From Siniperca chuatsi (taxonomy: Eukaryota; Chordata; Actinopteri; Centrarchiformes; Sinipercidae): DNA of 64,000 nucleotides. Shown here one piece after another: positions 1 to 64,000 of the stretch; position 1 is the stretch's first letter; the number at the start of each line of letters is the position of its first letter. A program made the translations under genes and the position numbers. Under the pieces are notes generated by a model. The model ran no database searches. It was given only the letters and a program-made list of their open reading frames with translations, and was not told where the DNA came from. The stretch is taken from NCBI RefSeq assembly GCF_020085105.1, contig NC_058053.1, positions 1 through 64,000 on the forward strand, written 5' to 3'.

Positions 1-1099
1 TACCTTGCTTAAATCCTGAAACACCTCCAAAGAACGATCAGGCATGCGTCGCTGTCCAGCAGCAGTGTGGTGTCATCTGCATACTGGGACAACTTGACCC
101 GTAGGCCTCCGCTGCCAGGCACTAGGAAACCTTTCACACCCGGGTCAGCCCGAATGGCTGCTGCCAGGGGCTCCATGTAAAGGATGTAGAGCAGCGGTGA
201 GAGTGGGCACCCCTGTCTTACCCCTGAATACAAACTGAAAACATCCCCCAAGTGACCGTTAACTGAAACTGTGCTCCCCACGCCCGTATACAATGTACGC
301 AACCATCCTACAAAAACCTGGCTAAAACCTAACCTTTCCAATACCCTAAACATAAAACCCCAGTGTACCCTGTCAAAAGCCTTTGCCTGGTCAAGACCAA
401 CCACCATAAGTGGCAAGTGCCTGTCCTCTGCCCAAGTAACAGCATCTCGTACCAACTGTAGATTCCACCTCACGGAGCGCCCTGCCACCCCGCATGTCTG
501 GTCCACATGGACCACATGTGGAAGCGCTGTGCCCAGTCGATCCGCTAGGACCTTTGCCAGGAGTTTATAATCAACACACAGCATGGTCAGTGGCCGCCAG
601 TTCCCTAGGTCAGTGTGATCACCCTTCTTAAACAGAAGGGAGATAACACCGGTGGCCAAAGTCCCTCCCATTACACCTGTGCGGAGTGTTGCAGAGAGTA
701 CCTCCAAAAGTACCGGCCCTAGTATGTCCCAAAACTTCACATAAAACTCCACTGGCAGTCCATCGATGCCAGGCACCTTCTTCCTTTTCATTCTATGGAG
801 GGCACCCTCAAGCTCTTTGAGGGTGAGCGGGGCCTCCAAAGCCTGTGCTATGTCCAACGGCACCCGCTGGGTCAATAAATCCAGGAAACCATCCCCTCCC
901 CCTACATCTACCTCTTTCTCCATAAAACTTGCGCGGTAGTAGTCAGTGGCGGCACACACCATCTCAGCCGCTTCTGACACTACCCTGCCCTGCATATCCT
1001 TAACCCCAGTCATTACCTGTTTTTTCCTTTCAGCCCGTATTGCGCTGAAAAAAACAGCAGAACAAGTCTCAAACTTCTCGTGGAATTCTCGACGTGATC
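1..1099 (-). mobile_element. Tx1-clade LINE fragment (RT finger and palm), antisense to the U2 genes
   Basis: The minus strand encodes the front half of a non-LTR reverse transcriptase for about 350 residues. Motifs in order are KVPGIDGLPVEFY, the palm motif LDQAKAFDRV, GVRQGCPLSPLLY and the catalytic SQYADDT. The closest match in this window is the Keno-like ORF2 at 6087-9452, so it is Tx1 clade, but it is much richer in GC and clearly another family. No endonuclease precedes the RT: the piece begins between the two domains at the 1099/1100 junction with U2 spacer. Near position 30 the frame slips by one base, after which residues resembling the next RT block (SLEVFQDL) continue to the window edge. 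The element therefore extends left of the window. It is a dead fragment. A matching C-terminal piece lies at 1741-2508 in the other orientation. Confidence 0.85.
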
Positions 1100-1740
1100 G
1101 CATCCCTTAGGGCTGGGAGTGGTGGGAAAACCCTCTGTGGACTCACCGATGTTCCTCGTGGAACCTCATTGGGCCCCCAGTCTCAAATCGCCGCGTATCG
1201 GCCGCGACGCGGCGCAGAATCGACCGCCAGGCGAAGCCTCCGAAAAGGCAGCCAGATTTGCGCTTTGGATTGGCAGGGGATATTGCCCCATTGCGACCGG
1301 TATACAATACCTGTTGAATGTGCCCCGCATTTTCCCTCCCTCTCTCTCACTCGTGGCCGAGGGCTTGGCTTGCAGAGCCTGAGTACTCCTGATGTTAAAA
1401 GCCAGGCCCCTAATTTCTCCGCAATCCGATTGGATGGAGCCTGGGATAATGCGGTTGAGGGGAATGGGCGTGGCCTGGTATTTGGGACTCCGTCGGCAGA
1501 GTGAGGCTTACCGCGAGGGTAGTGACTGGGGCCGCTAGGCTCGTCGGCCGCTCTCGAGGCCAGGCCTGAACTTGCTCGGGTTTCTCTTCATAACGCACAA
1601 GTCTTTCGCCTTTTATTAAAGACTTCCGTGGAGAGGGACGCCCATGAGTTACGCCTATTTTTGGCAGGCTTTGCCGTCCGGCCGAGCCTTGCGCGTCTTT
1701 GAAAAGCAAGAGAGCTGCCCCAGGCGATATCGGGGCGTGA
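1100..1740 (+). repeat. Partial U2 repeat-unit spacer
   Basis: This stretch matches the spacers at 2743-3390, 3772-4412 and 9972-10612 nearly base for base. It starts at the CATCCCTTAGGG stretch downstream of a U2 gene and stops about 130 bp short of where the next U2 gene would begin, where LINE sequence replaces it. I see no gene in it. Confidence 0.85.
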
Positions 1741-2508
1741 GGGCAGGTGAGGGGCTGGAAGGGCAGATGCCTTACTTTCATAGGTAAAGTTCTTGTCTTG
1801 AAGGTAGACGTCCTACCATCTCTCTTATACCTGGCATACATATACCCACTGCCAGTTAGTATGAGGAGGCCTCTTATGCGCCTGGTGTTCGGTTTCATAT
1901 GGGGTGGGAGATACGAGTATGTGGCGAGGACTCGCATGTTGGCTGGAATCGAAGCAGGGGGGAGAGATGTGCCACACCTCCCGCTGAAGCTGGACTGCAT
2001 CTTTGTTTCTTTTTTGTGTAGGGAATTATCCGCTACAATAGTGCACCCCTCAGGCTACTTTCTGAGGCTCTATTTTGCTTACCAGGCCAGACGGCAGATG
2101 GTATGGAGCAATTTGGCACCCCGAGTGGAGCAGCAACCATGGCACTACCATCATGCAACCAGGTGGCTGCGGGCTCATCCGGAAGCTACTGAGACAGAGG
2201 TGAGAATAAACCACAAGGTCCTCTACAGAGTGGTTAGACAGGGAGTGGTCATGCCTCAGGTGGCTGGGACCACGACGGAGATTTGGAAGAGGATCCAGCC
2301 ACGGAGGCTAGACAACGGACTCAAAGATCTAAATTGGTTATGCCTCCATAAATGTATGCCGGTACGAGAAACTATGTATAGGCATGGGTTGGCAAGATCC
2401 CCTGTGTGCCCGAGGGCAGCTTGTGCAGGAGAGGAGACGATTAGGCATGTCATGTGGGACTGTCCATTTATGGGGCGGTATGGGATAAAGTTGGGACATG
2501 GCTAGGCC
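1741..2508 (+). mobile_element. Tx1-clade LINE fragment (ORF2 C-terminal part), sense to U2
   Basis: An open frame from about 1747 to 2505 encodes the region after the RT palm in Tx1 LINEs: a thumb-like stretch (GKVLVLKVDVLPSLLY), FIWGG, GGRDVPHLPLKL, LDNGLKDLNWLCLHK, and a C-terminal zinc knuckle with Cys-Pro-Arg then Cys...His...Cys near 2400-2462. It aligns with the C-terminal third of the Keno-like ORF2 at 8440-9150 but stops early, without the last ~100 residues, 3' UTR or poly-A. The right end joins U2 at nucleotide 39 (TCTGTTC), the same U2 position where the intact Keno insertion ends. GC content and codon choice match the fragment at 1-1099, so the two may be parts of one rearranged element. 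Confidence 0.8.
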
Positions 2509-2662
2509 TCTGTTCTTATCAGTTTAATATCTGATAGGTCCTCTATAAGTTTGTGGGGACGACGTATTAAACGGATTTTTAGCACGGGAGCTGACAAAAC
2601 GGGCTCGCTCCGCTCACTCCACGCATCGACCCGGCACTGCAGCGCCGCCGAACGGTGCACCC
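2509..2662 (+). pseudogene. U2 snRNA gene, 5'-lacking remnant
   Basis: U2 sequence from nucleotide 39 (TCTGTTCTTATCAG) to the 3' end (GGTGCACCC). The first 38 nucleotides, including the branch-point recognition bases, are replaced by LINE sequence. It also has a 5-base insertion in stem-loop IIb (TTTGT after CTCTATAAG, near 2548) not found in the other copies. It cannot give a working U2 RNA. Confidence 0.9.
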
Positions 2663-3511
2663 TTCTCCTGCCTTGTGGAAAGCCAAACGCGCGAACGCGA
2701 ACGGAGAGGTTCGACGCTGGACCAAAAGACTCGAGTCGGGGTGGATGGCATCCCTTAGGGCTGGGGGCGGTGGGAAAAACCTCTGTGGACTCACCGATGT
2801 TCTCTCACCGAACCTCATTGGAACCTCATTGGGCCCCCAGTCTCAAATCGCGCGTCGTCGCGCGCTTGGCGCAGAATCGACAGCCAGGCCAAGCCTCCGA
2901 AAAGGCAGCCAGATTTGCGCTTTGGATTGGCAGGGGATATTGCCCCATTGCGACCGGTATACAATACCTGTTAAATGTGCCCCGCATTTTTCCCCCTCTC
3001 TCTCACTCGTGGCCGAGGGCTTGGCTTGCGAGAGCCTGAGTACTCCTGATGTTAAAAGCCAGGCCCTAATTTCTCCGCAATCCGATTGGATGGAGCCTGG
3101 GATAATGCGGTTGAGGGGAATGGGCGTGGCCTGGTATTTGGGACTCCGTCGGCAGAGTGAGGCTTACCGCGAGGGTAGTGACTGGGGCCGCTAGGCTCGT
3201 CGGCCTCTCGAGGCCAGGCCTGCACTTGCTCGGGTTTCTCTTCATAACGCACAAGTCTTTCGCCTTTACTAAAGACTTCCGTGGAGAGGGACGCCCATGA
3301 GTTACGCCTATTTTTGGCAGGCTTTGCCGTCGGCCGAGCCTTGCGCGTCTGTGAAAAGCAAGAGAGCTGCCCCAGGCGATATCGGGGCGTGGGCCGCTTG
3401 GGAGGCGGTGCTGAGGAAGCAGCCGTTGTTGTGCGCAGAGACAAGAGGCTGCACCAGGGCAAGGGAGAAGCGTTCCAGGAGGTGGGCTCCGGAAGCGAAG
3501 CGTCAGGGCTC
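2663..3511 (+). repeat. U2 repeat-unit spacer
   Basis: This is the spacer between U2 gene copies, about 850 bp, repeated with a few small indels at 3697-4534 and 9890-10735. It holds a CT-rich tract near 2990-3010 and GC-rich DNA upstream of the next gene. No second RNA gene was recognised. Short open frames here recur in every spacer and show no protein family, so they are not genes. Confidence 0.85.
3449..3469 (+). promoter_or_regulatory. Candidate proximal sequence element of U2
   Basis: CTGCACCAGGGCAAGGGAG lies about 43-63 bp upstream of the U2 start, the spacing known for the snRNA proximal sequence element bound by SNAPc, and its CACC core resembles the vertebrate element. The match is weak, so the call rests mainly on position. 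The same sequence lies at the same distance before the copies at 4535 and 10736. Confidence 0.3.
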
Positions 3512-3696
3512 ATCGCTTCTCGGCCTTTTGGCTAAGATCAAGTGTAGTATCTGTTCTTATCAGTTTAATATCTGATAGGTCCTCTATAAGGGGACGACGT
3601 ATTAAACGGATTTTTAGCACGGGAGCTGAAAGGGGCTCGCTCCGCTCACTCCACGCATCGACCCGGCACTGCAGCGCCGCCGGGAACGGTGCACCC
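3512..3696 (+). ncRNA. RNU2: U2 spliceosomal snRNA gene (complete copy)
   Basis: U2 snRNA pairs with the intron branch point in the major spliceosome. The 5' end ATCGCTTCTCGGCCTTTTGG, the branch-recognition bases GTAGTA and stem-loop IIa match vertebrate U2 exactly. After nucleotide ~60 the sequence is divergent, but paired arms change together: stem IIb is GTCCTC/GGGGAC, and stem-loop IV has CCCGG/CCGGG where common vertebrate U2 has CCTGG/CCAGG. An Sm-type site (ATTTTTAG) precedes stem III. The gene ends at GGTGCACCC; GTGGAAAGCCAA 13 bp downstream is a loose 3'-box candidate. Length is 185 bp against 187-188 usual, with about two bases missing near stem III compared with the copy at 10736. 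It may be a functional variant gene. Confidence 0.93.
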
Positions 3697-4534
3697 TTCT
3701 CCTGCCTTGTGGAAAGCCAAACGCGAACGGAGAGGTTCGACGCTGGACCAAAAGACTCGAGTCGGGGTGGATGGCATCCCTTAGGGCTGGGAGCGGTGGG
3801 AAAACCCTCTGTGGACTCACCGATGTTCCTCGTGGAACCTCATTGGGCCCCCAGTCTCAAATCGCCGTGTGTCGGCCGCGACGCGGCGCAGAATCGACAG
3901 CCAGGCCAAGCCTCCGAAAAGGCAGCCAGATTTGCGCTTTGGATTGGCAGGGGATATTGCCCCATTGCGACCGGTATACAATACCTGTTAAATGTGCCCC
4001 GCATTTTCCCTCCCTCTCTCTCACTCGTGGCCGAGGGCTTGGCTTGCGAGAGCCTGAGTACTCCTGATGTTAAAAGCCAGGCCCTAATTTCTCCGCAATC
4101 CGATTGGATGGAGCCTGGGATAATGCGGTTGAGGGGGAATGGGCGTGGCCTGGTATTTGGGACTCCGTCGGCAGAGTGAGGCTTACCGCGAGGGTAGTGA
4201 CTGGGGCCGCTAGGCTCGTCGGCCGCTCTCGAGGCGAGGCCTGCACTTGCTCGGGTTTCTCTTCATAACGCACAAGTCTTTCGCCTTTTACTAAAGACTT
4301 CCGTGGAGAGGGACGCCCATGAGTTACGCCTATTTTTGGCAGGCTTTGCCGTCCGGCCGAGCCTTGCGCGTCTGTGAAAAGCAAGAGAGCTGCCCCAGGC
4401 GATATCGGGGCGTGGGCCGCTTGGGAGGCGGTGCTGAGGAAGCAGCCGTTGTTGTGCGCAGAGACAAGAGGCTGCACCAGGGCAAGGGAGAAGCGTTCCA
4501 GGAGGTGGGCTCCGGAAGCGAAGCGTCAGGGCTC
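3697..4534 (+). repeat. U2 repeat-unit spacer
   Basis: Second full spacer, nearly identical to 2663-3511. The distance from the U2 start at 3512 to the next at 4535 gives a repeat unit of 1023 bp. No other gene is recognised in it. Confidence 0.85.
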
Positions 4535-4567
4535 ATCGCTTCTCGGCCTTTTGGCTAAGATCAAGTG
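4535..4567 (+). pseudogene. U2 snRNA gene, 5' part cut off by LINE insertion
   Basis: The first 33 nucleotides of U2, ending ...ATCAAGTG, are followed directly by the 5' end of the Keno-like LINE. The rest of this gene resumes at 9740. Only about five U2 bases (TAGTA, nucleotides 34-38) appear to be missing between the two halves. Confidence 0.92.
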
Positions 4568-4597
4568 CGTTGAGGAGGGACCACTGATGACTTTAAG

Positions 4598-6052
4598 ATG
4601 TCAATTTCATCAGCTAATTTACAACAGCAACTAACTGTGCTGAAAAATACCATTAGATTTGTTTCGAAAAGCGATGAAGAACTCATGGAGAGGACAGTGT
4701 TTGGGCAAACCATTCTTTTTGGAGCTTTGGGACTCAACACAGATGATCTTCTGTGTTTGCAGAAGAATGCAAAGGAGAAGTACTACGATGTCACTTTTTT
4801 TACCATCAGCAAGATGGAGGAGGTAACAGGGCTGGCGTCTCGTTTGGCTGATGGCCCGCTGAAAAGCTTTCAGGTGCAAAGCCTGTGTCGCACCCGTGAG
4901 CGTATTGTTACAGTGCACATTTATAACCCTTGGGTAACAGAAGAAGCAACCAGGTATTTTCTTGCCAGGTACGCAACGGTGCTATCGGGTATGGGAGAAA
5001 TTAGGGATACTCTAGGGATATGGACTGGAAAGCGTCAATATCGCATCATGCTGAAAGACGACCCAAACGGTTACGACGGATTTTGCCATCCCCCAGCCAC
5101 TTTCACCATTGGAACCAATAGAGGTTATCTGATTTATGCAGGTCAGCCGAAGTACTGCAGGCAGTGTGCTACATACGGACACCTAGCGACGTCGTGCAAG
5201 CAGGTGCGGTGCAGAAACTGTGATGGCCTGGGACACACTATGAGAGGCTGTGATCATCCTAAAAAGTGTAGTCTATGTGGGTCAGAGGCACATTTATTTA
5301 AGCACTGCCCTAAAGTTGTTTCATCATATGCTAATGCTGCCAGACGGGAGTCAATGGTGACGGGGGTACAGCATATGGAAAAACCAGGGGTTGACGACTG
5401 TCACACCTCCTCGTTAAGAGCAATTGAGGATGTAATCGCTGAACTCACAAGAGACAGAGAGATTGAAGCAGCTGTGGCTGATTTGCCTGATGCAGCACCA
5501 GCCCCTGTGGGGAGCGGTGACTCAGGGGAAAAGCAGGTCGAGGAGGATGAAAGTTTGGAGGAGAACTCGTTTGTCGCTGAGTGGGTAACGGTGGCGAACA
5601 GAGGTGGAAAGGGAAAAAGAAAGAGGTTGGAGGTGGGCATTCCTGTTTTGCCACCCTCGTCCCCCTCTCCACTGGTTAAGGCGAGCAGGTACAATGTACT
5701 TTCGGAGGTTTCGGAAGAGATGTACGAAGAAAAGGAGTCTGATAAGGTGCAAGAAAGCAATAAAGAGATTGTGATGACTGGGGAAACTGAATCTGCTGCA
5801 GCCGCAATTGAGGGAGATGGAATGGAGAATGGGGAAACTGGAGCGTCTTCGACTCAGCAGGACATTACTGCATCAGACAGTAGCAGGCTTACACCCAGCG
5901 GTGTCTCTGGAGAGTCTCCAAGGTTGGCTGCTACTCTCTCACATCACTTACCGGTTCCAGAAGGCAGCCCCTTACCTTCTGAGGACAGCCCTCCCGGTTC
6001 AGAGCGTGGTTTTCCTTCTGAAGAGCCAGATGAGGATGACTGTCTTTCATGA
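4598..6052 (+). CDS. LINE ORF1 protein, RNA-binding with three zinc knuckles
   Basis: A 484-residue protein of the ORF1 type, which binds element RNA and helps form the retrotransposition particle. Three CX2CX4HX4C zinc knuckles lie in a row at about residues 185-235: CRQCATYGHLATSC, CRNCDGLGHTMRGC and CSLCGSEAHLFKHC. The ~180 residues before them form a folded-looking domain without a motif I can name. The C-terminal 240 residues are acidic and rich in Ser, Glu and Pro, probably disordered. The ATG at 4598 is only 30 bp from the 5' junction and is the first in this frame of the element. The stop is 34 bp before the ORF2 frame opens. Confidence 0.88.
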   Translation: MSISSANLQQQLTVLKNTIRFVSKSDEELMERTVFGQTILFGALGLNTDDLLCLQKNAKEKYYDVTFFTISKMEEVTGLASRLADGPLKSFQVQSLCRTRERIVTVHIYNPWVTEEATRYFLARYATVLSGMGEIRDTLGIWTGKRQYRIMLKDDPNGYDGFCHPPATFTIGTNRGYLIYAGQPKYCRQCATYGHLATSCKQVRCRNCDGLGHTMRGCDHPKKCSLCGSEAHLFKHCPKVVSSYANAARRESMVTGVQHMEKPGVDDCHTSSLRAIEDVIAELTRDREIEAAVADLPDAAPAPVGSGDSGEKQVEEDESLEENSFVAEWVTVANRGGKGKRKRLEVGIPVLPPSSPSPLVKASRYNVLSEVSEEMYEEKESDKVQESNKEIVMTGETESAAAAIEGDGMENGETGASSTQQDITASDSSRLTPSGVSGESPRLAATLSHHLPVPEGSPLPSEDSPPGSERGFPSEEPDEDDCLS

Positions 6053-6086
6053 CTGGTTACAGGAAGTAATGTGAGTGAACCCATAA

Positions 6087-9000
6087 GATATATTTCCCCT
6101 TTTACACAGGCTGTCTTTATTTCGGATAATTACTTTAAACGTTAGAGGTTTGAGAAATGCGGCTAAAAGAGCTGTGGTTTTCTCACATTTATGTTCAGTT
6201 GATTTCTCACTGTGTCTCTTGCAAGAGGTCCACTTGAAGACTGTGGAGGACTTGAATGGATTCACAAAAGAGTGGGTTAAAGGGGAATCCAGATGGAGTA
6301 TTGGGGGTGTTCACTCATCTGGGGTGGGTACATTATGTGGGACTGCTGAAGTTAAAATTGTTGGGAGTTTCTCTGTGATACAGGGGAGGGTTTTGGTCAC
6401 AGATGTGGCATGGAAGGGTATGGGCTTAAGAGTGGTGAATATATATGCGCATGCTACACCAAAAGAAAGAAGTGAGCTGTTCCTTAAGTTAGATACTGTC
6501 TTTATGACTAATCGCCATGTTATAGTTGGAGGTGATTTCAATTCACCAAGTGAGGGTAGTAAAACAGCAACCAGTTTCCAAAGTATGATAACAAAATACA
6601 GCTTAGTAGATTCTTATAAAAAAGTCAATTCAGATGCCCCTGGTTTCACATGGTCAAATAGTAGAGGGGCAAGGAGTAGAATTGACTACATATTTTGTCC
6701 TTTAGAATTTCAGGTGAGTGGGGCTCAGGTATCACCTGTGTTTTATTCAGATCACAATATGCTCACTGTTGAACTAAACTTGAAGGGGATAAGGTTTGGA
6801 AAAGGATATTGGAAATTGAATAACCGCATTCTAGAAGTTCAGCAGTTGAGGATTGCTTTCAGTTGTTTCTTTAAAGAGTGTGTAAAAATGAAGTCGTTTT
6901 ACGGCAATGTGTCCGAGTGGTGGGAAAGTACAAAGATTCGTATTAAACATTATATGCAGGTATACTCAAAGAAATCAAAAAAAGCTGAATTTAAGAAATA
7001 CTATCAACTGCAAAAATCAATAGAAATTTTAATGGCACAAAAAAACACTTGTGGGCATACAGATGAGGACTTACTGAAACACTTACAAAATAAACAGAGT
7101 ATTTTTTTTCACAGGAGAGCGGAGGCCTATAAATTTAGGTGTCTTACGGAGAAGTGGGAGAAGGATGAAAAGTGTTCTTCTTATTTTTTCAAGCAGTCTA
7201 GAGCAAGGGTGAAGAGAAGGAGTATTGTCTCCCTTCTAAATGAAATGGGAGGGGAAATTGATGATCCGGTTGGTTTAGTAGAAGTTGTTTCTTGCCATTA
7301 TTCCAAGTTTTTTAGCGCAGAAACAGTAGATCATATAAAAGGCACAATATTGTTAAATAACATAGACAGTGTCGTTCCTGACTATTTGAAAATAGAGTTG
7401 GAAAGGGACATAGAACTGGAAGAAATCTTGAGAGCACTTATGTCATTGAAAAATGGTAAAGTGCCAGGAATAGATGGGCTCACAAAAGAGTTCTACTTGA
7501 CTTTCTGGGATGACATTGGGCCTCAGTTGTTGGAATTATTTACTTTCATTTGCACATCGGGAATTATGGGGAGATCTATGAGAGAAGGGGTGATCTCCCT
7601 TCTATACAAAAAAGGAGATGATCGTATAATCTCTAACTACAGGCCCTTAACAATGTTGTGTGCAGATTACAAGATTTTTAGTAAGATTCTAACAAACCGA
7701 TTGGTTTCTGCATTGTCTTTTATCATAGGTCCAGATCAAACCTGTGCAGTACAAGGCAGACAGATACAATGGAATTTACAAATGCATAGAGATTTATTAA
7801 CTTATTCCTGGGAAAGAAATCTTCCCCTTATTGTTCTCAGCCTTGACCAAGAGAAAGCTTTTGACAGGGTCAATCATGAATTTTTATTTAGGATATTGGA
7901 AAAATTTGGGTTTGGGAATAGATTTAGAAGTTGGTTAAAAATTTTATATACAGAGGTAGGAAGCAGAGTTAATGTCAATGGCAACATTGGGAAATTGTTT
8001 AAGCAGACCAGAGGGGTTAGGCAGGGGTGCCCAGCATCAGCTCCATTGTATGTGGTGTTTATTGAAATTTTGGCATGTGCAATTAGGAAAAATGCTCATA
8101 TTAGAGGCATACAGCTGCCAGGTGGTGAAACTCTGACCTTGTCACAGTTTGCAGATGACACAGTATTGTATTTAGAAAATGATTTTTGTTTACAGGAAGC
8201 TATGAATGTTATTGAAGTGTTTTCAAGTGCCTCAGGGTCTAAGATTAATAAAGGGAAATCACAAATCAAATATGTGGGAAAGTGGAAGGATAGGATTGAC
8301 GCAACTCTGGGTCTCTGCGTGTGTTCGGGACCAATGACTTTATTGGGCATATCCTTTGGTAATAGGGATGATGTCGAAACTAATTGGGAGATAAGATTAG
8401 GCAAAGTGTTAACAAAACTAAATATGTGGAAATTAAGAAGGCTGTCTTTCAGTGGTAAAGTTTTAGTTATAAAATCTGATATATTGCCAACATTACTCCA
8501 TGTGGCATATGTCTTTCCTATGCCGCCAACAATTTGTTTTAAGCTACAAAAAGCTTTGTTTGATTTCATGTGGGGAGGGTATGAATATATTAAAAGGGAA
8601 ACTATGTATCAGCCAGTTGAGAGAGGAGGTAGAGACATGCCCAATTTCAGGTTGAAGTTGAATGTGCTATTTTTTTCAAATGTTTGTAAAATGATTATGG
8701 CACCTCCTCAGCATAAATGTCAGTCTTTAATGAAATTCTGGCTTGCTTGTCATTTGAGACTCTTAACTGTGCCATGGGATAATAGGTTTCCCAAAGCAGA
8801 AGTCATGCCGGGGTACTATAACAGGATAATCAGGTGGGCGAAGAAGTACAAGGAGTGTTGGGACAGATGCTTAGTCCTTAATCACAAAAAGTTGTATAAG
8901 GTATTGATTGCCAGATTTGACCCTAGGGATGCAATTCATATTCCTACCGAAGTGTGGAAGAGAACTCAACATAAGCAGTTAGACAATAAATTCAAGGATT

Positions 9001-9452
9001 TTAATTGGCTAGTGCTTCACAAGAGATTGGCGGTGAGGGACACCTTATTTAATCATAATTTGACCAGAAATAAGTTCTGTCCAAGAGAGGGATGCTTGGG
9101 AACAGAAACGGTAGAACATGTATTATTTGAGTGTCCTTTTGCACAAGAAGTTTGGAAAATATTGGGTCAAAAGTTTGTTTTTTTGAAGGATTTGACTTGG
9201 ACAAGGGTTCAGTATATGGATTTTGATTTGAAGGGAAAGAATGTGAATAAAGTCTTGGAACTTGTGTCTATTGTGAAGGCCAAGTTATGGGAGGTAAGAT
9301 GTAGTGTCATTAATGGTGCGACCAAGTGGACAGTGCGAGGCACTGCAAAAAGTATTGAAGAGGCAATGCAGAGGTGTTTCCAAAGGGAGATTAATAAGTG
9401 GGGAATTGACTCAATAAAAGACAGATGGAAAATTATTTATGGACATGTATAG
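6087..9452 (+). CDS. LINE ORF2: APE endonuclease and reverse transcriptase
   Basis: The open frame runs unbroken from just after a stop at 6084-6086 to a stop at 9450-9452 (about 1,120 codons). The endonuclease shows LNVRGLR (6135-6155), LLQEV with the metal-binding Glu, GGDFNSP (near 6530), SRIDYIF and YSDHN (near 6750). The RT shows KVPGIDGL, LDQEKAFDRV, GVRQGCP and catalytic FADD (8148-8159). A Cys/His knuckle (CPREGC...H...C) lies at 9078-9134. The protein nicks U2 DNA and copies element RNA there by target-primed reverse transcription. Oddly, the first in-frame ATG is at 6420, after two catalytic endonuclease motifs. I give the full open frame as the CDS; the true start codon is unknown and may not be AUG. 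Confidence 0.88.
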   Translation, partial: DIFPLLHRLSLFRIITLNVRGLRNAAKRAVVFSHLCSVDFSLCLLQEVHLKTVEDLNGFTKEWVKGESRWSIGGVHSSGVGTLCGTAEVKIVGSFSVIQGRVLVTDVAWKGMGLRVVNIYAHATPKERSELFLKLDTVFMTNRHVIVGGDFNSPSEGSKTATSFQSMITKYSLVDSYKKVNSDAPGFTWSNSRGARSRIDYIFCPLEFQVSGAQVSPVFYSDHNMLTVELNLKGIRFGKGYWKLNNRILEVQQLRIAFSCFFKECVKMKSFYGNVSEWWESTKIRIKHYMQVYSKKSKKAEFKKYYQLQKSIEILMAQKNTCGHTDEDLLKHLQNKQSIFFHRRAEAYKFRCLTEKWEKDEKCSSYFFKQSRARVKRRSIVSLLNEMGGEIDDPVGLVEVVSCHYSKFFSAETVDHIKGTILLNNIDSVVPDYLKIELERDIELEEILRALMSLKNGKVPGIDGLTKEFYLTFWDDIGPQLLELFTFICTSGIMGRSMREGVISLLYKKGDDRIISNYRPLTMLCADYKIFSKILTNRLVSALSFIIGPDQTCAVQGRQIQWNLQMHRDLLTYSWERNLPLIVLSLDQEKAFDRVNHEFLFRILEKFGFGNRFRSWLKILYTEVGSRVNVNGNIGKLFKQTRGVRQGCPASAPLYVVFIEILACAIRKNAHIRGIQLPGGETLTLSQFADDTVLYLENDFCLQEAMNVIEVFSSASGSKINKGKSQIKYVGKWKDRIDATLGLCVCSGPMTLLGISFGNRDDVETNWEIRLGKVLTKLNMWKLRRLSFSGKVLVIKSDILPTLLHVAYVFPMPPTICFKLQKALFDFMWGGYEYIKRETMYQPVERGGRDMPNFRLKLNVLFFSNVCKMIMAPPQHKCQSLMKFWLACHLRLLTVPWDNRFPKAEVMPGYYNRIIRWAKKYKECWDRCLVLNHKKLYKVLIARFDPRDAIHIPTEVWKRTQHKQLDNKFKDFNWLVLHKRLAVRDTLFNHNLTRNKFCPREGCLGTETVEHVLFECPFAQEVWKILGQKFVFLKDLTWTRVQYMDFDLKGKNVNKVLELVSIVKAKLWEVRCSVINGATKWTVRGTAKSIEEAMQRCFQREINKWGIDSIKDRWKIIYGHV

Positions 9453-9739
9453 ATGTCGAGGGAGCTTACCTCCTTTAGCAAAATCTGTTGTTTAAAATGT
9501 TTGTGTGATTGGGTTTGATGATGTTTTCACATGTGGACATACTGATGTCATCCAGCATTATATCATAGTGTGAAAGAAAAAGTGGAATAGATCTCATATA
9601 AGGAACTAAAAGGGTTTGAGTATGGAAGGCTATCCTTATTGAATGTGAGTTTGACTTGGTTGTAATGTTTTGTACCATAACATGTGTAAAATTTGTTTAT
9701 GAATCAAATAAATTATATATTTCCAAAAAAAAAAAAAAA

Positions 9740-9889
9740 TCTGTTCTTATCAGTTTAATATCTGATAGGTCCTCTATAAGGGGACGACGTATTAAACGGA
9801 TTTTTAGCACCGGGAGCTGAAAACGGGGCTCGCTCCGCTCACTCCACGCATCGACCCGGCACTGCAGCGCCGCCGGGAACGGTGCACCC
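9740..9889 (+). pseudogene. U2 snRNA gene, 3' part after LINE insertion
   Basis: Resumes at U2 nucleotide 39 straight after the A tail of the LINE and runs to GGTGCACCC. With 4535-4567 it is the second half of one split U2 gene. Apart from one extra C near 9811 it matches the complete copy at 10736. Confidence 0.92.
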
Positions 9890-10735
9890 TTCTCCTGCCT
9901 TGTGGAAAGCCAAACGCGGAACGCGAACGGAGAGGTTCGACGCTGGACCAAAAGACTCGAGTCGGGGTGGATGGCATCCCTTAGGGCTGGGAGCGGTGGG
10001 AAAACCCTCTGTGGACTCACCGATGTTCCTCGTGGAACCTCATTGGGCCCCCAGTCTCAAATCGCCGTGTGTCGGCCGCGACGCGGCGCAGAATGGACAG
10101 CCAGGCCAAGCCTCCGAAAAGGCAGCCAGATTTGCGCTTTGGATTGGCAGGGGATATTGCCCCATTGCGACCGGTATACAATACCTGTTAAATGTGCCCC
10201 GCATTTTCCCTCCCTCTCTCTCACTCGTGGCCGAGGGCTTGGCTTGCGAGAGCCTGAGTACTCCTGATGTTAAAAGCCAGGCCCTAATTTCTCCGCAATC
10301 CGATTGGATGGAGCCTGGGATAATGCGGTTGAGGGGGAATGGGCGTGGCCTGGTATTTGGGACTCCGTCGGCAGAGTGAGGCTTACCGCGAGGGTAGTGA
10401 CTGGGGCCGCTAGGCTCGTCGGCCGCTCTCGAGGCCAGGCCTGCACTTGCTCGGGTTTCTCTTCATAACGCACAAGTCTTTCGCCTTTTACTAAAGACTT
10501 CCGTGGAGAGGGACGCCCATGAGTTACGCCTATTTTTGGCAGGCTTTGCCGTCCGGCCGAGCCCTTGCGCGTCTGTGAAAAGCAAGAGAGCTGCCCCAGG
10601 CGATATCGGGGCGTGGGCCGCTTGGGAGGCGGTGCTGAGGAAGCAGCCGTTGTTGTGCGCAGAGACAAGAGGCTGCACCAGGGCAAGGGAGAAGCGTTCC
10701 AGGAGGTGGGCTCCGGAAGCGAAGCGTCAGGGCTC
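9890..10735 (+). repeat. U2 repeat-unit spacer
   Basis: Third full spacer, the same as 3697-4534 with a few one-base differences. The candidate proximal element is repeated at about 10673-10693. No other gene is seen. Confidence 0.85.
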
Positions 10736-10922
10736 ATCGCTTCTCGGCCTTTTGGCTAAGATCAAGTGTAGTATCTGTTCTTATCAGTTTAATATCTGAT
10801 AGGTCCTCTATAAGGGGACGACGTATTAAACGGATTTTTAGCACGGGAGCTGAAAACGGGGCTCGCTCCGCTCACTCCACGCATCGACCCGGCACTGCAG
10901 CGCCGCCGGGAACGGTGCACCC
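10736..10922 (+). ncRNA. RNU2: U2 spliceosomal snRNA gene (complete copy)
   Basis: A complete 187 bp copy and the last in the array. It has the canonical 5' end, the GTAGTA branch-recognition bases, stem-loop IIa, an Sm-like site and the 3' end GGTGCACCC. It shares the divergent but co-varying stems IIb and IV of the copy at 3512 and keeps the AC near stem III which that copy lacks. Only ~90 bp of normal 3' flank follow before satellite DNA begins. Confidence 0.94.
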
Positions 10923-11011
10923 TTCTCCTGCCTTGTGGAAAGCCAAACGCGAACGGAGAGGTTCGACGCTGGACCAAAAGACTCGAGTCGGGGTGGATGG
11001 CATCCCTTAGG
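10923..11011 (+). repeat. Truncated U2 3' flank at the array/satellite junction
   Basis: Normal U2 downstream flank, including the GTGGAAAGCCAA stretch, up to CATCCCTTAGGG. There it changes abruptly to satellite DNA. The fragment at 1100 begins at the same flank position. Confidence 0.8.
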
Positions 11012-11979
11012 GGGTATGGCGATTGTCAGTGGTGACAATTGGGAACATTTTGACAAATGCTGCGACAAATAGGAACACTTTTGACGCGCGCGACGTCCAC
11101 TTGGGAACGTTTTTGACACAGCGGAACTCGGTGTCCAAAGGGGAACACTGAGGGCTCCGTTCTGAGGTATGGCAAATGTCAACATATAAGGGCGTTTCTT
11201 ACATTTTGACATTTGGCACACTTTTGAATGGGGTTTTCGGTATGGCAATTGTCAGTGTGACAAATAGGAACATTTTTGACAAATGCTGTGACAAATAGGA
11301 ACATTTTTGACGCAGCGCGACGTCCACTTGGGAACATTTTTGACACGGGGGAACTCGGTGTCCAAAGGGGAACACTGAGGTCTCCATTCTGAGGTATGGC
11401 AAATGTCAAAATATAAGGCCAATTCTTACATTTTGACATTTGGCACACTTTTGAATGGGGTTTTCGGTATGGCAATTGTCAGTGTTGACAATTGGGAACA
11501 TTTTTGACAAATGCTGTGACAAAAAGGAACATTTTTGACGCGGCGCGACGTCCACTTGGGAACATTTTTGACACGGCGGAACTCGGTGTCCAAAGGGGAA
11601 CACTGAGGTCTCCATTCTGAGGTATGGCAAATGTCAAAATATAAGGCCAATTCTTATATTTTGACATTTGGCACACTTTTGAATGGGGTTTTGGGGGTTG
11701 CCAAATGTCAGTGGTGACAATTGGGAACATTTTTGACACGGCGGAACTCTGTGTCCAATTGGGAACACTGAGGGCTCCATTCTGAGGTATGGCAAATGTC
11801 AAAATATAAGGGCAATTCTTATATTTTGACATTTGGCACACTTTTGAATGGGGTTTTCGGTATGGCAATTGTCAGTGTTGACAAATGGGAACATTTTTGA
11901 CAAATGCTGTGACAAATAGGAACATTTTTGACACGGCGCGACGTCCACTTGGGAACATTTTTGACACGGCAGAACTTGG

Positions 11980-12390
11980 TGTTGTCAGCGCATTCATTTA
12001 TTTGTAAAAGAAAAGTCTGGAGAGAAGTTATTCCTTAATTTGGCATTTATTAAAGAATTGGAGGATAAAAAGCATGTTGTACAAACATATTTTCTATTCA
12101 GACAACCACAGTCAGCAAGCTGTTAATCTGTAGCCATCATCCTAAAAAGAATGCTATTCTTAACATTACACAGAGTTTTAAATGAAAATGTACAACTATC
12201 TGATTTCTACAGAGGTGGGGAGGAGCTGTGGTTTAAACTTAGCTCTCCTTCGGTGGTGCACAGGCTGGTCCCAGCCTCTGGCACACGATTCCACCCTTCG
12301 TCTGGAGACAGCGCCCTAGTGGAGGAATCCTACACTTCCTCTGTTTGTAACTTGCTAAAGTCTCTGCTTTGTTCCCCAAAACTGATACTT
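11980..12390 (-). repeat. Non-satellite segment in HOR copy 1, resembles a transcript 3' end
   Basis: Unlike the monomers around it, this segment has mixed composition and no box. Read on the minus strand it looks like the end of an mRNA: a short open stretch ending near 12152, then AT-rich DNA with polyadenylation signals AATAAA at 12051-12046 and 12002-11997, close to the segment end. The source gene was not recognised. It probably became trapped in the satellite and was amplified with it. Confidence 0.6.
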
Positions 12391-14910
12391 GTCCAAAGAG
12401 GAACACTGAGGCTCCATTCTGAGGTATGGCAAATGTCAAAATATAAGGGCAATTCTTATATTTTGACATTTGGCACACTTTTGAATGGGGTTTTCGGTAT
12501 GGCAATTGTCAGTGTTGACAATTAGGAACATTTTTGACAAATGCTGTGACAAATAGGAACATTTTTGACGCGGCGCGACGTCCACTTGGGAACATTTTTG
12601 ACACGGCGGAACTTGGCGTCCAAAGGGGAACACTGAGGGCTCCATTCTGAGGTATGGCAAATGTCAAAATATAAGGGCAATTCTTATATTTTGACATTTG
12701 GCACACTTTTGAATGGGGTTTTGGGGGTTGCCAAATGTCAGTGGTGACAATTGGGAACATTTTTGACACGGCGGAACTCTGTGTCCAATTGGGAACACTG
12801 AGGGCTCCATTCTGAGGTATGGCAAATGTCAAAATATAAGGGCATTTCTTATATTTTGACATTTGGCACACTTTTGAATGGGGTTTTCAGTATGGCAATT
12901 GTCAGTGGTGACAATTGGGAACATTTTTGACAAATGCTGTGACAAATAGGAACATTTTTGACGCGGCGCGACGTCCACTTGGGAACATTTTTGACACGGC
13001 GGAACTCGGTGTCCAAAGGGGAACACTGAGGTCTCCATTCTGAGGTATGGCAAATGTCAAAATATAAGGGCAATTCTTATATTTTGACATTTGGCACACT
13101 TTTGAATGGGGTTTTGGGGGTTGCCAAATGTCAGTGGTGACAATTGGGAACATTTTTGACACGGCACAACTCGGTGTCCAATTGGGAACACTGAGGGCTC
13201 CATTCTGAGGTATGGCAAATGTCAAAATATAAGGGCAATTCTTATATTTTGACATTTGGCACACTTTTTGAATGGGGTTTTGGGGTTGCCAAATGTCAGT
13301 GGTGACAATTGGGAACATTTTTGACACGGCGGAACTCGGTGTCCAATTCGAACACTGAGGGCTCCATTCTGAGGTATGGCAAATGTCAAAATATAAGGGC
13401 AATTCTTATATTTTGACATTTGGCACACTTTTGGATGGGGTTTTAGGGGTTGTAAAATGTCAGTGGTGACAATTGGGAACATTTTTGACACGGCGGAACT
13501 CGGTGTCCAATTGGGAACACTGAGGGCTCCATTCTGAGGTATGGCAAATGTCAAAATATAAGGGCATTTCTTATATTTTGACATTTGGCACACTTTTGAA
13601 TGGGGTTTTCGGTATGGCAAATGTCAGTGGTGACAATTGGGAACAATTTTGACAAATGCTGTGACAAATAGGAACATTTTTGACGCGCGCGACGTCCACT
13701 TGGGGAACATTTTGACACGGCGGAACTTGGTGTCCAAAGGGGAACACTGAGGTCTCCATTCTGAGGTATGGCAAATGTCAAAATATAAGGGCAATTCCTA
13801 TATTTTGACATTTGGCACACTTTTTGAATGGGGTTTTTGGTATGGCAATTGTCAGTGGTGACAATTGGGAACAATTTTGACAAATGCTGTGACAAATAGG
13901 AACATTTTTGACGCGGGCGCGACGTCCACTTGGGAACATTTTTGACACGGGCGGAACTTGGCGCCCAAAGGGGAACACTGAGGTCCCCATTCTGAGGTAT
14001 GGCAAATGTCAAAATATAAGGGCAATTCTTATATTTTGACATTTGGCACACTTTTGAATGGGGTTTTGGGGGTTGCCAAATGTCAGTGGTGACAATTGGG
14101 AACATTTTTGACACAGCGGAACTCGGTGTCCAATTGGGAACACTGAGGGCTCCATTCTGAGGTATGGCAAATGTCAAAATATAAGGGCAATTCTTATATT
14201 TTGACATTTGGCACACTTCTGAATGGGGTTTTCGGTATGGCAATTGTCAGTGGTGACAATTGGGAACAATTTTGACAAATGCTGTGACAAATAGGAACAT
14301 TTTTGACGCGGCGCGACGTCCACTTGGGAACATTTTTGACACGGCGGAACTTGGTGTCCAAAGGGGAACACTGAGGTCTCCATTCTGAGGTATGGCAAAT
14401 GTCAAAATATAAGGGCAATTCTTATATTTTGACATTTGGCACACTTTTGAATGGGGTTTTGGGGTTGCCAAATGTCAGTGGTGACAATTGGGAACATTTT
14501 TGACACGGGCGGAACTCGGTGTCCAATTGGGAACACTGAGGTCTCCATTCTGAGGTATGGCAAATGTCAAAATATAAGGGCAATTCTTATATTTTGACAT
14601 TTGGCACACTTTTGAATGGGGTTTTGGGGGTTGCCAAATGTCAGTGGTGACAATTGGGAACATTTTTGACACGGCGGAACTCTGTGTCCAATTGGGAACA
14701 CTGAGGGCTCCATTCTGAGGTATGGCAAATGTCAAAATATAAGGGCAATTCTTATATTTTGACATTTGGCACACTTTTGAATGGGGTTTTCGGTATGGCA
14801 ATTGTCAGTGTTGACAAATGGGAACATTTTTGACAAATGCTGTGACAAATAGGAACATTTTTGACACGCGCGACGTCCACTTGGGAACATTTTTGACACG
14901 GCAGAACTTG

Positions 14911-15320
14911 GTGTTGTCAGCGCATTCATTTATTTGTAAAAGAAAAGTCTGAGAGAAGTTATTCCTTAATTTGGCATTTATTAAAGAATTGGAGGATAAA
15001 AAGCATGTTGTACAAACATATTTTCTATTCAGACAACCACAGTCAGCAAGCTGTTAATCTGTAGCCATCATCCTAAAAAGAATGCTATTCTTAACATTAC
15101 ACAGAGTTTTAAATGAAAATGTACAACTATCTGATTTCTACAGAGGTGGGGAGGAGCTGTGGTTTAAACTTAGCTCTCCCTTCGGTGGTGCACAGGCTGG
15201 TCCCAGCCTCTTGGCACACGATTCCACCCTTCGCCTGGAGACAGCGTCCTAGTGGAGGAATCCTACACTTCCTCTGTTTGTAACTTGCTAAAGTCTCTGC
15301 TTTGTTCCCCAAAACTGATA
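14911..15320 (-). repeat. Non-satellite segment, HOR copy 2
   Basis: Same segment as 11980-12390 with a few base changes and one-base indels; the same minus-strand AATAAA signals are kept. Confidence 0.7.
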
Positions 15321-17839
15321 CTTGTCCAAAGAGGAACACTGAGGCTCCATTCTGAGGTATGGCAAATGTCAAAATATAAGGGCAATTCTTATATTTTGAC
15401 ATTTGGCACACTTTGAATGGGGTTTTGGTATGGCAATTGTCAGTGTTGACAATTAGGAACATTTTTGACAAATGCTGTGACAAATAGGAACATTTTTGAC
15501 GCGCGCGTCCACTTGGGAACATTTTTGACACGGCGGAACTTGGCGCCCAAAGGGGAACACTGAGGGCTCCATTCTGAGGTATGGCAAATGTCAAAATATA
15601 AGGGCAATTCTTATATTTTGACATTTGGCACACTTTTGAATGGGGTTTTGGGGTTGCCAAATGTCAGTGGTGACAATTGGGAACATTTTTGACACGGCGG
15701 AACTCTGTGTCCAATTGGGAACACTGAGGGCTCCATTCTGAGGTATGGCAAATGTCAAAATATAAGGGCATTTCTTATATTTTGACATTTGGCACACTTT
15801 TTGAATGGGGTTTTCAGTATGGCAATTGTCAGTGGTGACAATTGGGAACATTTTTGACAAATGCTGTGACAAATAGGAACATTTTTGACGCGGCGCGACG
15901 TCCACTTGGGAACATTTTTGACACGGCGGAACTCGGTGTCCAAAGGGGAACACTGAGGTCTCCATTCTGAGGTATGGCAAATGTCAAAATATAAGGGCAA
16001 TTCTTATATTTTGACATTTGGCACACTTTTGAATGGGGTTTTGGGGGTTGCCAAATGTCAGTGGTGACAATTGGGAACATTTTTGACACGGCACAACTCG
16101 GTGTCCAATTGGGAACACTGAGGGCTCCATTCTGAGGTATGGCAAATGTCAAAATATAAGGGCAATTCTTATATTTTGACATTTGGCACACTTTTGAATG
16201 GGGTTTTGGGGGTTGCCAAATGTCAGTGGTGACAATTGGGAACATTTTTGACACGGCGGAACTCGGTGTCCAATTCGGAACACTGAGGGCTCCATTCTGA
16301 GGTATGGCAAATGTCAAAATATAAGGGCAATTCTTATATTTTGACATTTGGCACACTTTTGGATGGGGTTTTAGGGGTTGTAAAATGTCAGTGGTGACAA
16401 TTGGGAACATTTTTGACACGGCGGAACTCGGTGTCCAATTGGGAACACTGAGGGCTCCATTCTGAGGTATGGCAAATGTCAAAATATAAGGGCATTTCTT
16501 ATATTTTGACATTTGGCACACTTTTGAATGGGGTTTTCGGTATGGCAAATGTCAGTGGTGACAATTGGGAACAATTTTGACAAATGCTGTGACAAATAGG
16601 AACATTTTTGACGCGGCGCGACGTCCACTTGGGAACATTTTTGACACGGCGGAACTTGGTGTCCAAAGGGGAACACTGAGGTCTCCATTCTGAGGTATGG
16701 CAAATGTCAAAATATAAGGGCAATTCCTATATTTTGACATTTGGCACACTTTTGAATGGGGTTTTCGGTATGGCAATTGTCAGTGGTGACAATTGGGAAC
16801 AATTTTGACAAATGCTGTGACAAATAGGAACATTTTTGACGCGGCGCGACGTCCACTTGGGAACATTTTTGACACGGCGGAACTTGGCGTCCAAAGGGGA
16901 ACACTGAGGTCCCCATTCTGAGGTATGGCAAATGTCAAAATATAAGGGCAATTCTTATATTTTGACATTTGGCACACTTTTGAATGGGGTTTTGGGGGTT
17001 GCCAAATGTCAGTGGTGACAATTGGGAACATTTTTGACACAGCGGAACTCGGTGTCCAATTGGGAACACTGAGGGCTCCATTCTGAGGTATGGCAAATGT
17101 CAAAATATAAGGGCAATTCTTATATTTTGACATTTGGCACACTTCTGAATGGGGTTTTCGGTATGGCAATTGTCAGTGGTGACAATTGGGAACAATTTTG
17201 ACAAATGCTGTGACAAATAGGAACATTTTTGACGCGGCGCGACGTCCACTTGGGAACATTTTTGACACGGCGGAACTTGGTGTCCAAAGGGGAACACTGA
17301 GGTCTCCATTCTGAGGTATGGCAAATGTCAAAATATAAGGGCAATTCTTATATTTTGACATTTGGCACACTTTTGAATGGGGTTTTGGGGTTGCCAAATG
17401 TCAGTGGTGACAATTGGGAACATTTTTGACACTGGCGGAACTCGGTGTCCAATTGGGAACACTGAGGTCTCCATTCTGAGGTATGGCAAATGTCAAAATA
17501 TAAGGGCAATTCTTATATTTTGACATTTGGCACACTTTTGAATGGGGTTTTGGGGTTGCCAAATGTCAGTGGTGACAATTGGGAACATTTTTGACACGGC
17601 GGAACTCTGTGTCCAATTGGGAACACTGAGGGCTCCATTCTGAGGTATGGCAAATGTCAAAATATAAGGGCAATTCTTATATTTTGACATTTGGCACACT
17701 TTTTGAATGGGGTTTTCGGTATGGCAATTGTCAGTGTTGACAAATGGGAACATTTTTGACAAATGCTGTGACAAATAGGAACATTTTTGACACGCCGCGA
17801 CGTCCACTTGGGAACATTTTTGACACGGCAGAACTTGGT

Positions 17840-18250
17840 GTTGTCAGCGCATTCATTTATTTGTAAAAGAAAAGTCTGAGAGAAGTTATTCCTTAATTTG
17901 GCATTTATTAAAGAATTGGAGGATAAAAAGCATGTTGTACAAACATATTTTCTATTCAGACAACCACAGTCAGCAAGCTGTTAATCTGTAGCCATCATCC
18001 TAAAAAAAGAATGCTATTCTTAACATTACACAGAGTTTTAAATGAAAATGTACAACTATCTGATTTCTACAGAGGTGGGGAGGAGCTGTGGTTTAAACTT
18101 AGCTCTCCCTTCGGTGGTGCACAGGCTGGTCCCAGCCTCTTGGCACACGATTCCACCCCTTCGTCTGGAGACAGCGTCCTAGTGGAGGAATCCTACACTT
18201 CCTCTGTTTGTAACTTGCTAAAGTCTCTGCTTTGTTCCCCAAAACTGATA
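17840..18250 (-). repeat. Non-satellite segment, HOR copy 3
   Basis: Same segment again. It has a longer A run near 18001 and one extra C near 18157 compared with its sisters. Confidence 0.7.
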
Positions 18251-20774
18251 CTTGTCCAAAGAGGAACACTGAGGCTCCATTCTGAGAGTATGGCAAATGT
18301 CAAAATATAAGGGCAATTCTTATATTTTGACATTTGGCACACTTTTGAATGGGGTTTTCGGTATGGCAATTGTCAGTGTTGACAATTAGGAACATTTTTG
18401 ACAAATGCTGTGACAAATAGGAACATTTTTGACGCGGCGCGACGTCCACTTGGGAACATTTTTGACACGGCGGAACTTGGCGTCCAAAGGGGAACACTGA
18501 GGGCTCCATTCTGAGGTATGGCAAATGTCAAAATATAAGGGCAATTCTTATATTTTGACATTTGGCACACTTTTGAATGGGGTTTTGGGGGTTGCCAAAT
18601 GTCAGTGGTGACAATTGGGAACATTTTTGACACGGCGGAACTCTGTGTCCAATTGGGAACACTGAGGGCTCCATTCTGAGGTATGGCAAATGTCAAAATA
18701 TAAGGGCATTTCTTATATTTTGACATTTGGCACACTTTTGAATGGGGTTTTCAGTATGGCAATTGTCAGTGGTGACAATTGGGAACATTTTTGACAAATG
18801 CTGTGACAAATAGGAACATTTTTGACGCGGCGCGACGTCCACTTGGGAACATTTTTGACACGGCGGAACTCGGTGTCCAAAGGGGAACACTGAGGTCTCC
18901 ATTCTGAGGTATGGCAAATGTCAAAATATAAGGGCAATTCTTATATTTTGACATTTGGCACACTTACTGAATGGGGTTTTGGGGTTGCCAAATGTCAGTG
19001 GTGACAATTGGGAACATTTTTGACACGGCACAACTCGGTGTCCAATTGGGAACACTGAGGGCTCCATTCTGAGGTATGGCAAATGTCAAAATATAAGGGC
19101 AATTCTTATATTTTGACATTTGGCACACTTTTGAATGGGGTTTTGGGGGTTGCCAAATGTCAGTGGTGACAATTGGGAACATTTTTGACACGGCGGAACT
19201 CGGTGTCCAATTCGGAACACTGAGGGCTCCATTCTGAGGTATGGCAAATGTCAAAATATAAGGGCAATTCTTATATTTTGACATTTGGCACACTTTTGGA
19301 TGGGGTTTTAGGGGTTGTAAAATGTCAGTGGTGACAATTGGGAACATTTTTGACACGGCGGAACTCGGTGTCCAATTGGGAACACTGAGGGCTCCATTCT
19401 GAGGTATGGCAAATGTCAAAATATAAGGGCATTTCTTATATTTTGACATTTGGCACACTTTTGAATGGGGTTTTCGGTATGGCAAATGTCAGTGGTGACA
19501 ATTGGGAACAATTTTGACAAATGCTGTGACAAATAGGAACATTTTTGACGCGGCGCGACGTCCACTTGGGAACATTTTTGACACGGGCGGAACTTGGTGT
19601 CCAAAGGGGAACACTGAGGTCTCCATTCTGAGGTATGGCAAATGTCAAAATATAAGGGCAATTCCTATATTTTGACATTTGGCACACTTTTGAATGGGGT
19701 TTTTTGGTATGGCAATTGTCAGTGGTGACAATTGGGAACAATTTTGACAAATGCTGTGACAAATAGGAACATTTTTGACGCGCGCGACGTCCACTTGGGA
19801 ACATTTTTGACACGGGCGGAACTTGGCGCCCAAAGGGGAACACTGAGGTCCCCATTCTGAGGTATGGCAAATGTCAAAATATAAGGGCAATTCTTATATT
19901 TTGACATTTGGCACACTTTTGAATGGGGTTTTGGGGTTGCCAAATGTCAGTGGTGACAATTGGGAACATTTTTGACACAGCGGAACTCGGTGTCCAATTG
20001 GGAACACTGAGGGCTCCATTCTGAGGTATGGCAAATGTCAAAATATAAGGGCAATTCTTATATTTTGACATTTGGCACACTTCTGAATGGGGTTTTCGGT
20101 ATGGCAATTGTCAGTGGTGACAATTGGGAACAATTTTGACAAATGCTGTGACAAATAGGAACATTTTTGACGCGGCGCGACGTCCACTTGGGAACATTTT
20201 TGACACGGCGGAACTTGGTGTCCAAAGGGGAACACTGAGGTCTCCATTCTGAGGTATGGCAAATGTCAAAATATAAGGGCAATTCTTATATTTTGACATT
20301 TGGCACACTTTTGAATGGGGTTTTGGGGGTTGCCAAATGTCAGTGGTGACAATTGGGAACATTTTTGACACGGCGGAACTCGGTGTCCAATTGGGAACAC
20401 TGAGGTCTCCATTCTGAGGTATGGCAAATGTCAAAATATAAGGGCAATTCTTATATTTTGACATTTGGCACACTTTTGAATGGGGTTTTGGGGTTGCCAA
20501 ATGTCAGTGGTGACAATTGGGAACATTTTTGACACGGCGGAACTCTGTGTCCAATTGGGAACACTGAGGGCTCCATTCTGAGGTATGGCAAATGTCAAAA
20601 TATAAGGGCAATTCTTATATTTTGACATTTGGCACACTTTTGAATGGGGTTTTCGGTATGGCAATTGTCAGTGTTGACAAATGGGAACATTTTTGACAAA
20701 TGCTGTGACAAATAGGAACATTTTTGACACGCCGCGACGTCCACTTGGGAACATTTTTGACACGGCAGAACTTG

Positions 20775-21189
20775 GTGTTGTCAGCGCATTCATTTATTTG
20801 TAAAAGAAAAGTCTGGAGAGAAGTTATTCCTTAATTTGGCATTTATTAAAGAATTGGAGGATAAAAAGCATGTTGTACAAACATATTTTCTATTCAGACA
20901 ACCACAGTCAGCAAGCTGTTAATCTGTAGCCATCATCCTAAAAAAGAATGCTATTCTTAACATTACACAGAGTTTTAAATGAAAATGTACAACTATCTGA
21001 TTTCTACAGAGGTGGGGAGGAGCTGTGGTTTAAACTTAGCTCTCCCTTCGGTGGTGCACAGGCTGGTCCCAGCCTCTTGGCACACGATTCCACCCTTCGT
21101 CTGGAGACAGCGTCCTAGTGGAGGAATCCTACACTTCCTCTGTTTGTAACTTGCTAAAGTCTCTGCTTTGTTCCCCAAAACTGATACTT
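20775..21189 (-). repeat. Non-satellite segment, HOR copy 4
   Basis: Same segment, almost identical to the copy at 23701. Confidence 0.7.
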
Positions 21190-23700
21190 GTCCAAAGAGG
21201 AACACTGAGGCTCCATTCTGAGGTATGGCAAATGTCAAAATATAAGGGCAATTCTTATATTTTGACATTTGGCACACTTTTGAATGGGGTTTTCGGTATG
21301 GCAATTGTCAGTGTTGACAATTAGGAACATTTTTGACAAATGCTGTGACAAATAGGAACATTTTTGACGCTGCGCGACGTCCACTTGGGAACATTTTTGA
21401 CACGGCGGAACTTGGCGTCCAAAGGGGAACACTGAGGGCTCCATTCTGAGGTATGGCAAATGTCAAAATATAAGGGCAATTCTTATATTTTGACATTTGG
21501 CACACTTTTGAATGGGGTTTTGGGGGTTGCCAAATGTCAGTGGTGACAATTGGGAACATATTTGACACGGCGGAACTCTGTGTCCAATTGGGAACACTGA
21601 GGGCTCCATTCTGAGGTATGGCAAATGTCAAAATATAAGGGCATTTCTTATATTTTGACATTTGGCACACTTTTGAATGGGGTTTTCAGTATGGCAATTG
21701 TCAGTGGTGACAATTGGGAACATTTTTGACAAATGCTGTGACAAATAGGAACATTTTTGACGCTGCGCGACGTCCACTTGGGAACATTTTTGACACGGCG
21801 GAACTCGGTGTCCAAAGGGGAACACTGAGGTCTCCATTCTGAGGTATGGCAAATGTCAAAATATAAGGGCAATTCTTATATTTTGACATTTGGCACACTT
21901 TTTGAATGGGGTTTTGGGGTTGCCAAATGTCAGTGGTGACAATTGGGAACATTTTTGACACGGCACAACTCGGTGTCCAATTGGGAACACTGAGGGCTCC
22001 ATTCTGAGGTATGGCAAATGTCAAAATATAAGGGCAATTCTTATATTTTGACATTTGGCACACTACTGAATGGGGTTTTGGGGTTGCCAAATGTCAGTGG
22101 TGACAATTGGGAACATTTTTGACACGGCGGAACTCGGTGTCCAATTCGAACACTGAGGGCTCCATTCTGAGGTATGGCAAATGTCAAAATATAAGGGCAA
22201 TTCTTATATTTTGACATTTGGCACACTTTTGGATGGGGTTTTAGGGGTTGTAAAATGTCAGTGGTGACAATTGGGAACATTTTTGACACGGCGGAACTCG
22301 GTGTCCAATTGGGAACACTGAGGGCTCCATTCTGAGGTATGGCAAATGTCAAAATATAAGGGCATTTCTTATATTTTGACATTTGGCACACTTTTGAATG
22401 GGGTTTTGGTATGGCAAATGTCAGTGGTGACAATTGGGAACAATTTTGACAAATGCTGTGACAAATAGGAACATTTTTGACGCGCGCGACGTCCACTTGG
22501 GAACATTTTTGACACGGCGGAACTTGGTGTCCAAAGGGAACACTGAGGTCTCCATTCTGAGGTATGGCAAATGTCAAAATATAAGGGCAATTCCTATATT
22601 TTGACATTTGGCACACTTTTGAATGGGGTTTTCGGTATGGCAATTGTCAGTGGTGACAATTGGGAACAATTTTGACAAATGCTGTGACAAATAGGAACAT
22701 TTTTGACGCGGCGCGACGTCCACTTGGGAACATTTTTGACACGGCGGAACTTGGCGCCCAAAGGGAACACTGAGGTCCCCATTCTGAGGTATGGCAAATG
22801 TCAAAATATAAGGGCAATTCTTATATTTTGACATTTGGCACACTTTTGAATGGGGTTTTGGGGGTTGCCAAATGTCAGTGGTGACAATTGGGAACATTTT
22901 TGACACAGCGGAACTCGGTGTCCAATTGGGAACACTGAGGGCTCCATTCTGAGGTATGGCAAATGTCAAAATATAAGGGCAATTCTTATATTTTGACATT
23001 TGGCACACTTCTGAATGGGGTTTTTGTATGGCAATTGTCAGTGGTGACAATTGGGAACAATTTTGACAAATGCTGTGACAAATAGGAACATTTTTGACCT
23101 TGGCGCGACGTCCACTTGGGAACATTTTTGACACGGCGGAACTTGGTGTCCAAAGGGAACACTGAGGTCTCCATTCTGAGGTATGGCAAATGTCAAAATA
23201 TAAGGGCAATTCTTATATTTTGACATTTGGCACACTTTTGAATGGGGTTTTGGGGTTGCCAAATGTCAGTGGTGACAATTGGGAACATTTTTGACATCGG
23301 CGGAACTCGGTGTCCAATTGGGAACACTGAGGTCTCCATTCTGAGGTATGGCAAATGTCAAAATATAAGGGCAATTCTTATATTTTGACATTTGGCACAC
23401 TGAATGGGGTTTTGGGGTTGCCAAATGTCAGTGGTGACAATTGGGAACATTTTTGACACGGGCGGAACTCTGTGTCCAATTGGGAACACTGAGGGCTCCA
23501 TTCTGAGGTATGGCAAATGTCAAAATATAAGGGCAATTCTTATATTTTGACATTTGGCACACTTTTGAATGGGGTTTTCGGTATGGCAATTGTCAGTGTT
23601 GACAAATGGGAACATTTTTGACAAATGCTGTGACAAATAGGAACATTTTTGACACGGCGCGACGTCCACTTGGGAACATTTTTGACACGGCAGAACTTGG

Positions 23701-24117
23701 TGTTGTCAGCGCATTCATTTATTTGTAAAAGAAAAGTCTGGAGAGAAGTTATTCCTTAATTTGGCATTTATTAAAGAATTGGAGGATAAAAAGCATGTTG
23801 TACAAACATATTTTCTATTCAGACAACCACAGTCAGCAAGCTGTTAATCTGTAGCCATCATCCTAAAAAAGAATGCTATTCTTAACATTACACAGAGTTT
23901 TAAATGAAAATGTACAACTATCTGATTTCTACAGAGGTGGGGAGGAGCTGTGGTTTAAACTTAGCTCTCCCTTCGGTGGTGCACAGGCTGGTCCCAGCCT
24001 CTTGGCACACGATTCCACCCTTCGTCTGGAGACAGCGTCCTAGTGGAGGAATCCTACACTTCCTCTGTTTGTAACTTGCTAAAGTCTCTGCTTTGTTCCC
24101 CAAAACTGATACTTGTC
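23701..24117 (-). repeat. Non-satellite segment, HOR copy 5
   Basis: Last copy of the segment. The 2.57 kb of satellite after it has no sixth copy, so the array ends before completing another higher-order unit. Confidence 0.7.
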
Positions 24118-26690
24118 CAAAGAGGAACACTGAGGCTCCATTCTGAGGTATGGCAAATGTCAAAATATAAGGGCAATTCTTATATTTTGACATTTGGCAC
24201 ACTTTTGAATGGGGTTTTCGGTATGGCAATTGTCAGTGTTGACAATTAGGAACATTTTTGACAAATGCTGTGACAAATAGGAACATTTTTGACGCGGCGC
24301 GACGTCCACTTGGGAACATTTTTGACACGGCGGAACTTGGCGTCCAAAGGGGAACACTGAGGGCTCCATTCTGAGGTATGGCAAATGTCAAAATATAAGG
24401 GCAATTCTTATATTTTGACATTTGGCACACTTTTGGAATGGGGTTTTGGGGTTGCCAAATGTCAGTGGTGACAATTGGGAACATATTTGACACGGCGGAA
24501 CTCTGTGTCCAATTGGGAACACTGAGGGCTCCATTCTGAGGTATGGCAAATGTCAAAATATAAGGGCAATTCTTATATTTTGACATTTGGCACACTTTTG
24601 AATGGGGTTTTCAGTATGGCAATTGTCAGTGGTGACAATTGGGAACATTTTTGACAAATGCTGTGACAAATAGGAACATTTTTGACGCGGCGCGACGTCC
24701 ACTTGGGAACATTTTTGACACGGCGGAACTCGGTGTCCAAAGGGGAACACTGAGGTCTCCATTCTGAGGTATGGCAAATGTCAAAATATAAGGGCAATTC
24801 TTATATTTTGACATTTGGCACACTTTTGAATGGGGTTTTGGGGTTGCCAAATGTCAGTGGTGACAATTGGGAACATTTTTGACACGGCACAACTCGGTGT
24901 CCAATTGGGAACACTGAGGGCTCCATTCTGAGGTATGGCAAATGTCAAAATATAAGGGCAATTCTTATATTTTGACATTTGGCACACTTTTGAATGGGGT
25001 TTTGGGGGTTGCCAAATGTCAGTGGTGACAATTGGGAACATTTTTGACACGGCGGAACTCGGTGTCCAATTCGAACACTGAGGGCTCCATTCTGAGGTAT
25101 GGCAAATGTCAAAATATAAGGGCAATTCTTATATTTTGACATTTGGCACACTTTTGGATGGGGTTTTAGGGGTTGTAAAATGTCAGTGGTGACAATTGGG
25201 AACATTTTTGACACGGCGGAACTCGGTGTCCAATTGGGAACACTGAGGGCTCCATTCTGAGGTATGGCAAATGTCAAAATATAAGGGCATTTCTTATATT
25301 TTGACATTTGGCACACTTTTGAATGGGGTTTTCGGTATGGCAAATGTCAGTGGTGACAATTGGGAACAATTTTGACAAATGCTGTGACAAATAGGAACAT
25401 TTTTGACGCGGCGCGACGTCCACTTGGGAACATTTTTGACACGGCGGAACTTGGTGTCCAAAGGGGAACACTGAGGTCTCCATTCTGAGGTATGGCAAAT
25501 GTCAAAATATAAGGGCAATTCTTATATTTTGACATTTGGCACACTTTTGAATGGGGTTTTCGGTATGGCAATTGTCAGTGGTGACAATTGGGAACAATTT
25601 TGACAAATGCTGTGACAAATAGGAACATTTTTGACGTGCGCGACGTCCACTTGGGAACATTTTTGACACGGCGGAACTTGGCGCCCAAAGGGGAACACTG
25701 AGGTCCCCATTCTGAGGTATGGCAAATGTCAAAATATAAGGGCAATTCTTATATTTTGACATTTGGCACACTTTTTGAATGGGGTTTTGGGGTTGCCAAA
25801 TGTCAGTGGTGACAATTGGGAACATTTTTGACACAGCGGAACTCGGTGTCCAATTGGGAACACTGAGGGCTCCATTCTGAGGTATGGCAAATGTCAAAAT
25901 ATAAGGGCAATTCTTATATTTTGACATTTGGCACACTTCTGAATGGGGTTTTCGGTATGGCAATTGTCAGTGGTGACAATTGGGAACAATTTTGACAAAT
26001 GCTGTGACAAATAGGAACATTTTTGACGCGGCGCGACGTCCACTTGGGAACATTTTTGACACGGCGGAACTTGGTGTCCAAAGGGGAACACTGAGGTCTC
26101 CATTCTGAGGTATGGCAAATGTCAAAATATAAGGGCAATTCTTATATTTTGACATTTGGCACACTTTTGAATGGGGTTTTGGGGGTTGCCAAATGTCAGT
26201 GGTGACAACTGGGAACATTTTTGACACGGCGGAACTCGGTGTCCAATTGGGAACACTGAGGTCTCCATTCTGAGGTATGGCAAATGTCAAAATATAAGGG
26301 CAATTCTTATATTTTGACATTTGGCACACTTTTGAATGGGGTTTTGGGGGTTGCCAAATGTCAGTGGTGACAATTGGGAACATTTTTGACACGGCGGAAC
26401 TCGGTGTCCAATTGGGAACACTGAGGGCTCCATTCTGAGGTATGGCAAATGTCAAAATATAAGGGCATTCCTTATATTTCGACATTTGGCACACTTTTGA
26501 ATGGGGTTTTCGGTATGGCAAATGTCAGTGGTGACAATTGGGAACATTTTTGACAAATGCTGTGACAAATAGGAACATTTTTGACGCGGCGCGACGTCCA
26601 CTTGGGAACATTTTTGACACGGCGGAGCTCGGTGTCCAAAGGGGAACACTGAGGTCTCCATTCTGAGGTATGGCAAATGTCAAAATATAA

Positions 26691-26944
26691 GGAACAACCT
26701 TCTATTTTGACACTTGGCATACATCAGAATGGGGCGCTCGGGGTTGCCAAATGTCAGTGTGACAGACGGGAACATTTTTGACACACTTCAATGTCCAAAG
26801 GGGAACACTGAGGGCTCCATTCTGAGGTATGGCAAATGTCAAAATATTAGATAGTGTGACAAACGGGGACATTTTTGACACGCATTTTTCCGTCGAAGGC
26901 TAATTTTCACATTTTTCTAACCAAAGTGCAATGCCCATCCCCCA
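26691..26944 (+). repeat. Degenerate end of the main satellite
   Basis: Monomer similarity decays here: the inverted repeat is broken (CTTCTATTTTGACACTTGG) and one unit is shortened. The GGAACATTTTTGACA box is still kept at 26770 and 26866 (as GGGACATTTTTGACA). This is the usual picture at the edge of an array. Confidence 0.75.
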
Positions 26945-27470
26945 CCCAGTGACACACGGGAACATTTTTGACAAATGGGAGGGAGGGTCCGCCGGAGGTC
27001 TACCCAGGAACGAATGCCCGTCTCGGGGCACGCGGAGGAAGGAGGGACCCCCCCCCCTCCAGGACTGGCTCTCTGACAAATGGGAACATTTTTGACAAAT
27101 GGGAGGGAGGGTCCGCCGGAGGTCTACCCAGGAACGAATGCTCGTCTCGGGGCACGCGGAAGGAAGCAGGGACCCCCCCCCCTCCAGGACTGGCGCTCTG
27201 ACAATTGGGAACATTTTTGACAAATGGGAGGGAGGGTCCGCCGGAGGTCTACCCAGGAACGAATGCCCGTCTCTGGGCACGCGGAGGAAGGAGGGACCCC
27301 CCCCATCCAGGACTGGCACTCTGACAATTGGGAACATTTTTGACAAATGGGAGGGAGGGCCCGCCGGAGGTCTTCCCAGGAACGAATGCCCGTCTCGGGG
27401 CACGCGGAGGACCTCCGCCGGGCCCTCCCGGAACGGGCGCTCTGACGATCGGCGTACGCCCCAAATGTCA
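26945..27470 (+). repeat. 124 bp tandem repeat sharing the satellite box, 4 copies
   Basis: Four copies with period 123-125 bp; the box GGGAACATTTTTGACAAATG lies near 26958, 27082, 27207 and 27330. Between boxes the units are GC-rich (GGGAGGGAGGG, CCGCCGGAGGTCT, a C run) and unrelated to the main satellite. Only the box and its edges are shared. Confidence 0.85.
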
Positions 27471-27564
27471 AAAATGTTCCCAAATGGACGCAGACGTAAG
27501 GGAACCCGCGACCTCAGAGGGCCTCGTTAAGTGCGTTTGACCGGGTCGCGACCCTTTACGCTCG

Positions 27565-27965
27565 AGGTAGAGCTTTGCGACCGTTTCCGGTCGAAAGTAG
27601 GTGTTGCTGTGAAGAGCTGGTGTGATTTTGGTGGTCCTGGGTGCATGCTGAGGTGCCTAATAACCTGCACAAAGGTCAAAAGGTCGCCAGGTGTCCCAAA
27701 TGTCAATTTTGACATTTGGGTCAAACCACTGGATTTCATCATTTTAGCACGGGGCGAGAAAGTTGCGACCGTTTCCGGTCGAAAGTCGGGGTTGCAGAGA
27801 AGAGCTGGTGTGATTTTGGTGGTCCTGGGTGCATGCTGAGGTGCCTAATAACCTGCACAAAGGTCAAAAGGTCGCCAGGTGTCCCAAATGTCAATTTTGA
27901 CATTTGGGTCACATCACCTGAACTCAACATTTTAGCACGGGGCCAGAAAGCTGCGACCTTTTCCG
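27565..27965 (+). repeat. 188 bp tandem repeat with palindrome, about 2.2 copies
   Basis: Units begin near TTGCGACCGTTTCCGGTCG at 27575 and 27763, with a diverged start at 27951. Each full unit contains a perfect 26 bp palindrome (arms CCCAAATGTCAA, centre TT) at 27695-27720 and about 27883-27908. Its arms are the TGTCA-AAATG-type half of the satellite box. Confidence 0.85.
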
Positions 27966-28079
27966 TTTGAAAGAAGGGGTCACGGTGGAGCGCTGACGCG
28001 AATTTGGCGGTCCTGCGTGCGGGCTGAGGTGCCCAAAGACCCGCACGCGGGTCGGTAGGCCGGACGGTTCCCTTACGTT

Positions 28080-28440
28080 TTTGAATTATTCAATTTATTA
28101 CATCAAAAATTCATAACTTTTTACAGAAACGTCCCAGAGACCCCATATTCGGCACGGACGGCGCGGGCGGGGCCCGGAACGAGCCCGCGGCGTCGAATCC
28201 CCCCCAGCGGCACCGGGGGGGGAAATAGGGTCCGTTCGACCCGCCGAGAGAGGACGGGTTAGGAAGCGACGAAACTCACACCCTCCATGACTTTTGGACG
28301 GCTCGGAGAGATTTTTTTTTTCGAGCGCGCCAGAGCTCCGATTTTTCGGCACGTCGTCGCCGGGCCCCGGAGGGCCCCGCCCGACTAGGTCCGGCCCCTC
28401 CGGGGCGCTCGGCGGCGGCGCGGGACCGCGTGACACTTCC
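28080..28440. other. GC-rich block, unidentified
   Basis: Strongly GC-rich DNA with long C and G runs (28200, 28217) and CGGCGGCGCG-type stretches, ending where TGACACTTCCCATACATTTG returns to the satellite-like style. It does not match the 18S, 5.8S or 28S rRNA cores as I know them, although the style is reminiscent of ribosomal spacers. No credible reading frame or RNA gene was found. Confidence 0.4.
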
Positions 28441-28489
28441 CATACATTTGAATGGGAAATTTGGAAAGGACGAAAGAATGGGAGGTTAT

Positions 28490-28960
28490 ACCCGAATGTC
28501 AACCCGAATGTCAAAAATGTTCCCGTGCGTCAATTTTCGCAAGGGCCGCTCTGACGAACGGGACCGTTTCTGACACTTGACTTTTTGAGCGCGTGTCAAA
28601 AATGTTCCCGTTCGTCAATACATATTTCCATACGGACCCCCTCCACTGTAACAGTCGACCCGAGCGTCAAAAATGTTCCCGTGCGTCAAATTTCGTAAGG
28701 GCGCTCTGACGAACGGGACCGTTTCTGACACTTGACTTTTTGGGCGCGTGTCAAAAATGTTCCCGTTCGTCAATACATATTTCCATACGGACCCCTCCAC
28801 TGTAACAGTCGACCCGAAGCGCCAAAAATGTTCCCCGCGTCAAATTTCGTAAGGCCCGCTCTGACGAACGGGACCGTTTCTGACACTTGACTTGTTGGGC
28901 GCGTGTCAAAAATGTTCCCGTTCGTCAATACATATTTCCCCTCCACTGTAACGTTCGACG
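28490..28960 (-). repeat. 155 bp tandem repeat, satellite box on the minus strand, 3 copies
   Basis: GCGTGTCAAAAATGTTCCCG recurs at 28591, 28746 and 28901, exactly 155 bp apart, with a second box copy in each unit (near 28510, 28667 and 28822). The box is the reverse complement of that in 11-27 kb. The rest (CATACGGACCCC, CTGTAACAGTCGACC, TCTGACGAACGGGACCG) is unrelated to the other families. Confidence 0.85.
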
Positions 28961-29290
28961 ACGTTCCCGTCCGTCACGGCGGCTTCCCAATCGTCAGAAC
29001 GGTCGTCGGCGACCGAAACGTCAAAAACGAGCCCGCGTGTCAAAAGAGCGCGACAGAGAACGTCCCCTTTGTCAAAAAGGGCTCCGCAAGTGTCAAATCT
29101 AAAAATTGGACGCGGACGCCCCCCTCGGGATCCGGCCGGTCGTCGCGCCCGCGTTCCCGAATGTCAGGAATGTTCCCGAATGTCCAATTCAATGTATGGC
29201 AAGTGTCGACCACATTGACACCGTGGTGACTTTTTGACAATGGCAATACTCTCCCATTCATTTTCCCTGACAATTGGGAACATTTCCCTT
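28961..29290. repeat. Diverged satellite-like DNA with scattered boxes
   Basis: Irregular sequence with repeated GTCAAAA and TGTCAGGAATGTTCCCG-type fragments on the minus strand, then a plus-strand TGACAATTGGGAACATTT at about 29268-29285. No regular period. This is the last sign of the satellite box in the window. Confidence 0.6.
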
Positions 29291-29930
29291 ACCTACCTCG
29301 GTGCTCCTTACCTTTGGTCAAGTTTCTTTTTCTTTTTCTTTTCCTTTCTTTTCTCCCCTTCTTTCCGGGCAGGTTCCAGCGAGATCTCTCTTACCTAGAA
29401 GATATAAAAAATTAAATAAAAAACACATTTTTTAACACGGGGTCGGCTTGGAGTTTTAAGCTTTTAAACTGAGTATTGGTCAGGACCTTAGGCGGACATT
29501 GCTGCAACAGGGCTATTCGGTTTTCTCCCTTTGGTTAATTAGCACTTACCTTTTTTTATTTCCAGCACTTACCGCCCTGCTGCAGTTCTGTTTGTCTGCT
29601 TTTTGTTTTTCTGACCCAGCTGCTCTCCTCAAATTATACCTGAGCACTTACTTTTTATGAATTATCAATGGTGGTGTCTCAATTCTCCCCGTCACAGGAG
29701 ATTTAACTGAGCCCCGTCGACTGTTAGACTATGTAATCATTTATTCCATTTCTTAGTGATTTTAGTCCCAGACACTGATTTGTTGTTTCCCCTAATTTTT
29801 TCCTTTTGGTTGTTTTTAAAACTTTTTATAAACCACATAGTAGCACCTGTTGATTTTATGAACTTAGAATACAAAGAAATACTAGTGCCAGTGCATTATA
29901 ACTGCCTGCAGGGAGTTAACCCCTTTTTGC
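29291..29930. other. Unidentified AT-rich DNA with a pyrimidine tract
   Basis: Starts with a C/T-only tract (about 29325-29366) and continues as AT-rich DNA with no recognisable gene or element. A 66-codon open frame at 29756-29956 runs into the telomere-like block and has no family likeness, so it is not called. Confidence 0.4.
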
Positions 29931-30094
29931 CCCTAACCCTAACCCTATGTTTATAAGTCCCCTAACCTAACCCCTGACCCTAACCCTAACCTTAACCCCC
30001 TAACCCTAACCCCTAACCCTAATCCCCTAAACCAACCCCTAACCCTAATCCCCTAAACCAACCCCTAACCCCTTAACCCCTAACCCTAACCCTT
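29931..30094 (+). repeat. Degenerate interstitial telomere repeat (CCCTAA)n
   Basis: About 165 bp of CCCTAA and variants (CCCCTAA, CCCTAAACCAA). The C-rich strand is the plus strand, the orientation of a left chromosome end. It lies between the satellite side and a 5'-truncated LINE, so it is internal and not a present telomere. Confidence 0.9.
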
Positions 30095-32513
30095 TGAGAT
30101 AAACAAAATATTTGAAGAATACTACAAAAAATTATACTCATCTGATCTGGACCCAAACCAAGAAGACATAAACCAATTCCTCAATAACATCCTACTACCA
30201 AAACTCAACCCGGAACAAACTAACTCTCTCGAATTACCAGTCACTGAAAAAGAACTCCACTCCGCGCTGAAACACATGCAAAATAATAAGGCACCAGGAC
30301 CGGATGGTTTCCCTGCTGAGTTCTACAAACATTTTTGGTCAACCTTATTCCCACTATTCAGTAGAACAATAACAGATATAAAACAAAATGCTAAATTCCC
30401 ATCCCACATGAACACAGCGCTTATATCACTCATCCCTAAACCCAACAAAGACCACACCCTCACATCTAACTACCTTCCTATTTCACTTATAAATGTCAAC
30501 GTAAAAATCATCAGCAAAGTATTATCCCATAGAATTGTAAAAATTATACCATATATCATCCATCCTGATCAGACCAGCTTTATAAAAGGTAGACATGCAT
30601 CCAATAATACTCGCAGATTATACAATTTAATGCATTACTCATCAGTACAACAGAAAGATACTCTCATTGCCACATTAGATGCAGAAAAAGTTTTCGATAG
30701 GGTCAAGTGGAAATTTTTATTCACCGCATTACAAAAATTTGGCTTTGGAGAGTCATTTATTAACTGGATCAAGATTTTATAGACATCACCATCTGCCACA
30801 GTCACAACCAATGGACTAACATCACAAAGCTTCACACTGCACAGGGGGACGAGGCAGGGATGTCCACTCTCTCCATCTCTATTTACCATTTTTATTGAAC
30901 CCCTAGCAGTAGCTATCCGCCAAAACCCATCGATCAAAGGTATTGAAACACCACAACAAACACATAAAATCTCACTTTATGCAGATGATATTCTACTATT
31001 TATACAAAAACCGTTACTATCCACTCAAGAAATAATTAAAACAATCCAGTCCTTTTCAAAGATCTCAGATTATGCAATAAATTGGAACAAATCATCCATC
31101 CTCCCTTTACATAAAACCAAATGGGATGTGGCACCCCACCAATCACCTATACCTACATGTCATGATCACATCACTTACTTAGGCATCAAGATTTCCTCCA
31201 GACTGTCAGAGTTGGTAACACTCAACTTCACACCACTGCTAAAAAAATAGAAGACGACTTGCTTCGATGGCTCAACCTTCCAATCTCCATAATTGGCAGG
31301 ATAGCGGCAATAAAAATGACAATTTTACCAAAAATCAATTATTTATTCTCAATGATTCCAATCCACCCCACACTCACCTGGTTTAAATCGCTAGACTCCA
31401 TTATCACTCACTTCTACTGGAAAAATAAAATGCCAAGGATAAAATTCACTACACTACAAAAAAACAGGACTAGAAGCACCAAATTTTCATTACTACTCAA
31501 TGGCTAATCAACTGCAATACATATACAAATGGATCCACCCCACCAAATCCGATATTATATGGCTAGATATCGAACAGTCACTATGCAAAGAATTAAATAT
31601 AGCTGACATACCATTCCTTTCTAAATCAATCAAACACCACACATGTTTCAACGCTGTAACAATAACTTCCACTCTGACAGCCTGGTGGAAATTTCACCAA
31701 ATCACAAATTCTATACTAGCTCCATCTAACCTCACCCCACTGTGGAACAATCCTGACTTCATAAGCAATAAAAAAAAATACTGAACTTCCGCACATGGGA
31801 TGAAAAAGGTATCACTCACATTAAACACATTTTCAAATCCAACACATTAACAACATTTCCGCAGTTGGCCCAGGAGTTCGGCATCAGGAGCAATGAATTT
31901 TTAAAATACCTACAAATTAAATCTTCTGTTCTGGCTAAAATAATAATCAGAGCCACAAACTTAAAACTTCCACCTGCAATATCAGACTTGGTTAACATTC
32001 CATCCCGAAAGAAACTTCTCTCTAAAATATACAAAATCATTTCAAATCAACTTCAGACCATATACTTGCCAACAATAAAATGGGAAAATGATCTCTCAAT
32101 AGCTCCTGATGCCAACTTCTGGACCCAAATTTGCAAAAACATCTATCTTATGTCCAAAAATGCTAATCTTCAATTAATACAATACAAAACACTTCACAGA
32201 ACACATTACACGGGCAATAGATTAGCTAAAATGGGTTTTACATCAGAAATTTGCACACATTGCAGTCAGAAATCCACAGATACATACATCCATGCAACCT
32301 GGCACTGCACTCCCATCAAACAGTTTTGGGAAGAGGTCACACAGACACTATCCACTTTAGTGGGCTGCCACATCCCACTATCGCCCTCTCTCTGCTTGCT
32401 AGGGGACCTCACAATAATTACTGATAAATCTATAAACTTTAAAATTCTCCTAATAGCTCTAACCATCGCCACGAAAACTATCCTCATGAACTGGAAAACT
32501 CGCAACAACATAC
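30095..32513 (+). mobile_element. 5'-truncated L1-clade LINE (ORF2 part)
   Basis: Starts in the middle of ORF2, just before the RT (FEEYYKKLY), directly at the end of the telomere-like block. RT motifs follow: NNKAPGPDGFPAEFY, SLINVNVKIISKVL, LDAEKVFDRVKW, then TRQGCPLSP and LYADDIL (near 30975). The C-terminal region has LQYKTLHRTHYT and a CX2C...H...W-type segment (ICTHCSQ...HATWHC). The style is fish L1 clade. The copy is dead: a stop falls after WIKIL near 30780 and there are frame changes near 31245, 31470 and 31780. A chromovirus interrupts it at 32513, and its frame continues at 36847. Confidence 0.88.
32509..32513 (+). repeat. Target-site duplication of the chromovirus, left copy (CATAC)
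   Basis: CATAC immediately before the first LTR is repeated at 36842-36846 immediately after the second, the 5 bp duplication usual for Ty3/Gypsy integrases. Confidence 0.9.
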
Positions 32514-33018
32514 TGTTACGGACGGACCAATCCGGAGACACTGGTAAGGAGATTTCGAGAGTTTATTGATTACAGAGAGAAATAGAGAGTCTATAGGAGT
32601 AGAGAAGATACCGTCCCTTGTATCACTGACGGTGGCGGAGTGCAGGAGCTGGATAGCTGAACACGAGGCGACGGGAACGGGAGCCACACACACTGGAGAC
32701 AGAAGACACTCCGGAGCCGGGTGAGAACTGCTACCCATAGAAAACCGGAGTCGAGTTAGAGGTTCGTAGTGCTGGATGGCTGTGATCAAGAAGTAGCGTC
32801 GTAGGAGAGTCCGAGGTTAACTGAAGGTAGGAGGCGTAGCTCTGTCCTTCTAGCGAACGAGACCAGACACTGACTGAGGTGAAGAGTGGAGATTTATAGT
32901 GGAGAGGAGTGGCTAATTGCAACCAGGTGTGTGCTGAGTCACAGGTGCAGGCCATTAGTATTCAGGTGAGGAGGAGTGGTGTGGCTGAGATGAGGTGGAG
33001 CCTGGCGTGTCTGTGACA
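32514..33018 (-). repeat. Chromovirus 3' LTR
   Basis: 505 bp, bounded by TGTTACGG and CTGTGACA on the plus strand, and matched over its full length by 36337-36841. Confidence 0.93.
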
Positions 33019-33031
33019 GTACCCCCCCCTT
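33019..33031 (-). other. Chromovirus polypurine tract
   Basis: GTACCCCCCCCTT on the plus strand is a purine run on the element strand directly next to the 3' LTR, the known primer site for plus-strand DNA synthesis in LTR elements. Confidence 0.75.
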
Positions 33032-36000
33032 CACGGTCCGCTCCTGAGGACCGAGGACCCCGACGTCGCGGCGGTCTTCCCCTTCCTCGGGGGGCAGGTC
33101 GGTCCGGATGGTTAGCGTGGAATTCAGTCAACAAGGAGGGGTCGAGGATGTCATGTCGGGGAACCCATGACCTTTCTTCCGGACCGTAACCCTCCCAGTC
33201 CACCAGATACTCCAGAAGACCACCACGGCGTCGGGAGTCCAAGATCTCACTGACCTGGTAAGCGGCTCCATCGTCTACGATTAGCGGTAAGGGGGGATCT
33301 GCCGAATCGCCAGGCTCTGTAGAGACGGAGACAGAGGGATAGAAAGGTTTAAGCAGTGAGACGTGGAAGGTAGGATGAATCTTGTATTGTGGTGGTAACT
33401 GAAGCTTGTATGTAACAGGATTGATTTGTTCTGTTATGGTGAAGGGACCAATGAATCTGGGACTTAGCTTCTTGCAGGGCAGGCGCATCCTGATATCGCG
33501 GGTGGATAGCCAGACCTTCTGGCCAGGTTGGTACGTCGGAGTGCTGGATCTCCTACGGTCAGCCGTCAGCCTGCGCCTGCAGAGTGCTCTTCTGAGTTGC
33601 CGATGAGCTGCGTCCCAGACCCTCTCGCTCTCTCGGAACCAGTATGTCTTCAGGTATCCCATAGTATCTAAAGACATGGTTGAAGAGACATTCTGCCGTC
33701 TCCATGGCCATAGGTAGTCCTCGAAGAGGGATGAGACGGCAGGACTTCGAAAAATGGTCCACGATTACCAGGACACAGGTGTTGTTGTTTGATGGAGGGA
33801 GGTCGGTGATGAAGTCCACTCCTAGGTGTGACCAGGGTCTATTGGGCGTCGGTAGGGGACATAGTTTGCCTGCAGGAAGATGACGCGGAGATTTAGACAT
33901 GGCACATTCTGTACAACCCTGCACGTACCTTCTCACGTCCCTTGCCATGCTTGGCCACCAGAAGTGTTCTCGTAGCAGCAAGAGGGTTTCATTGGCCCCT
34001 GGGTGACCAGTGCCTAGTGAGGTGTGAGAAGTATGGATGAGTTGATTTCTCTGGATTCTCGGAACATACTGAAGATTGGGGGGACAGCCCGGCGGAGTGT
34101 TAGTGGAGACATTGGAGGAGGAACAGAATCCTCTGACCATTGTATGGGATTAACGAATACTTGCCGGGTAGAATGGGTTCTGGGTCTTCCGTGGTGCTTT
34201 CTGGAGCGTGTAGGCGGGAAAGTGCATCGGCTTTCAGGTTCTTGGATCCAGGGCGATATGAGATGTTGAAATGGAATCTGGTAAAGAACAAGGCCCAGCG
34301 TGCCTGGCGTGGGTTGAGACGTTTGGCTCTCTTGAGATACTCTAGGTTCTTATGATCTGTTAACACGGTGAATGGGTGTTGGGCGCCCTCCAACCAATGT
34401 CTCCATTCCTCTAGTGCCAACTTCACAGCCAGCAGTTCACGGTCACCGATGTCGTAGTTTCTCTCCGCCGGGCTGAGTTTCCGAGAGGAGAAAGCACATG
34501 GGTGGAGTTTGGCTGGGTCTCCCTGTAGTTGTGATAGCGCCGCTCCTACCCCCGTAGTAGAGGCGTCCACCTCGACTGTGAATGGTTTCTCGGGGTCTGG
34601 ATGGGTGAGGAGCGGTGCACTGGTGAATGCTCTCTTGAGGAGGTCGAAAGCTTCCTGTGCCGCTTGTGGCCAGGACAGAGACTTAGGCTTGTTGTGAAGG
34701 AGACTGGTCAAAGGGTGGACTATCCTGCTGTAGTCCTGAATGAAGCGGCGGTAGAAGTTAGCAAACCCCAGGAATCGTTGTAGTTCCTTTATCGTAGTTG
34801 GAGTGGGCCAATTCCTAATGGCCTCCACTTTCCCCTCGTCCATCTGGATGCCACTGCTCCTGATGACATAACCAAGGAACTGCACGGAGGATCGATGGAA
34901 CTCGCACTTCTCAGCCTTGAGGAATAGCTGATGGCTTCGCGAGGCGTTCGAGGACCTCCGCAAGCGTGTTGGCGATGGTCTTCCTCGCCCGGGAGTAGAT
35001 CAGGATGTCATCGATGTAAACTATGACGAATTTGTGAAGGAACTCCCGAGCACCTCATGGATGAAGTCCTGGAAGACGGAAGGGGCGTTAGCCAGACCGT
35101 AGGGCATGACTAGGTACTCATAGTGGCCGGTGGGTGTTACGAAGGCTGTTTTCCATTCGTCTTCCTCCCGTATCCGGATCAGGTTGTATGCGCTGCGGAG
35201 GTCCAACTTGGTGTAGACTGTGGCACCACGAAGTTGTTCCAGTGCAGCAGGGATGAGAGGAAGTGGGTAACGGAACTTGACTGTAATCCGATTGAGTGCT
35301 CTATAGTCTATACAGGGCCGCAAGCCTCCGTCCTTTTTGGCCACAAAAAAGAAGCTTGAGGCTGCTGGAGAAGTGGATGGTCTGATATACCCCTGGGCTA
35401 GGGCCTCCTCAATATACTCCCCCATGGCTTTCTGTTCTGGTAGGGACAATGGATAGATTCTTCCATTGGGCACTGGTTCACCCGGTAGGAGGTCTATTGC
35501 ACAGTCCCATGGCCGATGCGGGGGTAACTGGGAGGCTCTCCTTGGGCAGAAAACATCTTGATAGGCGGCATAGCAAGACGGGATGTCCACTGACTGTTTC
35601 TCCTTAGGACTCTCGATGGACGTGGCACACACGGGAAGACTCTGGAAGTTATACGAGGACGGTCGTGGTCGCCGCGGGAAACAGCCGGGATAACAGGACT
35701 TGCCCCATTTCAGCACTTCCCCTGTAGCCCAGGAAATGATGGGGTCATGTTGCTCCAACCAAGACCGCCCTAAGATTACCTCCGCAGTCGAACCCTCCAG
35801 AACCATTAAATGCAGCTGTTCTTCATGCAGTAGACCTACCCGAATTCCAAGGCGTAGTCCTGGATAGACCGCTGACCTTGCTTAAGCTGATATAATTTCT
35901 CACCAGCTGAGGAGTCACCGGCGGGTCGTCCGAATACCTCGTGGAAGTGATCTAGGAAACTCGTCAGAGACTGGGTGACGGGTCCGCTTTGTGACCAGAT

Positions 36001-36336
36001 GGACTCGGCCCACTGTAACGCTCTCCCTTGCAGCTGGGAGATAACGAAGGCTATTTTGGAGCGTTCAGTGGGATACAAGGGCGATTGCATTTCCAGAACC
36101 AGGGTACACTGTAGAATGAATCCATTGCAGTCCTCCGCCGAGCCAGAGAAGGGCGCTGGTTTGGCCATGGGACTGGAACAATGCGGAACTGCTGGAGTGA
36201 CCGGAGCGGAAGCGGAAGTGGTGGAGGTGGACGTGGATGATGGTGGAGCGTTGAGGCCACGGCGTAGGATCTCCACCAGCTCCTGGAATGGATCCGTGGC
36301 ACTCATGCTGCAATCCTGTTGTGTGGTCCGGTCTTC

Positions 36337-36841
36337 TGTTACGGACAGACCAACCCGGAGACACTGGTAAGGAGATTTCGAGAGTTTATTGATTACAGAG
36401 AGAAATAGAGAGTCTATAGGAGTAGAGAAGATACCGTCCCTTGTATCACTGACGGTGGCGAAGTGCAGGAGCTGGATAGCTGAACACGAGGCGACGGGAA
36501 CGGGAGCCACACACACTGGAGACAGAAGACACTCCGGAGCCGGGTGAGAACTGCTACCCATAGAAAACCGGAGTCGAGTTAGAGGTTCGTAGCGCTGGAT
36601 GGCTGTGATCAAGAAGTAGCGTCGTAGGAGAGTCCGAGGTTAACTGAAGGTAGGAGGCGTAGCTCTGTCCTTCTAGCGAACGAGACCGGACACTGACTGA
36701 GGTGAAGAGTGGAGATTTATAGTGGAGAGGAGTGGCTAATTGCAACCAGGTGTGTGCTGAGTCACAGGTGCAGGTGATTAGTGTTCAGGTGAGGAGGAGC
36801 GGTGTGGCTGAGATGAGGTGGAGCCTGGCGTGTCTGTGACA
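36337..36841 (-). repeat. Chromovirus 5' LTR
   Basis: 505 bp, the same length and ends as 32514-33018, with only about nine differences. I could not name the tRNA that would match the adjacent primer site. Confidence 0.93.
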
Positions 36842-36846
36842 CATAC
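36842..36846 (+). repeat. Target-site duplication of the chromovirus, right copy (CATAC)
   Basis: Matches 32509-32513. Confidence 0.9.
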
Positions 36847-37205
36847 ACATCACTTCATTACATTTGAATATACATCTCCCTCCTATAATTATTCATCTGA
36901 AACCGACCTCTGTCATCCAACACTTTCTGACCTCTTACAACTCTGAATCCCTTCTCTATCCTCAACTCCAACTCCTCCCACCTTATAATCAAACCACAGA
37001 TATTACTACATTGCTGTTATTGTTGTCATCATTGTCATTAATTTCATTAATGTTAATGTTATGATTGCTATTATTGTTTGTTATCATTGTCATTATTGTT
37101 TTATTTATTGTTGCTCTTATCACTCTTATCATTGCCATTGTCATCATCATTGTCATCATCAACAGCATCATCATTATTATTATTATTGTTATTATTATTG
37201 CTATT
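36847..37205 (+). mobile_element. L1 LINE 3' remainder and imperfect ATT/GTC-type simple repeat
   Basis: The LINE frame that stops at the chromovirus resumes in phase after the target duplication and stays open to about 37064. From about 37008 the DNA becomes an imperfect trinucleotide repeat (ATTGTTGTCATC, ATCATTATT), probably the expanded 3' tail of the LINE. The LINE end itself is not sharply defined. Confidence 0.55.
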
Positions 37206-37695
37206 TTGGAATAACTAACCTGGTTGTCAATACCACTATATTTAAACCATTGGATTATTTCCAATCCCCCCCCCAATCTTCTCATGTGTTTTTAATGCAC
37301 CACAACGTAGAAGAGAAAAATATATATATACATACATTGAAAAACCTCACAAACACTCAGGCATGGGAGACAGGCGAGAAGTGGTTCACTGGGACAGCAG
37401 CTCTGTCCCAGGTTGGCACACTTGCACAACGTCCCCCTTCTTTTAATGCACCTTAGACACTACACATAACATACAAAAAAAAAAGAATAGGAGAACATAG
37501 GTACCGAAAAGATGTGGGGGGGAGAGTTCTCTTATATTATATTATATTATATCACTAGCTAAAATTAATTGATTCATTGAGAGTGGTGTGACAATGGTAA
37601 TCATTACATCGGGAAAAAAAAAAAAACTTAACTAATGCAACAATAGTGATGGTGGGTGAATGATGGTAATGGTGATGACAATGGTAATAAATGGG

Positions 37696-37734
<39 letters not shown>

Positions 37735-38067
37735 ACACACACACACACACTTCTGCAATTATAATTCCACTTCTGGAATTATGGAACTACTAGATTGTTG
37801 GTCACTGCACTATTATAGTCTGTACATCTGTCTGTCTGTCAATAAAAAAAAGGAAAAAAAAGAAAGATATATGGCCATACGGCTGGAAGACACAACAGAC
37901 TGGGCCAGAGAACAGCAGGGGGACCCCAAGTTCAGTATGGCATTAGCTGGAGGCCAACCAGTGACCAGAATGGTCAGAGGTTGCTGCGGCTGGTCTGTCC
38001 TTGGTATTGGAACGTTTGGGGGCAGTGATTTACAGGGTGAAGCTGGCAGGACGGGGACAAGTTGTGG
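37206..38067. other. Non-coding DNA with a CA microsatellite
   Basis: No gene seen. It contains a C run (37267-37275), short TATAT and A runs, an ATATT repeat (about 37534-37551), and a (CA)n microsatellite at about 37700-37750. Confidence 0.5.
37700..37750 (+). repeat. (CA)n microsatellite
   Basis: About 25 CA units with a single G interruption near 37730. Confidence 0.95.
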
Positions 38068-38075
38068 TGATGATG

Positions 38076-38120
<45 letters not shown>

Positions 38121-38142
38121 TAATAATAATAATAATAATAAA
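38068..38142 (+). repeat. (AAT)n microsatellite at the L2 3' tail
   Basis: About 24 units with one interruption. It directly adjoins the 3' end of the minus-strand L2 element, so it probably grew from that element's tail. Confidence 0.93.
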
Positions 38143-40010
38143 ACTTTATTTATAGAGCACTTATCAAAACAAAGTACAAAGTGCTTCACAACAAGAAAAA
38201 TAAAATAACACAGTGAATTTGACGAAATATAAAGAAATAAAACACATGAAATACAGAAAAACAATAAAATAAACAGTAAAATAAACAGCCAGTTCAAGTA
38301 AAATCAGGATATGATTTCAGATAAAAATGTGTTTTGAGACGAGATTTAAACGAAGACACTGACTCAGACAACCTAATTTCTTGGGCAAGTTGTTCCAGAG
38401 CCTCGGGGCCCTGATAGCAAAAGCTCTGTCCCCTTAGTTTTCATCCTGGACTCAGGAACAGACAGGAGACCCCTGCCCGAAGATCTCAAACTACGTGAAG
38501 GTTCATAAGGGATTACAAGGTCTAAAATATAATCTGGGGCCAGGCCATGAAGAGCCTTAAAAGTAATCAACAAGATCTTAAAATCAATCCTAAAACCAAC
38601 AGGGAGCCAGTGTAAAGAGGCTAAAACAGGTGTTATGTGGTCATACTTCTTGGTCCTGGTTAACAGCCTAGCAGCTGAGTTTTGTACAGTCTGCAGTCGT
38701 GTCAGAGTTTTTTGATTAAGACAAGTGAACAGGCTGTTACAATAATCAAGGCGTGAGGAGATAAAAGCATGCACAACAGTTTCTGCATCACTAAGATTTA
38801 AAATAGATCGTATTTTTGCAATATTTCTGAGGTGATAGAAACATGATTGGACAAGCTTAGTGATATGTTACTCAAAACATAAATTGCTATCAAACAGGAC
38901 ACCAAGATTTCGTGCAACAGGCTTGATATGTTGTGACAGGTTACCAGTGGATGGCAGTATTTGTTTAGTGATGTGTTGGGGCCCAATAACAAGGATTTCA
39001 GTTTTATTTGAGTTGAGCTGAAGAAAATTTATCGACATCCAATTTTTTATGTCAGACAGGCAGTCCTGCAGAGAACTCAGCGTACTAAGGTCAGTGGGCT
39101 TGACAGGGAGGTACAACTGTGTGTCATCCACATAACAATGAAAAGAAATACCATGTCTGCGGATTACATCGCCCAAGGGAAGCATGTATAAGGAGAACAA
39201 TATTGGTCCCAGAATTGAACCTCGAGGCACACCGTACTTGATATGGGAAAAGGATGACTTGAAGTTATTAATGCTAACACAGAATTTCCTATTGGACAGA
39301 TAAGATGCGAACCAGTCTAGTGCAGTGCCAGATATGCCCACCCAGTGCCTCAGTCTATCTAAAAGAATGCCATGATCAATTGTATCAAAGGCAGCACTTA
39401 TGTCCAACAGCACAAAAATTGAACACATGCCTGCGTCTGCATTCATTAAAAGGTCATTAGTGACTTTGAGAAGGGCTGTCTCAGTGCTGTGGTGTTGACG
39501 AAAGCCAGATTGGAACTTTTCAAAGGTATTATTGTTTTCCACAGCAGCAAGGAGCTGCTTAGATACAAGTTTTTCGAGAATCTTCGAAATAAAAGGCAAT
39601 TTGGATATTGGGCGGTAGTTATCCAGGAGGGTGGGATCAAGCCCAGGTTTTTTTAAGACTGGCTGGACACAAGCTGTTTTAAAGAAATCAGGGACGCAGC
39701 CAGTAGACAGCGAGCTGTTAAAAATAATTTGTAGAAGGGGACAGTAATGAGGCCCCCACCTCGACCACAGACCCTAGGGCAACTAAAGCAGTCATAATCA
39801 GGAGGGCACAATTCAGCCAGCTGACTGTGATCACCAGGACGTAACCAGGATTCAGTTAAAAATATAAAGTCTAACTCGGTGGAAGAGATAAAGTCATTTA
39901 AAATAAACGTTTTGTTAGAGAGGGATCTTACATGCCGAAGAGCCATCTTAAAAAGTCTGTGCTGGGCCAGATTTGATGTTGAGACTGGAGGTCGGGTTCT
40001 GGCCCGGATC
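38143..40010 (-). mobile_element. L2/CR1-type LINE, internally deleted
   Basis: The minus strand encodes a Jockey-group [56 protein letters not shown] and the catalytic YVDD. It is followed by the usual C-terminal region (SRLDYCNSLF, LQTVQNSAARLLTRT, LHWLPVGFRIDFKIL). At the right only the start of the endonuclease remains (LDFIFLTESWL), fused to the pre-RT region near 39750, so most of the endonuclease is deleted. A frame break lies near 38860 and others near 39640. The copy is dead. The 3' end (TATAAATAAAGTTTT on the minus strand) is shared with the short fragment at 52262-52560. Confidence 0.9.
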
Positions 40011-40548
40011 TTTATTAAGTTATTATTGTCGCTGTGTCGCTGATACACTGCGACCGCTTGACACCCTACCGAGGAACGAGCCAACCAAACTACAAACCGG
40101 ATTGCCAGTCTCCTACGGCTGTTTGGACACGTCCTGCAGAGGGGGCCTCTTCCTCACAGCACCTTGTGAAGGGGACCCTGTGTTCTTCTAGCTGACAGCA
40201 GATGGACATTCAAGTCACACTGCTTGGAGCAGTTATCCCCACACAGGATTTCAGGGAGGGTAGTGCGAGGGGGACTCCTCGGCCCAAAAGACAGCATAGG
40301 GTTCTCCAGCGTTATATGGACTTAAGTTTAGCTCCTCTGGATGAGGAGAATCAGAAAGGGGGGGAGCAGTGTAATGCTGGGTATAAGTTCCTGTTTATGT
40401 GTGTTGTTTTTGCAGTGGTTTTATTGAGGGAGGTGTCCACCGTAGTGGGTAATTGGCTAAGTAGTAGTTCCGGGGAGGGAAAAAGGGGGTTATGTGTTTA
40501 AGTCACTACATTATGCTCCAGATCATCAGAGACGAGTGAGAGAGACAA
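40011..40548. other. Unassigned intergenic DNA
   Basis: No recognised element. A 99-codon open frame at 40202-40501 has no family likeness and no splice or promoter support, so I do not call it a gene. Confidence 0.4.
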
Positions 40549-40554
40549 GGGACA

Positions 40555-41043
40555 TTGTAACATAACCCTTGTTACCGTCAGTCCTTGGCTTGACACAGAC
40601 AATGTGACACAATTGGCAGGTAACGTTTTCTTTTATTTACCTTCTGCTCACACACACAAATGCAACTTCTTAAACGCAAAACTCTTGAACCACGCCACTG
40701 TCACGGCTGCTCACGGGTCCAACTCCTCCACAACATCCATGCAAAAATGACATCTTTCTCCAGTCTATTTCTCTGTCTGGATCAGTCCGTGCGTGTGAGA
40801 GAGAGCCCAGGTCCAGCACGCTACTGAATATAAAGGGGAGAGCATAATTAGACAACGAGACACAGCTGTGATAATTAGCTCTCCCTGACACTGCTCACCT
40901 AGGCCACGCCCCCACCTCTCCCTCTGCAGATTGCTAACCATGCCCAACTCCACAGACATGCTAATGGAGAATTAGCTAACGAGAAGTAAAGTTACAAGTT
41001 CAGAGAACCAGCAGGTTAGCCACCCTGTTTTGTTGTCTTACCA
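40555..41043 (-). mobile_element. Probable solo LTR
   Basis: About 490 bp flanked by the direct repeat GGGACA (40549-40554 and 41044-41049). Read on the minus strand it begins TGGTAAG, has a TATA-like TTTATATTC in its middle and AATAAA about 70 bp from its end, and ends GTTACAA. No internal retroviral region is attached, and the LTR family was not recognised. It is a fossil of unknown age. Confidence 0.45.
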
Positions 41044-41220
41044 GGGACACCTCAACCTCGGGTTAGCCGTTGCTGCAGCACGGAAATAAATCTGGGTTCC
41101 GTTGGGCTATCAACACGCATATTGCCTCCTGGTTGTTCTTGCGCCTAGCTACCCTGCAATGTTACAGTAGATATAACAATAAAAGCAAAAAAAATTGTAT
41201 ATGGTTTAAAAAGCTATTGT

Positions 41221-41370
41221 TAGGTGGTGGACTTGTTCTTCTGTTGGAAAAACAGCCAGTCCAGGCAAAAAGTGAATGCTGGTTGGGGGCGCTTCGGTAT
41301 GGGGGAACTGACTTCGACACAACAGCCTGGACTGGCTGTTTTTCCAGTAGAAGAACAAGTCCACCACCTA
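41221..41370. repeat. Foldback element (150 bp, 45 bp arms)
   Basis: The arms 41221-41265 and 41326-41370 are inverted copies with about two mismatches. They begin TAGGTGGTGGACTTG and end with the complement. Termini lie at TA, which fits a small non-autonomous DNA transposon. There is no coding capacity. Confidence 0.8.
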
Positions 41371-41684
41371 GCAGTAGCTTAGTTATTTACATTTAAAGGC
41401 TACTGTATAGTCTATAGTTGGTAAATGCATGTGTTGTAATCGAGGGGTGACAAGTTATTCTGTCTATTTAGAAAAACGTCTTTCCCACTTTGAAATTAAA
41501 CAGGAAGTACCGAAGTTTTCCACCAGCACTTAAACGCAGCATGAATTTGTGGCTCTGTGTGGAGTTGGAGACCGTGAAAAGAGTCTCAAAACCCCACACG
41601 CAAATTTAACCTGATCCATTCGTATCGTCCAAGCACACATTTAACAATCTGTCAATAAATACAAAGAATGTCACAAATATTTCA

Positions 41685-41735
41685 GAATCAGAAATACTTT
41701 ATTGATCCCCGAGGGGAAACTCTTTCAAAGTAAAT
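41685..41735 (-). mobile_element. Rex1 3' end fragment
   Basis: CAGAATCAGAAATACTTTAT followed by GATCCCCGAGGGGAAACTCT is the same 3' end as in the longer Rex1 copy at 56913-58452. Confidence 0.7.
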
Positions 41736-42387
41736 TTAAAATAATATCTCTACGTAAAATATTCATATTTATTCAGGTTGTGATTTGTGCATTTTAGCTG
41801 TTTTACATGTGTTCAAATTGCTTGGTACTTGTGTGTGGATTGGAACCATAGACTGGAACACGCATTTGAGTACCCAAAATGACTTGAAAATAGTTGTACA
41901 CATTTGTGACCATTTTTGGTTTAATTTCTCTCCATATAAAGAGACCGTTCATTCCTTAGAAAGTCGCTCTAGAACCGTCTGTCTCGCACTCCGCCATTTG
42001 ACACTGATAAGACGCAATGCATTTTGGGGTGGTTGGGTGCAGTAAACTTACGCCGCATACTCAAAAAATCTTGCAAATCTAGTATACGTCTAGGCATTTC
42101 TACTCGCGTACATACAATCCTCAACGCACTACATACTCAATTTGACTTCATACTTACAGCGCTATGTAGTGTGCGATTCCGAACATATCGAATACGACAG
42201 CGGTTATATGACCCTCGTCGTGTTTGTCCCTGAAGCGACTCACTCCTGCCAGCTGATCAGCGCAGCGCTCGATGTTTCGGATGGCTCGGAAGTAGAAACT
42301 GACGGGCTGACTTCGCTTTATGAGTTGATGTAGCTTAGCTGGTTAACAGCGTCACCAAACCAGAGACAGAAAACACAACTCGTAAAT
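41736..42387 (+). promoter_or_regulatory. ubxn4: ubxn4 upstream region and 5' leader
   Basis: The ~650 bp before the ubxn4 start codon must hold its promoter and 5' UTR. I see no clear TATA box at a convincing distance. CpG dinucleotides are more frequent at about 42160-42310 than in the introns, as expected for a housekeeping promoter, but the transcription start cannot be placed by eye. Confidence 0.45.
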
Positions 42388-42469
42388 ATGCTTTGGTTTG
42401 AAGGCTCAATTCCTGATGCCATTAACTCGGCTAAACAGCGGAGTTTCGTCTTTGTCGTTGTCATTACAG
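42388..42469 (+). CDS. ubxn4: ubxn4 coding exon 1
   Basis: Starts at the ATG of MLWFEGSIP, which is also the start of the human protein. It ends in phase 1 before GTATGTG. Confidence 0.95.
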
Positions 42470-45400
42470 GTATGTGTGTTGATTAACCAGTTAGCTAATG
42501 CAGGTCTGCAGAGGTAACAAGTGAGAAAGAAGTGATAGCGTTAGGGTGCTAGCCAGCTAGCCGTTGTAGTTGTAACTACTAAGCTAAGCCACTAGCATAG
42601 CCTACCAGATGTCAAAGAAATAAGAAGTGTCGTTACGCATGTTTGAGGAAAATGACCCACCGAAAACAAGAAGACAGAAACGTAGTTACCTAAATATGAT
42701 GTACTATGATGTGCTAGCTAGTAGTGTTGGTTACTGGCCTGTGTGACGTTGTTTTAAGAAGAAATGACAATGTCTTTACAACAGCGCCTGGTGTCCCTAA
42801 TAGCCTAACCAGATTAACTTAATGCTAGAAGGAGCACAGGCTAGTTGAATTTGGTAGCCCAATTAAACGATTTTACAAATCGGTTAGTGATGTGACATTA
42901 GTCAGATTATGATTGGAGAGATCCGGGCAGATGGGTACAGTCAATGATAGCCGATCAACTTCATTCTAGCCGGGTAAGCTAAAACGTCACCAGTTTGAGT
43001 TGGGTCATTGTTGCATCATAGGCACCAGTATTAGCAGTGGCGGTGTTAGTTAGCCATGTCACCATTGCAGCTTTCTAGAAAGTATCCAACTTCTGACAGG
43101 ATGGTTTAATGTATTGACAGTGAGCTTTAACTAGATGACTCATTACTGTCACTTTTTCTGTTCTCAGGGGAAGATGAACAGTCAGCACAGCTGATGTCCA
43201 GCTGGGAGGAAGACAAAGTCTCAGAGGCAGCACAGAACTGTTGTGTGGCCATTAAAGTAGATGCCAAGAGGTACTGATGTGTTAAGTTAGGTGCACAGTG
43301 CATGGTACTGAATTTTAGTTGCAAGGAAAGTAACTCTCTTCAAGATTTCCATAAGTGAATATTCACCACTGTCTCCCATAAGAAAAATATGATGTTCCAC
43401 TAGGGGTGGGCGATACACCTAACATTTATATCAAAGTATTTTGTACGTTTTTTTACGGTGATGGTATTTTATCAGGTTATTACAAAAATGAAAGGGATAC
43501 TCCACTCAAAAAATGATTCTACCTCTTTTCACTCTATTGGCAATGTCAGGGGACGTATCTTAAGAAAGAAAAATGATTACAACTGGATGTGTGTATTGGC
43601 TCCAAATAGGAATGAAAATGAGGTATAGGCCTACATGTGTTTTGGGAGGAGTAGCCTGCCCCATAATGTAGGTTAATTAGTAAATGTAATGTGATTCATT
43701 CTCAGAGTTAGATAAAGGGTACGATTAGGCATCTCAACAGCATTTATTTGGCAGAAAACCCAAAGTATATTATATGAGTACAATACTCAGTGTACTACCA
43801 CGGGACATGTCCATCAAGTACATTTTCATACGGCAGCAATAGACACACACACACACGCAGCAGCAGCTGTGGTCTGCCTCTGTCACCAGATTCATCACAC
43901 ATTCGCAAACATACTAGTGAGCACTACATCACAGCCACCTACCAAAAAAGAAATGTAATCTGCTGTTAGGGGAACCAGTTAGTTTGAAAACCAGTTGGGA
44001 CATAACACCGGCGAGAGCAGAGGGGACTGTCTTGTAACAACAAAGCCAGTTGAGCTAACGTTAGCGGTGCAATATGAAGTTCCACAAAAAGCAACGTGAA
44101 AAAACAGTTTTCCACATCTAACCTACTGCTCTGGTTATGTAATTGGCTTCAAATGAGGCTTAACGTTCACACAAGTTCTCTTGACTGTCCTGTGTGACGT
44201 GATAGTGAGCAGCTGTAACGAAAGAGTTTCCCCTCGGGGATCAATAAAGTATTTCTGATTCTGATTTCTGATTCTGAACAGGCTAACCTGCAAAATAAAC
44301 AGTAAAGCAAGATGAAGATTTTGTGTTGGTTTTTGCAGCCAACAGCAGAAAAATTGGTAGCTTTGCTCGTGGAATATAGTAGTTACTGGATGTAACTCCA
44401 GTTCTATGAGTATGTGCGTAGCCCACTACCTGCATGGTATCGCAGCCACAGTAAAGCACATTTGTTTTAAATGTGATACATTTATCACGGTAATGATGGC
44501 ATTGCAAAATCCATCTCATAGAAGAATGTGACGGTAAACTGCCCAACCCAATATCCCACAGCTTTCTACCTCAACTAACCAATTTCCTGGGGAAACTCTG
44601 GTGTCCAACTAGTTTTGCAGTGGACATTACCCCTATGTCTATTCAGTGTAAATAATTCAGGGTGCCTGCAGGGCCTGTTTTTGTTACACAAAGATTGTCC
44701 TATATTTCTTCAGAATCTGGCAGAATCAGAAATTCATTCCATAGTCAGTCTTTTCAATAAACTTATTATGATGACTTTTCTTCCTGTTGGGGAAAATGCA
44801 TGTAATAGATAAATCCAACTGCACTTATTGACACTACTTATGACACTTATTACACTCCCCATTACATATCTTTCTATGTGTCTCATAGGAAACTGGTGTA
44901 ATTTAAGTAACATTCATGAAGCTGATTGTACCAAAACTAGTATGTATGTCTAAACCTTTAATTTGGTCTTCCTTAACAAATCACTGGTGCAGACAATCTT
45001 AAAACATTTTTAGAATTGCTTCTACTTTTGACTAAAATATTAACATCAACAATACTACCTGAGTTATTCAATTGTTTCTTAAATTCCGTCATTTTTATTC
45101 TTTCAAATATATGAGTCTCTGCACCCTGGAAAGCCTCTCTGTTGTACAGTACACGTCTGTCAACTTGTTTAGTGCAATCACTTTGACAGGTGTTTTGATG
45201 TAATACATTTAAAGAATAGATGTGTTAATGTGTGTGGAGTTTCACCATATGATGCTGCAACTTCTTTTCCACAGTGAGACATGTGTGCAGTTCTCCCAGA
45301 TCTGTATCCTTTTTGTTGTTCTGAATATTGACCATTTCTTCTTGGGTTGAATTAGCTACTACAGAAAGTTAGTTAGGAAGTTATTAATTACTGACTAATC

Positions 45401-46697
45401 TCTGAGAAAAGCTAGTGCAGTGCTTTTGCATGTTTTAGACTAAGAACCTCCCCTTTCAGGCTGGATTACAAAGGAAGTGTTTTATAAAAGAATGCATAAG
45501 ATAAGATTTATACAATAGATGAAATTCCTCAACCATTAAAAATATCTTGTCTGGCAGAAGTTTACATAATGTAGACATGGTACTAGAGATGTCCCGAGCT
45601 GGTACGTGGGCCAGTCCGGAAATATTTTAATGGATCGGTATTGGCTAAAATAAAGCAGATCAAAATCCGATCCTGTCTGTCCTGAACTGAACTCTACTGT
45701 GTTTTGTCACCTCTGCCTGCTAGTGCTGAAGTGCTGCTCTCCTTAACGACAGCCTACAGTGCAGCATATCCAAGTAAAAATTATAGTGTGTGAATGTGAA
45801 AAACGATTTGGTTGCACCAGTGATCGACAGTGTTCTGACACTGGGTTGGCAAAATTTGATAAGCTCAGACAGTAATGAATCTAAGCGATCTTGCGATTTT
45901 CGCGTGATCTCGTGAAACCAGCTTCCTCACAAGATAAGGTGATTTAGGCAGCAGGACTGCTTACCACGTTCTCACGTGACGTGACAGTTGGTGGTAATGC
46001 ATCTTTTAAGCTGGTTTGCCAACCGCCACAGAAGAGAGTAAACATGGAGGAGGAGGAATAATCAAATGTGATGAAGTACGGTGGGGTTATTGTAAACATC
46101 GTCCATTGCCGATGACAGACATCGACGACTTAGCCCTCTACTATCGTAACATACCACTCCCCAATTGCTGAGTAACATGTCGTTACTGAAAGTGCAATAA
46201 AAGCTTCGCGAGTAAAAAGCGTTTATTTTTGGTAGTTTATCACTATCGCTTGTATTTTTTATAATCATATGAACTTAATGAGGTAACTTAAGCATAGTGT
46301 TAACCTTTCCTGCTGCAGCTTTCAGACAGTGGTCAGGAAGCACAGGTTAGACTGTTTTCCTCCAGGGCTGAAGTTGATGCTAATCTCTGGGCGAACCACC
46401 TTCACTTTTACCCAGCAGCTGGGAAGCAAGACACTGGAACGTCTTTGGTATTGAGGAGCTGCAGCATTTAGTCTTGGGCACACTGTAAGCTACAATGTAC
46501 ATTTACTGCCACTAGACAACTTCACTGCTCTCTCTCGCTCACTTGCCCACACACTCACTACAGGCTGCCCTCGTCATTAAGAGTCATGCTACTCTTTTAA
46601 CAAATATGGAGGAAATCGCCATATGCCAGTTTGGTAGACATCGCTCAACCCTATTTTAAACCATTTCTAAATTGAATTTACAGAACAATTACTGTAG

Positions 46698-46749
<52 letters not shown>

Positions 46750-49700
46750 TGTTACCGTGATGTATATAATTACATATAGTGTTTTAAAAGATTTTGGCCA
46801 AATCACCCACACCTAAGCTACTTCATCCAAATACTGAAGATCCTGATTCAAGGCTGTAATGTTAATCATCTGAAATTATTGATTTGATATGATTAAAACT
46901 TTAAATGGCAGAATGTGACGTGATCAGCTAGTGAGAAGACGTCCCGCTCTGTGACGGTCAGCACCAGCTAAAAATGCTACCTGAATGTTTTCTCCACTGA
47001 TCTTTGCTAATGATTAGTAGTATCAGAGTTTAACTAATCTGTATATTTTGACAACCTCATTGTCAGAACTCCAGTGCAACCAAAATTCTTCATATTCACA
47101 TACTCAAATTTTCACTGACATATGGAGCTAAATGCTGCACTGTAGTCCATCCATCCATCCATCTTCTTCCGCTTATCCAGGGCCGGGTCGCGGGGGCAGC
47201 AGTCTAAGCAGGGACTCCCAGACTTCCTTCGCCCCAGACACTTCCTCCAGCTCCTCCGGGGGGATCCCGAGGCGTTCCCAGGCCAGCCGAGAGACATAGT
47301 CCCTCCAGCGTGTCCTGGGTCTTCCCCGGGGCCGCCTCCCGGTGGGACATGCCCAGAACACCTCCCGAGGGAGGCGTCCAGGAGGCATCCGGATCAGATG
47401 CCCTAGCCACCTCAGCTGGCTCCTCTCGACGTGGAGGAGCAGCAGCTCTACTCGAGCTCCCCCGTGTGACTGAGCTCCTCACCCTATCTCTAAGGGAGCG
47501 CCCAGCCACTCGGCGGAGGAAGCCCATTTCGGCCGCTTGTATCCGCGATCTTGTCCTTTCGGTCACTACCCAAAGCTCATGACCATAGGTGAGGGCAGGG
47601 CGTAGATTGACGGTAAATCGAGAGCTTTGTCTTTCGACTCAGCTCCTTCTTTACCACAACGGTCCGATACAGCGCCCGCATCACTGCAGACGCTGCACCG
47701 ATCCGCCTGTCAATCTCACGCTCCATCCGTCCCTCACTCGTGAACAAGACCCGAGATACTTAAACTCCTCCACTTGGGGCAAGGACTCCCACCCACGCGA
47801 AGAGAGCAAACCACCTTTTTCCGGTCAAGAACCATGGCCTCAGATTTGGAAGAGCTGATTCTCATCCCAGCTGCTTCACACTCGGCTGCAAACCGTCCCA
47901 GTGCATGCTGCAGGTCCTGGTTTGAAGAAGCCATCAGAACGACATCATCTGCAAACAGCAGAGATGAGATCCTGTGGTTCCCAAACCGGACACCCTCCGG
48001 CCCCTGACTGCGCCTAGAAATTCTGTCCATATAAATTATGAACAGAACCGGTGACAAAGGGCAGCCCTGGCGGAGTCCAACATGCACCGGGAACAGGTCT
48101 GACTTACTGCCGGCAATGCGAACACAGCTCCTGCTCCGGTTATACAGGGACCGGACAGCCCTTAGCAAAGGGCCCCGGACCCCATACTCCCAGAGCACTC
48201 CCACAAAGCGCCCGGGGCACACGGTCGAATGCCTTCTCCAGATCCACAAAGCACATGTGGACTGGTTGGGCAAACTCCCATGAACCCTCGAGCACCCGGT
48301 GGAGAGTATAGAGCTGGTCCAGTGTTCCACGACCGGGACGAAAACCACTCTGCTCCTCCTGAATCCGAGGTTCGACTATCGGACGAATTCTCCTCTCCAG
48401 TACCCTGGAATAGACCTTACCGGGGAGGCTGAGAAGTGTGATCCCTCTGTAATTGCTGCACTGTAGTGTTGTGTTTTATCCACACAAAAAAACATAAGAT
48501 GATGATGACAGTGGCCAACAGTCACTGTGTGAGTGTGTAAACAGAAATAAGTTTCTGTGTGGCATCGGAGTCGTAAAGGAAAGCAGGCCGAGGTAGAAGT
48601 AAAGAAACACAGTAGAGTATTATGGCTTTATTTTAGCCCATACCGATCAATCAAAATATGCCGGATCAAATCGGGACATCTCTATATCTAACCCTAACCC
48701 TATATTTTGATTCCTTTACTATCTCATAATTGTAACTTTGAGTAAAACTTTTGACAGGGCGTCTCATAATTTTGACCTACCATGACTATCATTTTTATCA
48801 TTCCTTACCTTTTAATTTTTTTTTTCTGTGATCTTTTGCTATGGTGGAAATGGTCTTCCATAAGTATGTGATCAGTGAAGAGTGCTATTTATACTGCTTA
48901 TGAGGACACTACTACTACAAAATGCTTGTTGCTGGGAGCTTGTTCCTTAACCCCCCACCCCCACCGTGTAAAGATCCAGTGGTGTGCATACCCTCTAGTT
49001 TCTTTATTGGCGAGAATGGGATTCCTCTGGAGGTCATCGCTGGCAGTGTGTCTGCTGAAGAACTGATGAAAAGAATCAACAGGGTTAAGCAGGTACGGGC
49101 ACAAAGACTGTATTGTGTACAGTTTAATGTGAAGTGAGCTCTCTACTGGTTTTTCAAACCTTCCATGTGTTTTATCTAGCTATCCACAGTACTCCGGTTG
49201 GTTGGTCGGTCCACCACTGTGGTCCTGACTGAAATATCTCAACAGCTATCGGATGGATTGCCATGAAATTTGCTACACACATTAATGTTCCCCAGAGGAT
49301 GAATTTGAATAACTTTGATAATGTTGATCCTCTGACTCTTCATTTAGTGTCAACATCAGGTCAATTCAGTACTTTTGCTTATGACCAAATACCTGCAAAA
49401 CTAGTCACATTCCCATCAGCCTCAGCAGTACAAATGTTAGCATGCTAATGCACCAGACTGAAATGGGGAACATGGTAAACATTACATTTGCCTAGCATCA
49501 GCATGTTGGCATCATCATTGTGAGCATGTTAGCATGTTTATATTAGCATTTAGCTCAAATCCCCACTGTGCCTAAGTCCAGCCTCACAAAGCTGCTAGCA
49601 TGGCTGTAGACTTTAGCCACATGAGTGTCACTTTTCACATACTTGCCTGCATACTTTGTGTGTACATGGATTAAATAGTATGTCCACTAGGGGGCAGATC

Positions 49701-52700
49701 AGGGCCAAATTATCCCTAGCTGACACCAGAATAGCATCTTTGGGAACTTCTTAATAATCCCCAATGTTCACAGCATCCAGTTGCACCACGTTCCCATTCA
49801 CAGTTTCATTGTACACTGGAAACGCTTCAGAAGAGGAGTGTCTGTTCTTAAATAGCTACTTTTATAATTTATAATTTATTGTTATTCTGCCAACGTTTAG
49901 ATGGTAACTGATGCTTTTTGTCTTTACTTGAATATGACAATCTTTTGTTGTCCTCACTCATTTTAAATGGCACTATAGTCGATCTCAGCACAGCTGCTGT
50001 CATTAACCTTTATGTCTGTTTATTTTGTCTGACGACGTCATGATCATAAAATAATTTTATCTGCACATCTGCAGCTTGGTAATGATTGCTGGTCAACATA
50101 GTATTTATGAGCCGCCATCAAATTACGTACTCATCCAGTTGTCTGACAACGGCAACAGAAAGATATGTAAATGGTATAAACTTTATGGTGAATTTGGCTG
50201 CATTGTGTTGTGCTTTGCAACACAGTATAGGTGACCACCGCGGAAAAAAGTCACTCATAAAGTTAGGTGTTTATCTAGCTAGCTGTTCACAGTCTGGACC
50301 AACTGCTGTGAAAAGCAGAAGACGCCATAGTAACAATACATAAACAAACACACAGCCTTTCAGTAACTATTATACTGCAACCCAAGCTTATCTACACACT
50401 TTGACTGACGAAAGTAATTTAACTACCCCTCACCAGCGACCAGTGGAAACACTGACAACTCGAATGTGATGAATTTTTGTGGTCAATAATCAATATTCGA
50501 ATATACTAGCTATATCGCCCAGACCTACTGACTACAAACACAAAAAACTGTTTTTATTGTGTATGCGTGAAGACAAAGTGTACTTTCACAAGTGAATTTC
50601 ACGCCTCAGTGACGCGAGTTGACTTCTGCAAAAATAGACCCGGCGCGTAAAGAGACAAGAGCTGGGAAAAGAGCAGTGCGTGAGACGCTCCTGACACTAC
50701 TGTGATGGAGACACATACACACGAGCTAGAATGGCAGCGGATCGTCTCTGCTTCTGTGACACAGCCTGATCCTGTGTACATTGGTATTAATGATCATGGC
50801 AGAAAAAGCTACAAGCTTTCCTTTCTAAACTCTCCTCTGTTGTTTTTATAGTTTTTTTTCAGAGTCTGCTTCTGACCTTTCTTCACATCATGATATACTG
50901 CCCCCATGTGCTTACTTGCTTAAATGTTGTTAGATCACACAGTGTTAATTTCTGAGGATGTGCACAACAAATTTTACAAAGGAACACAGGATATGTGGAG
51001 TAGCCATAATGTGAATGCGAATGTGTAGTTGAAAGCAAGTGTATCACAGTCCTAGATGTGAAGACAACCCTTTAACACCTGAGCTACTGCCACTGAAGCT
51101 ACTGAATATACGTGGTGTTCTTTCTTGTAATGATCTTTCCCCCTTTTTTTTGACAGATGCATACTCAGCAGATTGGAGGTGAGACAGTGTTACCAGAGGC
51201 AAGCGCTTCTGTGGAGACCAGCCCACGTGACAGTACAGCTCCAGCCCCTGCTCCAGCCTCAGCTTTAGCCTCAGCTCCAGCCCCTGCTCCAGCCTCAGCT
51301 TTAGCCTCAGCTCCAGCAGTGTCTGTTAGGTCAGCAGCAGCAGCCACAGAGCCTGCAGTAGTACTAGGAACAGCGAAAGGTGAGTGAGCCTGGATCACAC
51401 ACTCATCCAGTAGGCAGATGCAACTTAGACTCTTGTGCTTCTCTGGTGACAAGGGCCTGGTTCATAACAAATTTAGCTTAATTAGGGCAGGGAAAGTAAT
51501 CCATGTTGGTCCTTTTTTTCCTACATTATTTGAGGCTAATTACACAATGGAAAAATGGGACTACAATTTTAAAGTTGTGCAGGACCGTAGAAGGAAAAAA
51601 CATTGCACTCAAAGACAAAAACAAAGTTGAAGTGCTCAGCCACAGTTGAAGTCCAGTAAGTTCAAAAAGGAGTATTTGCACTCCAAATCTATCAGGATAC
51701 TCTTGTAATTGGTTTCTGTTTTCAGCAAAGGGAGTAAAATACACAGATATTTTGACTATGCCCTCTTCAATGTGCAGTAGTCATTCAGCCTTAGGGCCGG
51801 ATTATGCATCAAAAGAACTAGTTTGTATGACGGGTTGTCCGACTACGTCAGAAAGCAAGCAACGCTTCTCTCACCAACTGTGTTACCTGGGGCCTATACT
51901 ACGCGATCACCTTAAGCGGTCACACAACAGTGGTTATCAACTCGATAAGTCAACCTAGGTTTTCCAAATCTAGCCACGAGAGCATTTACATAAAAGGGGT
52001 GTTTGCAGCATATGACCAATTACAAAGATGGACAAGTCTACTGGCAGCAGAGCAGCATATTTTACAAATGAAGAGCAAACTATAATATTAGACAAATACG
52101 AAGAAGTTAAACACATAATCCAGCTGAAAGCACCACAGTTGCCAAATGCAAGAAGGACAGCTGGCAAAAAAATCTCCAGATTTTGTGAATCCATAAATTA
52201 ATAGGCTTATAATATCACTACCCCAACATTAGGGCAAGCAATCTGACTATAATTACATTTATAAAAATATTAATAAAGTTTATTTGTATAGCATTTATCA
52301 AAACCAGCGTTACAAAGTGCTTTTCACATAAAACACAACAATAAAATACACAGTGAATAAACAGGCAGCCATAGAGAATAAAAGAGGAATAAAACTTAAA
52401 CATAACTGATGATTAAAAACCATAAATAAAACACCAAGGATAAAATGTAAAGCAATGGGTGAATTAAAACTTAAAATAGAGCAGTATAAGACTGAAGTGC
52501 AGCATCGAGAATAAAGTATAATGTAACCCAATAGTTAAGAATTCAAATAAATCTAAATATCATAAGAAGGTAGGAAGATTTGTGTTTTCCATTAAATTAA
52601 TGTGTTAGATGTGTTCTTATGCCGTGTACGATCATTTTAGCCTTAATCTTTGAGCTGCACCCCAGCGGTGTATAATGGACTTGCAAATAAAAGATAAATA

Positions 52701-55700
52701 TAAAAACATAATTCAAAGCGGTAATTAGCTTACTTTCATATCTTATAAGTATAACAAGTACAGGGCTTTAGTGCTTCAATCAGTCTCTGTTGTAGGATGA
52801 TATCGGTATACAAAAGCACAATGGTTTTGTTGTCTCGGAACATTCTTGCCCTCCTAAGAAACCCTCTCATGCACCAAGCTTTTATTTTTTTATTCTGAGC
52901 ACTGAGCTCCACAGGATCTTCTATGAATGGTGATGTCATTTTCCGAAAGAGTTGATTTGGTCAGTAGCCTATTTAGGCTGTGCTTTTATACACGTTGATC
53001 TCTTATTTTGAACATAACCTGCAGGTTCATTAAATTGTTATAAATGGATTTGCATAGGCTATTCGTTGATAGTTTTTCAAACGCTTACCTTTATTATCAA
53101 GTCGTCTTCAGGGTCATTGGGTCGCTGTGCTAGGCATCTTTGCTGTCATCAAAGAATGTCGGTAATGCGTCATAACCCGGTTACTCAAGATAATCCACAG
53201 ATTTGTTGTGAGCAGTTTTATGCAGGAAGTATTTTATTTCTACCGGTAGTTCCTACATGAAACTGCTCACAACAAGGTCTGTGGATTATCTTGAGTAACC
53301 GGGTCATGATTTCCGGAACGAGACATTGCTGTTGAGTTTCAAATATATTCTTTTGGCCCTTTGAGCACCACAAGCTGAGTGCCATTTAGTCCCATTATAT
53401 TCAAAAAATGCAGACATCTCTACGGCCGTTAGTCGACAAGTTTTCATTAGTCGGGTAGTTGCTGAAAAAAAAAAAAAAGCCCCTCAAACTGCATTTGGTA
53501 GCTGCGCGTTGTCACAGAGACAAACGTATTGGGATTGATGCAACACAAACATTTTCTCTTGTAACTCAGGAAGTCACTTACCAGTGCACTGCTGCTAACT
53601 GTACCAGCTGCCATTAGCTAGTTAGCTAACTTAGCAGTCCTATTAGCTTAGTCTGCCCGGACTAGAAGCTCGGAGTACCAGGGAGTGTTTGTTTACAAAG
53701 CTTTGGACCACCGGGAGGAGGAAGATTTCAGGCGCAGGACCCAGCAGGGGGGATTCAGCAGTGCCAGAATGACCACCAGAACAGGAGCCGGGCGAGCAGG
53801 CAACAGAACCGGGCTTATCTGCCTCCCACTGAACACGGGCCCGGGACAGAACACAGCCTCTGAGATTGACGGAGATCATTTGATGACAGGGAATACAGTA
53901 CAGAGGTGATTTATAGCAGCTCCGACCAGGACTCTGGGGATGACAAAGACACTGCGTGTTCAGGCGGGGACAGGAGCTGCGTGAAGCGGGAGTGTTCAAC
54001 GACTAGTCGACTAAGAACAAACAGGCTTGAACAAACGACTACTAGTCGACTAGGAAAATCTTTAGTCGGAGGCAGCCTTATTAATTCTCAACGCAAAGTG
54101 ATGCTGACTTTGCCTTATCAGGATCTAAATCACCAGAGGTGTAAAAAGTACCCAGAAATTATACTTAAGTTAAAACAGTTTCAAACTTTTTTTGGTCAGG
54201 CCCCCCTTTTAAAACTAGAAAATCTGTGATTTGATCCCCCCATCTTAATCCGTGGGGGTGCAATTGAGTAAAAGTACTTAAGTATTAAGGTCAACTTTTT
54301 TCTTAATTTCAAATTGGATTTGAAACCCTTTTTTAAAATGCTGAATTTTTTATAAGATCAGATGAGGCAAAGGAGATACTTCATTCAATAAGAATCACTG
54401 TTGACTCAGATGAAAAAGAACATTTCATGGAGATTGAATCGACTGTTTGGCCTTCATCACTCGCTTGTGTAACATTAGCCATCTTCTGCAGCTTTTGTCA
54501 TCTTCTAATGTTCTCTAATCTGAGATCCACTATGGTCTAATGGACGATCCTTGCACAACGACCAGTCAGCATTGAAAGGGATTTTAGTTGAATGCATCTT
54601 TGCCTGATAACAGTGTACCACTTGTCATCTGTAAATTTCAAATTCTACGTAAAGTATTACTAAAAGTAAAAATATTAAAGAGTCCCACCATGAGCAAGCA
54701 CTTGGCGACAGTGGCAAGTAAAACTTCCTTTTAAGAGGTAGAAGCCTTGAGCAGAACCAGACTCACCACAGTCCTTCACCTCACCACAATACGTTTCAGT
54801 CCCGGTCTTGTTTTGAAGTCTGTTGCCCTTCAAATAGTGTTTTACATCTGTTAGAATAGTGCGGTACCCCTCACTGCTCACTGCCATGTTTTTTTTTTGT
54901 TGTTTTGTTTTTTGTTTTTTTCGGGGTAGTGATATTATTAATATGAATATGAATGCCAATAAAGCCTGATAATAAGGAATTGCAAATATTATTATAATTT
55001 CAGTCAGGATATTTTATTATATTATCGGTTAAGTTCTTACATTATTGGGTTTTATTACATTTTCAGGAAATTATTACACAGGCCTGATCACTTTTAACAA
55101 TGAAAGGCCCATCTGAAGGTGGTGGAAGGCCTGACCCACTGGTATCGGGACAACAACCTGGAGCTGATAGCAGACCTTGGGAATAGCAGGGGAGGAACTA
55201 CGCCCCCCTTAAAGGTTTAGTTTGAGTTTTTTCAAGTGGGGTTGTATGAGGTACTTATCGATAGTCAGTGTATCTACAGTGGATGGGGGTCGGTGACAGT
55301 TTGGAGAAGCAGACAGCTACTCCGCCACAGACGCTCAGCTCTGTATTGTTGTGAATGCTGATCAACAGTAATACTTATTTTGATGGGCTACAAAAATTTG
55401 ACCTAAAAAAATCAGTATCAGTGTAAGTGTACGCTATGAAGACGGTGTAGTCCCTCATTCGTCCAGGAGTGTTCTATCGTAGAAAAGGTTTCAGTCGTAG
55501 TCATCTGGACACTGTTTTCAGAATCACAATTGAGAATGACTTCCGGATGGGAGCCGAAACGTCTTGATTCTGAAAACAGTGTCCAGATGGCTACGACTGA
55601 AACCTTTTCTACAATGTACGCCATGAAAGTAAAATTCTCACTGCTTTAGCGTGCTGTCAGACAGCCCCTTTCCTTTGGCACTACATTTTCTGAACCGCTG

Positions 55701-58700
55701 GAATTTGTGCATTATGACGCGTGTTACATAGTGATGTAAGTACGTTACGGAAGGAAAGGCTGGACTACAATCGAGCTGTTTTTCAGGCAGTTCAGGAGGA
55801 GTGTTTTCAGTGGGAGAGGTAACTCCCTTTGGGGTTGACTTTGGGCTTTTTCCCTTTGCAAACCTATTACATGCACAAAAAAGATATATAACACAATAAA
55901 GGAAAGGGGAAAAGCCTAAAAACATAATCAGGGTGCAGGGACTAATTGCATATTAGACACAGCATTGTAGATTAGACAATGTCATACATGCTACAATGAC
56001 TTCACCGTTACTTTACCAGCAGCTCAGCTTTTTTTTGTTTGTTTGTTTGTTTTTCACAAAAACCATCATATACCGTATACCCGGTGAAATGTCAGGAAGG
56101 TATGAAAAAATAGATTCTGCCAAAGCCTACTGGCTACTTTCTCACCTCCACACAGCTGAACAATCAGAGCATGAAGTGGGTGTGAATGTCATGTTGTCGG
56201 GAAAATTACAGAAATGATCAGACACAGGTGTGGGGGGGAGGCGCTTTCTGAAGCTCATCAAGTGATTTTACCATGTGAGTTACAGAGATTATGGTGTCAC
56301 AGTCAAAGGCTGTTGAAGTGCGTAGTTTTTGACATCTCTCAATGATATTTAAATCATGACGGTTACAGACAGTAATGTGATTCGGTTTCACCTTCAAGTT
56401 ATTTATGGAATAACTGTGAAGAGCTTTGAGAAGAAGGAGAGACTTTTCATCTGTGGCACAAAGATCTTTGCTGTTCCTCTGGAAAACAACTGGTGCCCTG
56501 CTGTTTGGTGGATACTTGTTCATTTCTTCTGGAGCGTGCTGGGACTGTAGGCCTGTTCAGAAAACCAGGCTCTCCTCCTCCTCTCCTCGCATTAAGATCC
56601 TCAGGGCCAAGCTGAATCATGGAGAGGGGTGTCTATCCACAGCCCTCCCTTATGACGTGGCAACTCTCATCAAACAGTTTTGTAGGGAGCTGCTGGAGCC
56701 TTTGTTTCCCTCTGAGCTCCATGCAGCTCTGATCAAAGTCCAGGCGCTGTCCAACCTACAGGACAGGACTTCAGCCCTCCAGCTGCTGTCCTGTTTGCTA
56801 CCTGCCAGAAACTCCTCCTGTCTGCATTACCTCTTTGACTTCCTCTCCAAAGTCTCCCAGAGATGCACCGAAAACTTGATGACAAGCTCCAACCTTGCCA
56901 CAGTCTTCACTCAGAATCAGAATCAGAAATACTTTATTGATCCCCGAGGGGAAACTCTTTTGTTACAGCAGCTCACTATCATGTCAGTGCACACAGGAAT
57001 AGAAGTACTAAGCAAAAAATATAATACACTATATGCTCACTCACTATAATACCAAATGCTTGATCATGGTGGGATTTGTTGGGTCTCTGTAATTAATATT
57101 AGAAAGAGTACGGTCTAGACCTGCTCTATAGGAAAAGCGCAATGAGATAACTTCTATTATGAATTGGCGCTGTATAAATAAAATTGAATTGAATATAATA
57201 CAGGTCAGAAAATAGATTAAGTACCAAGTGGGTATAAGTATAAAATTAAAATAAGTGTGAAGTACAAAGTGGGTTTACCGGTTGATGATAATACGCTATA
57301 AAGTAATAGTGCATGAACTGTCAAGTTAAGTGTAGCTTATTAAGATTATAATGAGATGGAGGATATTGCACAGCAGTAATAGAGGTATGAATAAATATCA
57401 ATAAATAGGACGTTTTAAACTGAAAAGAGTACTGCACAGCAGTATTAATACAGAATTTTGCACAATTATGTCAAGTATTGCAGAGATGTTAATGATCAAT
57501 GTCCTGTTTAATGACTTTAGGGTCATATAGACTAACAGGGAGGAATTAAAGAGTTTGATGGCCACAGGCAGGAATGACTTCCTGTGGTGCTTTTTGGGGG
57601 GATGAGTCTTCCGCTGAAGATACTCCTTAGTTTGACCAGCATGTCATGGAGCGGGTGGGAGACACTGTCCAAGATGGCATGTAGTTTGGTCAGCATCCTC
57701 CTCTCTGACACCACCGACAGAGAGTCCAGCTCCACCCCCACAATGTCACTGGCCTTACGGATCAGTTTGTTGAGTCTGTTAGTGTCCACTACCCTCAGCC
57801 TGCTGCCCCAGCATGCAACAGCATACAGGATAGCACTGGCCACCACAGACTCATAAAACATCTTCAGCATTGTCCGGCAGATGTTGAAGGACCTCAGCCT
57901 CCTCAGAAAATAGAGGTGGCTTTGGCCCTTCCTGTACTGAGCTTGCGTGTTCTTAGCCCAGTCCAATTTATTGTCCATGTGTACTCCCAGGTACTTGTAA
58001 TCCTCTACAATGTCCACACTGACCCCCTGGATGGAAACCGGGGTTACTGGTGCCTTGGCCCTTCGTAGATCTACAACCAGCTCCTTAGACTTTGTCGCTT
58101 TGAGCTGCAGATGGTTTTGCTCACACCATGAGACAAAGTTACCCACCACAGCCCTGTACTCAGTCTCATAACCACCGCTGATACATCCCACCACAGCAGA
58201 GTCATCGTAAAACTTCTGAAGGTGACAGGAAGGGAGAGGGAGAGAACAGTCCCCTGAGGGGCCCCAGTGTTGCTGACCACGCTGTCCGACACACAGTGCT
58301 GCAGGCGCATATGCTGTGGTCTGCCAGTCTGGTAGTCAACAATCCAGGACACGAGGGGGGCATCCACCTGCATTGCTGCCAGCTTCTCATGCAGCAGGGC
58401 TGGCCAGATGGTGTTGAAAGCACTGGGGAAGTCAAAAAACATGACATGCATTCTCTGTAAATAATATTATAAAGAGTACGGTCTAGACCTGCTCTATAGG
58501 AAAAGTGCAATGAGATAACTTCTGTTATGAATTGGTGCTATATAAATAAATTGAATTGAAGTAAAAGTTACAGTGCAAGAAATTAATCATTATTTGATTT
58601 AATAAAAGGCAGCGGCAAACAGAAGTCTTCAGCCTTGATTTAAAAGAAAAGAGTTGCAGCAGCAGGTCATGTATAAGTGGCTACCTCTGGTAAGACAGGT

Positions 58701-61700
58701 GACTTCAGAGTCGCCTTACTGAAAATCGTCTTAGGCAACATTAAATCCCAGAAGTACAATAACCAAGCAAAAGTACTCAAAGTACTTTAAAAAATGTGCA
58801 GTAACAACTGATGAAAGTAGACGGTTTCTAAATTTAAACTTTGAAATTAATTAAGAAGTCTGAATCCAGGTAGGTTGGTCTCTTTGTTTTCTTCTTTTCA
58901 TTTTTTTGTCTTTCAAATTCTGAAATGTTGATGGAAGAATGATGATATGAGTTGATGTAAGAATCCATTGTGCAGTTGTACCTCATGGAAACTTCAAGTA
59001 AAAACTCCAATTAAATATAATGTTTTGGCACTTTAGAAAGAAGAAAGTAATGAATTCAAACTGCTTCCACAGTGTGACATAACTGAATGCCACTAATATC
59101 AGCTTTGAAATAATCTGCTGTCATTCAACAACAGCAATTGTATTTTAGCTCACAGTGATGATAATCAGGGCTCTGTGTGAAATGCAATCACCTTGCCAAA
59201 GGAGGTGAGAATCATCAAGGAGTTCACATGGCATCATGCCTATTGCTGTTTCTGAAGCTACTCTGGCAGGCAGAGACAATCTTCTTGCAACCAAAGTAGT
59301 AATTGAAAAAGTAACTGGCTACTGAGGTCTTGGTGCATGGTCCCTGAAGATTTTGTAGAAGTATAGCATTTTTTGTAGGCATGCACAGATTGGACAGTTT
59401 TTGCTGCCAATTTTAACTAACTTTTCATTGAGTTCTACCACTTTTCAGTTTGGAAAGTGAGAGAAGGCAGTCTTGAATGGGTTCAATGTAATTGAATGTT
59501 ATACAGTTCATGGCATGACGACAGTAGGTGAAACAAAGGATTCCATACAGAAATAAATTATGGATCTATAAATGAAGGATAGATAGACTTTGTTTGCTTT
59601 GTGCTGTCAATAAGCGAATTAACCCAGTGCTTTCTGTTTGTGTTTCTGCTCTATGTAGCTTCCCTCTCAAACACAGTAGATGATGGCAGCCTTTCAGCCA
59701 CAGTGACGCTTGCAGAGAATGCATCTTCAGATCATGCTACTCAGTGTTCTCAGAGTGAAGAAAACCTGGATGCTAAGGTGGAAAGGTAGGAGCACACATA
59801 CATGTCAAGCTCTGTACGTTCTAGACAAAAAATGTGCTCTGTGTTGAGGTGTTTGTACTAAAGATGTCATCTCTGTGTAAGTTAAATGTCAGCCAAAGGG
59901 AAAACAACAGTAAATAAGCACATTTTAGGCTACCTATTAGACTGTTCATCAGTATGAGAACTATACTAAAAGATGTTTCTGATATCAAGTCCCAAACATT
60001 AGAAACAACTATCACTATAATGGAGTCCAGTATAAATCCACCTCTAAACAAGCCTGTTTACTCGACTTCAATCTGACAGTGTCACAATCTGACTTGACAT
60101 TAGCAGCTTCACAAATATGAGTTTATTACAGGGCTGTTGGATTCGATTGGTACCTCATTGTACCTGTGACAGTCTCAACAAAAATGTAACATTAGCTTCA
60201 TAAAAGTGAGATTTGCCCAGTTATTTAATTTCATTACAGCTACTAAGGCTGGACAATAAATCACATTTTATTGAGTTATTGACATAACTCTCATACTAAC
60301 CCTAATTAACTCATATTGAAGTTTTCAATAAATTGTCAGAATCCCATCTAATTAAAGTGTGAATAGCTAAATCAACCAATGACATCTAACCTGAAGTCCA
60401 GTCCAGAATCTTTTAACTGCTCAGACTGCAATGAATTAGGACAAATAAAACAGAAATGAGCCAACATGAGGAAGGATATACCATTCACTGATGTATTAAA
60501 AAGCCTGCTATTGTTTTGTCAGGTTAACCAAGAAACTGGAGGAGAGACGAGAGCAAAGGAAGATGGGAGAAGAAGAAGTAAGGAGACAAGCCTGTTTTGG
60601 GCACTAAATACTAGTCCATATTTTTCATGGGGATGCACCACTAATCACTGTAATCACTGCAGTCACAGGTGGTCACATCCCCCCAATATACACCCCTCCC
60701 CCAATTTGCTATTGACCAGACACACAATTCCTCCAAAAGCTGAAAGAAAGCTAATTTGTTTCCCTCAATTCAATGTTAAACTGAAAACGTACTGCATGCG
60801 TAGCATTTTGGTGTCAACAATCAATGAACACAACAGCTCAGGAGCACGCTCTGTATTGGCCTATCCTCCATGTGCCATACACTCATCTCTGCCCTACGCA
60901 GGCTAATCACTCATATGTCCACATAAGTAAAACACAGTCTGTTTCAATTACAGCATCACTGACGCACATGTTAAATATGAATCAGTGCGTTACCGCTCTT
61001 GTTGATTAGCATGAGGTGTTTTTCAGTGTATAGGATGATCTGAGTTTCACTCAGCCACTTTTCCAGTTTGAAAACTGTGTCTCTAGTTGATTTGTCTCTA
61101 AACTGTGACGCTGTGAACCGACCATTTTCTCACTGTTTTGTTGTTTAAAATGCACACACGCTTGCGGGTGGCAATTCTGAAACTTGTGTGCGCGCCGGGG
61201 AGTGCATTTTCTCTGGCACATCTGGTCTTTACCGCTCCCTGCACTGTGTTCTGTGTAACTGCTGGTTAAAGAGTTGAACATGCAACTTTTACATGTACAA
61301 AAAGCAAATTCTATTTATTTATTTATATAGCACCATAAGTTATCTCATTGCACTTTTTTAAATATTTATTCATACTTCTATTACTACTGTGCAATATCCA
61401 CCGTCACCATTATAATCTTATAATCTTACATTGTATTGCTATACCATATTATTATCATCAACCGGTAAACCCACTTTGTACTTTACACTTATTTAAATTT
61501 TATATTTATACCCACTTGGTACTTAATTTATCTGACCTGTATTATAGTGTATTATATTTTTTGCTTAGTACTTCTATTCCTGTGTGCATTGACGTGAGCT
61601 GCTGCAACAAAAGAGTTTCCCCTCGGGGATCAATAGAGTATTTCTGATTCTGATTTTCCTATAGAGCAGGTCTAGACTGAACTCTTGATGATAATATTTA

Positions 61701-62543
61701 CAGAGACCCAACAAATCCCACCATGAGCAAGCACTTGGCGACAGTGGCAAGAAAAAACTTCCTTTTAACAGGCAGAAACCTCAAGCAGAACCAGACTCAC
61801 CACAGTCCTTCACCTCACCACAATACGTTTCAGTCCTGGTCTTGTTTTGAAGTCTGTTGCCCTTCAAATAGTGTTTTGCATCTGTTAGAATAGTGCGGTA
61901 CCCCTCACTGCTCACATATCAGAATTAAACGACCAGTGTCCTTTTAAATACCACTTACACAGAAATAGAAATATATAGTGTGTTTGGTTTTTACAAAAGC
62001 AGCTTGTATACAGCCTTTGTGACAGGTGTGTGCACATTAGGATACAAACAGGAGGCTGACTGACCGGTTAGGTGATTGGTTGCTTCCAGATTGTGTCAGA
62101 CTATGTACACAATGAGCCAAGCTGACCTGCTGGTTCAGGTGTGCAAGATATACCTCAGATTCTATGAGTACAGGCATAGCCTAATTTCCCAAATCAGCAA
62201 CATTGACCATTAGTGCTTTATTTTTATGTGATTGTTTGGTAGGTGCACCTCTACAAATGGCATTTTTGGGTTATTTTTTCGAGCCTCTGAGTTTTCTGTA
62301 GTGTGAATGTTGATTGGAATGCGTAATTAATGTGGCCCACTCCACCCCTGACCTACCTGTGTGTTGCCTGTGATTCAGAATGAGATCAGGAAGGAAATAG
62401 AGCGGCGGAAGGTGGGGAAGGACATGCAGGACTTAAAGAGGAAACAGGAAGAGGAGAAGACCAAGCGACTCCTGGAGGAAAGGAACAGAGAGAAAGCAGA
62501 GGAGAAAGCTGCCAGGGAGCGGGTCAAACAGCAGATTGCCTTG
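42388..62543 (+). CDS. ubxn4: UBX domain protein 4 (erasin), exons 1-8, 3' end outside the window
   Basis: UBXN4 is an endoplasmic-reticulum membrane protein that recruits the ATPase p97/VCP through its UBX domain and promotes ER-associated degradation. Eight exons give 903 coding bases (301 codons) with matching splice phases and GT/AG ends throughout. The N-terminal thioredoxin-like domain spans exons 1-4: MLWFEGSIPDAI, DEQSAQLMSSWEEDKV, VQFSQIYPVVCIPSSFFIG, IPLEVIAGSVSAEEL. Exons 5-6 encode a low-complexity linker and exons 7-8 a charged coiled coil (LTKKLEERR, IERRKVGKD, LLEERNREKAEEKAARER). All match human UBXN4 in order. The UBX domain and membrane hairpin should follow beyond 64,000. 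No stop or frameshift is seen, so the gene is probably functional. Confidence 0.96.
42470..43167 (+). other. ubxn4 intron 1
   Basis: 698 bp; no element or gene recognised. Confidence 0.8.
43168..43270 (+). CDS. ubxn4: ubxn4 coding exon 2
   Basis: Preceded by TTTTTCTGTTCTCAG. Encodes GEDEQSAQLMSSWEEDKVSE through VAIKVDAK and ends in phase 2 before GTACTG. Confidence 0.95.
43271..45274 (+). other. ubxn4 intron 2
   Basis: 2.0 kb. Holds a short Rex1 tail (about 44205-44278) and a possible terminal fragment of a DNA transposon near 43399 (GGGGTGGGCGATA). The rest is not recognised. Confidence 0.7.
44205..44278 (+). mobile_element. Rex1 3' end fragment
   Basis: GAGTTTCCCCTCGGGGATCA and ATAAAGTATTTCTGATTCTG, the Rex1 3' end with two copies of its TTCTGAT-type tail. 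Confidence 0.7.
45275..45303 (+). CDS. ubxn4: ubxn4 coding exon 3 (29 bp microexon)
   Basis: Only 29 bases, between TTCTTTTCCACAG and GTATCC. It completes the Ser codon from exon 2 and encodes ETCVQFSQI plus the first base of Tyr. Phase and protein match on both sides prove it although it is too short to stand out as a reading frame. Confidence 0.93.
46702..46747 (+). repeat. (TA)n microsatellite
   Basis: About 23 TA units. Confidence 0.95.
47133..47146 (+). repeat. Rex3 target-site duplication, left copy
   Basis: TGCTGCACTGTAGT, identical to 48454-48467. Confidence 0.92.
47147..48453 (-). mobile_element. Rex3 LINE (RTE clade), 5'-truncated
   Basis: The minus strand encodes Rex3-type RT: LRAVRSLYNRS, HVGLRQGCPLSPVLF, catalytic FADDVVLMAS, AAGMRISSSKSEAMVLDRKK, then the C-terminal region VAGRSLRDRVRSSV and GRRPRGRPRTRWRDYVSRL. 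It ends at a GGATGGATGGA tail, the Rex3 3' end. The 14 bp sequence TGCTGCACTGTAGT is present on both sides (47133-47146 and 48454-48467) as target duplication. Frame breaks near 47750, 47570 and 47440 and the missing endonuclease show it is dead. Confidence 0.93.
48454..48467 (+). repeat. Rex3 target-site duplication, right copy
   Basis: TGCTGCACTGTAGT, identical to 47133-47146. Confidence 0.92.
48974..49092 (+). CDS. ubxn4: ubxn4 coding exon 4
   Basis: The acceptor is GTGTAAAG after a C-rich tract. It completes Tyr and encodes PVVCIPSSFFIG, IPLEVIAGSVSAEEL and RINRVKQ. It ends in phase 0 before GTACGG. Confidence 0.95.
49093..51156 (+). other. ubxn4 intron 4
   Basis: 2.1 kb. An interspersed repeat occupies about 49185-49625. 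Near 50515 a terminal-repeat-like AGGTCTGGGCGATATAG (minus strand) suggests another DNA transposon remnant. Confidence 0.6.
49185..49625 (+). repeat. Unclassified interspersed repeat common in fish
   Basis: Sequence of the type ATCTCAACAGCTATCGGATG, CCCCAGAGGATGAAT and GTTAGCATGCTAATG, a pattern I know from many fish introns and UTRs. Its class is uncertain, probably a non-autonomous DNA transposon. Confidence 0.45.
51157..51379 (+). CDS. ubxn4: ubxn4 coding exon 5 with Ala/Pro repeat
   Basis: Acceptor CCTTTTTTTTGACAG, donor GTGAGTG. It encodes the linker after the thioredoxin-like domain, including two tandem copies of the 12-residue unit APAPAPASALAS (51238-51309). Human UBXN4 has a Ser/Thr-rich linker here without this repeat. 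Confidence 0.93.
51238..51309 (+). repeat. In-frame 36 bp minisatellite in ubxn4 exon 5
   Basis: Two identical 36 bp units beginning GCTCCAGCCCCTGC, plus the first bases of a third. A whole number of codons keeps the frame. Confidence 0.9.
51886..52202 (+). mobile_element. PIF/Harbinger-type remnant with truncated Myb/SANT-like gene
   Basis: It starts near GGGGCCTATACTACGCGA, a Harbinger-like terminus. A 57-codon frame (52028-52201) begins MDKSTGSRAAYFTNEEQTII and LDKYEEVKHIIQLK, which resembles the first helices of the Myb/SANT-like DNA-binding protein of fish Harbinger elements. The domain then degenerates and stops early. No transposase is present. Confidence 0.5.
52262..52560 (-). mobile_element. 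L2 3' end fragment
   Basis: Matches the 3' end of the L2 copy at 38143 (TTTATTTGTATAGCATTTAT, AACCAGCGTTACAAAGTGCT). Non-coding. Confidence 0.6.
53171..53308. repeat. Foldback element (138 bp, 48 bp arms)
   Basis: Arms 53171-53218 and 53261-53308 are inverted copies with about three mismatches, beginning CATAACCCGGTTACTC. Part of the loop (GCAGGAAGTA / TAGTTCCT) can also pair. Confidence 0.85.
53410..54085. mobile_element. hAT-like remnant with TAGTCGAC motifs
   Basis: Near both ends lie TAGTCGAC stretches in inverted style (GTTAGTCGACAAG at 53428; ACTAGTCGACTAGG and AAATCTTTAGTCGG at 54040-54070), a pattern of fish hAT termini. The GC-rich middle (53640-53990) has no recognised protein. 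Confidence 0.35.
54682..54882 (-). repeat. Unnamed fish repeat family X, partial copy
   Basis: TCCCACCATGAGCAAGCACT to TAGTGCGGTACCCCTCACTG. The same 200 bp recur at 61715-61915. The family's 3' end (TATAAATAAAATTGAATTG) is seen at 57170 and 58545 on the other strand. Confidence 0.7.
55476..55615. repeat. Foldback element (140 bp, 50 bp arms)
   Basis: Arms 55476-55525 and 55566-55615 are inverted copies with about two mismatches (GTAGAAAAGGTTTCAGTCGT, ACACTGTTTTCAGAATC). The loop is 40 bp. Non-coding. Confidence 0.85.
56356..56912 (+). pseudogene. Dead RhoGAP gene copy (ARHGAP11A-like) in ubxn4 intron 5
   Basis: RhoGAP proteins speed GTP hydrolysis by Rho GTPases. Three frames together show the N-terminal part of an ARHGAP11A-type protein in order: IRFHLQVIYGITVKSF and GTKIFAVPLENN (56380-56490), CLVDTCSFLLERAGTVGLFRK (about 56500-56562), then RIKILRAKLNHGEGCLSTAL, YDVATLIKQFCRELLEPLFP and LHYLFDFLSKVSQRC to TSSNLATVF (56590-56910). 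Frame changes near 56498 and 56570 break it. I see no splice sites between the blocks, which suggests a retrocopy. The 3' end is cut at the Rex1 insertion, and a poly-A tail is not visible. Confidence 0.8.
56913..58452 (-). mobile_element. Rex1/Babar-type LINE, 5'-truncated
   Basis: The minus strand encodes the end of a Rex1-like RT: FFDFPSAFNTI, SNTGAPQGTVLS, then DYKYLGVHMDNKLDW, YFLRRLRSFNICR, VVASAILYAVACWG and LNKLIRKASDIVG. About 40 bp are deleted around the catalytic motif (near 58210-58250). The 3' UTR runs to CAGAATCAGAATCAGAAATA at 56913 and is itself interrupted by a family X copy at 57033-57194. It is inserted in the RhoGAP pseudogene. Dead copy. Confidence 0.85.
57033..57194 (+). 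repeat. Family X copy inside the Rex1 3' UTR
   Basis: The Rex1 sequence left of it (ATAATACACTAT) continues right of it (ATAATACAGGTCAG), as the uninterrupted Rex1 3' UTR at 61346-61655 shows. It ends with TATAAATAAAATTGAATTG. Confidence 0.75.
58453..58561 (+). repeat. Family X copy at the Rex1 5' edge
   Basis: CTCTGTAAATAATATTATAA to ATATAAATAAATTGAATTG, similar to 57090-57194. It abuts the truncated 5' end of the Rex1 copy. Confidence 0.7.
59659..59785 (+). CDS. ubxn4: ubxn4 coding exon 6
   Basis: Acceptor TTTCTGCTCTATGTAG, donor GTAGGAG. Encodes an acidic Ser-rich linker ending EENLDAKVE, equivalent to human AEDLNIRVE. Phase 1 in, phase 2 out. Confidence 0.92.
59786..60522 (+). other. 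ubxn4 intron 6
   Basis: 737 bp; nothing recognised. Confidence 0.75.
60523..60577 (+). CDS. ubxn4: ubxn4 coding exon 7
   Basis: Acceptor TTGTTTTGTCAG, donor GTAAGG. 55 bases encoding RLTKKLEERREQRKMGEEE, the start of the coiled coil. Confidence 0.93.
61308..61915 (-). repeat. Family X copy split by a Rex1 fragment
   Basis: The 3' tail (complement of TATAAATAAATAAATAG) lies at 61308-61330 and the sequence up to the complement of AAAGTGCAATGAGATAAC ends at about 61345. It resumes with CCTATAGAGCAGGTCTAGAC at 61657 and runs to 61915. The copy at 57033 shows these two parts joined. Confidence 0.75.
61346..61655 (+). mobile_element. Rex1 3' UTR fragment inside family X
   Basis: Matches the complement of the Rex1 3' UTR at 56913-57420 and ends with GAGTTTCCCCTCGGGGATCA plus the TTCTGAT tail. 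No RT sequence remains. Confidence 0.8.
62379..62543 (+). CDS. ubxn4: ubxn4 coding exon 8
   Basis: Acceptor TGTGATTCAG, donor GTAAGC. 55 codons of charged helix (NEIRKEIERRKVGKDMQDLK ... RERVKQQIAL) that match the human protein closely. The last exon in the window. Confidence 0.95.
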
Positions 62544-64000
62544 GTAAGCTCATCTTTCTCTCTCCTCTCTGCCCTACCTAAAGATGACATCACAGTTTGC
62601 AGGATTGAATGTGGAAGAAGTGAGAAACAGTTATCAAGCTGCTATATGATTTGTAAGACATTACATTCAGAATGGCCCTGTGTTAGTTGGTGCTGATGAC
62701 GCTTCGAACTCAATTATTAAGTGGGCACAATAACAGTGTCAGGGAGTCTGTCATTAAACAGTCATTCTAAACATTTTAAAAAATCTTCTATTCTAAATTC
62801 TAAAATTAAACTGGACAGGACCTTTTATGTACCCCAACTGCAGAGAGAATGATACATTAGAGACAGTTCTTTATAAATATATTTCATCATATTTAGTAAG
62901 AAGCCTCTCTGTTTTCTGATCTGCTCTGGTTTTCATTTGCTGTTGATACAAACTCAACACTTCATCCATGTTTTCCTGTTGTCTTAATAGATTCAGTATA
63001 ATGTCCATTTCGTCATCACTTTTATTTTACCACAAATATTCTCATTGAGATTCAGAATCTCTTTTACAAGGGAGTCCTGGCCAAGACAGCAGCATAAAAA
63101 TTTTCACAAAAAAGACAAGCAACGGACTTAAAACACAACAGTAAAGAGTTAAATCCAACAGCATAACAATTTCACATAAAAGAAACAAGCAACAGACTTA
63201 AAACAAACAAGAAACGTGTGTTCATGTGACCGAAGGTTACAACTACTGATTCATTAGAAGTTGTAATTTGGAATCAGTAGAGAACATAAATAAGGAGGCA
63301 GTTCATGTAAAATGACCTTTATAAAGACAAATGTACCAGTGCTCCATTCTACAGTTGTATAAGGAAAACAAACCAACTTTCTCATGCAAATCGTACTGTG
63401 CATGGTACACCGAATCTAACATTTTCAAAGAAGATGAATTTGCATGCATGATAAAAGCATCACTTGAACCAAATGTTTTCTTGCACCAGCAGAAAAACAG
63501 CATTTTTTTCTGTAATAGAAACCCAACTTTACCCTGAGTCATCATATCAAGACCCTTGATTTGATGTTTAAAAGACAGATTATCTTCTAGGAAAAAACCC
63601 AGGAATTTTTAAGTTGAGACTTGTTCAATCACCTTACACTGTTTTCACTCACTAGTTATTCCCTGTCAATTCTACAGTACTTTGCCATTTTTTCTTTGGC
63701 TGTTTAGCTTCTGTCACTGCTCTTCAAGACCTCCTCTGTCTGCACAGAGGTTTCACATTAAAAGCCTTGAGTGACTCAGAGGGCATAATCTCTCCCATAT
63801 TCACTGATCGGTGGTACTTTGCTGCATCTTGTGTCTCTTACTTAATTTTATTTTGTTTGTATTTACAGTATATGTCATGTTTTGTATTAGCTTTTAAAAT
63901 CTTAATTTGGGGGGAGGTCCACTGTGTAAGCCTACAACTTCTTGACCTCTCCTGCTACACTGGTTACATCTGTATTGGTTTTTATGCTTTTGTACAAATG
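62544..64000 (+). other. ubxn4 intron 8 (partial)
   Basis: No further ubxn4 exon is seen up to the edge. About 63045-63220 has a tandem-like stretch (AAGACAAGCAACGGACTTAA recurring as AAACAAGCAACAGACTTAAA about 75 bp on), probably an interspersed repeat that I cannot name. Confidence 0.6.

Follow-up and report, generated by a model that had tools for sequence, protein, structure and literature searches.

Adjoining satellite families that share a 24 bp box as consecutive parts of a probable mobile element

The CENP-B box is a 17 bp motif found in repeats that otherwise differ, and Helitrons terminate in TC...CTRR. Several mobile elements also invite comparison with the locus treated here, each as set out in the parts of the source consulted. 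Helitrons and Helentrons have fixed ends and variable internal arrays, with different arrays in one element (PMC12628747, PMC4067079), and the arrays carried by Helitron-type elements can grow into satellites (PMC12628747). Tetris of Drosophila virilis is a non-autonomous DNA element, of the foldback type with terminal inverted repeats, whose internal tandem repeats have given rise to kilobase satellite arrays, the TIR-220 satellite (PMC4079207). Cryptons have no terminal inverted repeats (PMC3212892), while Dada is a DDE transposon that inserts inside snRNA or tRNA genes with a target duplication of 6-7 bp (PMC3706591).

The locus lies in a 64,000-nucleotide stretch of DNA from Siniperca chuatsi, referred to as the window, and contains four tandem-repeat families with units of 165/228, 124, 188 and 155 bp (Table 1). 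It probably represents a dispersed mobile element, apparently non-coding and built largely of 24 bp boxes, in a copy that lacks the left end and in which arrays have grown locally.

Table 1. Segments of the element copy in the window.
Feature	Position in window	Strand	Remarks
165/228 bp segment, amplified satellite array	11013..26759 (right limit approximate)	+	left element end not seen here
First of five 406 bp inserts	11985..12390	+	marks higher-order period
Other four 406 bp inserts	14917-15323, 17844-18253, 20781-21189, 23706-24114		
Link segment	26760..26949	+	two boxes
124 bp family	26950..27411	+	four units
Link segment	27412..27574	+	first inverted box at 27,466-27,482 (minus strand)
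188 bp family	27575..28033	+	carries palindrome CCCAAATGTCAATTTTGACATTTGGG
G+C-rich element segment	28040..28490	+	no box at up to 6 mismatches
155 bp family	28498..28939	+	per unit, two minus boxes and one degenerate plus box
Right terminal segment	28940..29293	+	ends in GGGAACATTTCCCTTAC

A first-pass annotation had described a 17 bp box common to the 165/228, 124 and 155 bp families and present as a palindrome in the 188 bp family. The sharing is borne out: at up to three mismatches the box, TGGGAACATTTTTGACA, has 150 sites in the window, spanning 11,070 to 29,178, against 0.57 expected from shuffles, and the palindrome CCCAAATGTCAATTTTGACATTTGGG begins at 27,695 and again at 27,883. The extent of the box needs revision, the shared unit being better described as 24 bp, TGACANNNGGGAACATTTTTGACA, composed of two TGACA half-sites 19 bp apart (TGACA-N14-TGACA). 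Exact boxes number 81 forward and one reverse in the window; genome-wide the counts are 197 forward and 187 reverse, and the same pattern read backwards as a control gave 0 and 1. At up to three mismatches the boxes lie on the plus strand until 27,345 and on the minus strand from 27,466 onward, with weaker plus copies interspersed among the minus boxes in the right part of the feature; weaker copies also occupy the stretches separating the tandem families. A comparison of six box or unit strings with the literature texts consulted gave one 13-letter match, in a fungal small-RNA study; the lack of other matches there is no proof that the box is undescribed.

The families had been taken to be otherwise unrelated repeats recruited by the box, and comparison with other loci contradicts the first idea and lends no support to the second. 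Judged by alignment, the four families follow one another as segments of a single dispersed element, about 2-4 kb long and apparently non-coding, and the window from 26,540 to 29,292 aligns collinearly with one complete copy on C6, one on C16 and two on C10. When eight window segments were compared with 16 loci, the order being judged by best matches, all eight fell in window order in C10a and C10c, seven in C6 and C2, six in C16a, C10b, C13 and C9, and five in C24A. Lone weak matches in C8 and C4 departed from this order, and the first link segment, which bears boxes, cross-matched the 165 bp segment. In the short elements at other loci a segment often amounts to about one unit, while in other elements it is tandem; of the 124 bp family the C10a and C13 copies have one partial unit. 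The units of the arrays therefore recur inside dispersed copies with defined ends, as is looked for in a satellite derived from a transposable element.

The element ends, CATGCCTTAGG and CCCTTACA, recur at separate places with differing flanks. Patterns made from the ends gave at least 25 left-end and at least 14 right-end matches, and none with the reversed controls; some of these are fragments, such as the match on C20, which holds only about 45 bp, and the copy counts are lower bounds as the best candidates were scored. Terminal inverted repeats, as expected of DDE cut-and-paste transposons, were not found in the five copies with both ends, the matches between the outer 350 bp being internal and mostly box-like. 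In this the element differs from Tetris, from which it also departs in that several unit lengths within one element share one box (compared with the available portion of PMC4079207).

Evidence of insertion comes from one copy, C10a, which interrupts a dispersed repeat that is uninterrupted at four places in the window and the other loci compared, with a net difference of 2-3 nt. TTCCTTG flanks the element on both sides in C10a, although the uninterrupted sites do not require such a repeat. No target duplication of 5 bp or more was seen in four copies, and one 4 bp repeat was seen in C10b. The lack of terminal inverted repeats together with the small change at the target points away from most cut-and-paste transposons. 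The C41 copy sits in a U2-U5 unit that is missing approximately 113 bp between its two flanks, and this insertion is not a clean transposition. A Dada transposon at the snRNA array was also considered and found no support (PMC3706591, as far as the consulted parts describe it), and a term search of PMC8869645 yielded nothing. Dada inserts within small RNA genes; of the three copies whose surroundings were compared, those in the window and on C41 touch U2-U5 spacer rather than a gene and C10a lies in a dispersed repeat.

In the window the U2-U5 spacer meets the 165/228 bp array at 11,012/11,013. As no U2-U5 DNA follows at the right end, the window copy must have been rearranged. Rfam at gathering thresholds gave only U2 (four) and U5 (four) in the window, and a ribosomal spacer reading was discarded on that result. 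The 165/228 bp part is about 15.7 kb long and has a higher-order period of 2.93 kb, flagged by the five 406 bp inserts, which are 98.3-100% identical to one another; the insert is also present in the C2 copy at 99% identity. Since adding two boxes to the 165 bp unit, at steps of 31 and 33 bp, gives the 228 bp unit, the two units form one family. In the window copy a single tandem stretch of the element has become a satellite by expansion, next to an array of splicing-RNA genes. It would seem that segments grew locally into arrays, neighbouring boxes and units having undergone unequal exchange or replication slippage with one another. Such growth would have given the 165, 228, 124, 188 and 155 bp units within one element and, last, the 15.7 kb array.

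The box had also been proposed to be preserved beyond the rest of each unit, and this holds only in part. Within units (165, 228, 124 and 155 bp; of 69 intervals, 64 measured 150-260 bp, and 63 of those entered the analysis) the excess conservation of the box was not significant, with circular-shift p values of 0.38, 0.07, 0.52 and 0.51, respectively. Across six aligned copies the box columns scored 0.784 and the remainder 0.781, effectively equal, which counts against strong constraint. When box positions were taken from a third copy, similarity at them nevertheless modestly exceeded that of the remaining sequence in 11 of 12 overlapping pairwise comparisons, a mild excess that may be a product of homogenisation among the repeats.

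These figures bear on what the box is. It may be the sequence by which the mobilising enzyme recognises the element, a possibility to which we give somewhat less than an even chance; use of the box along the body of the element in both orientations would follow from such a role, as would the slight surplus of conservation among copies that have diverged. The box could instead be merely a duplicated core, a slippage unit of 19 or 31 bp that binds nothing and persists through recent duplication and homogenisation. The null results within families and over the six copies favour such a core, as does the box of the 124 bp family, which by our own reading is about 1.3 copies of a 19 bp period with TGACAAATGGGA at each end; the excess in the pairwise comparisons and the retention of the box in both orientations across otherwise differing segments speak against it, and we regard it as a serious possibility, short of probable. 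The CENP-B analogy drawn in the first-pass annotation, by which a host protein would bind the box in several independent satellites, takes its appeal from a motif common to otherwise differing sequences, as in CENP-B box satellites. Here, unlike there, those sequences are parts of one element, and a count of 384 exact boxes across 719 Mb looks lower than a general centromere satellite would give; this reading is extremely improbable. A rolling-circle element of Helitron or Helentron type with central tandem repeats would account for arrays that grow into satellites and for the lack of a long target duplication at the copies. It is nonetheless very unlikely, as CATGCCTTAGG and CCCTTACA match neither the TC...CTRR of Helitrons nor the T-rich ends, TT target and subterminal inverted repeats of Helentrons in the available description (PMC4067079). 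The comparison of flanks and termini with that description was made by eye, and Helentron identity was rejected on the TT target and the subterminal inverted repeats.

Satellites that appear independent and are linked only by a short box can therefore be segments of one mobile element. In such a case the box informs on the descent of the element before it informs on a host protein, a caution against reading CENP-B-like boxes from sequence alone. Short elements of about one unit and copies with kilobase arrays occur in the same genome, providing a system in which the origin of satellites can be studied.

At one chromosome end, on C24, the element contains a tyrosine-recombinase-like gene, split by introns, that may encode the mobilising enzyme or be a nested passenger. 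That a tyrosine recombinase moves the element, the C24 cassette being autonomous, the box-filled copies non-autonomous and the arms Crypton-like arrays of recombinase sites, is a doubtful proposition but one with several points in its favour. On C24 the left end and box domain come first, then a gene cassette of about 4.15 kb, and after it box, 188 bp, G+C-rich and 155 bp segments. The 3′ part of the cassette is found at three places, all on C24, with box DNA at every junction seen (both junctions at two places and one at the third). By our own reading its frames contain GHRTG, HKT, DIR, CHN and FYAL motifs in the order of tyrosine recombinases. Pfam gave an integrase SAM-like domain (E 0.057) followed by Phage_integrase (E 0.068), both below threshold, and a third match of similar strength that is unrelated. 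NCBIfam gave nothing, PHROGs one match of no known function (E 0.23) and solved structures two unrelated matches (E 0.6-0.7). An intron of the cassette contains the element palindrome (E 2e-7, the best of 60 shuffles being 1e-3). In the cassette TGTCA occurs 14 times against 6.7 expected, a count reached in 1 of 100 shuffles, but TGACA, TTTGACA and GGGAAC are not above expectation. Nesting is suggested by the flanks, which we read as resembling the two sides of one 165 bp unit, and by TGGGTT at both cassette ends, also our own reading, similar to the 4-6 bp direct repeats of Cryptons (PMC3212892, in part); no consistent short direct repeat was seen at the box-element ends. All cassette copies found lie near a single chromosome end, where local duplication may have produced them, and the fragment of the gene that was additionally matched at C24:17.08 Mb has no boxes in 9.5 kb.

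Cryptons resemble the box element in having no terminal inverted repeats, and a tyrosine-recombinase-like gene is present inside three C24 box-element loci; they differ in that the part of PMC3212892 consulted says nothing of box-filled arms or satellite growth in Cryptons, and in that the C24 gene may be nested. A vertebrate Crypton-like element, with non-coding arms made of dozens of the recombinase's own 24 bp sites in both orientations, from which the enzyme or exchange produced several satellite families, is unlikely. If true, it would be a direct route from a recombinase site to satellite DNA, and the recombinase link itself would explain how one motif came to fill an element. Movement by a tyrosine recombinase is compatible with the dispersed-element explanation and names the enzyme.

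The 17 bp box recurs across the four tandem-repeat families (165/228, 124, 188 and 155 bp), as the first-pass annotation had reported, with 150 sites in the window at up to three mismatches against 0.57 expected. Exact matches number 81 forward and 1 reverse in the window, which is the start of contig C12, and 197 + 187 genome-wide (719 Mb searched, 65 contigs), while the pattern read backwards as a control gave 0 + 1. Size, long contigs and fish-type repeats suggest that the genome is a teleost's. Extension of the alignment gave a common unit of 24 bp, TGACANNNGGGAACATTTTTGACA, containing two TGACA half-sites 19 bp apart. At up to three mismatches, the boxes in the window up to 27,345 are plus-strand and those beyond, starting at 27,466, minus-strand, with weaker plus-strand copies interspersed among the latter, and degenerate copies are found throughout 26.5–29.3 kb, between the named families as well as within them. 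Outside the window several of the box positions, among the matches listed, form inverted pairs spaced 0.8–3.6 kb apart, and the loci fetched have long homology to the window.

The suggestion that the families are otherwise unrelated and were recruited by the box does not survive this comparison, as they are segments of one element whose order is common to several loci. Window positions 26,540–29,292 are collinear with complete copies on contigs C6, C10 (two copies) and C16 at 70–89% identity, and the C2 copy is 94–99% identical to the window by segment. The window was cut into eight element segments and a 406 bp insert, and best matches were taken from 16 loci. Two C10 copies, C10a (L025) and C10c (L037), have the full set of eight in the window's order; C6 and C2 have seven in order, C16a, C10b, C13 and C9 six each, and C24A five. 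Among the five matched in C9b, the first link (26,760–26,949, between the 165/228 bp array and the 124 bp family) overlaps the match to the 165 bp segment; in C8, with six, the first link is misplaced, in C4, with four, the 124 bp match is misplaced, and in C1 two of the four share one spot. C24B, C41 and L068 (C13) each have two segments, the first link and the 165 bp one, and these cross-match. Short copies lack the 124 bp segment (C6, C16a, C10b) or have a single partial unit of it (C10a, C13), and their 155 bp segment amounts to about one unit or less. Judged from these alignments, the explanation shifts from a box recruiting unrelated repeats to one mobile-looking element with amplified segments.

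In the 165/228 bp array, the 228 bp unit is the 165 bp unit with two further boxes, since box cores within it are spaced by 31 and 33 bp. The array has a higher-order period of 2.93 kb marked by the 406 bp insert, whose five copies are 98.3–100% identical and which is also found in the C2 array.

The tests of whether the box is better conserved than its surroundings gave mixed results. Within families, nucleotide diversity in the box and the rest was 0.0068 and 0.0400 for 36 units of 165 bp (circular-shift p 0.38), 0.0187 and 0.0333 for 27 units of 228 bp (p 0.07), 0.069 and 0.109 for four units of 124 bp (p 0.52) and 0.042 and 0.053 for three units of 155 bp (p 0.51). In this test, applied to these four unit types, the box mask was shifted circularly, and shifted masks often matched the observed values. 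Over six aligned sequences box columns were equal to the rest (0.784 and 0.781), with columns up to 24 bp away from a box lower at 0.685, which may reflect alignment error in repeats. In pairwise comparisons, with the boxes taken from a third copy, similarity was higher in the boxes than elsewhere in 11 of 12 cases and higher than in the 20 bp around them in 10 of 12. By our own grouping of copies, the box exceeded the rest in 8/8 comparisons between two subfamilies, 3/3 within the second and 0/1 within the first. Because the 12 comparisons overlap and repeats can homogenise, constraint on the box is possible and would be modest.

The element begins CATGCCTTAGGC.. and ends ..GGGAACATTTCCCTTACA, and the DNA outside differs between copies. 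Searches with the end patterns (up to two mismatches) found at least 25 left and at least 14 right ends, and none with reversed controls; these counts take in fragments, since the C20 left-end match (L080 221-265) holds only about 45 bp of element within other repeat-like DNA. A left-end variant, GCGCGTTTTGACA, is common to this match and four others, on C2, C8, C14 and C15. Both ends are present in five fetched copies (C6, C10a, C10b, C16a and C8), diverged in C16a and C8. Within their outer 350 bp no terminal inverted repeat joins the ends, the inverted matches being internal and mostly box-like. The C10a copy splits a dispersed repeat: once its flanks are joined, the alignment runs through the site in two of the fetched loci and at two places in the window, leaving a net difference of 2–3 nt. 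TTCCTTG stands on either side of this copy, perhaps as a target duplication, perhaps by chance; among four other copies, no direct repeat at the ends reaches 5 bp, the one in C10b being 4 bp long.

On C24 the box element flanks a cassette about 4.15 kb long on both sides; the minus strand of this cassette carries exon-like frames with, in our own reading, tyrosine-recombinase-like motifs in order. Searched against Pfam, these frames hit an integrase SAM-like domain at E 0.057, Phage_integrase at E 0.068 and one unrelated entry at E 0.16, all sub-threshold. NCBIfam gave no match, PHROGs one without known function (E 0.23) and solved structures two weak ones, both unrelated. Among the genome matches listed, an 84-residue exon was found on C24 only (6 rows), and the 3′ part in only three places, all on C24. 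The gene is a candidate for the enzyme of the box element, consistent with the motif order and the integrase-type matches, with box DNA at both junctions in two of the three C24 places and at the single junction read in the third, and with the element's palindrome in a cassette intron. However, the two cassette flanks read as parts of a single 165 bp unit, and each cassette end has TGGGTT (own reading), as expected of a nested insertion; an older gene fragment, moreover, lies outside boxes. We consider it somewhat more likely that the cassette is a separate recombinase element nested in the box element.

Features of the window and of contig C41, with coordinates
Feature	Position	Remarks
Linked U2/U5 snRNA gene array, genes or fragments	window 1500-11012	4 U2 and 4 U5 matches
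Non-LTR-like element	window 4570-9740	two long reading frames, 4574-6049 and 6087-9449
Mixed array of 165 and 228 bp units	window 11,013 to about 26,760	
406 bp insert	window 11985-12390 and four more copies	one per higher-order repeat
Degenerate CCCTAA repeats, internal telomere-like sequence	window 29960-30093	right of the element
Reverse-transcriptase-like frames, one L1-like and one Gypsy-like element	window 30090-36600	by eye
Second box-element copy within U2-U5 DNA	C41:380-13200 (L052, L071, L072)	16 kb contig

The 165/228 bp array starts abruptly within a spacer of the U2-U5 snRNA gene array. The C41 copy occupies a different place of the U2-U5 unit than the window copy, and about 113 bp of its host unit is missing between the flanks. 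The terminal A-run of the non-LTR-like element abuts a U2 snRNA gene fragment, and by this junction the element may be likened to Keno, a U2-targeting family of fish and other animals (PMC4640811), for which an end at a U2 gene is expected.
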